Assembly (NCBI GenBank): GCA_036768485.1
Contig: JAVLUZ010000191.1
Span: 2,454,953-2,518,952 of the forward strand
DNA length: 64,000 nucleotides
Source of the DNA: Mermis nigrescens
Taxonomy: Eukaryota > Nematoda > Enoplea > Mermithida > Mermithidae
Direction of reading: 5' to 3'
Numbering within the stretch: the stretch's first letter is position 1; every line of letters starts with the position of its first letter. The notes under the pieces were generated by a model. That model ran no database searches and was not told the DNA's origin. It worked only from the letters and a program-made list of their open reading frames with translations. The position numbers and the translations under genes were made by a program. This document shows, piece after piece, positions 1 to 64,000 of the stretch.

Positions 1-3000
1 GCGCATTCTTTAACCCAAAAGGTAAAACTTCAAATTCATAATGACCAACAGGACATATAAATGCTGTTTTTTCGCGAGATTTATTATCGAGTGGGATTTG
101 CCAGTATCCAGATTTCAAATCTAGTGTGCTAAAATATGCAGCACTGCCTAAAGTATCAAAATAATCGTCTAGTTGCGGAAGAGGATAAACTTGTGTTTTA
201 GTAACGTCATTTAACCGTCGATAATCGACGACTGGCCTTAGGGAACCGTCCTTTTTTCCAATGAGAAATAATGGACTTGCCCATGGGCTAGTTGTAGGTC
301 GAATAATTTTATCCGCAAGCATTTCATTTATAATTTTCTGCATAGATTCCCTTCTAGAATGTACGACACGATAAGTTTTTCCCACAACGGGTGGATTATC
401 CGCTGTATCAATATGATGTTCCATCAAGGGGGTACGACCGAGAGGTTCGTTTTTTAGTGCAAAAATTGAGTCGTATTTTAGACATAATTCACGGATTTGT
501 TGCTGTTGTCTAGAATCAACGGCAGAGCCGTTTAAAGCTTTATTTATTGATGCAAAAAGTTCTGGTGTTCTGTCATCAAAAGATGAGACATGTGACACTA
601 CTTCTGCATCAGAGGTTAAAGAACCTATTATGTCACCAGAGTCAATGCGAATTGGCGCTTTAGAGATGTTACAGACGCGAATAGGTATTAAGGGTTGCGT
701 AGCATCGACTATAGATGGAGCAACAAAAAGTGAAGTTTTTTCCATAAAATCAGGATTTGGTTCGAATAGTGCGAAATCAAAATTGCAAGAACCATGACTT
801 ATATAGCCAGGTGTAATTAATTCATGCCTAGGTTGTATTATAACAGGCTCGGGCAACGAAACATGCACACACACAACACCAGAGGTGGTTGTGTTGGGTT
901 TTGTGCGAAATTGCAATTTTTCATGAGATGAGAGTAAATTAACCTTTATGCCGTTTATAAAAGCACAACGCTCAATAGGATTAACCCACATGAGTGTGGA
1001 TTCGCAAAAATCATATCCTAAAAGCATGTCTTCCGGCAAATGATCAATTATAGCAACTGAGGTAGAAATAGATTGTTCCGCGATGGTTAGAGTCATATTT
1101 ACTTTATAGCGAACGACTGCAGTAATTTCGCCTACACCATGCACAACTTGCGAAACTTGTTTAGGTGGTAAATTAAAACCAAGACGCAAGAATGCAGATG
1201 TGGTCATCATGGTGACCTGTGAACCTGTATCTATGAGAGCAGGTACATCAACGCCATGAACTTTGACGAGAATAGTGGGTAAATTAGTTCCAGTGTGGCT
1301 TACAATAGGAATATTAGGATCTAACGTCTTCGAAGAAGGTAAATTAATTTTTTCATAAGTTGCTAGACGACGTTGTAAACGTTCGTACTCTTCGAGAAAT
1401 TCTTGCGACGCGAATAGATTGGGATGCGCGCTAGATTCTGGCCCTTTCGCAGTAACTGTGTTTACATCATGAGGAGATGTAAGGGTTGGCTGCGGTGGGG
1501 GCGCATTCATGGTGGGCTGGTTATCTGCGGTATATGTAACATAAGGGCGATTAAAATTATTGTCGTTGCGATAGTTCGAGTTATAGTATGTCCCACGCTG
1601 TTCATTTGGAAATTGTACAAAAGGTGTATTTTGGCGCGATTGATTATTATAGCGATTGTCGTAACGCGAATTTTGATAATTAGCACGCGAATTTTGGTAA
1701 TAATCATTACGATTTTGCCGAAAATTCGATCGTGATTGCTTTGATTCAAAGCGATTATCATTATTTGCATAGTTAAATGAGCGATGTTGACTAGGGTTAC
1801 GATATCGTGATTGAGATTGATGTCTATTTTGCGAATTCGAACGCGATGGCGAACGATTTTGACGCGAAAAAGAACGCGATTGGCTGCGATTGCGAGCCTT
1901 AGAATTATTATTTCGCTCTGCTTGATTGTTCTGATTAGTATTATTAGTTACTTCTTGCCTTTGACGCGTGAAACATTCCTCATAAATGTGACCTATGCGC
2001 TTGCAAAAGGTGCAATATTTACGAGAAGAACTTTCTGGTTTCTCAGCACGCGATGAGCGATGAAACGTTTTATAACGTGAGCGATTTGAATCAGTTTGAT
2101 TAATTGCGCGAGGGGTATCTTTAGGTACTGCGCTGCCTACGGGAGCAGCTGTTACCGATACATAAGGCGTTACTGCCTTTTTATCCTCAAATTCTTTGTT
2201 AGCAAATTCAGCGCTTAGCGCATTATCCAAAAATTCAGCTAATGATGCCCTAGGTTTTTTGTGATATGCCTCTTTCGAAATGTGTGGTAATAAACCTTCT
2301 TTTAGCTGATGTCGCATTAAATTATTGAAATGTGGCGAATCAATTTCAAGGTAAGGATCAGACTTAATTAATTCTTCGCGAAGCGAGAGATAATAAGCTT
2401 TAACCGATTCGTTAGGCTGCTGTTTGTGTGACAAAAAACGATTAAAGAGCGCACCGGTGTCCATTGGACAAAATTCGGCTATTAGCGCTTGTTTCGTTTT
2501 TGAATACGATTGTTGTATGTCAGCAGGTAACGAACGGTATAAACGCAAAACATAAGGATCAAGAAATCCAGTAGCGAATTTTAAACGATCAGCTTTGTCA
2601 ATATCATAGGTATTGGCAAGCGATTCAAATTCTGCAAAATATGCTTTCATATCCGATTTATCGCCATCAAAAAATTTTTTATTAGCAATTGCAAATTGCA
2701 TTTGCTGCAAAAATGGTCCGCGATTCAAGGAATCAGCGAGACGCGAGTCACCACGAGAGCTTTCAGATGAAGAACCTGAACTATGCCGATGACGTCGTCT
2801 GCGCGATCGACTTTTGCGACGCGAGCGACGGCTGCGCGGGCGATCATAGCTGTTAGATGAGCTTTCGTCAGAAAATTTTACATGTCTTCTCCTACTAGAT
2901 GATTCAGGTGGAGGTGCAGATTCGGTGTTAATGCCAGATAGATTTATCTCAACAGGTTGCATTTCGATATTGGAAGAATGCAAAATATTATTATTAAGTG

Positions 3001-3286
3001 GTATTTCCACATTTATGGGATTAGGTACATAGCTATTAGGTAAATTTTCGCCTTGAGGTGGAAAATATTGCAGCGGAGGAGGATTCAATTGCTGCTGCGA
3101 GTTCGTAGTAGAAGAGCTAGGTACGAAAGAAGGCGCATTACGATTTAAAGACAGCGAAGGTCGAGATCGCGACGTCTGCGAAATCGATACCGACGGCTGC
3201 GAAATCGTAGGTATATTTTCCGAAAAACCCGAGTTTTGCACTGGTTGCAAACCCGTGTTTAAAGGATTCTGTGACAAATTAGACAT
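1..3286 (-). CDS. Ty3/Gypsy Gag-Pol ORF2 (nucleocapsid, protease, start of RT), partial
   Basis: This frame stays open from its ATG to the left edge, so the 3' part of pol lies outside the window. The order is a Ser/Arg-rich stretch, a capsid-like region (KQQPNES and YYLSL), a zinc knuckle C-x2-C-x4-H-x4-C (KYCTFCKRIGHIYEEC), a basic Arg/Ser/Asn/Gln linker, a retropepsin-like protease (ALIDTGSQVTMM, catalytic Asp in DTG) and the first part of reverse transcriptase (PVVDYRRLNDVTKTQ, then LDLKSGYWQIPL). The YxDD box falls outside the window. The product would act in virus-like particles to package and reverse-transcribe the element's RNA. The lack of stops over nearly 1,100 codons suggests a recent insertion. 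A decayed copy of the same family lies at 28.3-33.9 kb. Separation of the two gag ORFs could be genuine translational frameshifting or a mutation. Confidence 0.88.
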   Translation of the reverse strand, partial: MSNLSQNPLNTGLQPVQNSGFSENIPTISQPSVSISQTSRSRPSLSLNRNAPSFVPSSSTTNSQQQLNPPPLQYFPPQGENLPNSYVPNPINVEIPLNNNILHSSNIEMQPVEINLSGINTESAPPPESSSRRRHVKFSDESSSNSYDRPRSRRSRRKSRSRRRRHRHSSGSSSESSRGDSRLADSLNRGPFLQQMQFAIANKKFFDGDKSDMKAYFAEFESLANTYDIDKADRLKFATGFLDPYVLRLYRSLPADIQQSYSKTKQALIAEFCPMDTGALFNRFLSHKQQPNESVKAYYLSLREELIKSDPYLEIDSPHFNNLMRHQLKEGLLPHISKEAYHKKPRASLAEFLDNALSAEFANKEFEDKKAVTPYVSVTAAPVGSAVPKDTPRAINQTDSNRSRYKTFHRSSRAEKPESSSRKYCTFCKRIGHIYEECFTRQRQEVTNNTNQNNQAERNNNSKARNRSQSRSFSRQNRSPSRSNSQNRHQSQSRYRNPSQHRSFNYANNDNRFESKQSRSNFRQNRNDYYQNSRANYQNSRYDNRYNNQSRQNTPFVQFPNEQRGTYYNSNYRNDNNFNRPYVTYTADNQPTMNAPPPQPTLTSPHDVNTVTAKGPESSAHPNLFASQEFLEEYERLQRRLATYEKINLPSSKTLDPNIPIVSHTGTNLPTILVKVHGVDVPALIDTGSQVTMMTTSAFLRLGFNLPPKQVSQVVHGVGEITAVVRYKVNMTLTIAEQSISTSVAIIDHLPEDMLLGYDFCESTLMWVNPIERCAFINGIKVNLLSSHEKLQFRTKPNTTTSGVVCVHVSLPEPVIIQPRHELITPGYISHGSCNFDFALFEPNPDFMEKTSLFVAPSIVDATQPLIPIRVCNISKAPIRIDSGDIIGSLTSDAEVVSHVSSFDDRTPELFASINKALNGSAVDSRQQQQIRELCLKYDSIFALKNEPLGRTPLMEHHIDTADNPPVVGKTYRVVHSRRESMQKIINEMLADKIIRPTTSPWASPLFLIGKKDGSLRPVVDYRRLNDVTKTQVYPLPQLDDYFDTLGSAAYFSTLDLKSGYWQIPLDNKSREKTAFICPVGHYEFEVLPFGLKNA

Positions 3287-3323
3287 CACAGGCGCGCGAT
3301 TTGTACAACTTTGAGTTATATTT

Positions 3324-4100
3324 TCAGGAACGGTTTCGCGAAGGTGAGCGTGAATTTGACGCTCTGTTGCTAGTAGACAACAGTGAAGATGCACGATGCG
3401 TACTTTGCGCACGATTCGCAGTTTGTGCATTGAATTCAGAAAAATTTGCGCTATCGATTGAGTGGTTAACGCGCTCAGATGGATTACTCTCTATGCGATT
3501 CAGAACTGGTTGGGGTTTAAGCATAGTGCTTAGCTCCAGACGCAGTTTACGCATTTCATCCGCATTTGCCTTTTTATCTTGTTCAAAGCGCGTAGAAAGA
3601 TCCGAAAATTGTAAATGAATAGCTTGTAGAGCTTTCAAAAGAAGATCATTAGTCGCATTAGCATTAGCACGCTCTTGGTCGGCATTTATGCTGTGACTAT
3701 GATTACTTTCGACGTCAGAATCGGGATTTTCGCGTTCCGAACTGGTTTCAGGATTATTCGCTGTGTTATGAGTAGTCGTATTATCAATCATTGTATGATT
3801 TGATGAATTATCAATGTTAGGGTCCGATCTAGTTATCGAAGTTTGATTAATGCGCGATCGCACAGTTGTCAATAACAATTCATCATCGGACTGTGTATTA
3901 CTCGCGGCATTTAGTGACGCGGGTAATTTATCATTATTTGCCGTAGTAGTTACGTCTTTCGTAATTGTGTCATTACTCGCAGAATTACTCGCGCTATTAG
4001 AGTCAACAGGCGCGGTAGGTAATTGGCGAGTTGAAGTAGGTGGCGTAGAAGGTTTTTTCAATTTAGCGGGCGGTGTCCGCAAAACCTTTTTTCCTGCCAT
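3324..4100 (-). CDS. Gypsy gag ORF1, N-terminal part
   Basis: A 258-residue protein begins MAGKKVLRTPPAKLKKP. It is rich in Ser, Asn and Thr, with a predicted coiled-coil-like stretch near residues 155-190 (LLKALQAIHLQFSDLSTRF). It has no enzyme motif. It lies directly upstream of ORF2 in a frame shifted by one, which fits the N-terminal part of Gag. The same composition and order recur in the decayed copy near 33.6-33.9 kb, which supports assignment to the same element rather than to a host gene. A role as the membrane- or assembly-domain part of Gag is inferred from position only. Confidence 0.65.
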   Translation of the reverse strand: MAGKKVLRTPPAKLKKPSTPPTSTRQLPTAPVDSNSASNSASNDTITKDVTTTANNDKLPASLNAASNTQSDDELLLTTVRSRINQTSITRSDPNIDNSSNHTMIDNTTTHNTANNPETSSERENPDSDVESNHSHSINADQERANANATNDLLLKALQAIHLQFSDLSTRFEQDKKANADEMRKLRLELSTMLKPQPVLNRIESNPSERVNHSIDSANFSEFNAQTANRAQSTHRASSLLSTSNRASNSRSPSRNRS

Positions 4101-5739
4101 TTTAGGAATAAAGAATGTCCAAAAATCTGACCTTGGGTAAAATGAATTTCAATACGTCGAAATTTTTCCCAAAACAAATGTTCCGAATTTGGCCTTTGTC
4201 GATCCGAAAAACAGGTTTTTCCACGTAAATAGTACTTCCTTACGTGAAGTAAGATATACCAGACGTGAAATGATCGAAAACAGGTAGGACTAAGCCTAAT
4301 GCGCAAGAACGTGTACGTGGTTAGAAAAACTGGTAGGTAAAAACTTTCGTCATCTAGGTTTTTACCAAGAGAGAAAAAATGATGAATCGTCGCCTGAGGG
4401 CCGACGTTTATAGAAAAATGCGAGCGTGAGAGCTGCCTTCGCCGATAAAGGTTCGACGGAAATAGAAAAATAACAATGGCTTTACCACAATACACAAAAT
4501 CTTTACCATGGACGCTTACTTAAATTGCGCACTGCCACGATCGCGGTCGATACAACAACAAAGGTGAACGAAACGTTACACATTTTTAGATGGCCAAAAT
4601 GATGATTTTTGGATCGAAAAATAATTTTACGATGATTGATCAGCTCGGCTGTAGCTAGCAGCCTAAAGGAGGCAACGTCCAATGTAAATGTAGCCGGTTC
4701 GATCTGGGTCTAAAGAATCATCACAGATACGAACCGTACTAACATTCACCTGTGAGATTTACCTAGGTACGTAGGTACTTAAGTCTACGCTTAGTGCTGG
4801 CCCCGATCGCGCGGCTCTGAATGGCTTTCGATCTTTGGACCGCTTACAGACCTTACGGCTTCGATCCCCTCAGCCCTACTATTGCTGGCTGCTTTTTGTC
4901 GGGTGATCTCAGCAGCTACGCCCTAAGACCTAAGGCTACCTACCTAGTCTCGGAATTTGCCGTGGAGGTCAGTTGACCTATCTCAAGCTCAAGTTGTTAT
5001 TTAACTTATTTTCAATCAGTGCCTTGAACGAAATGTTTTTGGTTCCTAATTTGTGTAGCACGCTGAACAATGAAAACAACAACAACGAGCTCTATGCTGA
5101 TGAATCATCCCTAAAGATTAAATAATATTTTTGATCGATTTTTTTGGCTTGAGAAATAAAATATGATCTTCGAATAAAATAAGCTATCATACGGAATTTA
5201 CCTATCAGTCCACTAAAACGGGTGGAAGTCCTCAACGAAGGGATGTAGCCGACCTTACCCTCGGTATAGCCAGAAACCACTGGGTAGGTTTTTTTCTATG
5301 TATTTATTCGACGAAGAAATCACGGCCTATAGCCGGACAAAAGCAAAAGAAAAACGAAAACGTACGGAATATGTCGACGTACGACTGGCTAACGAAAAGC
5401 AAAAACGCCAGACTACTCTACAACGTTAAGTACACTGGCCTCAGGGGCCATTACAGTAAAATAAAACAACGATCAATTTAACGTAATACTGAAATGACTT
5501 TTATCTCAGATCGAATGTTCTCAATTACACAAGCGGTATGCATGAAACAATTACTATTATCATACACTTAACTCTACGATACCGGACAAGTATCTAATTG
5601 TTTTTTATTGTTGAAAATTTGGGGAAATAATGGGAAGACCGAAGGCATAGCCCACAGTGCACCGTCATAGACAGCTACTAGTATTGGCTATGTAATGGCT
5701 ATCGCGAACTGCTAAGGCAGGTTCGCCTACCGTGTAACT
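4101..5739. other. No supported gene; probable 5' leader/LTR of the Gypsy element plus unassigned sequence
   Basis: The 5' LTR and primer-binding site of the minus-strand Gypsy element should lie here. I could not fix a TG...CA boundary or match a tRNA primer by eye. Short open frames present have no family motif. Confidence 0.3.
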
Positions 5740-6065
5740 CTCGCAGTTACATGTAGACTGAAACATCATGATTATAATATCGTGCATTGGCAGTGAACTT
5801 ATAATAAGCGCATTGGCGAAGCATTTTTATGATTGACGCATTTTTTGAATGGCGAAGCAACAATAGCATTAGATTGATAATTTTGAGGCGCATACTTAAT
5901 ATACATATTGGAAAAAGAATGATGGCTGCCCCGGTAATGAACAGACAAGTAATATCGCGCATTGGCGAAGCATTTTTTATAATCGACGTCTTTTGTTGAC
6001 TGGTGAAGCAGCAATAGCATTAAATTGATAATTCTGAGGCGCACGCGCGCCAGGATTTTAACCAA
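5740..6065 (+). repeat. Polinton TIR-like repeat block (remnant)
   Basis: It contains two copies of a module reading like ATCGCGCATTGGCGAAGCA and TTATAATAAGCGCATTGG, the same module that fills the inner part of the Polinton TIRs at 34.0-34.2 and 44.2 kb. Positions 5990-6060 also match, in inverse orientation, 44163-44235 (TTAAATTGATAATTCT followed by GCGCCAGGAT). The outer TIR sequence is not found here, so this is a damaged end. Its orientation points the element body to the right, toward the TBP-like and F-box genes. Confidence 0.7.
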
Positions 6066-6159
6066 TTAGTACTATAACTTTAGAAATAGAGGGCGGATTG
6101 GGCTGAAATTTTCATAGTAGGGTGGTTTTATGTTACATGTGTTATCTTATTGTTATCAG

Positions 6160-6480
6160 CATGTAATCTACACTATGCCGATTTTTGTATACACTTCCTA
6201 ATATAGCACCATATTTCAAGACCCAATGCTGTGATGTTGTTCAAATTGTTAGGATATGATGTATATAGGCAAGGCATGCTATATACGGAATTTCAGCGCG
6301 CAGCCTACAGTACACCAGTTTACTTTACGCTTTCTCATATAGCACTATATTTGAAGACGTAGAGGGCAGATTTGGCTCAAATTTTCAAAGTACGTTAGGT
6401 TTACTTAGGTATGCTATGTACAAAATTTTAGCGCACAACCTACAGTATGCTGATTTTTAATTTACACTGTCTTTACATTG
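6160..6480. repeat. Degenerate tandem repeat, period about 136 bp
   Basis: Three related segments begin near 6167, 6302 and 6438. They share CTACAGTA..CC/TGATTTT and the following ATATAGCACTATATTTGAAGAC-like block. A second shared block (AGAGGGCRGATTKGGCTSAAATTTTC) sits at about 6085 and 6360. No coding potential is seen. Confidence 0.5.
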
Positions 6481-6619
6481 CTTGATTTTTTACCAGTACT
6501 TGTCTAATGATGCCATTAGGGGTTATTTTTGCCCAAAAATAAGCAACCAGTATAGGCGAACATTGCTCAAATTTAATTATCATGCAATTTTGAGCTTCTC
6601 GAAGTTTATCAGAAAACGC

Positions 6620-7475
6620 CTGAAAAAGGGCGATGTTTGCCTGCTGTTCAATTTGTGGAAAGTTTTAAGCCCTGAAGCTAGGGTTAACTTTACAAACCTA
6701 CATACAAAATCCACTAATGAACACATAACTTCATCCATGTCATCAGTATTGATCTTAAAATTTGCAAACTTTGTAATATTTTTTGTAAAGTTTGGAATAT
6801 TTTTTCGTAAAGTTTGGAATATTGTTTGTAGAATTTGGAATATTTTTTGTAAAGTTTGGAATATTTTTTGTAAAGTTTGAAATATTTTTTGTAAAATTTG
6901 GAATATTTTTTGTGAAGTTTGAAAATTTTTTTGTAAAATTTGAACTGAATTTTACATGCTTAAGCATAGTACTTTTGCAAAGTTTGGAATATTTTTTGTA
7001 AAGTTTGGAATATTTTTTGTTAAATTTGGAAAATTTTTTGTAAAGTTTGAAATATTATGTATCTAATCTGCATTTATCAAGCATTGATGAAACTATTTTA
7101 TATGCTCTTTGCAACTCATGCGCCTGTTTTGCACCTGTAAGGATTAATTTTCCGCTGGTGAATAGCCAAAATGTTACATTGCAAAATTTTTACACTAATC
7201 CATAAAACAGTTCTACTTCAAACATGTATTTTCTTTTCACCAGCTCATAAAATTTACAAAGATTTATGCGGAACCCTAAATTTGCCAAAATTGCAAACAT
7301 ATGAGGTTTCACCTTTAAATCATCACTTTCAGCATTTAATATATTTACATGCCTGGAAAAGGGCGATATATGCCTGCTATTTAAATAGGGGTGGAAGGGA
7401 ATTTTTAAGCCCTGAGGCTAGGTTTTACTTTGCAAACCTCCACACAGAAGTGATTAATGAATATATAACTTCATC
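6620..7475. repeat. Direct repeat pair (about 120 bp) flanking the AT minisatellite
   Basis: The segment at about 6620-6740 (AAAAGGGCGATGTTTGCCTG, then AGCCCTGAAGCTAGG and AACTTCATC) recurs at about 7350-7475 with substitutions. The two copies bracket the minisatellite, which suggests a local duplication. The open frames across them are not convincing genes. Confidence 0.55.
6770..7060. repeat. AT-rich minisatellite TTTGTAAAGTTTGGAATATT
   Basis: A unit of about 19-20 bp is repeated roughly a dozen times, with a short unrelated break near 6945-6975. The reverse complement of the same unit forms the array at 40060-40315. Both arrays lie downstream of a TBP-like gene when read in that gene's direction. 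Confidence 0.85.
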
Positions 7476-7737
7476 TATGAGTGTAGGCTAAGAACGTGTA
7501 TAAGCGTTGTTTTGTTATGCCCGATTGCATGACGTCATAGGCGAATTTCGCGTAATTGGCCGTTGTAGCTGTCTCGACGTCCACATCGAAGGGTTGATTT
7601 CGCAACTCCTTTCCGACCTATTGCACCTTCTCGGCAAGTTCTCAGTACAATAAATCATCGAATCGTGCGCCCATAATGTAAAGCCGAAGAAATCGTAACA
7701 CATAATTCGTAGCAATTTCGGCCATCTAAAAATTTTA

Positions 7738-8241
7738 CTATTCTAAAATACAACGCACAATAGCAAATGCACGAAACAGTTCATATTTGTGTTCAGCACC
7801 GGTAACAAAAAATTTGCCCTTATGAAAAATAACAGCAGTAACGGCGGGTTTAAACAGTTTCAGAGTGAGCCCTGGAAAAATTTCTGGCTCGTAAAAACAG
7901 TAGGTAGAGCATTTCTTGTACAGTTTAGGCAAATCTACGGGTTTATCGGCTTTGCAAGAACCAACAAAATTCTGCACTTTGAAGTGCAAAATGCGAATAT
8001 TAGGTATCTTCAACGTTTCGATGGCTTTAAGCAAGGCTTGGCGTCCTTCTTCGGAGCTTTTTGTCGCCGTAGAGACCATCTTGCCCGACTTGAAAAGCAG
8101 AACCGTTGCTTTTGGGTCAATCAGCTTGAGGCTCAACCCTGGGAACCGTTTATGAACGCGTAAATTATGCACTTTCGCAAATTCTCCTAAATCCAGAGGA
8201 GTTTTTAAATCAGCACAGCAGACAACGTTGCACACAGACAT
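7738..8241 (-). CDS. Divergent TATA-binding-protein-like protein, intact
   Basis: This 167-residue protein has the two-repeat saddle layout of TBP. Repeat 1 spans about 3-79 (KRFPGLSLKL, VLLFKSGKMVSTATKS) and repeat 2 about 84-166 (FKVQNFVGSCK, YEPEIFPGLTLKLF, VIFHKGKFFVTGAEHK). The four phenylalanines that kink TATA DNA in TBP appear kept at F33, F50, F122 and F139. TBP recruits RNA polymerase to promoters in the nucleus. I chose the second in-frame ATG because the TBP fold starts there; an ATG at 8340 would add 33 residues without similarity. It is clearly too divergent to be an ordinary animal TBP. A related broken gene sits inside the Polinton at 39.5-40.1 kb, and the surrounding repeats are Polinton-like, so an element-borne origin is likely. 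TATAAATT lies 27 bp upstream. It is divergent from the F-box gene. Confidence 0.85.
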   Translation of the reverse strand: MSVCNVVCCADLKTPLDLGEFAKVHNLRVHKRFPGLSLKLIDPKATVLLFKSGKMVSTATKSSEEGRQALLKAIETLKIPNIRILHFKVQNFVGSCKADKPVDLPKLYKKCSTYCFYEPEIFPGLTLKLFKPAVTAVIFHKGKFFVTGAEHKYELFRAFAIVRCILE

Positions 8242-8350
8242 TATGGCGGGAACTTCTGAATTTTTTAAATTTATACTTAAACTTGTAGCTACAAGTTTTG
8301 TAGCTACAAAGCAGACTAGAAAAGGCCGTGTTTTCATCATTTTCTCAAAA
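8242..8350. promoter_or_regulatory. Divergent promoter region with TATAAATT and paired palindromes
   Basis: About 109 bp separate the TBP-like start and the F-box start. On the minus strand TATAAATT (8268-8275) is placed for the TBP-like gene. Near 8283-8308 the palindrome TTGTAGCTACAA occurs and its TGTAGCTACA core repeats after a short spacer. Such a paired palindrome could bind a dimeric regulator serving both genes. This is inference. Confidence 0.5.
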
Positions 8351-9280
8351 ATGGAAAACTTGCCCTATCACGTTCTCTTGCTTATTTTCTCATATTTGGG
8401 AATCAATGAACGAGTCACCTGCGAATCTGTGTGCAAGCGGTGGCTGTATGTTTTGCGGAATTTTGTTGGCCCGATCCAACAGAAGCTGATTTTACACGTC
8501 AAAATCATTGAAAGTATTCGATACAATAATTACACGAGTGGTCTTTTTTCCGCCGGCAACCCCTACAATGACCCAGCGCTATACCCCGTCGTAGGAGGCC
8601 CAAAGGTCGAGCTGATGGTCGCACGTCACAAAGGGAATCGCGCCCTAAAGGGGAAACACAATCGCTACGTCACCGATGCCCTGGAAAGATGCAACCCCGA
8701 AGTTTTGTCATTATCGAACATTGATATTAATGCCTATTGGGGAAGCCGCGTTTTAAATCGATTTTTGCAGTCGAATTCGCAGAAACGCTCGCTAATTTTA
8801 CATGACGCCCGCCTAAAGCTCGAATTTTGGCCCATGGCTGCCTCCAAACCCCTCAATATGCTCGTCATGAGCCATCTTCACCTCAACTCTCATTTTCCAG
8901 AATTTGTTCGCCGCCTCAACCCAGAAAAAATAGTGCTTATCCATGTCATTGTGCCTACGGACTACAATGCTGTACTCTATGCCTCCATGATTCAAGCCAC
9001 TCGCCTTACTTTTCTGTCTCTCGATTTTGCCGACGAACGAATTTCCGAAAATCCCCATCAAAAAGTTTCAGTACGCGATTGTTTCGAAAATATTGTTCAG
9101 TTTTTGTATTTTGATAATCGCGATACTTCGATCACTCTATGTTTTAATTTATCGCAAATTTACGAAAATGATGAAGAATTTAACGACTTTATTGTTCAGT
9201 ATTTTGATCGTGTTAATTTGTACATACTGGACGCGAAACGTCATGCTTCCGGTCTAATTTGTTTTTTTTGGTTTTATTAG
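8351..9280 (+). CDS. F-box protein
   Basis: A 309-residue protein starts MENLPYHVLLLIFSYLG. The first 40 residues are a clear F-box (LPYHVLLLIFSYLG...ESVCKRWLYVL), the part that binds Skp1 in SCF ubiquitin ligases. The rest has Leu-rich stretches without a recognised substrate domain and ends in an aromatic tail (CFFWFY). I chose this ATG because the F-box begins four residues later; an upstream in-frame ATG at 8228 overlaps the TBP-like gene on the other strand. The gene is uninterrupted and its codon use is less AT-biased than the flanks. It lies in a Polinton-related remnant next to a TBP-like gene, so it may be captured cargo or a host gene. The sequence does not decide. Confidence 0.8.
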   Translation: MENLPYHVLLLIFSYLGINERVTCESVCKRWLYVLRNFVGPIQQKLILHVKIIESIRYNNYTSGLFSAGNPYNDPALYPVVGGPKVELMVARHKGNRALKGKHNRYVTDALERCNPEVLSLSNIDINAYWGSRVLNRFLQSNSQKRSLILHDARLKLEFWPMAASKPLNMLVMSHLHLNSHFPEFVRRLNPEKIVLIHVIVPTDYNAVLYASMIQATRLTFLSLDFADERISENPHQKVSVRDCFENIVQFLYFDNRDTSITLCFNLSQIYENDEEFNDFIVQYFDRVNLYILDAKRHASGLICFFWFY

Positions 9281-9349
9281 TAAGAAGACACAAAGTAATT
9301 ATTACGATTGCGCAAAATAATTTTGTTTGAACATTTATAATTTACAGCG

Positions 9350-9740
9350 ATCCAATCGAGTATATTTTTTTTTGCACATGCAAATTTTTTTTCTTTGTAT
9401 ATTTTGCACATGCAAATTTTTGTGTAGTATAATATGGTACAGTAGCGATTTTAGAGTGGTAAAAACACAGTTGTTCGACTTTTGGTAGTGTATTTTAGCT
9501 AATTTCTTGGTCTCTAAGGGCAAAAATCACAAAGAATCGTCTTAAAATTACAGATATATAGAACACACAATTACCCATTTCGAATTTAATTTTACGAATT
9601 TCGGACTTTTTTGCAATTTTTGTCTTCCCAAAAATCTTTGTACATGTACAAATACGGTCGCGAAAGGTCTTTGTACATTGGGAAAAATCTTTGCGGGGTA
9701 CAAAAAACACTGGGGGTGAGAGAGGGGCATCACTCCTCTG
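9350..9740 (+). repeat. Interspersed repeat family A (TGTACATGTACA type)
   Basis: It shares ATGGTACAGTAGCGATTTTA, TTCGACTTTGGTAGTGTATT and TTTGTACATGTACAAA with the blocks at 55190-55660 and 58480-58860. No terminal repeat or coding region was resolved, so it is a non-coding dispersed repeat of unknown class. Confidence 0.65.
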
Positions 9741-10110
9741 AAGAGTCAACCGGACAGGTTCTGTACGGCGATTTCGAGCCGATGGAACGTTTTTTGCATC
9801 ATTTTTGAAATCAAAGCAGTAAAAACGTCAAAATTTTTCCGGCGCTTCGCGCCAAATTACTACTATTCAGTAATTTTTACTCAGGAAGCACCCAAAATTG
9901 ATAGTTTCGCATTTTTTATTGTTAAAAGTGATATAATGCAGTCAAAACGGACCAAAAATGCTTTTAAAATGCGATATTACCACAAAAAAAACGTTTTATA
10001 TGGTATTTTGACCATTTTGATCGTTAAAACAGCAAAAAATCGTGAACGTTAATTTTTCTGTCTGGGATTTTTGGGATTTCACCCCCGCCCCTGCCGACCC
10101 TGACCCTATG
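9741..10110 (+). repeat. Interspersed repeat family B, copy 1
   Basis: It is similar over about 400 bp to 63440-63850. Shared segments include GTCAAAATTTTTCCGGCGCT, AAAGTGATATAATGCAGTCA-like sequence and the terminal CTGCCGACCCTGACC. It is non-coding. Confidence 0.7.
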
Positions 10111-10289
10111 CAGTGCACATATAGTATGTGTTCATAATCTACGTCAAATCGAAAGCATTAAACTAATTTTTCTTCAAAAGACCACGAATAGTGAATGAAT
10201 TAGCAATTCTGATTTATGGTCATGGGGTGAATAAATAATTGTGCACGAAGCGCTGAAGTTTTATGTATCTGATTTGTTATTAATTTGAT

Positions 10290-10569
10290 ATGCATAAATC
10301 TAATGTATTCGTCATGTCTTACGTAAACTTGAGCTATTTAAAAGATAAAATTATACGAAACAAATGCGGCGCAAAGCACTTGAAAATTTCGGGCTTTTTA
10401 AGTCAAAAATCAGCTAAAGTCTATTCTAATGTATTTCAAATTTGCTTGGAGCAATTCAAATTTTCCTTGGAAGACGCTTGTATACATACTTGTGCTTATT
10501 TGCTGGGACTAGTCCCCCTCATTTACCGGCCTGAGGGTACAACCACCAGTGGGCTTGAGAGGTTCAAAC
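10290..10569 (+). other. Unrecognised open frame and spacer
   Basis: A 94-codon open frame (MHKSNVFVMSYVNLSYLKDK) has no motif I know. It ends where the nested MITE begins. I see no support beyond length, so I treat it as a weak hypothetical. Confidence 0.15.
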
Positions 10570-11330
10570 CATAGATGGGCAGCAGCGGAAATCTGGAGGA
10601 TACAAGATTTTTCAAAGGTCAAAAAATTGCCTTAAAAATGGTGGTTTGTCGAAAAACACCATTTTTCAACGTTTCTCATCGAGCACTATCCATTGGCACA
10701 AAAAATTGCAAAAAAACATTTTAAAAATTGAATTCTGGGAGGTGTTTTCGAACTTCTGGGGGAGGGGTGCATACCACACCTGGGCGTGGGGAGGGGGGAG
10801 TTTGGGGTATGCACCCCTCCCCGCTCCCGAGAAACTAAAATACCTCAGACATCAAAATACCCCCAGAATTCAATTTTTGAAAATTTTTTTGTTTTCTTCG
10901 CAATTTCTTGATGCCTATGGATAGTGCTCGATGAGAAACGTTAAAAATGGTGTTTTTCGCCATACCACCATTTTTAAGGCCATTTTTTGACCTTTGAAAA
11001 ATCTTGCATCCCCCAGAATTTTGGTGCTGCCCTCGTATTTTGGTGCTGCCCCCGTATGGTGAATACCATTGGTAGGCGGCATCAAAATTCTGGGAGGGGT
11101 TGCAAGACTTTTCAAAGGTCAAAAAATGCCTCAGAAATGGCGGTATGGTGAAAAGCACCATTTTTCAACGTTTCTTATCGAGCATTATCCATTGGCATCA
11201 GAAAATTGCGAAAAAACAAAAAAAATTTTAGGATTGAATTCTGGGAGGATATTTTAGTTTCTCGGAGAGGTGCATACTCCCAAACCCCTTCACCCCACGC
11301 CCAGGTGTGATGCACACTCCCATACGTGTG
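10570..11330. mobile_element. Nested hAT-like MITE composite
   Basis: Three copies of the CATACGTGGGC...GCCCAGGTGTG MITE lie together, the middle one inverted. The composite is bounded by GTTCAAAC (10562-10569) and GTTCAAAT (11331-11338), a near-perfect 8-bp target duplication. Internal landmarks are TTGAATTCTGG, ATCGAGCACTATCCATTGGC and CCATTTTTAAGGC. Confidence 0.75.
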
Positions 11331-11338
11331 GTTCAAAT

Positions 11339-12569
11339 CCTCCTTTCCTTGAAATCCGTCAGACCCCCTCAAATTGAGATACCCCGGAATTCAATTTTTA
11401 ACAAGTTTCCTAGGATTTTTGCCATTTTCACTCCACCCAGACCCCCAACCGGAAGTTGGTCGCAGCCGATGTATGGCGTTAACCTCCCTAGAATCCGGTA
11501 GCCCATCCGAAATCAATGGACTCTCAGAATTGAATTTTTACCAGGGTTTTTGTGATGTTTTGGACTTTGGCCCATTCTGACCCCTGAATTCAGTCGCTAT
11601 TTGGTGCCCCAATCTCCAACTGTTACGTTATGTGTTTGAAATTATTGTTTTTAAAAATACCCACACGCTTATTTACAGCTCAGCCGTTGAGTATTTTATC
11701 GAGCAACTGAACTTAGCCTGCGAAGGCGCATGGACGACCAAAATCGATTGGTTCTTTCATTCTGTACGCCATACTTGATCATTTTTCGATTCGCACATGG
11801 CCAATACTGTTCAATTGCATGACGAAAGGTCACTGGAAGTGGACTATTGGTCAGTAGACGATCAAACCTTCGCAGAATGCCGAGTTTTTACAGAGATTTA
11901 TTTGTATTTATGGATTTTGTTATGGCTTATAATTTCTATTGATTTTATGTGTACATGGTGGTCCAGAAAGGCTACCAATGTTATATGTATGCCTTAATCG
12001 ACCAATAAGAACGTAGAATTTTAACTTGTTTGTTGCATTGCATAAATGAAAAAGCCATAGCTTAAATTGCTAAAAAAACAATCGGTAGCTTTACATTATG
12101 GCTACAGCTTCTTTACACCCCATTCTGATAATCATTTAGCCATACTTTCTGCGTTGTTTCGTTTTACTGGTTGGTTAGGCATGTACTAATTTTTCTAACA
12201 ATATCTCAAGTCAGACAAATTATTAGCTCGCGCGATATTAAAAAATGGCATTTTTCGTCTGAGTGCAAGAAACTCCAAGATTTCGTCAAAACGATGAGCT
12301 AATTAATGACAAATTTATAAATGCAAAAGAGGTGTGTGTCATTCCCACCAGCAATCGCAGAATCGGTTGTCCTTCCGCCCCCTCCAAAGTCCTAAATTAC
12401 TTAAACCCATTCTTGAAAAACCTTGCGTTGTTTTGCTATTTTTAGATGCCTTTCTTGCCAAATGCCACGGATGACAGCTGATATTCTATTTCACAGCATG
12501 TAAGGAACAAGCGTTCTCAAGCAAGAGAACCGGTCATGGCAGGCCCGTAGCCAGGATTTCTTGAGGGGG
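11339..12569. other. No supported gene; degenerate MITE-like sequence then unassigned
   Basis: The first 250 bp resemble decayed MITE interior (GGAATTCAATTTTTAACAAG). The rest shows only short open frames without motifs. Just before the gap, CGTAGCCAGGATTTC resembles the end of a dispersed repeat. Confidence 0.4.
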
Positions 12570-12669
12570 NNNNNNNNNNNNNNNNNNNNNNNNNNNNNNN
12601 NNNNNNNNNNNNNNNNNNNNNNNNNNNNNNNNNNNNNNNNNNNNNNNNNNNNNNNNNNNNNNNNNNNNN
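12570..12669. other. Assembly gap (100 N)
   Basis: Exactly 100 N, the usual placeholder for a gap of unknown length. It abuts the satellite, so the array is probably longer than shown. Confidence 0.98.
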
Positions 12670-15600
12670 GCAGTATGCTGCTCAACCAAGCGATATAACG
12701 TTATTTAACGTTTGATCCGTTAATTACGATTTGACGTATTCTGACAAAAATAAAATTACGTTATTCGGAACGCCGATTGAATTGGTTTTTGAGGACAACA
12801 AGCTATCATGTAAAGAAACCGCCAAATAATAAGAAAAATTAATTCTGTTATTGCAAGTTGCAGTATGCTGCTCAACCGAGGGATGGAACGTTATTTGGCG
12901 CTCAATCTGTTAATTACGACTGACGTATTCCGACAAAAATAAAATTACGTTATTCGGAACGCCAATTGGATTGTCTTTTAAGGACGGTGAGCTATACGTG
13001 AAAAAGCCGCCAAAGAATAAGAAAAAATTTATTCCGTTATTGCGAGTGCCGCCTAATTTGCCATTACCGCCGAAGAAGAAAAAGGGACAAATTAGTGATT
13101 TTCTTCAATATGCATGTCGACAAAAATGCGCCGGATTGTTTTGGCCAAGCTTGGCAGTATGCCGCTCAACCGAGCGATGGAACGTTATTTAGCGTTCAAT
13201 CCGTTAATTACAACTGACGTATTCCGACAAAAATAAAATTACGTTATTCGGAATGCCGATTGAATTGGTTTTTGAGGACAACAAGCTATACGTAAAGAAA
13301 CCGCCAAATAATAAGAAAAAATTAATTCTGTTATTGCAAGTTGCAGTATGCTGCTCAACCGAGGGATGGAACGTTATTTGGCGCTCAATCTGTTAATTAC
13401 GACTGACGTATTCCGACAAAAATAAAATTACGTTATTCGGAACGCCAATTGGATTGTCTTTTAAGGACGGTGAGCTATACGTGAAAAAGCCGCCAAAGAA
13501 TAAGAAAAAATTTATTCCGTTATTGCGAGTGCCGCCTAATTTGCCATTACTGCCGAAGAAGAATAAGGGACAAATTAGTGATTTTCTTCAATATGCATGT
13601 CGACAAAAATGCACCTGATTGTTTTGGCCCAGCTTGCAGTATGCTGCTCAACCGAGCGATGGAACGTTATTTAACGCTTTAATCTGTTAATTACGACTGA
13701 CGTATTCCGACAAAAATAAAATTATGTTATTTGGAACGCCGATTGAATTGGTTTTTGAGGACAACAAGCTATACGTAAAGAAACCGCCAAATAATAAGAA
13801 AAATTAATTCTGTTATTGCAAGTTGCAGTATGCTGCTCAACCGAGGGATGGAACGTTATTTGGCGCTCAATCTGTTAATTACGACTGACGTATTCCGACA
13901 AAAATAAAATTACGTTATTCGGAACGCCAATTGGATTGTCTTTTAAGGACGGTGAGCTATACGTGAAAAAGCCGCCAAAGAATAAGAAAAAATTTATTCC
14001 GTTATTGCGAGTGCCGCCTAATTTGCCATTACTGCCGAAGAAGAATAAGGGACAAATTAGTGATTTTCTTCAATATGCATGTCGACAAAAATGCGCCTGA
14101 TTGTTTTGGCCCAGCTTGCAGTATGCTGCTCAACCGAGCGATGGAACGTTATTTAACGTTTGATCCGTTAATTACAACTGACGTATTCCGACAAAAATAA
14201 AATTACGTTATTCGGAACGCCGATTGAATTGGTTTTTGAGGACAACAAGCTATACGTAAAGAAACCGCCAAATAATAAGAAAAAATTAATTCTGTTATTG
14301 CAAGTTGCAGTATGCTGCTCAACCGAGCGATGGAACGTTATTTGGCGCTCAATCTGTTAATTACGACTGACGTATTCCGACAAAAATAAAATTACGTTAT
14401 TTGGAACGCCGATTGGATTGTCTTTTAAGGATGGTGAGCTATACGTGAAAAAGCCGCCAAAGAATAAGAAAAAATTTATTCCGTTATTGCGAGTGCCGCC
14501 TAATTTGCCATTACCGCCAAAGAAGAAAAAGGGACAAATTAGTGATTTTCTTCAATATGCATGTCGACAAAAATGCGCCTGATTGTTTTGGCCCAGCTTG
14601 CAGTATGCTGCTCAACCGAGCAATGGAACGTTATTTAACGTTTGATCCGTTAATTACAATTGACGTATTCCGACAAAAATAAAATTACGTTATTCGGAAT
14701 GCCGATTGAATTAGTTTTTGAGGACAACAAGCTATACGTAAAGAAACCGCCAAATAATAAGAAAAATTAATTCTGTTATTGCAAGTTGCAGTATGCTGCT
14801 CAACCGAGGGATGGAACGTTATTTGGCGCTCAATCTGTTAATTACGACTGACGTATTCCGACAAAAATAAAATTACATTATTCGGGACGCCAATTGGATT
14901 GTCTTTTAAGGACGGTGAGCTATACGTGAATAAGCCGCCAAAGAATAAGAAAAAATTTATTCCGTTATTGCGAGTGCCGCCTAATTTGCCATTACCGCCA
15001 AAGAAGAAAAAGATACAAATTAGTGATTTTCTTCAATATGCATGTCGACAAAAATGCGCTTGATTGTTTTGGCCCAGCTTGCAGTATGCTGCTCAACCAA
15101 GCAATGGAAAGTTATTTAACGTTAGATCCGTTAATTAACCTGTTAATTACGACTGACGTATTCTGACAAAAATAAAATTAAGTTATTCGGAACGCCGATT
15201 GAATTGGTTTTTGAGGACAACAAGCTATACGTAAAGAAACCGCCAAATAATAAGAAAAAATTAATTCTGTTATTGCAAGTTGCAGTATGCTGCTCAACCG
15301 AGGGATGGAACGTTATTTGGCGCTCAATCTGTTAATTACGACTGACATATTCCAACAAAAATAAAATTACATTATTCGGGACGCCAATTGGATTGTCTTT
15401 TAAGGACGGTGAGCTATACGTGAATAAGCCGCCAAAGAATAAGAAAAAATTTATTCCGTTATTGCGAGTGCCGCCTAATTTGCCATTACCGCCAAAGAAG
15501 AAAAAGAGACAAATTAGTGATTTTCTTCAATATGCATGTCGACAAAAATGCGCTTGATTGTTTTGGCCCAGCTTGCAGTATGCTGCTCAACCGAGCGATG

Positions 15601-18600
15601 GAAAGTTATTTAACGTTAGATCCGTTAATTAATCTGTTAATTACGACTGACGTATTCTGACAAAAATAAAATTAAGTTATTTGGAACGCCGATTGAATTG
15701 GTTTTTGAGGACAACAAGCTATACGTAAAGAAACCGCCAAATAATAAGAAAAAATTAATTCTGTTATTGCAAGTTGCAGTATGCTGCTCAACCGAGGGAT
15801 GGAACGTTATTTGGCGCTCAATCTGTTAATTACGACTGACATATTCCAACAAAAATAAAATTACATTATTTGGGACGCCGATTGGATTGTCTTTTAAGGA
15901 TGGTGAGCTATACGTGAAAAAGCCGCCAAAGAATAAGAAAAAATTTATTCCGTTATTGCGAGTGCCGCCTAATTTGCCATTACCGCCGAAGAAGAATAAG
16001 GGACAAATTAGTGATTTTCTTCAATATGCATGTCGACAAAAATGCGCCTGATTGTTTTGGCCCAGCTTGCAGTATGCTGCTCAACCAAGCGATGGAACGT
16101 TATTTAACGTTTGATCCGTTAATTACATTTGACGTATTCCGACAAAAATAAAATTACGTTATTCGGAACGCCGATTGAATTAGTTTTTGAGGACAACAAG
16201 CTATACGTAAAGAAACCGCCAAATAATAAGAAAAATTAATTCTGTTATTGCAAGTTGCAGTATGCTGCTCAACCGAGGGATGGAACGTTATTTGGCGCTC
16301 AATCTGTTAATTACGACTGACGTATTCCGACAAAAATAAAATTACATTATTCGGGACGCCAATTGGATTGTCTTTTAAGGACGGTGAGCTATACGTGAAA
16401 AAGCCGCCAAAGAATAAGAAAAAATTTATTCCGTTATTGCGAGTGCCGCCTAATTTGCCATTACCGCCAAAGAAGAAAAAGGGACAAATTAGTGATTTTC
16501 TTCAATATGCATGTCGACAAAAATGCGCCTGATTGTTTTGGCCCAGCTTGCAGTATGCTGCTCAACCAAGCGATGGAACGTTATTTAACGTTAGATCCGT
16601 TAATTAACCTGTTAATTACGACTGACGTATTCTGACAAAAATAAAATTACGTTATTCGGAACGCCGATTGAATTGGTTTTTGAGGACAACAAGCTATACG
16701 TAAAGAAACTGCCAAATATTAAGAAAAATTAATTCTGTTATTGCAAGTTGCAGTATGCTGCTCAACCGAGGGATGGAACGTTATTTGGCGCTCAATCTGT
16801 TAATTACGACTGACGTATTCCGACAAAAATAAAATTACGTTATTTGGGACGTCAATTGGATTGTCTTTTAAGGACGGTGAGCTATACATGAAAAAGCCGC
16901 CAAAGAATAAGAAAAAATTTATTCCGTTATTGCGAGTGCCGCCTAATTTGCCATTACCGCCATAAGAAGAAAAAGGGACAAATTAGTGATTTTCTTCAAT
17001 ATGCATGTCAACAAAAATGCGCTTGATTGTTTTGGCCCAGCTTGCAGTATGCTGCTCAACCGAGCGATGGAACAGTTATTTAACGTTAGATCCGTTAATT
17101 AATCTGTTAATTACGACTGACGTATTCTGACAAAAATAAAATTACGTTATTCGGAATGCCGATTGAATTGGTTTTTGAGGACAACAAGCTATACGTAAAG
17201 AAACTGCCAAATAATAAGAAAAATTAATTCTGTTATTGCAAGTTGCAGTATGCTGCTCAACCGAGGGATGGAACGTTATTTGGCGCTCAATCTGTTAATT
17301 ACGACTGACGTATTCCGACAAAAATAAAATTACATTATTCGGGACGCCGATTGGATTGTCTTTTAAGGACGGTGAGCTATACGTGAAAAAGCCGCCAAAG
17401 AATAAGAAAAAATTTATTCCGTTATTGCGAGTGCCGCCTAATTTGCCATTACCGCCAAAGAAGAAAAAGGGACAAATTAGTGATTTTCTTCAATATGCAT
17501 GTCGACAAAAATGCGCCTGATTGTTTTGGCCCAGCTTGCAGTATGCTGCTCAACCAAGCGATGGAACGTTATTTAGCGTTTGATCCGTTAATTACATTTG
17601 ACGTATTCCGACAAAAATAAAATTACGTTATTCGGAACGCCAATTGAATTAGTTTTTGAGGACAACAAGATATACGTAAAGAAACCGCCAAATAATAAGA
17701 AAAATTAATTCTGTTATTGCAAGTTGCAGTATGCTGCTCAACCGAGCGATGGAACGTTATTTGGCGCTCAATCTGTTAATTACGACTGACGTATTCCGAC
17801 AAAAATAAAATTACGCTATTCGGAATGCCGATTGGATTCTTTTAAGGACGGCGAGCTATGCGCCTGATTGTTTTGGCCAAGCTTAGAGTATGCCGCTCAA
17901 CTGAGCAATAAAACGTTTGCTTGATTGATTTGGCCAAGCTTGGAGTATGCCGCTCAACCGAGCGATGGAACGTTAATTGGCGCTCAATCTGTTAATTACG
18001 ACTGACGTATTCTGACAAAAATAAAATTACATTATTCGGAACGCCAATTGGATTGTCTTTTAAGGACAGTGAGCTATACGTGAAAAAGCCGCCAAAGAAT
18101 AAGAAAAAATTTATTCCGTTATTGTGAGTGCCGCCTAATTTGCCATTACCGCCGAAGAAGAATAAGGGACAAATTAGTGATTTTCTTCAATATGCATGTC
18201 GACAAAAATGCGCTTGATTGTTTTGGCCCAGCTTGCAGTATGCTGCTCAACCGAGCGATGGAAAGTTATTTAACGTTAGATCCGTTAATTAATCTGTTAA
18301 TTACGACTGACGTATTCTGACAAAAATAAAATTACGTTATTCAGAATGCCGATTGAATTGGTTTTTGAGGACAACAAGATATACGTAAAGAAACCGCCAA
18401 ATAATAAGAAAAAATTAATTCTGTTATTGCAAGTTGCAGTATGCTGCTCAACCGAGCGATGGAACGTTATTTGGCGCTCAATCTGTTAATTACAACTGAC
18501 GTATTCCGACAAAAATAAAATTACGTTATTTGGAACGCCAATTGGATTGTCTTTTAAGGACGGTGAGCTATACGTGAAAAAGCCGCCAAAGAATAAGAAA

Positions 18601-21600
18601 AATTTATTCCGTTATTGCGAGTGCCGCCTAATTTGCCATTACTGCCGAAGAAGAATAAGGGACAAATTAGTGATTTTCTTCAATATGCATGTCGACAAAA
18701 ATGCGCCTGATTGTTTTGGCCCAGCTTGCAGTATGCTGCTCAACCGAGCGATGGAACGTTATTTAACGTTTGATCCGTTAATTACATTTGACGTATTCCG
18801 ACAAAAATAAAATTACATTATTCGGAACGCCAATTGAATTAGTTTTTGAGGACAACAAGATATACGTAAAGAAACCGCCGAATAATAAGAAAAATTAATT
18901 CTGTTATTGCAAGTTGCAGTATGCTGCTCAACCGAGCGATGGAACGTTATTTGGCGCTCAATCTGTTAATTACGACTGACGTATTCCGACAAAAATAAAA
19001 TTATGTTATTCGGAATGCCGATTGGATTCTTTTAAGGATGGCAAGCTATGCGCCTGATTGTTTTGGCCAAGCTTAGCAGTATGCTGCTCAACTGAGCAAT
19101 AAAACGTTTGCTTGATTGGTTTGACCAAGCTTGGAGTATGCCGCTCAACCGAGCGATGGAATGTTAATTGGCATCAATCTGTTAATTACGACTGACGTAT
19201 TCCGACAAAAATAAAATTACGTTATTCGGAACGCCGATTGAATTAGTTCTTGAGGACAACAAGATATACGTAAAGAAACTGCCAAATAATAAGAAAAATT
19301 AATTCTGTTATTGCAAGTTGCAGTATGCTGCTCAACCGAGCGATGGAACGTTATTTGGCGCTCAATCTGTTAATTACAACTGACGTATTCTGACAAAAAT
19401 AAAATTACGTTATTCGGAACGTCAATTAGATTGTCTTTTAAGGACGGCGAGCTATACGTGAAAAAGCCGCCAAAGAATAAGCAAAAATTTATTCCGTTAT
19501 TGCAAGTGCCGCCAAATTTGCCATTACTGCCGAAGAAGAAAAAGGGACAAATTAGTGATTTTCTTCGATATGCATGTCAACAAAAATGCGCCGGATTGTT
19601 TTGACCAAGCTGGGAGTAAGCCGCTCAACTGAGCAACGGAACGTTATTTGGCGTTCAATCCGTTAATTACAACTGACGTATACCAACAAAAATAAAATTA
19701 TGATATTTGGAACGTCAATTGGATTGTCTTTTAAGGACGGTGAGCTATACGTGAAAAAGCCGCCAAAGAATAAGAAAAAATTTATTCCGTTATTGTGAGT
19801 GCCGCCTAATTTGCCATTACTGCCAAAGAAGAATAAGGGACAAATTAGTGATTTTCTTCAATATGCATGTCGACAAAAATGCGCCTGATTGTTTTGGCCC
19901 AGCTTGCAGTATGCTGCTCAACCGAGCGATGGAACATTATTTAACGTTTGATCCATTAATTACATTTGACGTATTCCGACAAAAATAAAATTACATTATT
20001 TGGAACGCCAATTGAATTAGTTTTTGAGGACAACAAGATATACGTGAAGAAACCGCCAAATAATAAGAAAAATTAATTCTGTTATTGCAAGTTGCAGTAT
20101 GCTGCTCAACCAAGGGATGGAACGTTATTTGGCGCTCAATCTGTTAATTACAACTGACGTATTCTGACAAAAATAAAATTATGTTATTCGGAATGCCGAT
20201 TGGATTCTTTTAAGGACGGCAAGCTATGCGCCTGATTGTTTTGGCCAAGCTTGCAGTATGCTGCTCAACCAAGCGATATAACGTTATTTAACGTTTGATC
20301 CGTTAATTACATTTGAAGTATTCCGACAAAAATAAAATTACGTTATTCGGAACGCCGATTGAATTAGTTTTTGAGGACAACAAGATATATGTAAAGAAAC
20401 TGCCAAATAATAAGAAAAAATTAATTCTGTTATTGCAAGTTGCAGTATGCTGCTCAACCGAGCAATAGAACGTTATTTGGCGCTCAATCTGTTAATTACA
20501 ACTGACGTATTCCGACAAAAATAAAATTACGTTATTCGGAACGTCAATTGGATTGTCTTTTAAGGACGGTGAGCTATACGTGAAAAAGCCGCCAAAGAAT
20601 AAGAAAAAATTTATTCCGTTATTGCGAGTGCCGCCTAATTTGCCATTACTGCCAAAGAAGAATAAGGGACAAATTAGTGATTTTCTTCAATATGCATGTC
20701 GACAAAAATGCGCCTGATTGTTTTGGCCCAGCTTGCAGTATGCTGCTCAACCAAGCGATGGAACGTTATTTAACGTTTGATCTGTTAATTATATTTGACG
20801 TATTCCGACAAAAATAAAATTACTTTATTCGGAACGCCAATTGAATCAGTTTTTGAGGACAACAAGATATATTGTAAAGAAACCGCCAAATAATAAGAAA
20901 AATTAATTCTGTTATTGCAAGTTGCAGTATGCTGCTCAATCAAGCGATGGAACGTTATTTAGCACTCAATCTCTTAATTACGACTGACGTATTCCGACAA
21001 AAATAAAATTATGTTATTCGGAATGCCGATTGAATTGGTTTTTGAGGACAATGAAGCTATACGTAAAGAAACCGCCAAATAATAAGAAAAAATTAATTCT
21101 GTTATTGCAAGTTGCAGTATGCTGCTCAACCGAGGGATGGAACGTTATTTGGCGCTCAATCTGTTAATTACGACTGACGTCTTCCGACAAAAATAAAATT
21201 ACGTTATTTGGAACGCCGATTGGATTGTCTTTTAAGGATGGTGAGCAATACGTGAAAAAGCTGCCAAAGAATAAGAAAAAATTTATTCCGTTATTGTGAG
21301 TGCCGCCTAATTTGCCATAACTACCGAAGAAGAATAAGGGACAAATTAGTGATTTTCTTCAATATGCATGTCAACAAAAATGCGCCTGATTGTTTTGGCT
21401 CAGCTAGCTGTATGCTGCTCACCAAGCCATATAACGTTATTTAACATTTGATCCGTTAATTACATTTGATGTATTCCGACAAAAATAAAATTACGTTATT
21501 CGGAACGCCAATTGAATTAGTTCTTGAGGGCAACAAGATATACGTAAAGAAACTGCCAAATAATAAGAAAAATTAATTCTGTTATTGCAAGTTGCAGTAT

Positions 21601-23555
21601 GCTGCTCAACCGAGGGATGGAACGTTATTTGGCGCTCAATCTGTTAATTACGACTGACATATTCCGACAAAAATAAAATTACGTTATTCGGAACGCCGAT
21701 TGGATTGTCTTTTAAGGATGGTGAGCTATACATGAAAAAGCCGCCAAAGAATAAGAAAAAATTTATTCCGTTATTGTGAGTGCCGCCTAATTTGCCATAA
21801 CCGCCAAAGAAGAATAAGGGACAAATTAGTGATTTTCTTCAATATGCATGTCGACAGAAATGCGCCTGATTGTTTTGACCCAGCTTGCAGTATGCTGCTC
21901 AACCAAGCGATGGAACATTATTTAACGTTTGATCCGTTAATTACATTTGATGTATTCCAACAAAAATAAAATTACGTTATTTGGAACGCCAATTGGCTTA
22001 GTTTTTGAGGACAACAAGATATATGTAAAGAAACCAACAAATAATAAGAAAAATTAATTCTGCTCAAGCAAGCGATGGAACGTTATTTGGCGCTCAATCT
22101 GTTAATTACGACCGATGTATTCCTACAAAAATAAAATTACGTTATTTGGAATGCCGATTGGATTCTTTTAAGGATGGCAAGCTATGCGCCTGATTGTTTT
22201 GGCCAAGCTTAGAGTATGCCGCTCAACTGAGCGATAAAATGTTTGCTTGATTGGTTTGGCCAAGCTTGGAGTATGCCGCTCAACCGAGCAATGGAACGTT
22301 ATTTGGCGCTCAATCTGTTAATTATGACTGACGTATTCCGACAAAAATAAAATTACGTTATTCGGAACGCCGATTGGATTGTCTCTTAAGGACGGTGAGC
22401 TATACATGAAAAAGCCGCCAAAGAATAAGAAAAAATTTATTCCGTTATTGCGACTGCTGCCTAATTTGCCATTACCACCGAAGAAGAAAAAGGGACGAAT
22501 TAGTGATTTTCTTCAATATGCATGTCAACAAAAATGCGCCTGATTGTTTTGGCCCAGCTTGCAGTATGCTGCTCAACCAAGCAATGGAACGTTATTTAAC
22601 GTTTGATCCGTTAATTACAATTGACGTATTCCAACAAAAATAAAATTACGTTATTTGGAACGCCGATTGAATTGGATTTTTGAGGACAACAAGCTATACA
22701 TAAAGAAACCGCCAAATAATAAGAAAAAATTAATTCTGTTATTGCAAGTTGCAGTATGCTGCTCAACCGAGCAATGGAACGTTATTTGGCGCTCAATCTG
22801 TTAATTACGACTGACGTATTCCGACAAAAATAAAATTACGTTATTTGAAACGCCGATTGGATTGTCTTTTAAGGACGGTGAGCTATACGTGAAAAAGCAG
22901 CCAAAGAATAAGAAAAATTTATTCCGTTATTGCGAGGGCCGCCTAATTTGCCATTACCGCCAAAGAATAAAGAGGGACAAATTAGTGATTTTCTTCAATA
23001 TGCATGTCAACAAAAATGCGCCGGATTGTTTTGACCAAGCTGGGAGCATGCTGCTCAACTGAGCAATGGAACGTTATTTGGTGTTCAATTTGTTAATTAC
23101 AACTGACGTATTCCGACAAAAAAAATTACGTTATTCGGAACGCCGATTAGATTGTCTCTTAAGGACGGTGAGCTATACGTGAAAAAGCCGACAAAGAATA
23201 AGAAAAAATTTATTCCATTATTGCAAGTGCCGCCTAATTTGCCATTACCGCCAAAGAAGAAAAAGGGACAAATTAGTGATTTTCTTCAATATGCATGTCG
23301 ACAAAAATGCGCCGGATTGTTTTGACCAAGCTGGGAGTAAGCCGCTCAACTGAGCAATGGAACGTTATTTGGCGTTCAATCCGTTAATTACAACTGACGT
23401 ATTCCGACAAAAATAAAATTACGTTATTTGGAATACCGATTGGATTGTCTTTTAAGGACGGCGAGCTATGCACCTGATTGTTTTGGCCAAGCTTAGAGTA
23501 TGCCGCTCAACTGAGCGATAAAACGTTTGCTTGATTGTTTTGGCCAAGCTGCAAC
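12670..23555 (+). repeat. Satellite array, higher-order unit about 482 bp (A 189 bp + B 293 bp), coding-derived
   Basis: Units begin GCAGTATGCTGCTCAACCGA. Short (A) and long (B) units alternate; starts at 13636, 13825 and 14118 give 189 and 293 bp. Roughly 22 higher-order copies fit. A and B share a common ancestor. Translated on the plus strand, A gives LVFEDNKLYVKKPPNNKKK and B gives LSFKDGELYVKKPPKNKKKF, followed by PPNLPLPPKKKKGQISDFL. Most copies are frame-broken by A-run length changes and stops, so none is called as a gene. The last third has shortened variants (TTGGCCAAGCTTAGAGTATG) and more divergence. The right end cuts into the Gypsy pol sequence. Confidence 0.92.
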
Positions 23556-25014
23556 ATTATTTTGTGTGTTTGTATTTTCTTCTTGTATTGGTAGCCTGGA
23601 AAGAGCATCTGCGTTTCCATTTTCACTGCCTTTTCTGTAAACAATGTCAAAGTTATATTCTTGCAAAGATAAAACCCAGCAAACTAATCGGGGAGAATCC
23701 TGTTTCATTTATTTTCAGGAGCCGGATAGGTGCATGATCTGTGTATAGAGCAAAATTTTGACCATATAAGTAAGGTCTGAACTGTTTGATTGTCCATATT
23801 ATTGCTAAAGCCTCTTTTTCTATTGTTGAATAGTTTCTTTCTGCTTTGGATAAGGTTTGTGAGACAAAAGCTATGGGATATTCAACATTGTTTGTTTTCT
23901 GAGATAGAACACCGCCTATTCCCATTCCACTTGTATCTGTTTGGACAATGAAGGGCTGTGTAAAGTTGGGAAAGGCTATGGTTGTAGCACATTTTAAGTT
24001 GTCTTTGATTTGATTGAACTTAGCATCACAATCTTTAGTCCAATTGAAGGCTACTCCTTTATTCAGTAGCTTATTCAGAGCTGATGTTTTCATTGCAAAG
24101 TTCTTAACAAATCGTCTGTAGTAACTTGCTAATCCTAAAAAGCTTTTCAATGCAGTTACTGTTTTAGGTTGAGGCATGTTGCTCATAGCAGTTACCTTTG
24201 CAGGGTTAACATGAAGTCCATGTTCATCGAATACATGTCCTAAATAATTCACTTTTGGCAATGCAAATTCACATTTATTTAATTTTAGCGTTAATCCTGC
24301 TGTTATAAAGCGGTCAAACACTTTCTGTAGGTCGTTCAAGTGTGATTCTAAGTCTTTGCCGCATATTAGTATATCATCTAGATATACCAAGCAGTTGTGC
24401 CAGTTCAAGTCATGTAGAACTCTTTCCATTGTACATTCGAATGTTGCAGGTCCATTTGAAAGTCCAAAAGGCAGGACATTGAATTCATACAAACCTAAAA
24501 AGCTATTAAAGGCTGTCTTGTTTTTATCTTCTTCAACCAACTCTATTTGATGGTAACCCTGTTCAAGGTCTAAAGTTGTGAAATAGATAATGAAAATTGT
24601 GAAGATTGTAGATCCATTGAGTTGTCCAAATATATCATCTATCCGTGGCAGTGGATAGGAATCACGTATGGTTCTTTCATTTAATTTCCTATAATCAACA
24701 CAAAATCGTGTTGTTCCATCCTTTTTGTTAGCAATCACTACGGGTGAACTCCAAGGACTTTGTGATGGTCTTATGATATCGTTCTTTAGCATTCTATCAA
24801 TATGATCTTGTATCAATTGTCGTTTTGCAAATGGTACGCGATAAGGTGGCTGAGATACAGGTCTATAATTTCCAGTGTCAATACCATGCTTTACAATGGT
24901 ATTGTGATCCAATGGTTTATCAACGCCAAATACTTTACAGTTTTTCTCAAGAAAGCTGGCTAGCTTCTGACGATATTCTGAGTTTGGTATATGAGCTAAT
25001 TTTTCATTTAGCAA
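23556..25014 (-). pseudogene. Gypsy-type reverse transcriptase/RNase H (third element)
   Basis: A 453-codon frame carries RT motifs in order: VDYRRLNERTIRDSYPLPRI, LDLEQGYHQIEL, LPFGLSNGPATFE, the catalytic LVYLDDILI (YxDD) and LNKCEFALPKVNYLGHVFDE. The RNase H-like part follows (FIVQTDTSGMGIGGVLSQ, EKEALAIIWTIKQFRPYLYG, YTDH). The enzyme would copy element RNA into DNA in particles. A frame change near 23690 moves the end of RNase H (GNADALSRLP) into another frame, and the satellite then truncates the gene before any integrase. A short extra hydrophobic stretch (TIFIIYF) sits just before the second motif. It is distinct from the family at 1 and 29 kb. Confidence 0.9.
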
Positions 25015-25693
25015 TTTCTTGAAATCTTGCTGGCTTAATTACTGCAATTCTGCTTCCTTCATAGATCTTTATTGGCTGCTTGGACATATTAATGATTGGA
25101 AGGCTGCTCATTATTTCTTTATTGCTTATTTGTAGTCGGACATTAGGCACATACAAATTCTGCACTTCACAAAACTTTGGATGTGCTTGAATATTTATCC
25201 ATTGATTTGTCCATGGCATAGTGGACAATTCAAGAGTGATTGGCACTACTTGAACTGAACTTGGTGAAATAGATATTGTTTTACTAACAAATGCGATCAA
25301 CTCTTCTGAGTGATCAAAGTTTTCCTTGTTAGTCACTAATGGGATTTCATGAGGTCCAAAAGTAACAGTATCTTTCTCAAAATTCACTGTTATTTTGGCT
25401 GAGGCACCACTGAGTGCTGTAATGCTGTCCCAACCAAGGACAACCGGATAGGGGCTGTTCTTCATTATGAGGAAGTTCAGCTGTTTTTGTATATTCCCTA
25501 TTTGTACTACAGCTTCAAGTTCACCTTCTAATTTGACTGGATGTCCTGTAATTGATATCGGTGTTGCTTTTGGTTTTGAATAATTTCTTGCACTTTTGTG
25601 CATTTCTTTATAAACTTTTGCATCCATGATTGTAACTGAGGCACCTGTATCAATTAGGGCTTCATACTGATGTCCTGATGTGAAATGTAACAA
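25004..25693 (-). CDS. Retropepsin-like aspartic protease domain of the third Gypsy element
   Basis: The frame carries EALIDTGASVTIMDA (catalytic Asp in DTG) near residue 15 and VVLGWDSITAL, the typical hydrophobic-hydrophobic-G motif. A linker region follows toward RT, and the end overlaps the RT frame by 11 bp, consistent with one polyprotein and a frame change. The open frame extends upstream of the first ATG, so this is a polyprotein segment rather than a separate gene. A block just upstream (25745-25830) resembles a zinc knuckle that has lost its last cysteine (QQGHVAEYAAN). Confidence 0.8.
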   Translation of the reverse strand: MLHFTSGHQYEALIDTGASVTIMDAKVYKEMHKSARNYSKPKATPISITGHPVKLEGELEAVVQIGNIQKQLNFLIMKNSPYPVVLGWDSITALSGASAKITVNFEKDTVTFGPHEIPLVTNKENFDHSEELIAFVSKTISISPSSVQVVPITLELSTMPWTNQWINIQAHPKFCEVQNLYVPNVRLQISNKEIMSSLPIINMSKQPIKIYEGSRIAVIKPARFQEIAK

Positions 25694-25830
25694 AATTTGT
25701 GGCTGTGGTCCATTTGTTGATTTGTGCTTAATGTTAGTGACATAAATGGAATTCGATTACATCGTCTTAGAACTACTCTTTCTGAAAGGTTAGCTGCATA
25801 TTCAGCAACGTGTCCTTGTTGTCAAAATCG

Positions 25831-27808
25831 TCATCTTCTAGGACAGATGCCAGTTAAGCATTGGCACAAGGCTGCAAATGTTCCATATATCCATTCAAAA
25901 CAAATGCAACAAAAACCATATCTTATTCCACAGTATAATGTACCTAGTACTAATGCTATTACAAGGATCCAAACTAATGTGCTAGTTAGCTGATGCATGA
26001 ATCCTCCTGTCAAGGAAGAAAAGACTTGACCAGATCCTGTAGCTATTCCTTGTATTGCTTGCTTCATTTGAAAGACTGACATGCCATTTACGTCTTTCAT
26101 GCCATTGCCTATTTCCTCCACAGTTTGTTTGAAAATTGTGGGATCAGCATGTAATTCTGATGTGAAGTTGACTAAATTTCTCATTTGTTGTTGTAGGCGC
26201 CATGCTTCTAACCACATGATTTCTAATGAACCTTGAAAAGGTATGTGTTCTTGGTGATCTTTAAATAAGGGTGGTGCATCTAAAACAATATGTGGTGTTT
26301 CATTTGAGAAGTTTAAGCTTTGAAGTAAGGGTTTAACATTGACAATGCCTTTTTGGCTTAACCATGTGTTAGTTGCATTATCATAATGCACACCAACTGG
26401 TGCTTCAAAGCAAGGAATCTTTGGGGAAGTTGTTACTAAATCATTGGAACCTGGCAGTGCAAAGTATACAGTTTCATTGACCACAACTGGAAGTAATGCA
26501 AAGCAGTCTATCCCTACTTTGTAATTCCAGAATATGAAATGTTCCTTGATTTCTGTGCAAGGCCAAACTAGCAAAGCTTCACCTACTATTCTTGCGGCAA
26601 TATCTGTTCTTTTTAGCCATAGACGCGCTGCTATGGTAGCATCTAGACGTATCAATTGTCAAACAGTTTGTAGTTGTGTTTCTGCTAGCTTGCATATCTG
26701 CATCCATATTTGTCAAAACCTTACTGTTTCAAAAAGTCGGATACTTCTTTCAAGATATTGTAGTCGTGTATTTATTTGTGTATTTATTTCATCCATTTGT
26801 GGATAATTTTGTGGTGCTCTTTCTAGTGTCTTATTTGGTGATTGACGCTTTTGCTTGCTTAAGTCAGGTGCTGCAATGTAAAGAGTTTGCAAATCATACA
26901 GCTGCAAAATGATTTTCTGATCCATCATAATCAGATGCTGAGGCAAACAACTGTATGTGGGTGATTTCAATTTTTTAGTTCTCGTGAATGCTTGTTGAAG
27001 TGCTCCAACTACAAAATACTCATCAGATGACTGTATGACTAAATCACGACCTTCTGTTACATAAGGACATGGAACTTTGAGTTCTTCCTTGTTCCATATA
27101 ACAATGCCTTCTTCTTCTAACAAGCATTGCCCCATATGCATGTTGCATGCTGAGATATCACCTAGATTTGATGAAACAATTTGACCATCATAGGTGGCCA
27201 CATACCCTTGTTGGATAATTGCATTTTCAGCTTCAGCGCATATATCTTTGCAACAGTATTGATACTCTACATTTAAAGATATATTTGTGCGCCAAACATT
27301 TGGCTTAACATTCCATAATTTTGATCCACGGTAAAATTCTGTGATTATCATACGCTTACAGCGATGCTGAGAGAGTGACACCATTTTCTCGTCATTCTTG
27401 ACTATGCCTCTGGAACCGAAAAAACCTGTGTTTGTACAGATTGTTCTTTTCATGGCCATACACTTATAAGCTTGTACCTATTTCAGGTTGTAAGTTTGGT
27501 ACCCAAATTCGGCCAGAAAAATGCTTAATCACTGCTTGCTGTGGTATATTACAGATAATGCTTTCAGGTATTTCAAAATGTGAACCTGATATGTGCTGTT
27601 CACAAAGTTGATAAGCTGTAATTCCTGATGTACATAAGTTTAATGCAAGCAATGTTATGAAGAAGATGATACATTTGTATGTAAACATCAGCATATTTTG
27701 CTTTAGTGATGCTGACGAATTTGACTTTGTTTCAGCAGGTGAGTGTAAAGTAGTTATTGTGTCTTGAATTGAGTCATCAAATAACTTAAGAGTGCAAATG
27801 ATATCCAT
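25831..27808 (-). pseudogene. Envelope-like membrane glycoprotein of a retroelement, broken
   Basis: Three adjacent frames (27464-27808, 26713-27459, 25831-26655) together look like one class of surface glycoprotein. The first has a hydrophobic signal/anchor segment (FFITLLALNLCTSG). The second is cysteine-rich (YQYCCKDICAE) and has a dibasic KQKR site that could be a furin-type cleavage site. The third has several N-glycosylation sequons (NETV, NFSNET, NFTS) and a C-terminal membrane helix (STLVWILVIALVLGTLYCG) followed by a Cys-rich tail. Frame changes near 27460 and 26685 break it. It would mediate particle entry if intact. A chuvirus- or mononegavirus-like class III glycoprotein is my best family guess, but it is weak. 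It lies upstream of the protease, the reverse of the usual gag-pol-env order. Confidence 0.65.
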
Positions 27809-27825
27809 GTTTTCATTTGAACTTG

Positions 27826-27935
27826 TGGTAGCTTTTGTATTTCGATTTTCTTGGAGTTAGAGGCTCGTATGTTTTCATTTGAACTTGTGGTAGTTTCTGT
27901 ATTTCGATTTTCTCGAGTGTTAGAGGCTCATATAT
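27826..27935 (-). repeat. Short tandem duplication (about 60 bp, two copies) before env
   Basis: Two adjacent copies share GAGCCTCTAACWC, AAAATCGAAATAC and ACCACAAGTTCAAATGAAAA. The repeat lies between the end of the gag-like frame and the env-like frame, so it may mark a recombination or slippage junction. Confidence 0.75.
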
Positions 27936-28395
27936 TTGTTACAAAGATAGTATCATCAGGCTCATCATGTTTTTCATGATTTTGTTCATAAGCAATTCTC
28001 GAAGAACCTGTAGCAGCATCTCTAACATTAGCATGGCTATAATTTGGTCTAGGCGTTGAAGAATGCTGATAGCTTTCTGAATTATCATAGTCATTATAGA
28101 CGTTATCATCACTGTTATAATTATTTCTTTCAAAGTGATGATTTTCATGCTCTATTGATTCAGTGACAGCATATGCCTGAGGACTTCTGTATCCTCTAAA
28201 ATAATTTTGTTGTATTGGTCTTCCTCTGTTATTTTTAAAATTTCCTCTGTCTTGCATAGACATTGTGTTAGGAACATTTTGTGTGTACGTTCTGCCATAG
28301 TAGCTTGCTGGCCTTTCTGCATGCTTAGGCTGGAATCTACAATATAGGATGTCGTTAAGCATGAAAAATTTGTCGCGATATTTATGTGTCATCAG
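27928..28395 (-). pseudogene. Chimeric frame: integrase-proximal pol end fused to gag C-terminal sequence
   Basis: The 5' part (HKYRDKFFMLNDILYCRFQ) resembles the linker/zinc region before a Gypsy integrase and would continue the pol sequence on the other side of the MITE. The 3' part, from about 28335, is Asn/Tyr/Ser-rich gag-tail-like sequence (RGRPIQQNYFRGYRSPQ) ending DDTIFVTNI. A near-copy of that last motif (IYVTNI) occurs just upstream of the protease at about 25740. The frame also enters the MITE at its 5' end. I read this as the junction of two truncated Gypsy elements. Confidence 0.5.
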
Positions 28396-28655
28396 CATAC
28401 GTGGGCAGCAAGAAATTTCTGGGGGGTGCAAGATTTTTTTGAAGGTCAAAAAATGGCCTTAAAAACGATGGTATGGTGATAAAAACACCATTTTTCGACG
28501 TTTCTCATCAAGCACTATCCATTGGCATCAAAAAATTGCGAAAAAAGCGAAAAAAAATTTCAAAAATTGAATTCTAGGGGGGTATTTTGATTTCTGGGGG
28601 GGTATTTTGGTTTCTGGGGGGTGCATACCCCCAAAACCCCCCACGCCCAGGTGTG
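28396..28655 (+). mobile_element. hAT-like MITE
   Basis: Ends are CATACGTGGGCAGCAAG and CACGCCCAGGTGTG. Flanks GTCATCAG (28388-28395) and GTCGTCAG (28656-28663) form an 8-bp target duplication with one mismatch. It is non-coding. Confidence 0.88.
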
Positions 28656-28663
28656 GTCGTCAG

Positions 28664-29364
28664 ATCATTCAGCGATTCACAAATTTTACTTAATTCTTCA
28701 TCTTGACGTTGTTCAGTGAGAAGTTTCACAGGCGACAGAATTTCTGCTTTTTTGGCATCTGAAAGCATGATTTGTTTGTAGAAAATCGGTGGATGATCTT
28801 TCGGCGCAATTTGCGGTTTTGGCGCAATCGTTGGTTGTCTTATATTGGGGGGTTCATTTTTGTCATCAGATTCGAACGCTTCGGATTCGAGGTTAGTGAC
28901 ATTAGCAACGGGTTTATGTTTGAGTTTATAGCGTTGCTCATCACAATCGTACTTAGGATGACGCAATAATAAGTCCGCCAGCACGCGCCTGGAAAATACA
29001 CAACCTATTACTTGTATTCTTGTAGTTTGAGACCCCATTGTCTTAGACAACTCGACGGATCTTTTACATTTACAAGCCATGTAAGCGCCTGATGGTCAGT
29101 TTCTACGATGAATGTTTTACCATAAAGATAATGACGATAGTGCTTAATTGCCCAGACAACTGCCAAAGCCTCCTTCTCAGAAGTGGCATAGTTGCATTTG
29201 GCCAAGTTTAAAACAAGGCTAGCATAACCAAGAATGAAACCATTTTTAGACGGAAGATGTTTTTGCGTAAGAATTGCACCTAGCGCATAACTACTTGCAT
29301 CAGTTGCCAAAATGAATTGATGATCGTTATCAAACTTGGGCAATTGCAAAATCAGGGGTGACAT
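28664..29364 (-). pseudogene. Gypsy RNase H and RNase H-integrase linker (decayed copy)
   Basis: RNase H motifs are FILATDASSYALGAIL, EKEALAVVWAIKHYRHYLYG and VETDHQALTWL. After a frame change near 29020-29080 the linker follows (LLRHPKYDCDEQ and EILSPVKLLTEQRQDEELSK). RNase H would remove the RNA strand after reverse transcription. It is interrupted downstream by the MITE. Confidence 0.8.
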
Positions 29365-29603
29365 AAAAGCATCTTTTAACGATTGAAAAGCTTTTTGATG
29401 TTCCTCGGTCCAAATAAATTCAGTATCTTTTCATAATAAACGGAAAAGAGGTTTCATAATTTTAGCAAGATCTTTCACAAATTTTTTGAACCATTGTACA
29501 AGACCAAGATATTTTTGTAAAGCTTTCACCGTTTTTGGCACTGGAAAATTGACTAAATCGGCAATTTTGGATAAGTCTACGAGCAATACGTAGCAAACTT
29601 ATG

Positions 29604-30484
29604 TCATGGCCCAAAAAATAGACTTCCGCATGCGCTAAATGGCATTTTTCTGGTTAAGTTTTTAACCCTTAAGTTTGCGTTTTGTAATGCATGAAAAACA
29701 TTTTCTAAATCTTTAAGATGATCGGAAAACGTGCGCAAGAACACAATTATGTCATCAATATATACTAGGCATGTTTTCCAATTTAAACCAGCGAGAACAA
29801 GCTCCATAAGATGTTGAAAATCGGCGGATGCGTTTTTTAAAGCAAAAGGTAACACGTCGAATTCGTAGTGACCTACGGGGCAGATAAAAGCGGTTTTTTC
29901 ACGCAATTTTTCATCAAGGGGGATCTGCCAATACTCAGATTTTAAGTCTAGCATACTAAAGTAGGCTGCAGACCAAAGGGCATCAAAATAATCATCAATT
30001 TGGATAAGGGGTAAATTTGAGTTTTTGTCACATCATTTAATCGGCGATAATCCACAACTGGGCGGAGGGAACCATCTTTTTTCCCAATTAAAAACAAAGG
30101 ACTGGCCCAGGGGCTTGTTGTTGGTCTTATGACTTTTTCCGCAAGTATGTCGTTAATCACTCTTTGCATAGCTTGTCTGTGCGCATGTTTGACATGGTAA
30201 GTTTTGCCTACAACAGGGGGATTATCCCCTGTGTCAATATGATACTTAACAAGTGGAGTACGACCAAGTGGTTTGCCTTTTAATGCGAATATCGAATTAT
30301 ATTTTTGACATAGATCGCGAATTTGCTGCTGTTCCTTAGAATTAACAATGCAACCTTGCAGAGCTTTATTTATGGAAGAAAAGAGTTCGGGTGACCTATC
30401 GTCGGAAACAGTGATATGGGACACTACATCTACGTCAGGCGTTAGCGAGCCAATTAATTCTCCAGTGTCGACTTGAATGGGCAA
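29604..30484 (-). pseudogene. Gypsy reverse transcriptase (decayed copy)
   Basis: Two frames split the domain near 29950. The first has KVIRPTTSPWASPLFLIGKK and RPVVDYRRLNDVTKTQIYPL. The second has LDLKSEYWQIPLDEK, LPFALKNASADFQ and the catalytic box LVYIDDIIVF. G-to-E and G-to-A changes relative to the left-edge copy (KSGYWQ to KSEYWQ, PFGLKN to PFALKN) fall in normally conserved positions and point to loss of function. The stretch 29365-29603 still resembles RT connection sequence but holds stops. Confidence 0.85.
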
Positions 30485-31095
30485 TTTAGAGATGTTTCAT
30501 AATCACAAAGAAAAAACAGAGAGCGAAGTATCGACAAAAGCAGGGGCAACAAAAGGTGAACTTTTGCGCATAAAGTCAGGATCAGGCTCAAAAGTGCAAT
30601 GTTGGCGTTGTAAGACCCATGGCTAATATAAGCTGGTGTTATCAGCTCATGATGTGGCAAAATGGTGATTGGTTCCGAAATCGAAAGATGCACACAGATA
30701 GGACATGCAATTTTTGCATTAGGATTGGTGCAAAAATGCAATTTTCCATTAGGCGATAAAAGATCTAATTTTATACCATTTATAAATGCGCAATGTTCCA
30801 TCGGATTTACCCAAAGCAATGCAGAACAGCAAAAATCAAAACCAAGAAGTAGGTTTTCAGGCAATTTATCAATAATAGAAACCATCGTAGAGGTAGTATG
30901 ATCGGCAATAGTTATGGCCATATTGAATTTAAAACGAACGATTGCTGTCATGTCACCTACACCGTGCACTACATTAGATGTTTGTTTCAGAGGTAATTTG
31001 AAACCTAGTCTTAAAAATGCTGCAGTAGTCATCATTGTGACTTGCGAGCCTGTATCAATTAGTGCCGGCATTTTAACACCTTGAATTTCAGCCAA
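30454..31095 (-). pseudogene. Gypsy aspartic protease (decayed copy)
   Basis: PALIDTGSQVTMMTTAAFLR carries the catalytic DTG, and LLLGFDFCCSALLWVNP matches the left-edge copy. A frameshift near 30560-30600 changes the C-terminal third to an unrelated hydrophobic tail (LLLPLLLSIL), so the polyprotein would be cut short. Confidence 0.85.
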
Positions 31096-31149
31096 AATGG
31101 TGGGTAAATTAGTACCTGCATGACTGACAATCAGAATTTCGGAGTCCTA

Positions 31150-33880
31150 ATTTAAGGTGGGGGATGACGCCAAATTTTCATAAACTGCTAATTTTCATTG
31201 CAATCTATCATATTCTTCCAAAAATGGTTGAGATGCAAAATTTTCTTCACGCTTATTTGCCTCAGTTGATTTATTTTAAGGGTGGTTGCGGAGGGGGTAA
31301 AGCTCCGGCGGGTTGGTAATCTGCTATGTGCATGATATTAGGGGGATAATTTTGTGGCACACAATGATAATTAGTATTATAATAGGTATTACATTGTTCT
31401 GGCGGATAAGTCACGTAAGGATTATGTTGAAGATGATCATAAGATTGAACGCAATTATCATCGGGTTGATTTTGAAAATTTTGGCGATAGTTTGGTGTAT
31501 AGTTGTTATAGTTTTGTCTAAATGTTGGGCGCAAGCGTCTTGATTCAAAGCGTGCATCAGAATTTTGCGATATAGGTTGGCGATTTTGGCTTTGGTCACA
31601 ATTTCTAGGCTTGAATGATTGGTGATTATTTTAGTTTGGGCACAACAAAGAGCGATTACAATTATTCCATGAATGCCTGACTACGCTGACGCGGCGACGG
31701 AATCATTTCTCTCTTTTTGTTGGTTTTCATCTGATTTGCGCTGTCTTAGCCTTTTAAAACAATCTTCTTGAACATAACCAGTACGCTTACAAAATGCACA
31801 ATATTTATGCAATGAAGATTCCTCATTTTTGGGGTGTCTTGAGCACACATGGGCGTGGGGGGTTTGGGGGGTATGCATCCCCCAGAAGTTGAAATACCCC
31901 CACTCAGAAATCAAAATACCCCCCAGAAAATTTTTTTTTGCTTTTTTAGCAATTTTTTGATGCCATTGGATAGTGCTCGATGAGAAACGTCGAAAAATGG
32001 TGTCTTTTTCGCCATACAACCACTTTTAAGACAATTTTTTGACCTTTAAAAATTTTTTCATCCCCCAGAATTTTGGTGCTGCCTACTTATGGTCTCGAGC
32101 GATGAAACGTTTTGCTGTGCGAGCGATCAGAATCTACATTATTAGAAAAACGTACAGATTCCTTAGGAAATGCGCCTCTAGAAGGGGTAGCAATTGTCAA
32201 AACGTAAGGTGTTGGCGGTTTTTTGTTGCGAGTTGGTGGTTAGCTTACTCTGCACATTTAGCATTATGCAAAAACTCATGCAGAAGCGCTTGCGCTGATA
32301 CGCTGCCATTGAAATTTCGGGTAACATGCTGCACTTTAGCTGATGTCTAAACATTTTGTTAAATTGCTCTGAGTCAACTTCGATATGAGGTCTAGCACGC
32401 CTTAATTCCTTGTGAAGCGAGAGATAATAAGCTTGGACAGATTCATTAGGCTGCTGCTTATAGTCAAGAAAGTGATCAAATAAAGTATCATGATCAAGTA
32501 GGCGAAATTCAGCAATCATAGCATACTTAGTCTTAGTATATGATTTATGCTCTTCTTCAGGTAATGCTTCATATAAATTTAAGGCATAGTCGGAAAAAAT
32601 GATGAAACAAATTCAGCTCTGTCTTGTTTATCAATTTTGTACATTTTTACCAATCTTTCGAATTCATTGAAAAATTTTGAAGATCGGTTTTTTCACCCTG
32701 AAAAGATTTCCTATTTGCTACTGCTATATTCATTTCTCGTATAAACGGATCACAATTGATGGCTTCAGCAATGGATGATTTATCATGAGAGGATGATGAT
32801 GAATCCGAATCATGGCACAAGTGACGCAATATGAGACTGTGACGCGGGTGATGCGAATATTCAGGCTGCAAATTACTCATGTCCTAATCTGAAAATGTGA
32901 CGCTACGCTGATTCGGTGCTGGTGCGATTACATTATCCCTTATAGGCATGGACTCGTCATTAGGATTTGCTAAATTACCTTGCGCAGGAAAATTATCGCC
33001 TCCTCTGATGCAACACGTGTTTCATGGGCGCACTTTCAGCATTAGGAGGAAAATAATGCAAAGGCAACGGATTTAAAAAGGGTTCTGCCATATTATTTAC
33101 AGCATTAGGCACAAATTCAGGTGCTAGCTGATTTAAAGGCCGCTGCAAAAATTTTGAAAGGTTAGGCGCATTTTCAGCAATTTGCTGGTTTAACGCTTGC
33201 TGCAAAGGATGCACAGAATTAGGTAAATTATCCGCAAAAATTGGGTTTGCGTGTGCTGCTCGCAAATATGCGAAGACATAAAATCAACAGCCGGCACTCA
33301 CTCATAGGTATAATAGGCACAAATGTCCTTTCCGACGCGAATAAAACCTTAGGCTTAGGATTATTAATCATAGATCAAATGACGAGTGGTGAATTATCAA
33401 ACTCGGTTTCAATATTTACTGCCTGTTTGACACGATGTGTCGGTAATTTGATAGGTACGTGATTAATTACATTTTTGTCATTATGTGATCGCCAAAAACT
33501 GATTAGTCTCAGGGCGACCAGAAAGTGAAGCCATAAGCCTTAGGTTATTAATTTTGTCACGAATTTGGTGCATTTGTTGCGCATGTTGAGAATTCATTTT
33601 TTGGATACTTTCAAGAATAGTCGAAAACATTTGATCAGAATTTGTCGAATTAGGGCAAATTTTGTCCTAATTTTGCTTTTCAGAAGCATTACTTTCCATA
33701 TCAAAAGTTCGAACGGGTAAAACGGCTTCATTTTCCATTTGGTTATTGTTATTATTTGTGCAAAAGTTATGATCATTATTAACAATTGTTGCGTCAGAAG
33801 GTTTGTCATTTAGCGCATTGGTATGATTTACGGTTCCTGAATGGATACTGCCAGTAGTCAATTCATTATCAGAAGATTGC
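31150..33880 (-). pseudogene. Gypsy gag (decayed copy, 5' end cut by Polinton)
   Basis: Pieces in order are the Asn-rich N-terminal region (33594-33880), a Pro/Asn-rich stretch (32993-33265), the capsid-like segment (YKQQPNESVQAYYLSLHKEL, 32178-32519), the zinc knuckle and an Asn/Tyr/Gln-rich tail (31271-31534). The zinc knuckle reads KYCAFCKRTGYVQEDC, so the zinc-binding His of the left-edge copy is Tyr here. Several frameshifts, stops and a MITE separate the pieces. Its N-terminal sequence stops abruptly at the Polinton TIR. Confidence 0.8.
31844..32091 (-). mobile_element. hAT-like MITE inside gag
   Basis: It is in inverse orientation relative to most copies: starts CACACATGGGCGTGG and ends GGTGCTGCCTACTTATG. 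Flanks GTCTTGAG (31836-31843) and GTCTCGAG (32092-32099) give an 8-bp duplication with one mismatch. Confidence 0.85.
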
Positions 33881-34240
33881 AGAGAGGCAGCCTCTCCTGT
33901 GTTATAGCATAGGCGGAGGAGCGCCCTGCTTGTGCCCTGGCTTTCCTCTCAGGGCGCAATGATGAGGGATGGGGACCCAGGGAAACCAAGGAATAAATTC
34001 CTACATATAGGAAGAAGAATATTGCGCATTGGCCAAGCATTTTTTATGATCGACGTTTTTTTAAAGATACAAGTAATATCGCGCATTGACAGTGAATTTA
34101 TAATAAGCGCATTGGCCAAGCATTTTTTGCAGCTGGTAATATCGCACATTGGCAGCGAATTTATAATAAGCGCACTGGCGAAGACAAGTTATATCGCGCA
34201 TTGGCAGCCGAATTTATAATAAGTGCATTTTTTATGATTG
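33881..34240 (+). repeat. Polinton left terminal inverted repeat
   Basis: It begins AGAGAGGCAGCCTCTCCTG. About 150 bp (to about 34030) are nearly identical, inverted, to 44318-44466. The inner part holds about four copies of an ATCGCGCATTGGCAG...TTATAATAAGCGCA module. Within the outer part GCGCCCTG and CAGGGCGC can pair as a hairpin. Confidence 0.9.
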
Positions 34241-34309
34241 ACGCATTGCTCAAATATGCAATGACTATATTGCTATTTTGACTGCTGCATGATGTTTTAA
34301 AATATCATT

Positions 34310-34717
34310 TTAAATAAAGCGAATAATGTAGAGGATGGTTAGAGTGCATAACATTGCAATACAACTCAAAATCTTATTTGAAATGATATTCAAATCTTCT
34401 TTATGTCTGCATTTTATATCACTTTCCAAAAACCTGCCTTCAATTTTAATTCCATTAAAATGCTCATCAATTTTCAAACAGCTTTTACATTTAGGCACAA
34501 ATTTCACAGACTCAAGTTTTGGTAAGCATGTTGTCAAATTTTTCCAATCGGAAACTTGAAAATCACAGCTGTCTCTCAAAATCATGTTTTGGACTGATCT
34601 TGGAAGCCTACTATAGTCTGCTAAATTATGACACACCACCATAGACTCATTCGCATAATGATCACAGTATGCGTCAATCCCATATGTAAAATGTAAAACC
34701 ACTAGCAAGAAAATCAT
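34310..34717 (-). CDS. Polinton small membrane protein, orphan
   Basis: A 135-residue intact frame has a signal peptide (MIFLLVVLHFTYGIDA, 1-16), a lumenal part with seven cysteines (C18, 29, 51, 64, 77, 80, 103) and two N-glycosylation sequons (N23 in NES, N60 in NLT). A single C-terminal membrane helix at about 114-133 (ILSCIAMLCTLTILYIIRFI) has almost no tail. This is a type I or tail-anchored topology at the end of the late gene block. I do not recognise a family. A TATAAATA box lies 28 bp before the ATG. It is intact while neighbours are broken. A role in the host endomembrane system or virion membrane is speculation. Confidence 0.7.
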   Translation of the reverse strand: MIFLLVVLHFTYGIDAYCDHYANESMVVCHNLADYSRLPRSVQNMILRDSCDFQVSDWKNLTTCLPKLESVKFVPKCKSCLKIDEHFNGIKIEGRFLESDIKCRHKEDLNIISNKILSCIAMLCTLTILYIIRFI

Positions 34718-34744
34718 TTTTTATATTTTCTGATCACTGGTTTG

Positions 34745-34752
34745 TATTTATA
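34745..34752 (-). promoter_or_regulatory. TATAAATA box for the membrane protein gene
   Basis: An exact TATAAATA on the minus strand, 28 bp before the ATG at 34717, placed just beyond the 3' end of the penton gene. Confidence 0.65.
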
Positions 34753-34754
34753 AC

Positions 34755-35506
34755 CTACTGGCGTCTAAAATGCAATTTAACTAAAGTTTTGCCAAATTCA
34801 AAAGGCACAGGTTTATCTTGATCACTTTTAATGTTCACTCCAATGGTATTGAATGGTGGACTAATATATGCATGATTAACAATATCCATATATTTTCCTT
34901 CTATATTCACAACCTGCAGAAGCGGTGCAAAAACATTTCCAACGATTTGAGGTTCAACTATATCACAATACATGTAAAAATTATGCATTCCATCCAGCAT
35001 TTCAGGAGAATGATGGGCAGCTATGATTATTCTTGTGCGACCGTATAATTTATATCACTAAGCTGACTTTCTAGATATCCTAGCATATACATTAAATGCT
35101 TTGTCAGCTTTACACTTCGAATATATTTGGTATTGATTGTTGAGTGACAAAATTTTCCATTTTCATCATACTTTATACCAAAATATTGCATGTATTCAAA
35201 TTTTTCTTTCAAACTAACCATTTTTATTCCCTCACTGATTGTTTTAACAAGATCATGTATATTTAGGTATCTTGCTCGAGGAATAAGCATTTTTATTCGA
35301 ACATTATTTTTTAAATCGTAAAATTGTATCATATTCTGCTCCTTGGCAACATTGTGCCATGTATTTGCATAAATTATTGCAGATAACCCAACATCCCAGT
35401 CACCAGTTAATGCGATTTGTCTAGGCAGATTGGTAACAAATGTGGCTGCAGTATTTGTTTCTTGGGAATTGCTCGGAAGCGTTATGTAAAACTGTTTTAA
35501 ATCCAT
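34755..35506 (-). pseudogene. Polinton penton (single jelly-roll minor capsid protein), frameshifted
   Basis: The first frame (35027-35506) starts MDLKQFYITLPSNSQ and has LTGDWDVGLSAIIYANTWHN, the familiar N-terminal signature of Polinton/adintovirus pentons. The second (34755-35000) has YCDIVEPQIVGNVFAPLLQV and ends PVPFEFGKTLVKLHFRRQ, the usual C terminus. One frame change near 35000-35030 separates them; total length is about 250 codons, near the family norm. Pentons cap the fivefold vertices of the icosahedral shell. It starts two bases after the protease stop and lacks its own TATA box. Confidence 0.9.
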
Positions 35507-35511
35507 GTTTA
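35504..35511 (-). promoter_or_regulatory. TAAACATG stop/start junction, protease to penton
   Basis: The protease stop TAA is followed by AC and then the penton ATG. The same eight bases occur at the capsid-protease junction. Confidence 0.7.
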
Positions 35512-35925
35512 TAATTCTAGTTTATTAAAGTAATTATTAATTTTTTTACTGAGCATAGACAGAACAATGTTTGTGAAACTTATGCCTTGGCTCATGCAGA
35601 CCAAAAAGTAGATACACATATGACTACAGCTAATTGAAAAAAGCCCTTCTACTTGCATTTTATTGTATGTAAATGAGAGCGCATTATCAGAAATATATTG
35701 ATGTAATTGAATATTTGGTTCTAACCCATAGCTGTCAAAATAGTCACAATGCTTCTTATTTTGGAAATAAATTGCGACCCAGTGCGATCCTAGTTCCTTA
35801 CTGGAGTCCAAAGTTACAACCAGAGCTGCAGGGTAATTTTTTATAGGTGGCAGAAGATCTATGGGGAAAACGCCTGCAAATATATTATTATGTCTGAGAA
35901 TTTTGAATATTTCAATAGTGTTCAT
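35509..35925 (-). CDS. Adenain-type cysteine protease of the Polinton, intact
   Basis: A 138-residue protein of the adenovirus protease (C5)/Ulp1-like fold that matures capsid precursors inside the particle. The catalytic His is H48 (ELGSHWVAIYF), followed by acidic D64 (CDYFDSYG). Q91 lies at the oxyanion position and the catalytic Cys is most likely C100 (LFSISCSHMCIYFL), with C104 four residues on as in the adenovirus enzyme. An N-terminal LPPIKNYPAALVV segment is typical of Polinton proteases. It is shorter than adenovirus protease but close to Polinton homologues. It lies between capsid and penton, joined to both by TAAACATG, so it is probably translated from the same message. Confidence 0.93.
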   Translation of the reverse strand: MNTIEIFKILRHNNIFAGVFPIDLLPPIKNYPAALVVTLDSSKELGSHWVAIYFQNKKHCDYFDSYGLEPNIQLHQYISDNALSFTYNKMQVEGLFSISCSHMCIYFLVCMSQGISFTNIVLSMLSKKINNYFNKLEL

Positions 35926-35930
35926 GTTTA
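35923..35930 (-). promoter_or_regulatory. TAAACATG stop/start junction, capsid to protease
   Basis: The capsid stop TAA, two bases (AC), then the protease ATG. It is identical to the protease-penton junction and has no TATAAATA nearby. Confidence 0.7.
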
Positions 35931-37223
35931 TGCATCATAGTCATGAAACGTGTTTCGACTTTTATCAATCATTATTAAGTTATCAAATTCAGCATATATA
36001 ATGATTTCAACGCCAGAATCTGGCAAAATTTCAGAAAACCTAACAGCGATGCTCGTTGTTCCTTCACAAACTAGGTCCCAGTGTCCTCCATCATCTGCAT
36101 CAGGGTTCAAATCGAACACAAAGAAGCAGTGACTTGTTTTAAAATCTTCTCTGCTAATAAAATTACCTTCGTGCCCAATATCTAATGCATCAAACATCTG
36201 AGTATAAGCTTGCAAGTACCTGTCATGTTTAAATGAAATGCTGAGTGGGTAAGCAGGATATGTTAAACCTCCACACGTTTTACTTTTACATCATTTATGC
36301 TGAACGGTTTGAAGTTGAATGGCGATTTTGCCAAGTTGCCTCGATAAGCACTGCCTTCAACACAGGCAAACACTATATGCCTAGGCAGCTGACCAGTGAA
36401 CAATGTATAATTGGGCGTTTCTCTCGCAGGATTTGAAATGTGCAAATTAGTCAAAGCTACACGCCTTATGGGATATTTTGCTGTATATGAAAGCATTGTT
36501 TGCTCAAGAGCTAAATTCACAGTGTCCAAAACCTCAACTTTTTGAATAAATAATTTCATTTGGGGAGACTTTTAAGTCAAGGCTGACATCCTCAAAGCAC
36601 TGCAAAACAAATGCATTATTTTTTCTGTGTAATTCTAGGCGGAAATCAGTAATATTAACTAAATATCTGTCTTGCAAGAACATGTCAATGTGCAGTGGGG
36701 CCGCGACTTCCACAACATTTTCATCTTTGAACATTTTTGAACGTTTCTTGAAAGCTTCATTCTCTTTTGTGTCAACATCGCCTCCACCTTCATGAAAGTA
36801 CAGCACAGATTGCAAGTGTGAATGTTTGGCATCGTACCCATAATTCAATTCAGTTTCAAAATATGATCTATATGCATATTTATCAGAGCTGTCAAAAACT
36901 AATTTGCCTCCTAAAAAGCATTTTACTTGCTTGAAGAAAGTCTTACCAATAAGATTGGTAGGCGCATAGTCAGGCACTGCTGCTCCAGCAGCAACAACTG
37001 GTCTTTTGATTCTCAGTAGCATATAAATGTAGTTTTTATTGAGCTGAATATAATGTGGATCAGGAGGTACTCTAAACTCACAGGGCCCCTCATTAGTAAT
37101 AGGATTTGTAGGTTGAATTTCATGCTAAAAACCACGCTTTATCACTACTTGAGTAGGAGGGACCGTGAAAAGGTCCAATTCAGTTTTAGTACTGGGAATA
37201 GATTTTCCATTTACAAGAGCCAT
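35928..37223 (-). pseudogene. Polinton major capsid protein (F54H12.2-type double jelly roll), broken
   Basis: The start is MALVNGKSIPSTKTELDLFT at 37223, just inside the end of the pVI-like frame. Conserved blocks follow: DKYAYRSYFETELNYGYDAK, LHIDMFLQDRYLVN, LSYTAKYPIRRVAL, LFTGQLPRHIVFACVEGSAY, KSPFNFKPFSIND, then ISREDFKTSHCFFVFDLNPD and IYAEFDNLIMIDKSRNTFHD at the C terminus. An in-frame TAG at 37127-37125 and frame changes near 36545 and 36215-36265 break it. The span of about 430 codons is slightly short for the family. It would form the hexameric capsomers of the shell. A TATA box lies 34 bp upstream. Confidence 0.92.
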
Positions 37224-37629
37224 TTTTTTGTTTCGAAAAAGCATCTATCATGCTAGTATTTATAGACTTTGGGCGACTACCAAGACTCTCTCCTTGCTGC
37301 TGCTGAAGGGCATGAGAGGCTTCATCAAAAAGTTGTGCAGCTTCTCGCTTTGAGTGTTCTTTAGTAGATTCAAAAAGCGGTTTTCCTTGGGCCAAGTCAG
37401 ACACTATGTTTAAACCTGCAACTAGAGCATGTTTTCCAACTTGCTTACCAATTGACTGCAAAACTGGGACTGCCATTCTGAAAAGCGAACGGAAAAAGCT
37501 GCCAAGACCCACGCCCCGCTGGTATGGGATGCCTTTATACCCCTCCAACCCATAACCTGTTTGGGCAGCCTGCCCTGTGTAATAGTCCAACCAAATGTTG
37601 TAGTCGTTAGGATTGAATTGAACGTGCAT
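37186..37629 (-). CDS. Polinton pVI-like virion protein
   Basis: I take the start as MHVQFNPNDYNIW at 37629 because TATAAATA lies 38 bp upstream; upstream in-frame ATGs would lie across that box. About 147 residues. The middle (GVGLGSFFRSLFRMAVPVLQ, then SIGKQVGKHALVAG) is the conserved amphipathic segment seen next to capsid genes in Polintons and likened to adenovirus protein VI, which disrupts membranes during entry. Gly-rich surroundings (TGYGLEGYKG) could hold adenain cleavage sites. The frame overlaps the capsid start by 38 bp, and the last 15 or so residues look non-conserved, so the true stop may have been lost. Confidence 0.75.
   Translation of the reverse strand: MHVQFNPNDYNIWLDYYTGQAAQTGYGLEGYKGIPYQRGVGLGSFFRSLFRMAVPVLQSIGKQVGKHALVAGLNIVSDLAQGKPLFESTKEHSKREAAQLFDEASHALQQQQGESLGSRPKSINTSMIDAFSKQKNGSCKWKIYSQY
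37257..37264 (-). promoter_or_regulatory. TATAAATA box for the major capsid gene
   Basis: Exact match on the minus strand, 34 bp before the capsid ATG, inside the 3' end of the pVI-like frame. Local context is TCTATAAATACTAGCA. Confidence 0.65.
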
Positions 37630-37666
37630 TTTTGTAATTTTATTTGAAGGAATTAAATATGATAAG

Positions 37667-37674
37667 TATTTATA
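37667..37674 (-). promoter_or_regulatory. TATAAATA box for the pVI-like gene
   Basis: Exact match on the minus strand, 38 bp before MHVQFNPND, at the 3' end of the preceding core-like gene. Context GTCTATAAATACTTATC matches the other boxes beyond the core octamer. Confidence 0.65.
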
Positions 37675-38512
37675 GACTTTCATCCCAGACGAATTCACTA
37701 CCTGCAGCAAAAATCTCCGTAACTTGTCTGTTTGCTATACTTTCCAGTGGAACATTTGTGTGATTAAACACTTTCAGCAATTCTTTTGTGCCAGGATGCC
37801 TACTTATTTTCTTACGCTCATGTGCAAGATCATTAACTAAATCTGTAATGTTTGAACCTTCAATTTTATTGCCATCTATCACAAGCTCGCCATTAGGCTC
37901 AATTTCAATAAATATTTGTACGAATGTAGTGAAGAAAGAGTTTGGCCTTTGGAATCTGATTTTTTGGCATAATAACCATACGTGGGCAGCAAGAAAATTC
38001 TGGGGGGTGCAAGATTTTTTTGAAGGTCGAAAAATGGCCTTAAAAATGGTGGTATGGCAATAAAAACACCATTTTTCGACGTTTCTCATCAAGCACTATC
38101 CATTGGCATCAAAAAAATTGCGAAAAAAACGAAAAAAATTTTCAAAAATTGAATTCTGGGGGGGGTTTTGATTTCTGGGGGGGGTATTTTGGTTTCTGGG
38201 GGGGGGGGTGCATACCCCCCAAACCCCCTCCCCAAGCCCAGGTGTGATAATAACGAGCACATCTTCATCACTCAAAGCATTTTTTGCATCTTAAAGTATA
38301 CTAGCTCTATATGGCTGCTGCTTTTGTTCATATAGTCGTTTAAATCTGTTAAGTGCCTGATTGTATTTCATGAGTTTTATTTTAGGAGCTACACTTTTGC
38401 TATGCAAAACTTTTCGCATTTTATTATCCAAGGAATCTAGCACAACATCAATAGGTTTAGTCCGCTCACTGATTTCACTGGCTATAAGAATCATCTTTTC
38501 AGTATGTTTCAT
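37670..38512 (-). pseudogene. Polinton core-like protein gene split by a MITE
   Basis: The N-terminal frame (38291-38512) begins MKHTEKMILIASEISERTK and is basic. The C-terminal part (to 37670) has IEPNGELVIDGNKIEGSNIT followed by DLVNDLAHERKKISRHPGTK, a block that recurs in Polinton proteins lying between capsid and ATPase genes. The MITE at 37977-38245 separates the two parts. Function is unproven; a DNA-binding core role is inferred from basic composition and position. Its ATG overlaps the stop of the preceding small gene as ATGA (38512-38509), and it has no TATA box. Confidence 0.7.
37977..38245 (+). mobile_element. hAT-like MITE inside the Polinton core-like gene
   Basis: Ends CATACGTGGGC and GCCCAGGTGTG with a perfect 8-bp duplication ATAATAAC (37969-37976 and 38246-38253). 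Confidence 0.93.
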
Positions 38513-38859
38513 TTTCTACCAACTATTGCATCAGCTAACAAACTAACAGCTATTGTAAGTATAGGGTAGTAAGAAGAGGAAGGAAACCACATTCTTGTAT
38601 TATAATATCTTTCTTTTGTTTTGTAGTTGCCTGCCTATTCTTCTGCCAGGTATCTTATTTTAATTCTGATATCTTTGAAGTTTATTTATATCCTTCTCAG
38701 CAAAAGGAATATTACCATTCAGAAAGTTGTTTGCACAGTCACAGAGGCAAAGGATTTGATCTTTGCTGGCAGTATTTATCATAGTGGTTCTTTGAGGTTT
38801 TTTGCTTGACTTAGTAGATGTAAAAAACCAATATTGCATGTTAATCGTTCTTCACCCAT
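38509..38859 (-). pseudogene. Small conserved Polinton gene, broken
   Basis: Short in-frame pieces resemble a small Polinton protein found between ATPase and core genes: a start MGEERLTCNIGFLHLLSQ, then LCLCDCANNFLNGNIPFAEK, then a hydrophobic GFLPLLLTTL near the C terminus. At least two frame changes (near 38780 and 38590) break it. The final frame ends in TGA overlapping the ATG of the core-like gene. A TATAAATA box lies 25 bp before the start. Cellular role unknown; the hydrophobic tail suggests membrane or capsid-internal location. Confidence 0.6.
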
Positions 38860-39497
38860 TTTTTGTTGCAATGTCTCTACTAGTATTTATAGATTTCTGC
38901 ACATAAACAGTTGGATGAGGGCTGAAAATATTTGTTTTAAGCCTCAGCTCATCTCTAGCATTTTGAGTTAGATCAATTAAAAGGTAACCATGTGGCTGAG
39001 AAGTAGCGTCTGAATAAGCTTCTAGAAATATTTAGCGTTGGCAGGATAGAGCTGTCTGGAAAGCATTTGTGCCTGTAGCTGATCAGCAGGGTGTTTGAAT
39101 AAAACTATATAATCAGAGTTGATGCGTGAAGTTCTTAGACCATTGAAGAAAACGTCTTGAACAATGTGTATAATGCTAATGTTCCAATGATGACAACTCG
39201 TAAAAGTTGAACAATCTGGGCATTACCCTTGCTCTGTTGCATAAGATCATCGAGAATCAACAGTTGTGGCACATGACTAAATTGTTTTAAGTAATTAAAA
39301 TCACGAAGTCCTTCTTTGAATAAAACATCATTTAATTTTTTATAAAGAGGCTGATTTGCTGCAAAGCACCACCAAATCTTTTTGATTTTAATATCAATCA
39401 AGTGTGCTCAATTTTCGATTAATTGCGTGACAAATGTTGTTTTGCCAGACTTGGTTGGTCCTGAAACAAGGCAGGTGAAAGGATGTTGGAACATCAT
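38852..39497 (-). pseudogene. Polinton DNA-packaging ATPase (FtsK/HerA, A32-like), broken
   Basis: The start (MMFQHPFTCLVSGP) leads directly into a Walker A, GPTKSGKT. A Walker B-like LLILDDLM follows in the frame at 39135-39401 (KIWWCFAANQPLYKK, FSHVPQLLILDDLM). The C-terminal part (YIVLFKHPADQLQAQMLSRQ, GYLLIDLTQNARDELRLKTN) is typical of adintovirus/Polinton ATPases. There is an in-frame stop near 39410 and frame changes near 39150 and 39020. The enzyme would pump DNA into preformed capsids. The promoter is a one-base variant, CATAAATA, 34 bp upstream. Confidence 0.9.
38884..38891 (-). promoter_or_regulatory. TATAAATA box for the small conserved gene
   Basis: Exact match on the minus strand, 25 bp before the ATG at 38859, within the 3' end of the ATPase gene. 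Context ATCTATAAATACTAG. Confidence 0.6.
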
Positions 39498-39535
39498 GGT
39501 TATAGGTATAAATATAAGTTTATCATGAAGTATTT
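39498..39535. promoter_or_regulatory. Overlapping divergent promoters, ATPase (-) and TBP-like gene (+)
   Basis: TATAAATA on the plus strand at 39507-39514 lies 29 bp before the TBP-like ATG (39536). On the minus strand CATAAATA (39538-39531) lies 34 bp before the ATPase ATG. The two boxes face away from each other within about 30 bp. Confidence 0.6.
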
Positions 39536-40062
39536 ATGGAAAATGGTGACTATACAGAACATTGTGCTGACTACAGCACTACCAAATACGCTGAATCTAG
39601 TATGATATCTACCCTAAATTGCCAAATACTGCCCAATACAATCACTAAAAATTTCCAGGCATCATATTTTGATTACCTCAGGCAACATTGCTGATTTTCA
39701 AGTCGTGTAAAATTGTATGTGTTGGAGCAAAAACTATGCAAGAAGGCGAAAATACGATGAAGACATTCATTGACACACTGAAGATGGAGAATTTCATGTT
39801 GAAAATAAAGCCAGTGCTGTTTGTTGGCTCAGCTAACTTGGGATTCCGCATTGATCTTTGTAAGTTTTATGAGCTGGTGAAAAGAAAATGCATGTATGAA
39901 GTAGAATTATTTCCCGGATTAAAATACAAATTTAGAAAAGAGACCTTTTTTACTCTTTACAAGTGGGAAAATGATTCTCACGGGTGCAAAACACAAGCAT
40001 GAGTTGCATTTAGCATATAAAATAGTTTCAACAATGCTTGAAAAATGCAACTTAGATACGAA
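39536..40062 (+). pseudogene. TBP-like gene inside the Polinton, broken
   Basis: Pieces match the two-repeat layout of the intact TBP-like protein at 7.7-8.2 kb. Repeat 1 ends LIFKSCKIVCVGAKTMQEG; repeat 2 has YEVELFPGLKYKFRK and ILTGAKHKHELHLAYKI. Compare FKSGKMVSTATKSSEEG, YEPEIFPGL and VTGAEHKYELFRAF in the intact copy. Frame changes near 39690 and 39990 break it, and a Gly has become Cys after the first repeat's Phe. The last frame runs on into the minisatellite, adding a Lys/Tyr-rich repeat tail. It sits divergently from the ATPase, between it and the integrase, so it is Polinton cargo. An intact protein could redirect transcription to the element's own TATA boxes; this is inference. Confidence 0.78.
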
Positions 40063-40315
40063 ATATTCCAAATTTTACAAAAAAATTTGCAAACTTTACA
40101 AAAAATATTCCAAACTTTACAAAAATATTCCAATTTTTACAAAAAATAGTCCATACTTTGCAAAAGTACTATGCTTAAGCACGTAAAATTAATTCCAAAC
40201 TTTACAAAAAATATTCCAAATTTTACAAAAAAATTTCCAAACTGTACAAAAAATATTCCAAACTTCACAAAAAATATTCCAAAGCTTTACAAAAAATATT
40301 GCAAAGTGTAAAAAT
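40060..40315. repeat. AT-rich minisatellite AATATTCCAAACTTTACAAA
   Basis: Roughly twelve units of about 19-20 bp, the reverse complement of the array at 6770-7060. It has the same orientation relative to the TBP-like gene as that array. Confidence 0.85.
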
Positions 40316-40336
40316 CTGGCCTTTAGGCGCCCTTTT

Positions 40337-41706
40337 TTAGACGTTTATAACTTTATCAGGTTTGATGACCCAGGAATTAAACTTTTCTGGGTACCCTCGC
40401 CAGCACACTACATTATCAGTTTTATTGCCTTTCTTACACATTTTCAAAATCTTTTCAACAATAAACAAGTCATCCGAGGATATATCAATTTTTTGCAGTT
40501 CAGGTTCGTAAAAAATACCCTTGACTTTTTTGCCCATTTGGTCTTCTAAAACGTAAACCGGGCGGTGTGCGAGCAAACCTCTCTTTAATTATGAAAAACT
40601 CCTCTGTCCAGTTAGGCCAAAATCCTTTTTCAAAAGCGTGCTTAACTTTACTCAGTCGGACTCTATCACCAATATTAAATTTTAAAACGACATTCTGTTT
40701 ATCAATCCTAAATGCTTTATTTAAAATTTCTGTCTCATTTTTAACTGTAACATTAGCTGGCGAGGTACCTATCGTACGATGCTTGGAGTGATAATAGTTT
40801 TTCATCAAGTCGGGTAATACATCAATAAATTTATATGAATTGCTCTTGGTGAAGTACCGCCACGTACGTTCTTTAAGTGTGTGATTAAAACATTCAACTA
40901 TGCTAGCCTTCATTTCCGCTTTTAGTTGTGAAAAAATCGATAAATTCAGATTTAAGAAATTTTGGAATTCTTTGTTTGTAAATTCGGTCCCTGCATCTGT
41001 TTGCAGCTTGTACGGTTTTCGATTTCATGAATGCAAAATTCTTTGAAAAGCAGTCAGAGCCATACGTGGGCAGCAAGAAAATTCTGGGGGGTCCAAGATT
41101 TTTTGAAAGGTCAAAAAATGGCCTTAAAAATGGTGATATGGCGATAAAAACACCATTTTTCGACGTTTCTCATCAAGCACTATCTATTGGCATCAAAAAA
41201 TTGCGAAAAAAACGAAAAAAATTTTCAAAAATTGATTTCTGGGGGGGGGGCCTTTTTGATTTCTGGGGGGGTCTTTTGGTTTCTGGGGGGTCCAGGCCCC
41301 CCCCCAGAATCCCCCCTACGCCCATGTGTGGTCAGAACATCTTTTGAACTTTTTGATTTCAAAGGGATGGACCATGCATACTTTGAAAATATGTCTATGC
41401 AATTCAAGAGATACTTAAAATTATCGTTAAACTTGCTTAAGGACTGCATCTACGATATCACATTGCCATTGCTCATCAATGCTACTTTCTAACACTTTAT
41501 TTCGAGAATACCTCTTAAGGGGCGGGTTTGTGTAACGTGTAGGTGAGCTGCTTTTCCAACCATTGTTTCACGTAGGACCGGTCTATTTTTGGCTTTACTT
41601 TTAGCCCTCTCATATAGCTGTTCCACACTACTATACCCCATTTTAGGGTCGTGATATATGTGCTTTCAACACTTTTTCCATTTTTTAAAATTTTATAACA
41701 GTCCAT
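40337..41706 (-). pseudogene. Polinton integrase (retroviral-like, chromodomain-like C terminus), broken
   Basis: N-terminal frame 41515-41706 (MDCYKILKNGKSV) is followed by catalytic-core blocks on both sides of a MITE: SLSKFNDNFKYLLNCIDIFS (41336-41449) and ECFNHTLKERTWRYFTKSNS with a conserved Glu region after it (40500-40913). The C-terminal part has KFNIGDRVRLSKVKHAFEKG, WPNWTEEFFIIKERF, then VVCWRGYPEKFNSWVI, the chromodomain-like end common in Polinton integrases. Frame changes lie near 41520, 41450 and 40560 and the MITE interrupts the core. The enzyme would insert the viral DNA into the host genome. Confidence 0.9.
41061..41330 (+). mobile_element. hAT-like MITE inside the Polinton integrase
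   Basis: Ends CATACGTGGGC and GCCCATGTGTG. Flanks GTCAGAGC (41053-41060) and GTCAGAAC (41331-41338) make an 8-bp duplication with one mismatch. Confidence 0.9.
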
Positions 41707-41729
41707 CTATTTATTAACATCATTCTGTC

Positions 41730-41737
41730 TATAAATA
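41730..41737 (+). promoter_or_regulatory. TATAAATA box for DNA polymerase B
   Basis: Exact match on the plus strand, 40 bp before the ATG at 41770. Context GTCTATAAATAACG shares the preceding TC with other boxes. Confidence 0.65.
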
Positions 41738-42255
41738 ACGATTAGTATGTATGTAGTTTTAATTTGAAAATGAAGCAGTACTTTGAAGTACATGAGCTCC
41801 CACACATTTCTGTTCATAGGTTTAGGACAACCGCTAAGGCATTTTTGTTGCGTTTTAAGAAATGCACTAATCTCTTTGAGATTTTCGAACAGATTTTTGA
41901 AAAATCTATTAAACTGATGTTGCATGGCTGTCCTTATGACAGTATGGTAGGCATTGAAATTAGACAGCCAAGCCTTTATACACCTGTGTTAGTACCATTC
42001 ACCCAACGTCAATACATAAATGCTGACAAGGTTTTGAGTATTATAGAAAAGGTGGCTCAGTCCCAAAAAGGCTTTTGTTTAAGTGAAGACTTGACTTTCA
42101 AAGTAGTTCTGGTGGACAAAAAACCCCAAATGGGTACTGGTTATGAATTTGAAGTAGGTGACTTTTGCGAAAATGGTGGGGCATATATTAAAATCACATC
42201 AAACGATAATTTATCATTAGCCAGAGCTGTTGTAACAGGTATAGCAAAGCTATAG

Positions 42256-42797
42256 TCTGTTTCATTTATTCGGGAGCTTTCTAGTCAATTCTTTTAAGGG
42301 CTACAGTAAGCTAAACAAGACGAATTACTGTACTCCAGCAGATCAGCTCAGTGAGGGCGAGTAGTTAGAATGATTCCATTTTTAATCTTTATAATACGCC
42401 CAAGTAAATTTGATTTAGGCATTTAATCAGTGCTGGGACATACTACAGTAAGTGCGCTAAACAAAAAGCTATCAGCTAGAATCGAACCCGGATTGCTTTG
42501 ACTACAAGCAAGAGGTTTTACCACTGAGCTATGCGGGAGTTCGCGGCGTTTCTTAGCATCTTAGTCGATTGTGTTTGAAGTGTCGACTCAGGATATGATG
42601 AATGCGCGATTTTTATCAGTAAGTTAATTGATCTGCTGTAAGACGAGAATAAATTATTCCGCAAAAATGTTGTTGAAAAACCCGTCTTTACTACATAGCT
42701 ATAGTGAGATGTAGCGACCTACAGTAAATAAGAAAGAAGGGGTTACTGTAAGCTCCAAAAACATTTGCTGAAAAAGCTCTCGGATAAATGAAACAGA
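42256..42797. mobile_element. Non-autonomous DNA transposon with 26-bp TIRs inside polB
   Basis: Terminal inverted repeats TCTGTTTCATTTATTCGGGA and, inverted, TCTGTTTCATTTATCCGAGA continue to AGCTTT. CTATAG flanks both sides (42250-42255 and 42798-42803), a candidate 6-bp target duplication that is itself palindromic. It has no coding capacity and carries a tRNA-like segment. Confidence 0.85.
42478..42548 (-). other. Degenerate tRNA-like sequence within the transposon
   Basis: The minus strand holds a B-box-like GGGTTCGATTC and an A-box-like TAGCTCAGTGG about 30 bp apart. The anticodon-arm candidate is TTGCTT-GTAGTCA-AAGCAA. The T stem pairs poorly and the acceptor stem does not close, so this is a tRNA-derived relic, not a working tRNA gene. 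Confidence 0.5.
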
Positions 42798-43260
42798 CTA
42801 TAGACAACTGCCCTAAGTGGGAATCTGTTCGGAAAGGTGACAAAGGACGGCACACTCTGCAAAAGCAACTTGCATTAGAGCTGATGCACAAAGCTGATCT
42901 AAGCATTAATGACGAGAAATATGGACTTGAAGCTGTAGACAAAATTCAGAAGAGTCTGGTGCCAGACTAACAAATAAAAGTTTATCATAGCAATATTTTG
43001 TACTTTCAAGGGCCTGAGGCTGAGAAAGTAATTCACTTGCACGCTGCTAATAATCATTATGATCTAATTCCAAAAATGCCTGAGAAGCCCTAGGCTTGGC
43101 TGGCATCAATACTGTAGGAAAATTGTCTCGCCAATGCGCTAGCAGGCTATTAGTGGTGGGCTGGGCAACCACCATTTCTTTACATACACAATAGGTACAT
43201 GATGCCTCTGAGAGGCGCTAATTTTTTTGGTTTTTTCATTTTTCAATTCAATAAAATCGT

Positions 43261-43586
43261 TTATAATACGCGACTAACTAGCTTGTTTAAGCAATTTTCA
43301 TACATGCTTTCCCATGTATTTTTGCCATTTTGATCGAAATCTTGCCATAAATCTAAAATAGGCTCAATTTCACAATTTATTAGACATTCTTTCACATAAA
43401 GTGCAAAATTCCAAAATGCTTTCGATTATCGAGGCTTTTGCGATTTTCTTTGTATTCTTCAGAAAGCAAACTCCGTAAGCAGGAGCCAATGCTTTGTACA
43501 TCGTGAGAAGTGATGTACCTCGTCCAGGCTTTATCAGCCAACTTGGTCACAAAATGATTAAAACTCAATTCACCTTGAGAACTCAT
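43261..43586 (-). pseudogene. Orphan Polinton gene, frameshifted
   Basis: The start MSSQGELSFNHFVTKLADKA is preceded at 32 bp by TATAAATA. One frame change near 43410 separates a first half (64 codons) from a second half with WNFALYVKECLINCEIEP and NTWESMYENCLNKLVSRVL. Total about 110 residues, mostly helical in appearance, with Trp and Cys. I do not recognise it. It lies just after the zinc-ribbon gene near the right TIR, where Polintons often keep variable cargo. Confidence 0.5.
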
Positions 43587-43617
43587 TTTGTAGATAATTT
43601 TTGTCAGATATTGCTCA

Positions 43618-43625
43618 TATTTATA
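43618..43625 (-). promoter_or_regulatory. TATAAATA box for the orphan gene
   Basis: Exact match on the minus strand, 32 bp before the ATG at 43586, overlapping the gap after the zinc-ribbon gene. Confidence 0.6.
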
Positions 43626-43628
43626 ACT

Positions 43629-43952
43629 TTACAAGCCATTTTTCACTTCTTCAACCTGTTGAGCAATATATTTCTTAATCACCATGTTCCCAGCCTCCTG
43701 GGATGCCCGATTATACTCACAACATCTTGGGCACATTTGAACATTAAAATACCATTTTCCTGAATTTGTTTCAAAAACGTCTTTTTCAGACAAATTTTTC
43801 TGACAAAAATGACATAAATGTATCATGAGAGGGTACATGGGACGCTCCAGATTTCTCCCACATAACTCAATAGGCGGTCGTATTGTCCGCCCATAAGGTT
43901 TCTTCTCCTCATCCATAAAAGGACGTTTTTTCAATTCCATATTTTCCTCCAT
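43629..43952 (-). CDS. Polinton zinc-ribbon-like protein, orphan
   Basis: A 107-residue intact frame begins MEENMELKKRPFMDEEKKPY. Two CxxC pairs, C47/C50 (HLCHFCQKNL) and C74/C77 (VQMCPRCCEYN), are spaced 23 residues apart as in a zinc ribbon. The N terminus is basic and the C terminus (VIKKYIAQQVEEVKNGL) looks helical. Zinc ribbons often bind nucleic acid or transcription factors, but no family is recognised. TATAAATA lies 35 bp upstream, and it is the first minus-strand gene inside the right TIR. Confidence 0.65.
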   Translation of the reverse strand: MEENMELKKRPFMDEEKKPYGRTIRPPIELCGRNLERPMYPLMIHLCHFCQKNLSEKDVFETNSGKWYFNVQMCPRCCEYNRASQEAGNMVIKKYIAQQVEEVKNGL

Positions 43953-43986
43953 TTTTAAAGATTTAAATTGCTGAAAGAATTATAAG

Positions 43987-43994
43987 TATTTATA
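43987..43994 (-). promoter_or_regulatory. TATAAATA box for the zinc-ribbon gene
   Basis: Exact match on the minus strand, 35 bp before the ATG at 43952. Context AATCTATAAATACTTAT is nearly the same as at the pVI-like gene. Confidence 0.65.
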
Positions 43995-44162
43995 GATTTT
44001 GCAAGACCAAAACGGCTTGGAAATTGGGGTTTGAACTTCTAATCTAGAGAAGCGGTCTACCCCTTGAATGATTAAGATGCAGTAGACAATGGACCTAGAC
44101 TATAAATAAATATTTCATCACATGCACTTAAAATGGTTTGCCTCGTTCAAAAAAATTGGGCA

Positions 44163-44466
44163 AAATCCATCCATCCTGGCGCGAGAATTATCAATTTAAC
44201 GCTATTGCCTCTCCAGTCAACAAAATGCGCTTATTATAAATTCCGCTGCCAATGCGCGATATAACTTGTCTTCACCAGTGTGCTTATTATATTCATTGTG
44301 CTTCAATCAATGTTACTTTGCCAATGCGCAATATTCTTCTTCCTATATGTAGGTATCTCATTCCTTGGCTTACCTGGGCCCTCATCATTGCGCCCTGAGA
44401 GAAAAGCCAGGGCGCAAGCAGGGCGCTCCTCCGCCTATGCTATAACACAGGAGAGGCTGCTTCTCT
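44163..44466 (-). repeat. Polinton right terminal inverted repeat
   Basis: Ends GAGAGGCTGCTTCTCT, matching the left TIR inverted over about 150 bp. The inner part has two of the ATAACTTGTC/GCGCTTATTATAAATTC modules against about four on the left. Positions 44163-44235 also match the remnant at 5990-6060. Confidence 0.88.
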
Positions 44467-44519
44467 ACGATTGGGTGGGCGGGGCCTATAACACAAAACA
44501 TAGCCGTATATACTTTGTG

Positions 44520-44942
44520 TTGCGGCCTAGGGACGCACGGCTATACTATTACAATGCTATAAGATATGACGTGATACTTCATACCCAATGCTATAAGATA
44601 GGATGTGCTATAACATACCGAGTATTACAAGATAGGATATGATATAATATACCCAATGCTGTAAGATAGGACGTAATATAACATACCCAATGCTGTAAGA
44701 TAGGACGTAATATAACATAACCCATGTTATAAGATAGAACGTGATACAACATACCCAACACTATAAGATAGGACGTGATACAACATACTCAATGCTACAC
44801 AATAGGACGTGATATAACATACCCCATGCTATAGGATGGGACGTGATATAACATACCCAGGTTTACAAGATAGGACGTGATATAATGTACCCCATGCTAC
44901 AAGATAGTACGTGATATACCATATCCTGTGCTGTAAGATAGG
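44520..44942. repeat. Minisatellite, period about 36-37 bp
   Basis: Unit ATGCTATAAGATAGGACGTG followed by ATATAACATACCCA, about eleven imperfect copies, starting some 50 bp outside the right TIR. No coding potential. Confidence 0.88.
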
Positions 44943-45250
44943 TGTCCCAAAACATCAAAAATATGTTTCACCAAAAAAATTTCCAAAACATCTCAAAACA
45001 TCAAAAATATAGGTTTGACCGAAAAAATTTTCCAAAACATCTCAAAACATCAAAAATATAGGTGACCAAAAACATTCCCAGAATATCTCAAAACATCAAA
45101 AATATGATTTTAGCTAAAGAATTTTCAAAACCATTCTGTAACGTCAAAAATATGGATTTGATTAAAAAAATGGTCGACAAAAAACATTTTAAGAAAATCC
45201 GGAAAATAAAATATGGTTTTTACCAACAATTTTATAGAAATATCCCAAAA
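44943..45250. repeat. Minisatellite, period about 55-60 bp
   Basis: Units contain CCAAAACATCTCAAAACATC followed by AAAAATATAGGT and a ttt-rich spacer. About five copies with rising divergence to the right. Confidence 0.75.
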
Positions 45251-46364
45251 ACATCAAAAGTCCCGAAAAATAAAAATACAAGATACAACTTAATTCCATA
45301 TAGCTATCAGGCCTAGGTTCAGCCCGGGCAACGCCGGACAGCTCAGCTAGTTACTTATATTAGCCGTAGCACACATATACCAATAAGTCCGGGTAACAAT
45401 TGAATACTGCTTAAAATGATGGGAAGCCTTTGCAGAATTTAGCCCAAATTTGTTAGAACGTTGTTCCGTAACATGGAGACCAATTTCAGATTTCTTTTGT
45501 AACAGGACCACTCACTATACTGTGAGAAATACAGAGGTTAACTCTGTGCGCACTATATGTGTTTTTCAAGCGTGAAGCTAGCGGTTGTAGTCTCACAGCT
45601 CTTAGAAGTAATCCAAATAATGCGTAATAGATTATAGCCAACTGGATGAAAGCCCTCACGATGACTTGCCTTTATTCTTACTGCCTTCTAATCACCATAC
45701 TGTATAAAAGTCAGAATTTTGAAACAGACATGAACCTCCTACGTGTTTAAGCTACTTTAATTGGTGTACAAGAATTTTCACGATCCCATAAAAATGTTGG
45801 TGCTAGTTTAAACAGCTGACATGGTACAGTCCGTTGCATTTAACTTTGCGGTTTTCTACTTAATTTATCCGAAAGAATCAGGCTATAAAAGTGGTTTAAA
45901 ATCTTGGTGTATGAATGCGGCTTACCATACACCCCAGTATACTTTAGAAAACCACATCCTATCCATCAGTTTAAAACACTTTTGTAGTCACATTAATGTT
46001 TCCAAAAACCTCGTGTTAAGAAGCAAAAAATAAGAATTGCCCGAATTACAGGTACATGACAAAGGATTTATTTTGAATACATATCACCATATCATCAGAT
46101 TAACATCCTTCAATAGCCAATACGATGACCATTTGTTTGCTTGTCACAGCTGCTTTGGAAGTGAGCACCTAAAATTGAATACCAAAGGCAGACACGTACA
46201 GGAGGAGATGGGCCCCCACCCATAGTCGGTCATCCCCGATCCCCCAATCCAAAGTAAGAAAATCTATGACTACGGACTTCCGGCATTAATTTGCTTTGAT
46301 TCGCCAATTTCAGGTGCTTTTTGCCACTTTCGGCCAAAATCGAGGACATGTGGGGGGTTTGGGG
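45251..46364. other. No supported gene
   Basis: Short open frames near 45821-46225 carry no motif and no start context that stands out. I see no repeats beyond short AT runs. Confidence 0.4.
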
Positions 46365-46372
46365 GTCTGGAT

Positions 46373-46653
46373 CATACCTCCACACGTAGGCATGGGGGTT
46401 TGGGGGAGGGTATGCACCCCCCAGAAGTTGAAATACCCCCAGAAATCAAAATACCCCCCCCAGAAAAATTTTTTGTTGTTGCTTTTTTAGCAATTTTTTG
46501 ATGCCATTGGATAGTGCTCGATGAGAAACGTCGAAAAATTGTGTTTTCTTTGCCATACAATCACTTTTAAGACCATTTTTGACCTTTAAGAATTTTTTCA
46601 GCCCCCCCCCGAAATTTTTTCGACCCCCCAAATTTCGGTGCTGCCCACCTATG
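46373..46653 (-). mobile_element. hAT-like MITE, first of a tandem pair
   Basis: Inverse orientation, starting near CACACGTAGGCATGGGG and ending GGTGCTGCCCACCTATG. Flanks GTCTGGAT (46365-46372) and GTCTGAAC (46654-46661) match at 5 of 8, so the duplication has decayed or was shared with the next copy. Confidence 0.7.
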
Positions 46654-46661
46654 GTCTGAAC

Positions 46662-46914
46662 CATACCTGGGCGTGGAAGGGGGAATTTGGAGGGTATGCA
46701 CCTCCCCCGAGAAACCAAAATACCCCATCCCAGAATTCAATTTTTGAAATTTTGTTTTTTTTCGCAATTTTTTGATGTCAATGGATAGTACTTGATTAGA
46801 AACGTTGAAAACTAATGTTTTTCGCCGTACCACCATTTTTAAGGCCATTTTTTGACGTTTGAAAAAATCTTGCATCACCTCCCTTCCTCAGAACTTTGGT
46901 GCCGCCCACCCATG
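46662..46914 (-). mobile_element. hAT-like MITE, second of a tandem pair
   Basis: Starts CATACCTGGGCGTGG and ends GTGCCGCCCACCCATG. It shares GTCTGAAC with its neighbour on the left and has GTCTAGTA on the right, suggesting insertion into or beside the same site. Confidence 0.7.
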
Positions 46915-46922
46915 GTCTAGTA

Positions 46923-47795
46923 GACCAGTGATGCCAGATTTAAAATGGAAACCAACCAGAAGTTCACTAAACACTGGCAAAAGACCCCAAAATGACCGAC
47001 CAATCCAGATTTTCTGGAAAACTACATTTAAAAGAATGTTTCGATATTAAATGATTTAATAAAGCTAAGTATGTATGCAAACATAAGGTAAACTATACAG
47101 GTATTTGACAGGAGTAAAACAAGAAAGATTTTATTTCGCATCTACAATGACCTCAATCGGGTATACAATCCAGAACTTCTTCGACATAATCCGTTACATC
47201 ATCATTTTCATCTTCATCTTAGATACTTAATTCAACATTGTCATCATGCTGATAAATTTTCGATGTAAACAGTTCCATCAAACATTTGCTAAAAAACAAT
47301 AAAACTAAAACCATTTTCATTTAGCCAGGTAAACATAAATCTAATTAACAATAAGGCACAAAAAGTTTTTAGGGGTAAACGACTGGCGAAGCTGTTTTAA
47401 AAAACGTTCAACAAGGAACAAGCACAATCTACGCTCGCATTTGAAAAATGGCATGCTCAGAGAGAAACTCAGAGGCAAAAGAGAAACCATTTTTAAAACG
47501 AGGCAAAACTCCATTTGACATATCATCTTGTAAAACTTCTGTCCAAGTCTTTGTTACTGATGGAAAAAGTGATGAAAAATACAATTTCAGTTCATCCCAA
47601 TGCTGTAAAATTTGTGAAAAACATTTGAAGCGACTCAGCCATCGTCTTGATGCATAGACTGTGTTCTGTCCGTTTGACCATCAGTATACAGCATCCAGGT
47701 CGCCAAAAAAGTAAATAAATATTGTTAATAGGTATTATGCGGCGCGAAGCGCGGGGAAAAAATTTAGAAATTATGATTGCTAACGGCCGAAAATC
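46923..47795. other. No firm gene; possible decayed coding fragment
   Basis: On the minus strand at 47160-47240 an acidic frame with one stop (DVTDYVEEVLDCIPD) could be a gene's last exon. At 47448-47657 a plus-strand frame has two CxxC-like Cys groups (CCKICEKHLKR). Neither can be placed in a family. Confidence 0.25.
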
Positions 47796-47803
47796 ATTGC
47801 AAA

Positions 47804-48092
47804 CACACATGGGCGTGGGGGGGGTTTGGGGGGGTATACACCCCCCAGAAGTTGTAATACCCCCCCCTTAGAAATCGAAATACCCCCCCCCCCCAGAAAA
47901 TTTTTTTTTGCCTTTTCAGCAATTTTTTGATGCCATTGGATAGAGCTTGATGAGAAACGTCGAAAAATGGTGTTTTTTTGCCATACGACCACTTTTAAGA
48001 CCATTTTTTGACCTTTAAAAATTTTTTCACCCCCCCCCCCCCCCCGGAAATTTTTTTCACCCCCCCCAGAATTTCGGTGCTGCCCACCTATG
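47804..48092 (-). mobile_element. hAT-like MITE
   Basis: Perfect 8-bp duplication ATTGCAAA (47796-47803 and 48093-48100). Starts CACACATGGGCGTGG and ends GGTGCTGCCCACCTATG; it has unusually long C and G runs. Confidence 0.93.
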
Positions 48093-48274
48093 ATTGCAAA
48101 TTACATATCCATTCTTTATCTCGCCAACTATTTTGGGACAACTTCATTCAAATTCACCTGCTGCACGCAAGTCATAACACTGTGATTGAAATATCTTAGA
48201 CACGTGCAAATTGTTTAAAATTAGTAGGCTATCTATTGACATTTTGCATAATAACCAAGAGATTCAGTTGCAAC

Positions 48275-48558
48275 CATACGTGGGCAGCAAGGGGGTTCTG
48301 GGGGTATGCACGCTTTTAGAAGGCCAAAATATGGCCTTCAGAAATGGTGATACTGCCCAGAATTCAATTTTTGAAACACTTTTTTCGTCGTTTTTCATCA
48401 AGTTTTTGATGCCAATGGCATCAGAAGCTTGATGAGAAACGTCGAAAAATGGTGTTCATAAATTGATTTCTGCCAGTACCACCGATTTCTAAGGCCGATT
48501 TTTCGACTTTCTAGGGAGTCTAGCACCTCCCCCAGAATTTTCTTGCTGCCCACGTATG
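48275..48558 (+). mobile_element. Fold-back variant of the hAT-like MITE
   Basis: Perfect 8-bp duplication GTTGCAAC (48267-48274 and 48559-48566). Both ends are the same arm, CATACGTGGGCAGCAAG and its exact reverse complement, so the copy is a near-palindrome rather than the usual asymmetric form. Confidence 0.92.
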
Positions 48559-48566
48559 GTTGCAAC

Positions 48567-50984
48567 TCCGCCATCGAACATTATATGTGAAAACATGTTC
48601 ATTGATAGCTAAGCTGAAGGTTTTCTTGAAATGTTAGCGCTTAAAATTATTAAATTTATAAACATTCAATTTATGCTTACAAAATAAGATATTCTGCTTG
48701 CAATTTTTTGAAAATGTTTTTCTGATTCAGATGTAGAAAAATAGATATGTAGTCCATAGGCTATTTCATGAAGTATTAAATCCATGATTGAAGTCGGTGC
48801 GCTTAATCAATTTCTGAAAGCAGAAGCTTTCAGAGTGCAACTCTAGCACTCACCAATCTATTAGAATCTTAGTGATTTCCATGTTCTTTTCACGTAAAAG
48901 GGTAAAATCAAAGTGTTTTGCTGCATGATGCTTTAATTCGTTTTGTTTTCGTTCAGAAATCACCGAAGAAGAAAATCTTTGTCGACTTCATTCATGTAAA
49001 ATCACTAGTTTTAGACCAAAACACCTTGCTATTATCAATTCACTCTAAAACGCAAACTCATGTACACTGCCTCTGCATTTCTTTACTCTGCAGAAATATG
49101 TGTCCATCATGGGGTTTGCACCAGAACTGAATATTTGCTATATGTGCCGAACATTTCTAAAACATTTTCCGCACAAAAATGGATAACCATGTGCAAACAA
49201 AGAAAGGCTGGAAGCGCTTACTGATGCAAAGCGCACTGAGCAATAGCAGCCAACAGAAGGAAAACGACGCAACATAGGAAAATGATAACCATCGGCAGAT
49301 TTTGAACTAGTATCACAACGACTATTAAATTCAATGGAATACGAAAGAAATTCATCACAGTAGACCGCGCTGAAAGAAAACAATGCTTGTGAAGAACTAA
49401 ATAAATCAGCCAATGAAAAATATCAAAATGCAGCATGAGAAAAACTTAGGTCCTATAAGTGGATAAAAGGCAGGGGCGGCCGCCAGTGATCGACCAGGCC
49501 TGAAAATCCGACTCGGCCGGGGCCGGGTCTAACGTAAAAAGACCAGGGCCGGTCTCATGTATTATATTATAAGTAGCGCGTTAGCGCGTACCTATAATAT
49601 ACTTAGGTATCCCCAACATATGTCAATCGTCCTACAGCTATAATGGGACACATCTGGGAGGTACGGTTATTTAAAAGATGGATAATAAAAAAAGATTTTG
49701 CAGGCTTTTTTGTTTACACTCAATACTGAGTGTGTAATAAGCGTGTAAAGTTTTGGCGTAATGTTATAACATACAAATCGTTGACGTTTTTTAGCCACCT
49801 TTTACACAACTCAGCATACAGGCTTCATACAACTTAATGGTATTGAATTGTAGAAATTAAATTCTCTAAATTGTTTTTTGAATTTTGCATTAGTTCCCAA
49901 GGGGAATGTAAAGAGTATAAAAGTTTGCTATTGTAAAGACAGATTTTGGCCTTCTGGGATATCTGCCAACAACTTCAGTTGTCCCAAGAAACTTTTTCTC
50001 ATAGAAATGTACTACGGCTTTAGGGCTAATTTCTGCTCACCAGCAAACTTTTAGACATTCAATATGGAGTTAGATCTAAGGGTTTAAACTTTACACACAA
50101 GTGAACGGTGTAAAAAGACAGGTTTTGTCTAAGATTTCTCCATCAACTTCTACGGTTACAAGTCACGATAAATTAAATAAAAATAAAGTACGTTTCAAGG
50201 GCTAAACGTCGCAGCAAACCGTGTTATAAAAAACGCATGAGTTATTTATGATAGCGTAAAGTTCAAAATCAAGTGTGTAAAATGGACGAAAAAACACGTT
50301 TTTTAACTGTTTTCATTAGTAAATATGTCAAATATTTTGCGGAACGGAAGGATTTCCACTTACCAATATACTAAGAGTCAAGGTCTACGAACTGACCCAC
50401 CCGAATTTCTTTACACTCAATCGGAAATTAGGTTCAGATTTTTAAGGTTTACAAATACAATGTGTTGTATGGTGGAAAAAACGTTTTTGTCCGTTTTTCT
50501 GTTCGCCACTCTCTCCATTTAGAAGTCGGGATAGGTCGAATAGAATAAAAATAAAATACTTTTTAAGGGGTACGTGTCGCATAGCTTTTTCAGTGACGGT
50601 GAGGTCTGGTTTTTTCTGCCATTTTTTCAGGGAGGTCTTGTTTTTTCTGCCATCTTCCCCGGTCATGAGTCTGGATGACATGATATCAAGTCTAAAAATG
50701 TACCAGAAATGAAGAGCGATTTTTCCTCAACAGTGTAAAGTGGTTTACATCTAACATTTATTTGTCGTCAAACCATCGTGGAGACTTGATTTTTCATAAA
50801 TGTTGATCGTAATATCAAATACCTGAATTACGAAACCGACTAAAATCTTCTTTACACTTTGTGGTTCTATAAAGTTTACACTGCAAATTAACATTATTCT
50901 CAAAACCTTACGTAAGCTTAATTTTTTCAAAATTATTTACGTAAGGTCAGAATTACGGATCTGATTTTTATTTTCCTCCAAAAG
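48567..50984. other. No supported gene
   Basis: Short frames at 48918-49130 and 49138-49413 lack motifs. A GC-rich block near 49480-49560 (GGGGCGGCCGCCAGTGATCG) resembles the inverse of one near 52960-53005 and may be a repeat end. The remainder is AT-rich, with recurring GTAAAGTTT/GTGTAAA motifs at 49740-51540 but no clear period. Confidence 0.35.
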
Positions 50985-50987
50985 CGG

Positions 50988-51221
50988 GCAGCACAAAAAT
51001 TCTGAAGAAGTTGCAAAATTTTTTATAAAGTCAAAAAATGGTCGTATGCCTCAAAAACGTCTCTACGTTTGTCATTAAGCACTATCCGTCGGAATCAAAG
51101 AAAAATCGCGAGAAAAACAAAAAAATTTCAAAAATTGAATTCTGGGGGGATATTTTGTTTTTTTTGGGGACGGGGTGTTCGGCCTTCTGGGGGTGCATAT
51201 TCCCCTCCCACGCCCATGTGT
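50988..51221 (+). mobile_element. hAT-like MITE, decayed
   Basis: Internal landmarks (GGGCAGCACAAAAATTCTG, TCATTAAGCACTATCC, TTGAATTCTGGGG, CACGCCCATGTGTAG) match the family, but the left end is eroded and no target duplication is visible. Confidence 0.7.
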
Positions 51222-51714
51222 AGTTTTCTCTACACCCAGTATTTGTGTAAAGTTAGCGCTGTTCATTTATTGTTAATGTGTAGTTTACACTACAAATTTA
51301 TTTTACTTCCAGAGCGTTGCGAAACGCTAAAATGTTCCAAATTATGTTCCGTAAGGTCAGGATTACGAATTTGACTGTATGTTTTCTATAAACTCAGTAG
51401 TTATCCAAAGTTTACATTGAAAATTAAACTTAGTTTGAGAGCGTTGTAAAAGCTTAATTTTTTCTCAAAATGTTCCATCTAACGTCAGGATTTTGAATCT
51501 GAGCGTAAGTGTTCTTTAGACCAAAAATTTGCATAAAGTTTATGTTGAAAACCTTTGATCTGTTTAAATAAGGTAAGGTTGTCTCGTTTAAAAAATATAA
51601 TGCTGATGTTCAGAAGGATATTGTTTTCCGCATTCTTGGACTGCTGTCATTATTGTGGCATATTACCGTATGTATTTACTGACTGATTTACTCAAATTAT
51701 GCCCAATTAAAAGT

Positions 51715-51914
51715 AAGGTACTAGCAAAAAAATGCACCAATGGAACAAAAAAGTCGAATATACTCTGGATTGTGGATTAAAAAGGAGGGGACTAGGAAAG
51801 CTATGTATGTATATGCCTCAAGTCGCAAAATCTTCTAAAAATCACACTTTCTCTAAACAAGGCAAAAAATCGAAGTATATTCTGCGACCCGTGAATAAAA
51901 CCTTCTTCAAATAA
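51715..51914 (+). pseudogene. Coding-like block, paralogue 1 of an inverted pair
   Basis: The frame has KKVEYTLDCGLKRRGLGKLC and KKSKYILRPVNKTFF. The block on the other strand at 52272-52577 has KKDEYTWDCGLLRMQKEGAW and NKSKYILRPADLNQLL. Protein-level similarity with different DNA suggests past coding constraint. The N-terminal part seems frameshifted relative to the paralogue. Family unknown. Confidence 0.45.
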
Positions 51915-52271
51915 TTTTCAATGATTCGCATAAGAGTGTATAAACATAATCTAAAATTTTAGTCTTTCGTAAATTGCTAGCTAGTTGCAACGCTGACTTG
52001 CTTTGTATCGTCAAAAATAGAAAACTAACTGCAATTGTATTTAGAGGTGTTTTATTTTGTCATCATGAGCATTATACCAAGCAAACCTGGCGTCATTGAT
52101 TAGTGCACACAAACGTTGCGGGCATGCAAGTGTACCTACATGTAGTCTGTTTCACGTAACCCTACGCGTTTCCTGCTGCTTTAAACCAACAAGTTCTTTG
52201 ATTGTCTTGAATGCAGAGATGTTTGCTATTTCATTCAACTGGCCTGCAAAGTCGCTCCTAGCTTACTCCAT

Positions 52272-52577
52272 CTAATTTCCCATAGCTACTGCATAGCTAC
52301 CTTGCTGCTTTTTGAATCGTTTTTGGTTCAACAGTTGATTTAAATCTGCAGGCCGCAGAATATACTTCGATTTGTTTGCGTGGTAATTTTTAACAGATTT
52401 TGTGACTTTAGGCGTACACATAGGTAGCTTTTTCCAAGCCCCCTCCTTTTGCATCCTTAATAATCCACAATCCCAAGTATATTCGTCTTTTTTGTTCATA
52501 TGAGCATTTTTCTTTGCAAGTAATATATACTCGTGTTTCCCATTTAACGTGTCAATAAAGTATACCATGTAAAACAC
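52272..52577 (-). CDS. Hypothetical protein, paralogue 2 of an inverted pair
   Basis: A 101-residue frame begins MFYMVYFIDTLNGKHEYILL, continues through a basic Cys/Trp-containing middle (WDCGLLRMQKEGAWKKLPMC) and ends after NKSKYILRPADLNQ with a basic tail. It shares its middle and C-terminal motifs with the block at 51715-51914 in opposite orientation. I do not recognise a domain. It could be an exon or a transposon-encoded protein. Confidence 0.45.
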   Translation of the reverse strand: MFYMVYFIDTLNGKHEYILLAKKNAHMNKKDEYTWDCGLLRMQKEGAWKKLPMCTPKVTKSVKNYHANKSKYILRPADLNQLLNQKRFKKQQGSYAVAMGN

Positions 52578-52659
52578 CGAAAAAACACTATTTTGCGCAT
52601 TAAGGGCAAATTTGTTCGACCTATTTTTGACTATTTTTGGAAAAGTTGGGACACCGCTC

Positions 52660-52689
52660 CCCTTAGGAAAATCTTAGATCCGCCACTGG
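52660..52689 (-). repeat. MITE end (AGTGGCGGATCTAAGATTTTC type)
   Basis: GAAAATCTTAGATCCGCCACTG matches, inverted, the end of the element at 62912. The partner end was not located. Confidence 0.5.
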
Positions 52690-54353
52690 ACGACAGCGTC
52701 TCAAATTGCTGCATAAATGATATAGAAATAGGTGGGTACGATCAATGAATGTTTTTCACGTTTTATTACTCATACACGCTGATATAATAGTGCCATTTTT
52801 GATGTAACTAGCTGGTATGCAGTCGAGATGCAAGTGCACTATGGTCTAGGTCTTGGTCACAAAGATGTCCTATCCTATCCACACGTGTAAAATAATATTT
52901 CTCCAGCTGCGGCCTCCGGCTCCGGCCGGAGCAACATGGTCCAATCCGGCTCCGGCCGGATCTCCGCCTCCGGCCATTTTGGCCGCTCCAGTCGATCACT
53001 AAGTCCTATATATTGAGAACCGTCAGGAGACGCAAAAATAATGGCATTTTTCAGTGCTTCTCGACGAGATCTATGCCATGGTGAAGAAAAAAATTTAAAA
53101 ATTTTCTTTTGTGATTCTAAACTTGGAAATCAAAAATCTATCCTTCAAGCCATCTGCGCGACTTATTTCTCGAAATCAAATTAAGGCTTGACCCCAAAAC
53201 ATTTCGAAATACTTGTCTTTGCATTTAATTTTGCGGTTTTGCAAGGAAAACTAATGAAGAGAAAGTAATTCGGCGCGACGCGCCAATTTTTTAGACATAG
53301 TCGTCATTTTTAAGTCAAATCTGGGCTGCTAAGGTACGAAACAAGATAGAAAATAGGAAATCCGGCGCGAAGCGCCGAAAAATTATGAGTTTAGTAGCTC
53401 AAAAGTGATTGGGGAACCCTTGTGAGAAATAAAAATATTTGTTTAATCTCGAGGAATTGTAGGGTGAATTAATGGTGACAGAGGGAGATGGGCGCCCCTC
53501 CCTCCTCGTCAAGAAATGCTTGACGCACTAGAGAAAATATGCTCATTTTCTAACGATGTTAATGATTTTCAACATCACCTTTCGCTTTCCTGACGCTCCT
53601 AAAACCTTTGTTTTTACGTCAGACACGGGCGGATTAAAGGAGAAGCGAGGCCGTGCCCCTTTGTCAAAGAATAGTTAAGCTCACAATGAATAGATGTGTA
53701 TTTTCTGATGATTTTGGCCATTTTTATCACGATTTTTAAATTTTCCGTAAGAGAGATTTAATGACGTTCTTTAGCGCTCTAAAGACCTTATTCCCACGAC
53801 AGAAAAGTATATTTTGTACAAGAGAAAAATTTTGAAGTTCTTACAATGATTTCTCGAGTATTTTTTGGCGCTTTGTGCTGATTTTTTGCGCTAATTTTGC
53901 GTGTTATTCCGCACATGAGAATTGATTCTGCCGGGAAAAACATCACTTTTTAAGCATATCGGACGCGTAGGTACGCAAGGTCAATTTTCAGGGAGGGGTA
54001 AAAATCAAAAACTTGAAGATAGCTACTTAAGTGCTTTCAAAAAATTCATGGCGAAAAGACGATTATATTGCCTTGAAGCCATCGTTTTTGAGCATTTGCG
54101 ACAAAGATATAGCCATCTTGGATTAAAGACAGGTATCTAGGAGGGAAAAGTTTAGAAAACCCTTTTTGAAGTCGGGAAACAGTTATAAATGCTTTTGAAA
54201 GTCAGAAAAACACATTCAAAGCCTTTCTTAACAAACACAATATGTTTCTGCGTCCGAAAAGGACTACATAGGTAGTTTTCTCAGTCGAAAAATGCAAGCA
54301 ATGTTTTTCGGCCAAAATGGCTATATAGCTATCAGTTTTTAGAAGCTCAGGGG
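52690..54353. other. No supported gene; GC-rich fold-back segment at its start
   Basis: A segment near 52905-52985 repeats CGGCTCCGGCCGGA and can fold on itself. Beyond it are short frames only. Sequence near 54230-54353 resembles 60860-60960 (TTTTCGGCC, CTATCAGTT, GCTCAGGGG). Confidence 0.4.
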
Positions 54354-54361
54354 GTTATACC

Positions 54362-54629
54362 CATATGTGGGCAGCAAGAAAATTCTGGGGAAGGGCGTAA
54401 GATTTTTTGAAGGTCAAAAAATGGCCTTAAAAATGGTGGTATGGCGAAAAACAACATCTTTCGACGTTTCTCATCAAGAACTATCCATTGGCATCAAAAA
54501 ATTGCGAAAAAAGAAAAAATTTTCAAAAATTGAATTCTGGAGGGGGGGGGTATTTTGATTTATGCGTGGGGTATTTTGGTTTCTGGGGGAGCATAACCCC
54601 CAGAACCCCCCCCCCGACGCCCAGGTGTG
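54362..54629 (+). mobile_element. hAT-like MITE
   Basis: Perfect 8-bp duplication GTTATACC (54354-54361 and 54630-54637). Ends CATATGTGGGCAGC and GCCCAGGTGTG. Confidence 0.93.
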
Positions 54630-54639
54630 GTTATACCGC

Positions 54640-54850
54640 CCTCTCGCCCCTCCCCATCCGGCATGTAGCTGGCCGTCCGATTTTTTGGGGCGGGGGACCA
54701 ACACCAATTTTGGGGGGTCCGGGGTCCAAAAAGGCCAAAAATAACACAAAATAACGTTTAAAAAGTCCTATTTTTCCGGTTTTTTTCTGAATTTTGGGGG
54801 GTCCGGACCCCCCATTCCCCCCAGAGCTACGTGGCTGCGCCCCATGCCCA
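54640..54850 (+). repeat. Interspersed repeat family C, copy 1
   Basis: It shares GTAGCTGGCCGTCC, ACCAACACCAATTTTGGGGG, AAAAGGCCAAAAATAACAC and AAAGTCCTATTTTTCCG with 56885-57050 (inverted) and 57950-58140. Confidence 0.8.
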
Positions 54851-54912
54851 TATATTATTGACGGGTGATCCGGACAATTTTCGACAATATAATGTAGACT
54901 TTGGGTTCTGTC

Positions 54913-55176
54913 CATACATGAGCAGCAAGAAAATTCTGGAGGGGGGTGCAAGATTTTTTTAAGGTCAAAAAATGGCCTTAAAAATGGTGGTATGGCGATA
55001 AAAACACCATTTTTCGACGTTTCTCATCAAGCACTATCCATTGGCATCAAAAAATTGCGAAAAAAACGAAAAAAAATTTTCAAAAATTGAATTCTGGGGG
55101 AGTATTTTGAATTCTGGGGGGTATTTGGTTTCTGGGAGAGGTGCATAACCCCCCAAAGCCCCCACGCCCAGGTGTG
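54913..55176 (+). mobile_element. hAT-like MITE
   Basis: Perfect 8-bp duplication GTTCTGTC (54905-54912 and 55177-55184). Ends CATACATGAGCAGC and GCCCAGGTGTG. Confidence 0.93.
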
Positions 55177-55189
55177 GTTCTGTCCCTCT

Positions 55190-55660
55190 TCCTCTGCCAC
55201 AGTTTTATTGGTAAAAGGTACCTTTGTACATGTACAAAGATGGTCCCCAAAAGCCTTTGTACATCTTGTCAATGCAAATTTTTGGGTACTATATGGTACA
55301 CTAACGATTTTACTGGGGTAAAACAGGGAGTTTTCGACCTTTGTTACTTGTATTTTAGCAAATTTCTGGGTTTGTGACGCCAAAAATGTCAGAAAATTAT
55401 CTCAAAAGGGTGCGGAGCGCCAAAGAACTTGACATTTTTCTATTCAAAATGCAAATTCTGCCATTATACAGACATATAGGACAGACAATTACTCATTTTG
55501 GCGCGAAGCACTGAAGATTTTTAGGAATTTCCGACCTTTTTACAGTTTTTGTCTTCCCAAAAATCTTTGTACACGGTCCCGGAAAGTCTTTGTATATCAG
55601 AGAAATGTTTGCCGAATATAAAAAAACCGTGCACTGTCAAAAAAATTTTTGGTCCGCCAC
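55190..55660 (+). repeat. Interspersed repeat family A, copy 2
   Basis: TTTGTACATGTACAAAGATGG, ATGGTACACTAACGATTTTA and TTTTTGTCTTCCCAAAAATC match the blocks at 9350 and 58480. GGCGCGAAGCAC-like motifs recur in several repeats of this window. Confidence 0.7.
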
Positions 55661-56884
55661 TAACGCCAAAACATTAGATTTTGTACTACAGAATAGAGAT
55701 TTTGTGATTTTGCGATAAATGATGTTCTGAGTGAAGACAAAAGTAATTTGAACAGTCTTCAAATCCTTAAATTTCGCGCCAGAAATTTCTGCATGTCAAA
55801 TTTTGCAAAAATAGACGCTACTTTACCACATATTCGAAGGATTTTTTGGACTTTCACCAGCTCCATTACTTATCGCAAAAAAGGTACTCAATGTTCTAAT
55901 CATAACTATTGCTGCATTAAACATATTGCAAAACTGGAAACAGTTTCTTGAAAGTAGAAATATAAGGCTACCTCGATTGAATTAATTTTGTTATACAATT
56001 TTTAATTCACACTGTTGTAAACATCACTGTTTTAGTAAGTTACAAAATAAAAGGTAGTAATTAAGAGTGCTAATTAGTAAACCACCGCTCGAAAGGTCAA
56101 TATAAATTTTATCTGTTAGAAAAACCATTAAAGCATTTTGACACTATTGTTTGAACTTCTCAGTTTTTAGAATTGTCAATTGTATGGTTCATTTTAGTTC
56201 AGTTTCGTGAGTGTTTCATCATATTACATATACTTCAATTAAGTATGTTTTCAACAAAAAGTGGGGTTTGCTAAAAATGCATCGCACTAGACGAATCCCA
56301 ACAATCAGAAACCATTAGTTAAAGGCTTTGCAGCCAAAAATTTTTTCTATCAAATGATATAAGTCGCATTGCCCTAAGTTAAACAGAAACAATTTAAAAT
56401 GAGGAGTTTAAGTACCGTTTGAGGAACCGTTAAAAATTCTTTTGTCGTAACTTTCTAAAAATTAATGCTTACAAAAGCGTAAAGCAAAAACTAAATAACG
56501 AACGTAAAAGATCAATCTTTGCATTTTTGTTGCCCTATATTTGCGCTTTTAAAAAATTATCAGTTTTACAATTTGTTCAATGCAGCAATAAGTATAATTA
56601 GAACATCGGGTTTTTTTTGAGGCCTACCTGTAGAGAGCAAAAATAATAGTTTTTGAGCGTGTTGTCAGCGAACTTCACGCATTGAAGGTAGAAAATTTTT
56701 AAAAATAAAGAATTACCCAAGTTTCAATCATACGTAAAATTGATGCGTCGAATGATTCGAATGCGCAAGCGCCGACGTGCACAAAACCTTTAAGTCGCGC
56801 GCAACCGCTAAGTAGTACACAACTAACGTACACTACCTACTGCTAACTGTATCAACTTGCTCAGGTTACATCACACATTCACGC
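55661..56884. other. No supported gene
   Basis: AT-rich sequence. A 67-codon frame at 55748-55951 has no recognisable motif. Nothing else stands out. Confidence 0.4.
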
Positions 56885-57050
56885 ACGTAGCACTGGAAGG
56901 AATGGGAGAGTACGGGCCTCCCCCAAAAATTCAGAACAATCGGAAAATATGACTTTTTAAACGTTATTTTGTGCTATTTTTTGGGCTTAGTCCCCCAAAA
57001 TTGGTGTTGGTCCTCCCAAAATAGGACGGCCAGCTACGTGCCCGCACACA
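56885..57050 (-). repeat. Interspersed repeat family C, copy 2 (inverted)
   Basis: Inverse match to 54640-54850: CCCCCAAAATTGGTGTTGGT, AACGTTATTTTGTGCTATTT and GACGGCCAGCTACGTG. Confidence 0.75.
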
Positions 57051-57171
57051 TTCGCGTTCAGTACATCAAACATATAGGATACATCGTATATTCGCGTCCT
57101 GAACCGCAACGCTCATTCGTTTGCTCACTAAACGTTGTTTATAACGCAAGTAAGTACTAATGAATCTCGAA

Positions 57172-57431
57172 CATACGTGGGCAGCAAGAAAATTCTGAGG
57201 GGGTGCAAGATTTTTTGAGGGTCAAAAAATGGCCCTAAAAATGGTGGTATGGCGATAAAAACACCATTTTTTGACGTTTCTCATCAAGCACTATCCATTG
57301 GCATCAAAAATTGTGAAAAACGAAAAAATTTTAAAAATTGAATTCTGGGGGAGGGGTTTTTTGATTTCTGGGGAAGGGGGTATTTTGGTTTCTGGAGGGT
57401 GCATACCCCCCAACCCCCACGCCCAGGTGTG
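57172..57431 (+). mobile_element. hAT-like MITE
   Basis: Ends CATACGTGGGC and GCCCAGGTGTG. Flanks ATCTCGAA (57164-57171) and ATCTCGGC (57432-57439) keep 6 of 8 bases. Confidence 0.87.
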
Positions 57432-57949
57432 ATCTCGGCTATCAACGAGTGAAAAACGATCGCAATTTTCATTTCCTTATTTCTCAATATAGAACGAGAG
57501 CTCAAGAAAACACTACACGCGCATCATGCATTTGGTGAGCTTAAAGCAATTAAAGTCTAACCCTATTCGGTAATTTCGAAAAACATCAGATCTTTTTCTT
57601 GCGGAATTAATGAATTTTTCGATCATGGATTCGTCGTGAAAAATACCAAATGACAGATTTTTCGTTTTAGCTTTAAACGACGCCAGCTACACCGAAACCT
57701 ATTATAGAAAAGACGAAATCAATGAATTTCAAGTACAAAATGAATGCTAGCGGCCAATGAATCCTCTCGCAGTCGAACAGTTTGCGATATTATCCCACGA
57801 AAAGGGACGGAATTCGTCAGTAGATCCATTTTTTAGATAAAAATCCATTTTTTTGCGTAGCTAAAACATTTCAAGAGAAAGGAATGGCTAATGAGCTGCT
57901 TTTGATAGTTCGTGTATATATACCTCGCACGCATGAGTATCAGGCACGT
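57432..57949. other. No supported gene
   Basis: Only short frames, no motifs, no repeat detected by eye. Confidence 0.4.
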
Positions 57950-58140
57950 AGCTGGTCATCCAGTTTTAGGGGAACCAACACCAATTTTGGGGGGACTAAG
58001 CCCAAAAAAGGCCAAAAATAGCACAAAATAACGTTATAAAAGTCCTATTTTTTCCGATTTTTCTGAATTTGAGGGGTCCGACCCCCAAATCCGACCCCCC
58101 CTAGTTAGCGGTTGCGCGCCTCAGCTTGCGGCTGCGCCAA
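57950..58140 (+). repeat. Interspersed repeat family C, copy 3
   Basis: GGCACGTAGCTGGTCATCC, AACCAACACCAATTTTGGGG and AAAGTCCTATTTTTTCCG match copies at 54640 and 56885. It ends near GCGGTTGCGC. Confidence 0.75.
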
Positions 58141-58479
58141 CAACGGCTATAAAATAGCCACAAAAGTGATTTCTAAACATCATTTCCAAACCTGATCCTG
58201 CTGAGAAAATTGTGGTTTTTTTTACAAAAAAATCTGAAAAAATTTACTTTAGACAAAACAATAAATGAATAATGGCGTGTGGAGCTCCAGAAAATTCAGA
58301 GTTAGCTTCAACCTCGAGCTTTTGCGAGACAAAAAGATCTACAAAAACAAAAACGATAAATATGGCACAAAGCGCCAAAAAATTGAGGGCTTATTTTGAT
58401 CAAAGGTTTGCCGAAATCTATTTTTGAAACCGCTGTCAGGACAATTTGCTAGTTCAGTAGTGTTGGCTCGCACCATTGA

Positions 58480-58860
58480 CAGTTTTTTTACAAGGTCCAT
58501 TCGTACGTGTACAAAGATGGTCTCTAAACGTCTTTGTACGTTTTGTACAAGAAAATTTTTTGGTTAGTATAAATGGTACAGTAGCAATTTTAGTGTGGCA
58601 AAAACAGAGTCGTTCGACTTTGGTAGTGTATTTTAGCTTAATTTCTGGGTTTCCGAGGACAAAAAATTCGACATTTTTCCTTTGAAAGTGCAATTTCTGA
58701 CACACAATTATCTCATTTCGTGCGCGAAGCGCGGAAAATTTTTGCCAATTTCGAACCTTTTTTGCAGTTTTTATCTTCCCAATAAAAAGGTCCCAAAAAA
58801 GCCATTGTACATCGGGGAAAATCTTTGCCGAATACAAAAAAATTCCTACTAGATAAAAGA
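58480..58860 (+). repeat. Interspersed repeat family A, copy 3
   Basis: AATGGTACAGTAGCAATTTTAG, GTTCGACTTTGGTAGTGTAT and TACGTGTACAAAGATGGTC match copies 1 and 2. An open frame on the minus strand is a by-product of the repeat. Confidence 0.7.
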
Positions 58861-60589
58861 ATTTTTTCACTACCGAACCACTGAATTAATAGACTAGTTC
58901 AGTACCTAGTCGTTGGTGCTAGCAGCCCCAGGCGGAATTTCAACTTTGCTTCGGCAATTTTCAGTTTTTCCCACAAAGATTTCGAGGCTCGTACAAAACT
59001 TTTTAAAGCCATCTTTGTAGATATGCAAAGACTTTTAGCGGCGAAATAACGGTGTTATTGACGCTTTTTTGAGTATTTTTCAGTAAAATTTGAAAAGTTT
59101 TACAGCTTCACGCGGAATGTTGTAATTGCACTCTATAGCTCAAACCGCGGGCATTAAACATTCCAAAATAAATCTCTTGTATAATTTCAAGCTTCGTTGT
59201 GCAGAACTAACATCTAAATTTAGGACGAAGTAAGACTATCTGGACATTATGTGGGCCGAAGATCATGGACTGATAGTATGTACATTTAATAATACGTCTA
59301 TATACGTTATACGTACAAATAATTTTCCGGTCGTACAAATGATTTTCCGGTCGTACTAAGACTTTTCCGGAGATCTTTGTACATATACAACGGGGCTCCT
59401 ACAAAAAACTTTGCTCGTATTCATATCCCCCTGGCTATGCGCCGGTCCCAAACCCCCATCAAGAAATCCCGCATCCTCCGCCAAAGCGCGAGCGTAAGCG
59501 CGGCGGAACTGTAAAATCTGTAACACCGCCCGGTTGCGCCAATTTTACTACAATTTCTATAGTTTCGCGTAAAAGATTATTAAAAATGGAGAAGGTAAGA
59601 TGCGAGACGGGAAATTGGTCAAAAATCGTTGTGCGGATGATCAGAATTTCGCAAATGATAAACTTAACTTAAGGTATAGCGTGCGAGTTAACAAAATATC
59701 TTCAGTTTTTGCTTATTTTGCAAAATGCGTATCACCTGCTTCTGGTAAATAAATGCCACGCATGAAACCGATTGATGGCCAAAAAAGTCCAACGCAAATT
59801 TCAAAGCCGATGAATCCAGCGTAGATTATCCAGCGATGATGGGGAAGAAACACGGGCGGCAACAAGCAAATTGCGGACGCAATCAAAACGAATCTGTAGA
59901 AATACGTGAAATGCTAACAGAACGTATTGCGCGGTAAAGGAAAAACTTGACGAGGAAAAGTATTATGTTAGTCATATAATACAGAGTCAGCTCCGTCATC
60001 TCGCTACCGCGAGGTACACTCATTCATCTAGGCGGTAGGGTCTGCTGGGCTGGTACGTTCGAGCGACCCTGTAAAATTATGCAAAAAGAGCGCAATAACG
60101 CCGAATCGTAATGTTAAAATTATCACAAAATCAAGCGACCCTTGGTTAAGAATAGAGCTTATGGAATATTCAAAGTCATCAACTCCTACGTACTGTTTTT
60201 AATTCTGAAATGCGTCTTTCGACCTCTACTAACGCGTATAGCAAAAAACTAGCACAAAATTTATTTTCGCATCTTTACCACGATGCTCAACGAGCAAGCG
60301 CTCAGAGATTCAACAGATAAATAGCACTCAAATATATTATAGCCGATGAGCTTTCCAACTCAATATTGGCGCTGCACTACATAACGAAAAATAACAATGC
60401 CTCAAAATTTTGACATTTTTTTAACTCAATTTTGGGCATAACTTTATACCAACTTACTTGCTCCTGAAAAATTTAGCGCCTGAATCTAATAATATTGCAT
60501 TAAATAATCGCATTACGGCATTATGTATGAAAACTATAGGTGCGCAAAGTAAAACTTTTAGGGGCTTGAAAATCAAAAATTGCTATATA
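58861..60589. other. No supported gene
   Basis: Contains further isolated TTTGTACATATACAA and CTTTTCCGG motifs near 59330-59400, like family A pieces, and otherwise unassigned sequence. Confidence 0.35.
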
Positions 60590-60930
60590 GCTATGTGCTC
60601 CGTAAAAACGGCTCTATAGTCCTATTGAGGTCAGAAAATAAGTCTATATAGCCTTTTGGTTTCAGAAAACTAACTATATAGACTTTCTGGATTCACAAGC
60701 ATAGCTATATAGCCTTTTCGGACTATAAATAGCTATTAATCGCTTTTTGGAGTCGAGGTCGAGAAAATAGCTACATATCCTGTTGAAACTCAGAAAAGAC
60801 AACTAAATAGCATTTCTGAGCTCAAAAAAGACTATAAGGCCAGTTTTTGAGCTCAAAAAGGCTTTATAGCTAATTTTCATAGCCACAGAAATGATTTTTC
60901 GGCCGGAATCGCTGCATACCTATCAGTTCC
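60590..60930. repeat. Degenerate tandem repeat, period about 40 bp
   Basis: Units resemble CTATATAGCCTTTTNGGACT-CAGAAAA-TAG. About eight loose copies; a related short stretch lies at 54260-54350. Confidence 0.65.
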
Positions 60931-61579
60931 TACAGCGCTCAGGGGTTACCTCCTCACCCCACAAGCTCATGTATGATGAAACTGGTGATACAATAAAACT
61001 AAACTGATTAAATCGATTTTGTCCATGTAAATTAGGCTAAATGCATAAATTGATAACAACGTAATATCGAGACAATCTATTTTTACTGCATCCTGACTAG
61101 ATATCACGTAATGTCGCCGATATTTCTCAGAAAGTTCGTTGAAATTTACTGCCAACTTTGACAAACGAGTATGATCTGCTATCGTCTATTTTGATGGCAA
61201 TAATGTTGTTTATTCATAACGACAGGTTGTTCATCAGAAATATTTAGAGCTTTGATGGATCATTAAATCTGAATATCTTGACGGGCAGATTAGCAAACGA
61301 TAGTACATAAATTCTTCAATCCCCTATCTGATATAAGCGCATAACAAAACAAGTTTTGGATGAGTGAGCTGTATCCATGCACCCGCAAAAACAGGTAAAG
61401 TTTTGCCGTGAAATATGAACTTTGACGGCGCAATACTTCACTGAATGGAACTTATAAAACATCGTAGGGGATTAGATACGTGATCGGGGTAGGTTACTAT
61501 CCGCGCATGTAAACGATACAATTTTATTTAACCCGATATCAATGGGAGGTTCGGAATCCATGAGTAGACCAGTATCCAG

Positions 61580-63357
61580 TAGCGGATCTAGGATTTTCTT
61601 AAGCGGGGGGTAATATTATTAAAAATAATCTAGTCCATTTTTTTAATTTTCCCGAATCGTCAAAAACAATGTTTCAAATTTTTGGGCCTGGGCCTCCTGA
61701 GAATTCCCGCGCTTTACATGTATATATACCTCGGGCCATTTTCGGACCAAAAATCTATCGCTTGAACTATCAAAAAGCGTCAAACAACGTCTAAGAGTAT
61801 AATTTCAAGTAGGTCCATCTAGCACCGGCGCTAGAGGCGCGCCGGTGCCACTTTTTACCGGTGCCAGCATAGCGCTATACGTATGAAATTTTGGAAAGCA
61901 GCGGCGCGTCACTAATGCGGATCCACGTAAGATACGTCGAATAATATTTCCCTTCGTCGCATTATATTTTTTAACTACTCTAATTTTCTACAGGAAATTT
62001 ATAATTTGTTCATAGACATAACATGCGACTTAATGCAACAGATTCGTTAAATGCGGACGTTTACCTCGTAAAAATTCTTGGGGCTGGTCGGCTAAATAGC
62101 TTTTCAAATGACTTATTTGGGCTTAAAACGATGCGCTTGCGACAAAGATTTTTTCCTTCTAAATGTAAAAACCACGCATAATTTCGAATAATATAACAAC
62201 ATCGAGAGAAATATTATCTATAAATAGCTATTCCGCGCGAAGCGCCGAAAAATTGACACTAGGAGCCAGAATATCAATAAAAGCGCTTAAATCAACCTGT
62301 TTATTTTGGAAAATTTTTTGGAAAATTGAAAATTGTTAAAAGTAAGCCACATCTGGAACGGGTTAACACCAGCGGCTATTTTTCGGGAGTTAAATGCCGC
62401 AAGAACCTCCACGAAAGAACGTACGCTTATACGCGCATCGATATTCTATCGGTCGCGGTGTTCGCAATGTCCTTGTTAGAGACCGTGGCAACCTAGAATA
62501 TTGTTTTAAGAACCTAATTTGACTTTTATTACATCGTGGGTGACCCTAATTCCCGCCTTGATTAAGGAATATTTACGATTCGCTCAAATGAAGAATCAAA
62601 CCATTGCGAGAAATATAAATTGGTTGAGCGTAACGAGTCTTAGTCTCGATAAGAATCTTAGCGATTTAATAATCAAAAAGAGTTGAATCGTGAAAAAAAA
62701 CGATCGAGATGATCGGCTTAAATCTACTTCCGCATTTCTAATAAGAACCGGCGTCAGTACCACCCTGGCACCGGCGCCGGCTTTAGTTCCATCCCTTTTT
62801 GCGGTTTTCCATAAATTCTAAAATTTTTCAGCGCTTCGCTTTAATGGCTTCGAAAGGCCTTGATCAAATAAACAAACGCGTGAAATATCGAAGTAATTCG
62901 AGTCCATCAACCAGTGGCGGATCTAGGATTTTCCTAAGGGGGGCGGTACCCCTAAGGGGGGCGGAACCCCGACTGGGGCGGAAAAATTAGCCGTTTTAAC
63001 CCAAAAATCGCTAAAAAATCGCTCAAAAATGCTTAATTTTGCGCACTATTTTACTAGTCAGGGGCGGCCCCCCCGCCCCCCTAAATCCGCCCCTGCTATC
63101 AACGTCTTCTGCCCGAATTTTACGAGTTAAAGAAATTTACGCGATATTTTGCGGAAAATTGATCGAAATTGTGAAACTTTCTGTAAAAATTTCATTCTGG
63201 AATTCATTGCGAAATTGCGACCAATAATCGACAATTTTAGACGCGAAAAATGCTACTTCTCCAACCAAATAGCGGGTTCTTGGACCTATTTTTGAATGTC
63301 TTGCGAAATGTCTGGGCGCCGCTCCCGTTACGAAAATCCTAGATCCGCTACCGCTTC
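61580..63357. mobile_element. Possible larger element with CAGTAGCGGATCTAGG ends
   Basis: CAGTAGCGGATCTAGGATTTTC lies near 61580 and its inverse GAAAATCCTAGATCCGCTACCG near 63335-63357. No target duplication is evident, so these could be two separate MITE ends. The interior has no coding region but holds CACCGGCGC-rich repeats and a nested MITE. Confidence 0.4.
62912..63095 (+). mobile_element. hAT-like MITE, second family (CAGTGGCGGATCTAGG)
   Basis: Starts CAGTGGCGGATCTAGGATTT and ends CCCTAAATCCGCCCCTG. Flanks CCATCAAC (62904-62911) and CTATCAAC (63096-63103) form an 8-bp duplication with one mismatch. It is 184 bp, with GC-rich arms and an AT-rich middle. Confidence 0.87.
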
Positions 63358-63439
63358 TACCGTTTCCTACGAGGCAGGGTCGCGCTATGAAATTTTCAAT
63401 GCGATGCGGCTAAATTTGGAGAACGAACACACATGCACA

Positions 63440-63850
63440 TAGGGGGTGAGGGGGCATTACCCCCCCCCCCTGAGGGGTCAGCTAGACCGGTACTGTCCGG
63501 CGATTTTGAGCAAACAGGTCTTGTTCTGCATCATGTTTGACATCAAAATCAGTAAAAATGTCAAAATTTTTCCGGCGCTCCGCCACTGATTAGTACTTTT
63601 ATATACTTTTTACCCAAAAAACGCTGAAAATTGATTAATTTCTGTATTTTTTAGTGTTAAAAGAGATGTAATGCAGTCAACATGGACTACAAATGCTTTA
63701 AAAATGCTAAATTACTACGAAAAAACGTTTTATAGGCTATTTTGACTATTTTGGTCGTTGAAACAACAGAAAATTTGTAAACGTTAAATTTACTGTTTTG
63801 GAATTCTGAGATTTTACCCCCTGCCGACCCTGACCTTGTGCACCTATGAG
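63440..63850 (+). repeat. Interspersed repeat family B, copy 2
   Basis: GTCAAAATTTTTCCGGCGCT, GTTAAAAGAGATGTAATGCA and CCCCTGCCGACCCTGACC match 9741-10110. Confidence 0.75.
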
Positions 63851-63862
63851 AACGAAGCGTAC

Positions 63863-64000
63863 CTCATAAATGACTCGGGTCTCGCAGCGGCGCTCAGCAA
63901 GCGGAACAAAGAAGATCCAACCATAACGGCGACCATAAAAGTGGCGAAGATGTATCCGTGCGGGATTAAGTCCGGCGATACGTCCGACTCGGACAGGGAA
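63863..64000 (-). CDS. Partial exon resembling an MFSD5-type (molybdate-anion transporter) protein
   Basis: On the minus strand an uninterrupted frame entering from the right edge reads ...PHGYIFATFMVAVMVGSSLF..., resembling the MFSD5 family segment with HG..LGI.FSSFMA..LGSSL. MFSD5 is a multi-pass major-facilitator protein linked to molybdate uptake. The exon would end at ATGAG|GTACGC, a good splice donor, at 63863. The sequence is GC-richer than the rest of the window, with varied third positions, as expected of a host exon. The other frames are also partly open here, so the assignment rests on the protein pattern alone. Confidence 0.5.

What the first reader, a model, noticed from the sequence alone, without database searches (positions are those of the whole stretch)
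39536..40062. A TATA-binding-protein-like gene carried inside a Polinton/Maverick provirus
Seen: a broken two-repeat TBP-like frame on the plus strand between the packaging ATPase and integrase, within the TIRs, with its own TATAAATA. Known: TBP homologues occur in some giant viruses; I am not aware of one described in a Polinton. Inference: the virus family encodes a divergent TBP to redirect or complement host transcription on its own promoters. Shared motifs with the intact copy at 7.7 kb (FPGL, VTGA/LTGAxHKxEL) argue it is a recurring cargo gene, not an accident.
Basis: partly seen in the sequence, partly recalled or inferred. Interest (0 to 1): 0.92.

Follow-up and report, generated by a model that had tools for sequence, protein, structure and literature searches.

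The report
Polinton proviruses carrying their own TATA-binding protein
Virus-like mobile elements, present in many copies in what is probably a parasitic-nematode genome, carry their own version of the cell's master transcription-start protein (TBP), which suggests that these small animal viruses bring their own switch for turning on their genes.

Summary
Window 39540-40057(+) is a TBP gene broken into three frames, between the packaging ATPase and integrase of a decayed Polinton. It recurs: a genome search gave 150 matches (the scoring cap), 110 in open frames of 166 aa or more. Of 14 further loci of this family read, 11 show ATPase-TBP-integrase; one has an integrase-like stretch in between, one is cut by an assembly gap, and one, rearranged, lacks it.

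The 7.7-kb gene is a different TBP type. Seven types occur; five share a fetched stretch with ATPase or capsid genes. All but type E group together, with four environmental proteins, apart from the host's two-exon TBP. dN/dS is 0.09-0.24 in 7 of 8 pairs. Intercalating phenylalanines are nearly all kept. TATAAAT precedes 21 of 42 element gene starts, but also 18 of 47 other long frames, many of them recurrent element genes.

Best reading: a virus-lineage TBP serving the elements' own TATA promoters. Binding, expression and need are untested. No TBP in a Polinton turned up in the library searched.

The parts
39540..40057 (+). TBP-like gene, type B, broken into three frames (ATG 39543)
   Evidence: Pfam PF00352 on separate pieces; tblastn 39540-39599, 39604-39951, 39947-40057
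39507..39514 (+). TATAAATA in the ~45-base gap between the divergent ATPase and TBP starts
   Evidence: sequence; a TATAAATA in 11 of 12 other type B starts printed
38855..39533 (-). packaging ATPase (A32-like), broken into several frames
   Evidence: tblastn to relatives; Pox_A32 E 7.7e-5, just under the curated cut-off, in a relative of the same family
40340..41665 (-). integrase (rve + chromodomain), broken and interrupted by a dispersed repeat
   Evidence: relative L033 rve E 8.4e-14, chromo E 4.5e-9
40063..40310 (+). 21-bp tandem repeat (AATATTCCAAACTTTACAAAA-like) between TBP and integrase, shared with 6.76-7.05 kb
   Evidence: borders by eye; same unit in L050
35931..37124 (-). major capsid protein (double jelly-roll-like), broken frames
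   Evidence: weak DJR match, under cut-off, in relatives
35512..35934 (-). adenovirus-type maturation protease
   Evidence: Peptidase_C5 E 1.9e-5 in relative L033
34758..35521 (-). penton / minor capsid-like frames
   Evidence: conserved position next to PRO in relatives; the name is recalled
37189..37734 (-). conserved Polinton-family frame, function unknown
   Evidence: 95% in L033, 92-94% over parts in L036
34313..34720 (-). conserved Polinton-family frame (ORF34)
41746..42252 (+). conserved frame; resembles the N-terminal part of Polinton PolB by recall only
   Evidence: 94-97% in L031, L033, L036; no Pfam family
43632..43979 (-). conserved frame with two CxxC pairs (ORF43)
33881..34231 (+). 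left terminal inverted repeat, outer ~80 bases missing
44222..44550 (-). right terminal inverted repeat
7741..8241 (-). second TBP gene, type A, open frame (stop-to-stop 7741-8364)
   Evidence: PF00352 E 2.3e-38; PDB TBP E 2.3e-28
8351..9277 (+). F-box gene, divergent from TBP-A, its frequent partner
   Evidence: F-box-like E 1e-8; beside the TBP in 16 of 25 loci L001-L025, some of which overlap
7061..7348 (-). fragment of a type B TBP
   Evidence: 69.8% to L033 TBP residues 77-172

Best explanation
The gene is the decayed copy of a TBP that is a resident gene of Polinton (Maverick) elements in this genome, probably that of the mermithid nematode Mermis nigrescens (inferred from assembly size alone). 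The TBP is a single-frame, virus-lineage gene kept by selection. Proposed mechanism: early in the element's life cycle the TBP is made from a TATA promoter in the ~45-base gap that it shares with the ATPase; the saddle binds TATAAATA boxes set just upstream of element genes, and its conserved stirrup recruits host TFIIB and RNA polymerase II, so element promoters fire independently of, or in competition with, the host TBP/TFIID supply. Shown: TBP family, place in the element, copy number, phylogenetic separateness, selection, TATA boxes. Inferred: DNA binding, TFIIB/Pol II recruitment, timing, independence from host TBP.
For: TBP identity. Recurrence at one position: (68 of 150 capsid-gene copies have a listed TBP 1.7-4.2 kb away against about 1.2 expected; 5 of 6 loci picked for having none listed do carry it). 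Several Polinton lineages. Purifying selection in 7 of 8 pairs. Separate group, support 99/96. Intercalating Phe columns 16, 16, 16 and 13 of 16, and the stirrup Glu pair 16 of 16. TATAAAT in 16 of 28 hand-picked upstream windows (1.4-1.5 expected), 14 of the 16 at -31 to -45; 21 of 42 non-redundant recognised gene starts.
Against: No expression, binding or structure data: the AlphaFold job was never returned. TATAAATA is a box that host TBP should also read, so a private TBP is not obviously needed. Half of the recognised gene starts lack the motif, among them those of TBP types C2, D, E and F and one type C. Type B and F TBPs have lost the conserved second-repeat Asn (L or M), which could weaken DNA binding rather than retune it. 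Motif controls are weak: a first automatic count showed no excess of recognised genes over other long frames (16 of 46 against 8 of 30; 8 of 31 against 11 of 24); after separation, other frames still have it in 18 of 47 (many are recurrent element genes) and only 3 clearly spurious frames remained, 0 of 3. The 28 windows were hand-picked.
Confidence: 0.62

Rival explanations
1. Host-directed decoy: the element's TBP acts on the host, titrating TFIIB/TAFs or redirecting host promoters, and the TATA boxes in the element are ordinary host-read promoters.
For: Loss of the second-repeat Asn in types B and F would fit a TBP that binds partners better than DNA; canonical TATAAATA can be read by host TBP; F-box or F-box-like genes, a plausible host-directed cargo, lie near TBP types A, D, F and one C.
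Against: Intercalating Phe and the repeat-1 Asn are kept in nearly all 16 TBPs compared; TATA boxes sit at a rather constant distance from element start codons.
Confidence: 0.2
2. Host gene family: TBP paralogues of the nematode that were swept into Polintons by chance and spread as passengers.
For: Many TBP frames exist; the stretches of L042 (7.2 kb) and L027 (3.5 kb) show TBP without capsid or ATPase genes; type B fragments also lie beside type A outside the ATPase-integrase setting (L001, L005, L006, L017, L025); type E groups nearer cellular TBPs.
Against: The host TBP is a two-exon gene, while the Polinton TBPs read here are single-frame and, but for type E, form their own group 99/96; conserved position and dN/dS 0.09-0.24 in 7 of 8 pairs.
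Confidence: 0.08
3. The TBP is needed for the element's DNA replication or integration (for example as an origin- or TIR-binding protein) rather than for transcription.
For: TBP is a DNA-bending protein, and in family B it lies in a packaging/integration neighbourhood.
Against: Its position varies among lineages (after the penton gene in L040, after ATPase and two frames in L030); boxes are found before genes; TIRs were not tested for sites.
Confidence: 0.1

Closest known systems
Polinton/Maverick elements of animals
   Same: Integrase with chromodomain, A32-like ATPase, adenovirus-type protease, double jelly-roll-like capsid protein, TIRs
   Different: Carries TBP; the window copy has no room for the PolB polymerase domain. 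A text search for 'TATA' found nothing in three Polinton papers (PMC4028283, PMC8097293, PMC10120064)
Mirusvirus TBPs
   Same: A eukaryotic DNA virus lineage with TBP as a core gene (59% of genomes; passages of PMC10132985; also a passage of PMC12768974)
   Different: Large viruses with an HK97-fold capsid (passage of PMC10675990); their TBPs were not in my tree
Giant-virus and phycodnavirus TBPs
   Same: Virus-encoded TBP (passages of PMC5871332 and PMC4602308)
   Different: Bodo saltans virus has its own RNA polymerase subunits; I recognised none in the Polinton stretches, but did not search for them
Beta/gamma-herpesvirus TBP-like BcRF1/ORF24
   Same: Viral TBP-like protein that nucleates a viral pre-initiation complex and recruits Pol II (passages of PMC4893493)
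   Different: Recognises TATT boxes and was found by structural resemblance; here clear sequence homology and canonical TATAAATA
Haloarchaeal virus TBPs (HRTV-9, HJTV-2)
   Same: Annotated TATA-box-binding proteins in viruses
   Different: 28-42% identical over the matched parts, archaeal hosts

Membership tests
TATA-binding protein (PF00352) | two TBP repeats over the curated cut-off | tested here: met
   TBP-A 130 bits against cut-off 22.9; an open type B copy matches PDB TBPs full length, E 1.3e-29
TATA-binding protein (PF00352) | DNA-intercalating phenylalanine pairs | tested here: met
   16, 16, 16 and 13 of 16 Polinton TBPs; that these are the intercalating residues is recalled
TATA-binding protein (PF00352) | conserved Asn in each repeat | tested here: inconclusive
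   Repeat-1 Asn 16 of 16 by eye on the alignment printed (the column labelled N_r1 there is not this residue); repeat-2 Asn in 9 of 16, L/M in types B and F
TATA-binding protein (PF00352) | binds and bends TATA DNA | not testable with these tools
   needs a binding assay
Polinton/Maverick | rve integrase | tested here: met
   E 8.4e-14, plus chromodomain
Polinton/Maverick | adenovirus-type protease and A32-like ATPase | tested here: met
   Peptidase_C5 E 1.9e-5 (L033) and 3.1e-7 (L040); Pox_A32 E 1.6e-7 in L030, and in family B 7.7e-5 (22.7 bits against cut-off 22.8) in L039 and 0.025 in L033
Polinton/Maverick | double jelly-roll capsid protein | tested here: inconclusive
   DJR-like E 0.011 and 3.8e-4, both under the curated cut-off; no hit for the L051 piece
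Polinton/Maverick | protein-primed PolB | tested here: inconclusive
   No room for it between the listed genes of the window copy, where both TIRs are seen (L033 was seen only from its right end to the penton gene); a PolB-like frame (by eye) beside type F in L043, but Pfam gave nothing for its first 123 aa; the genome search for it did not complete
Polinton/Maverick | terminal inverted repeats | tested here: met
   Window copy: matches of 90-94% over a span of about 350 bases; only right ends were read in other copies; target-site duplication not established

The most novel reading that the evidence does not exclude
Animal Polintons of several deep lineages share an old, virus-specific TBP clade that nucleates a private pre-initiation complex on TATAAATA promoters with very short leaders: small integrating viruses with a self-supplied transcription-initiation switch, analogous to the herpesvirus viral pre-initiation complex but built on a true TBP. 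Types B and F would have a retuned second half-site.
Probability: 0.4. Interest if true: 0.9.

Novelty: new variant of a known kind. Interest (0 to 1): 0.8.

Why it matters
Polintons are central to models of the origin of eukaryotic DNA viruses, and how they get transcribed is little known (recalled view). A TBP that is kept across lineages makes this testable: bind the protein to the boxes, map the 5' ends. It also adds a virus-lineage group to the TBP tree and explains why one genome holds over a hundred single-frame TBP genes, which could otherwise be misannotated as a host gene expansion.

Tried and rejected
Dead ends. (1) Scans of viral contigs with the TBP alignment, capsid protein, ATPase alignment and integrase gave no relative. 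(2) A 3148-aa frame around one TBP proved to be an assembly gap of N. (4) A first automatic motif count showed no excess: 16 of 46 and 8 of 31 recognised genes against 8 of 30 and 11 of 24 other frames; since many of those other frames turned out to be recurrent element genes, separated them, which left only 3 truly spurious frames as control. (5) Host TBP expansion and chance TBP-like frame: disfavoured on gene structure, tree and copy number. (6) The Asn column labelled N_r1 was picked wrongly; the repeat-1 Asn was read from the printed alignment.

Rows left out: I pasted 109 of 150 Pfam rows (left out: mostly places also in the type B list, or second domains) and 146 places (152 matches, not all listed; second pieces left out). 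The first tree had 27 rows; the second 30, after dropping polB_L034, polB_L045, P0003, P0006 and P0010, cutting P0002 to 170 residues and adding eight. P0003, a very long branch, had fallen on the Polinton side in the first tree. The group tested was named after seeing the first tree.

Full report
WHERE IT IS. The window is part of a genome of 523,963,438 bases in 860 contigs. Mermis nigrescens, a mermithid nematode, has a published assembly of 524,220,005 bases in 867 scaffolds, 84% repeats (passages and one section of PMC10989877). I infer that species from size alone; the record is unnamed.

THE OBSERVATION. Pieces of a TBP gene lie at 39540-39599, 39604-39951 and 39947-40057 in three frames of the plus strand. 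Taken apart, two pieces match Pfam TBP at E 1.4e-15 and 7.8e-6, and the 5' piece alone matches nothing. PDB TBPs match the middle piece at E 6.7e-15. The gene lies between ATPase pieces and integrase pieces, both on the minus strand, in an element that also has capsid, protease and other frames and TIR matches of 90-94%. The element is decayed and holds two copies of a dispersed repeat.

IT RECURS. A search of the genome with one TBP piece returned 150 matches, the window's own included, which is the number scored out of 1811 candidates; 110 of 150 lie in an open frame of at least 166 aa (one gap artefact left out), 97 of exactly 172 or 173 aa. I read six of these loci, 10 kb each: in each, at least one TBP of 169-173 aa is open and stands between ATPase pieces (in L031 only a short one) and integrase on the opposite strand. 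L031, L032 and L035 hold two facing TBPs. As a test against my reading I took six capsid-gene loci that had no listed TBP nearby: five carry it, four as ATPase-TBP-integrase and L048 with an integrase-like stretch of 33-42% identity in between; L049, rearranged and without ATPase or integrase in the stretch, has none. Not all of these TBPs are open: L045 has two stops, L048 two pieces. L039 adds one more ATPase-TBP-integrase; L050 has TBP and integrase but a gap on the other side. Over the lists, 68 of 150 capsid copies have a listed TBP within 6 kb, at 1.7-4.2 kb, where about 1.2 are expected by chance; the lists are capped, so this is a lower bound. Fragments of type B also lie outside this setting, beside type A (L001, L005, L006, L017, L025) and in L042.

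MORE THAN ONE LINEAGE. The 7.7-kb gene in the window is a second type (A). Of the 25 loci L001-L025 (some overlap), 16 show an F-box gene beside the TBP; in L007 the pair adjoins the end of a Polinton ATPase. Others: type C after ATPase and further frames (L026, L030); C2 with capsid, protease and penton genes (L041) or downstream of capsid, protease and ATPase (L051); E directly after capsid, protease and penton (L040); D and F beside an ORF43 relative and F-box or F-box-like genes (L038, L043), tied to Polintons only by that gene, by short integrase pieces in L038 and by a PolB-like frame, by eye, in L043. L042 shows TBPs without capsid or ATPase gene in 7.2 kb.

NOT THE HOST TBP. The host gene is C73:2488114-2491278, two exons, the best two matches to the Pfam model; it looks close to human TBP (by eye). 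In a tree of 30 proteins, Polinton types A, B, C, C2, D and F plus environmental proteins P0001, P0002, P0004 and P0124 form one group against 13 others (host, human, catfish, ants, plant, Blastocystis, archaeal and archaeal-like, type E and one unnamed), support 99/96. Type E falls with the cellular TBPs, but placing it with the rest is not rejected (p-AU 0.22). The first tree of 27 showed the same split, with the long-branched P0003 on the Polinton side (98/95). Giant-virus and mirusvirus TBPs were not in the trees. The environmental relatives (41-57% identical) lie on contigs of 1.2-6.7 kb whose context I could not read.

SELECTION AND RESIDUES. Between subfamilies dN/dS is 0.11-0.24 for type B (five pairs), 0.13 for C2, 0.09 for C and 0.47 for the close A pair; penton and one integrase pair gave 0.09, a near-identical integrase pair 0.41, and the capsid pair had saturated dS. 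Across 16 Polinton TBPs the four intercalating Phe are kept in 16, 16, 16 and 13, and the two stirrup Glu in 16. Types B and F share with P0004 the loss of the repeat-2 Asn. Residue roles are recalled.

PROMOTERS. The TBP and ATPase starts are divergent, about 45 bases apart; TATAAATA lies in the gap in 11 of 12 other type B starts printed. In 28 hand-picked upstream windows of 90 nt, 16 hold TATAAAT against 1.4-1.5 expected from locus density or resampling, 6 on the reverse strand; 14 of the 16 lie 31-45 nt before the ATG. A first automatic count showed no excess over other long frames. After separating gene starts that align with a relative's start, 21 of 42 have it, as do 18 of 47 other long frames, many of them recurrent element genes; the clean control was only 3 frames, 0 of 3. 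Such a spacing would put the transcription start a few bases before the ATG (inference).

HOW IT MOST LIKELY WORKS. The element supplies its own TBP to fire its TATA promoters through host TFIIB and Pol II. The nearest working analogy is the beta/gamma-herpesvirus TBP-like protein on TATT boxes (passages of PMC4893493); the nearest gene-content analogy is the mirusvirus core TBP (passages of PMC10132985). Whether the host TBP would suffice is the main open point.

IN PRINT. Searches of an open-licence library listed no paper on a TBP in a Polinton in the rows shown (for some only 15 of 335, 193 and 231). I opened eleven papers by text search: passages in nine, no occurrence in two (PMC8097293, PMC4028283); no whole text. 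Papers listed that I did not open: PMC7786948, PMC11464507, PMC12085832. The Cymbomonas paper puts sporadic TBPs with elements of putative mirusvirus origin, not with its Polinton-like viruses (passages of PMC10675990). Subscription papers are not covered.

Noticed in passing
window 33881-44550; L033: The window's Polinton has no room for a PolB polymerase domain; a conserved frame (41746-42252; 264 codons in L033) resembles the N-terminal part of Polinton PolB by recall only.
   Followed up: partly
L031, L032, L035: Elements occur as facing twins, each arm with its own TBP and, in L031 and L032, integrase.
   Followed up: no
window 8351-9277; L038, L043, L035, L027: F-box or F-box-like genes lie near TBP types A, D, F and one C; in type A the two starts are divergent and about 110 bases apart.
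   Followed up: partly
window 43632-43979; L038:2768-3139: ORF43 is a conserved Polinton-family gene with two CxxC pairs, perhaps a zinc ribbon; in L038 it directly follows TBP-D on the same strand.
   Followed up: no
L040:3367-3930: Type E TBP, behind the penton gene, groups with cellular TBPs and may be a second, independent capture.
   Followed up: partly
window 12644-23343: About 10 kb of tandem array with spacings often near 189 and 293 bases.
   Followed up: no
window 28377, 37958, 41042, 54896, 57153: A dispersed repeat of about 245 bases, 69-83% alike, of which two copies lie inside the Polinton.
   Followed up: no
window 23656-32612: Retroelement-like frames (reverse transcriptase and protease by eye) left of the Polinton.
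   Followed up: no
L051:6562-6999, L030:1161-1460: A frame next to TBP C/C2 looks Hsp20-like by eye; Pfam gave no family over its cut-off.
   Followed up: partly
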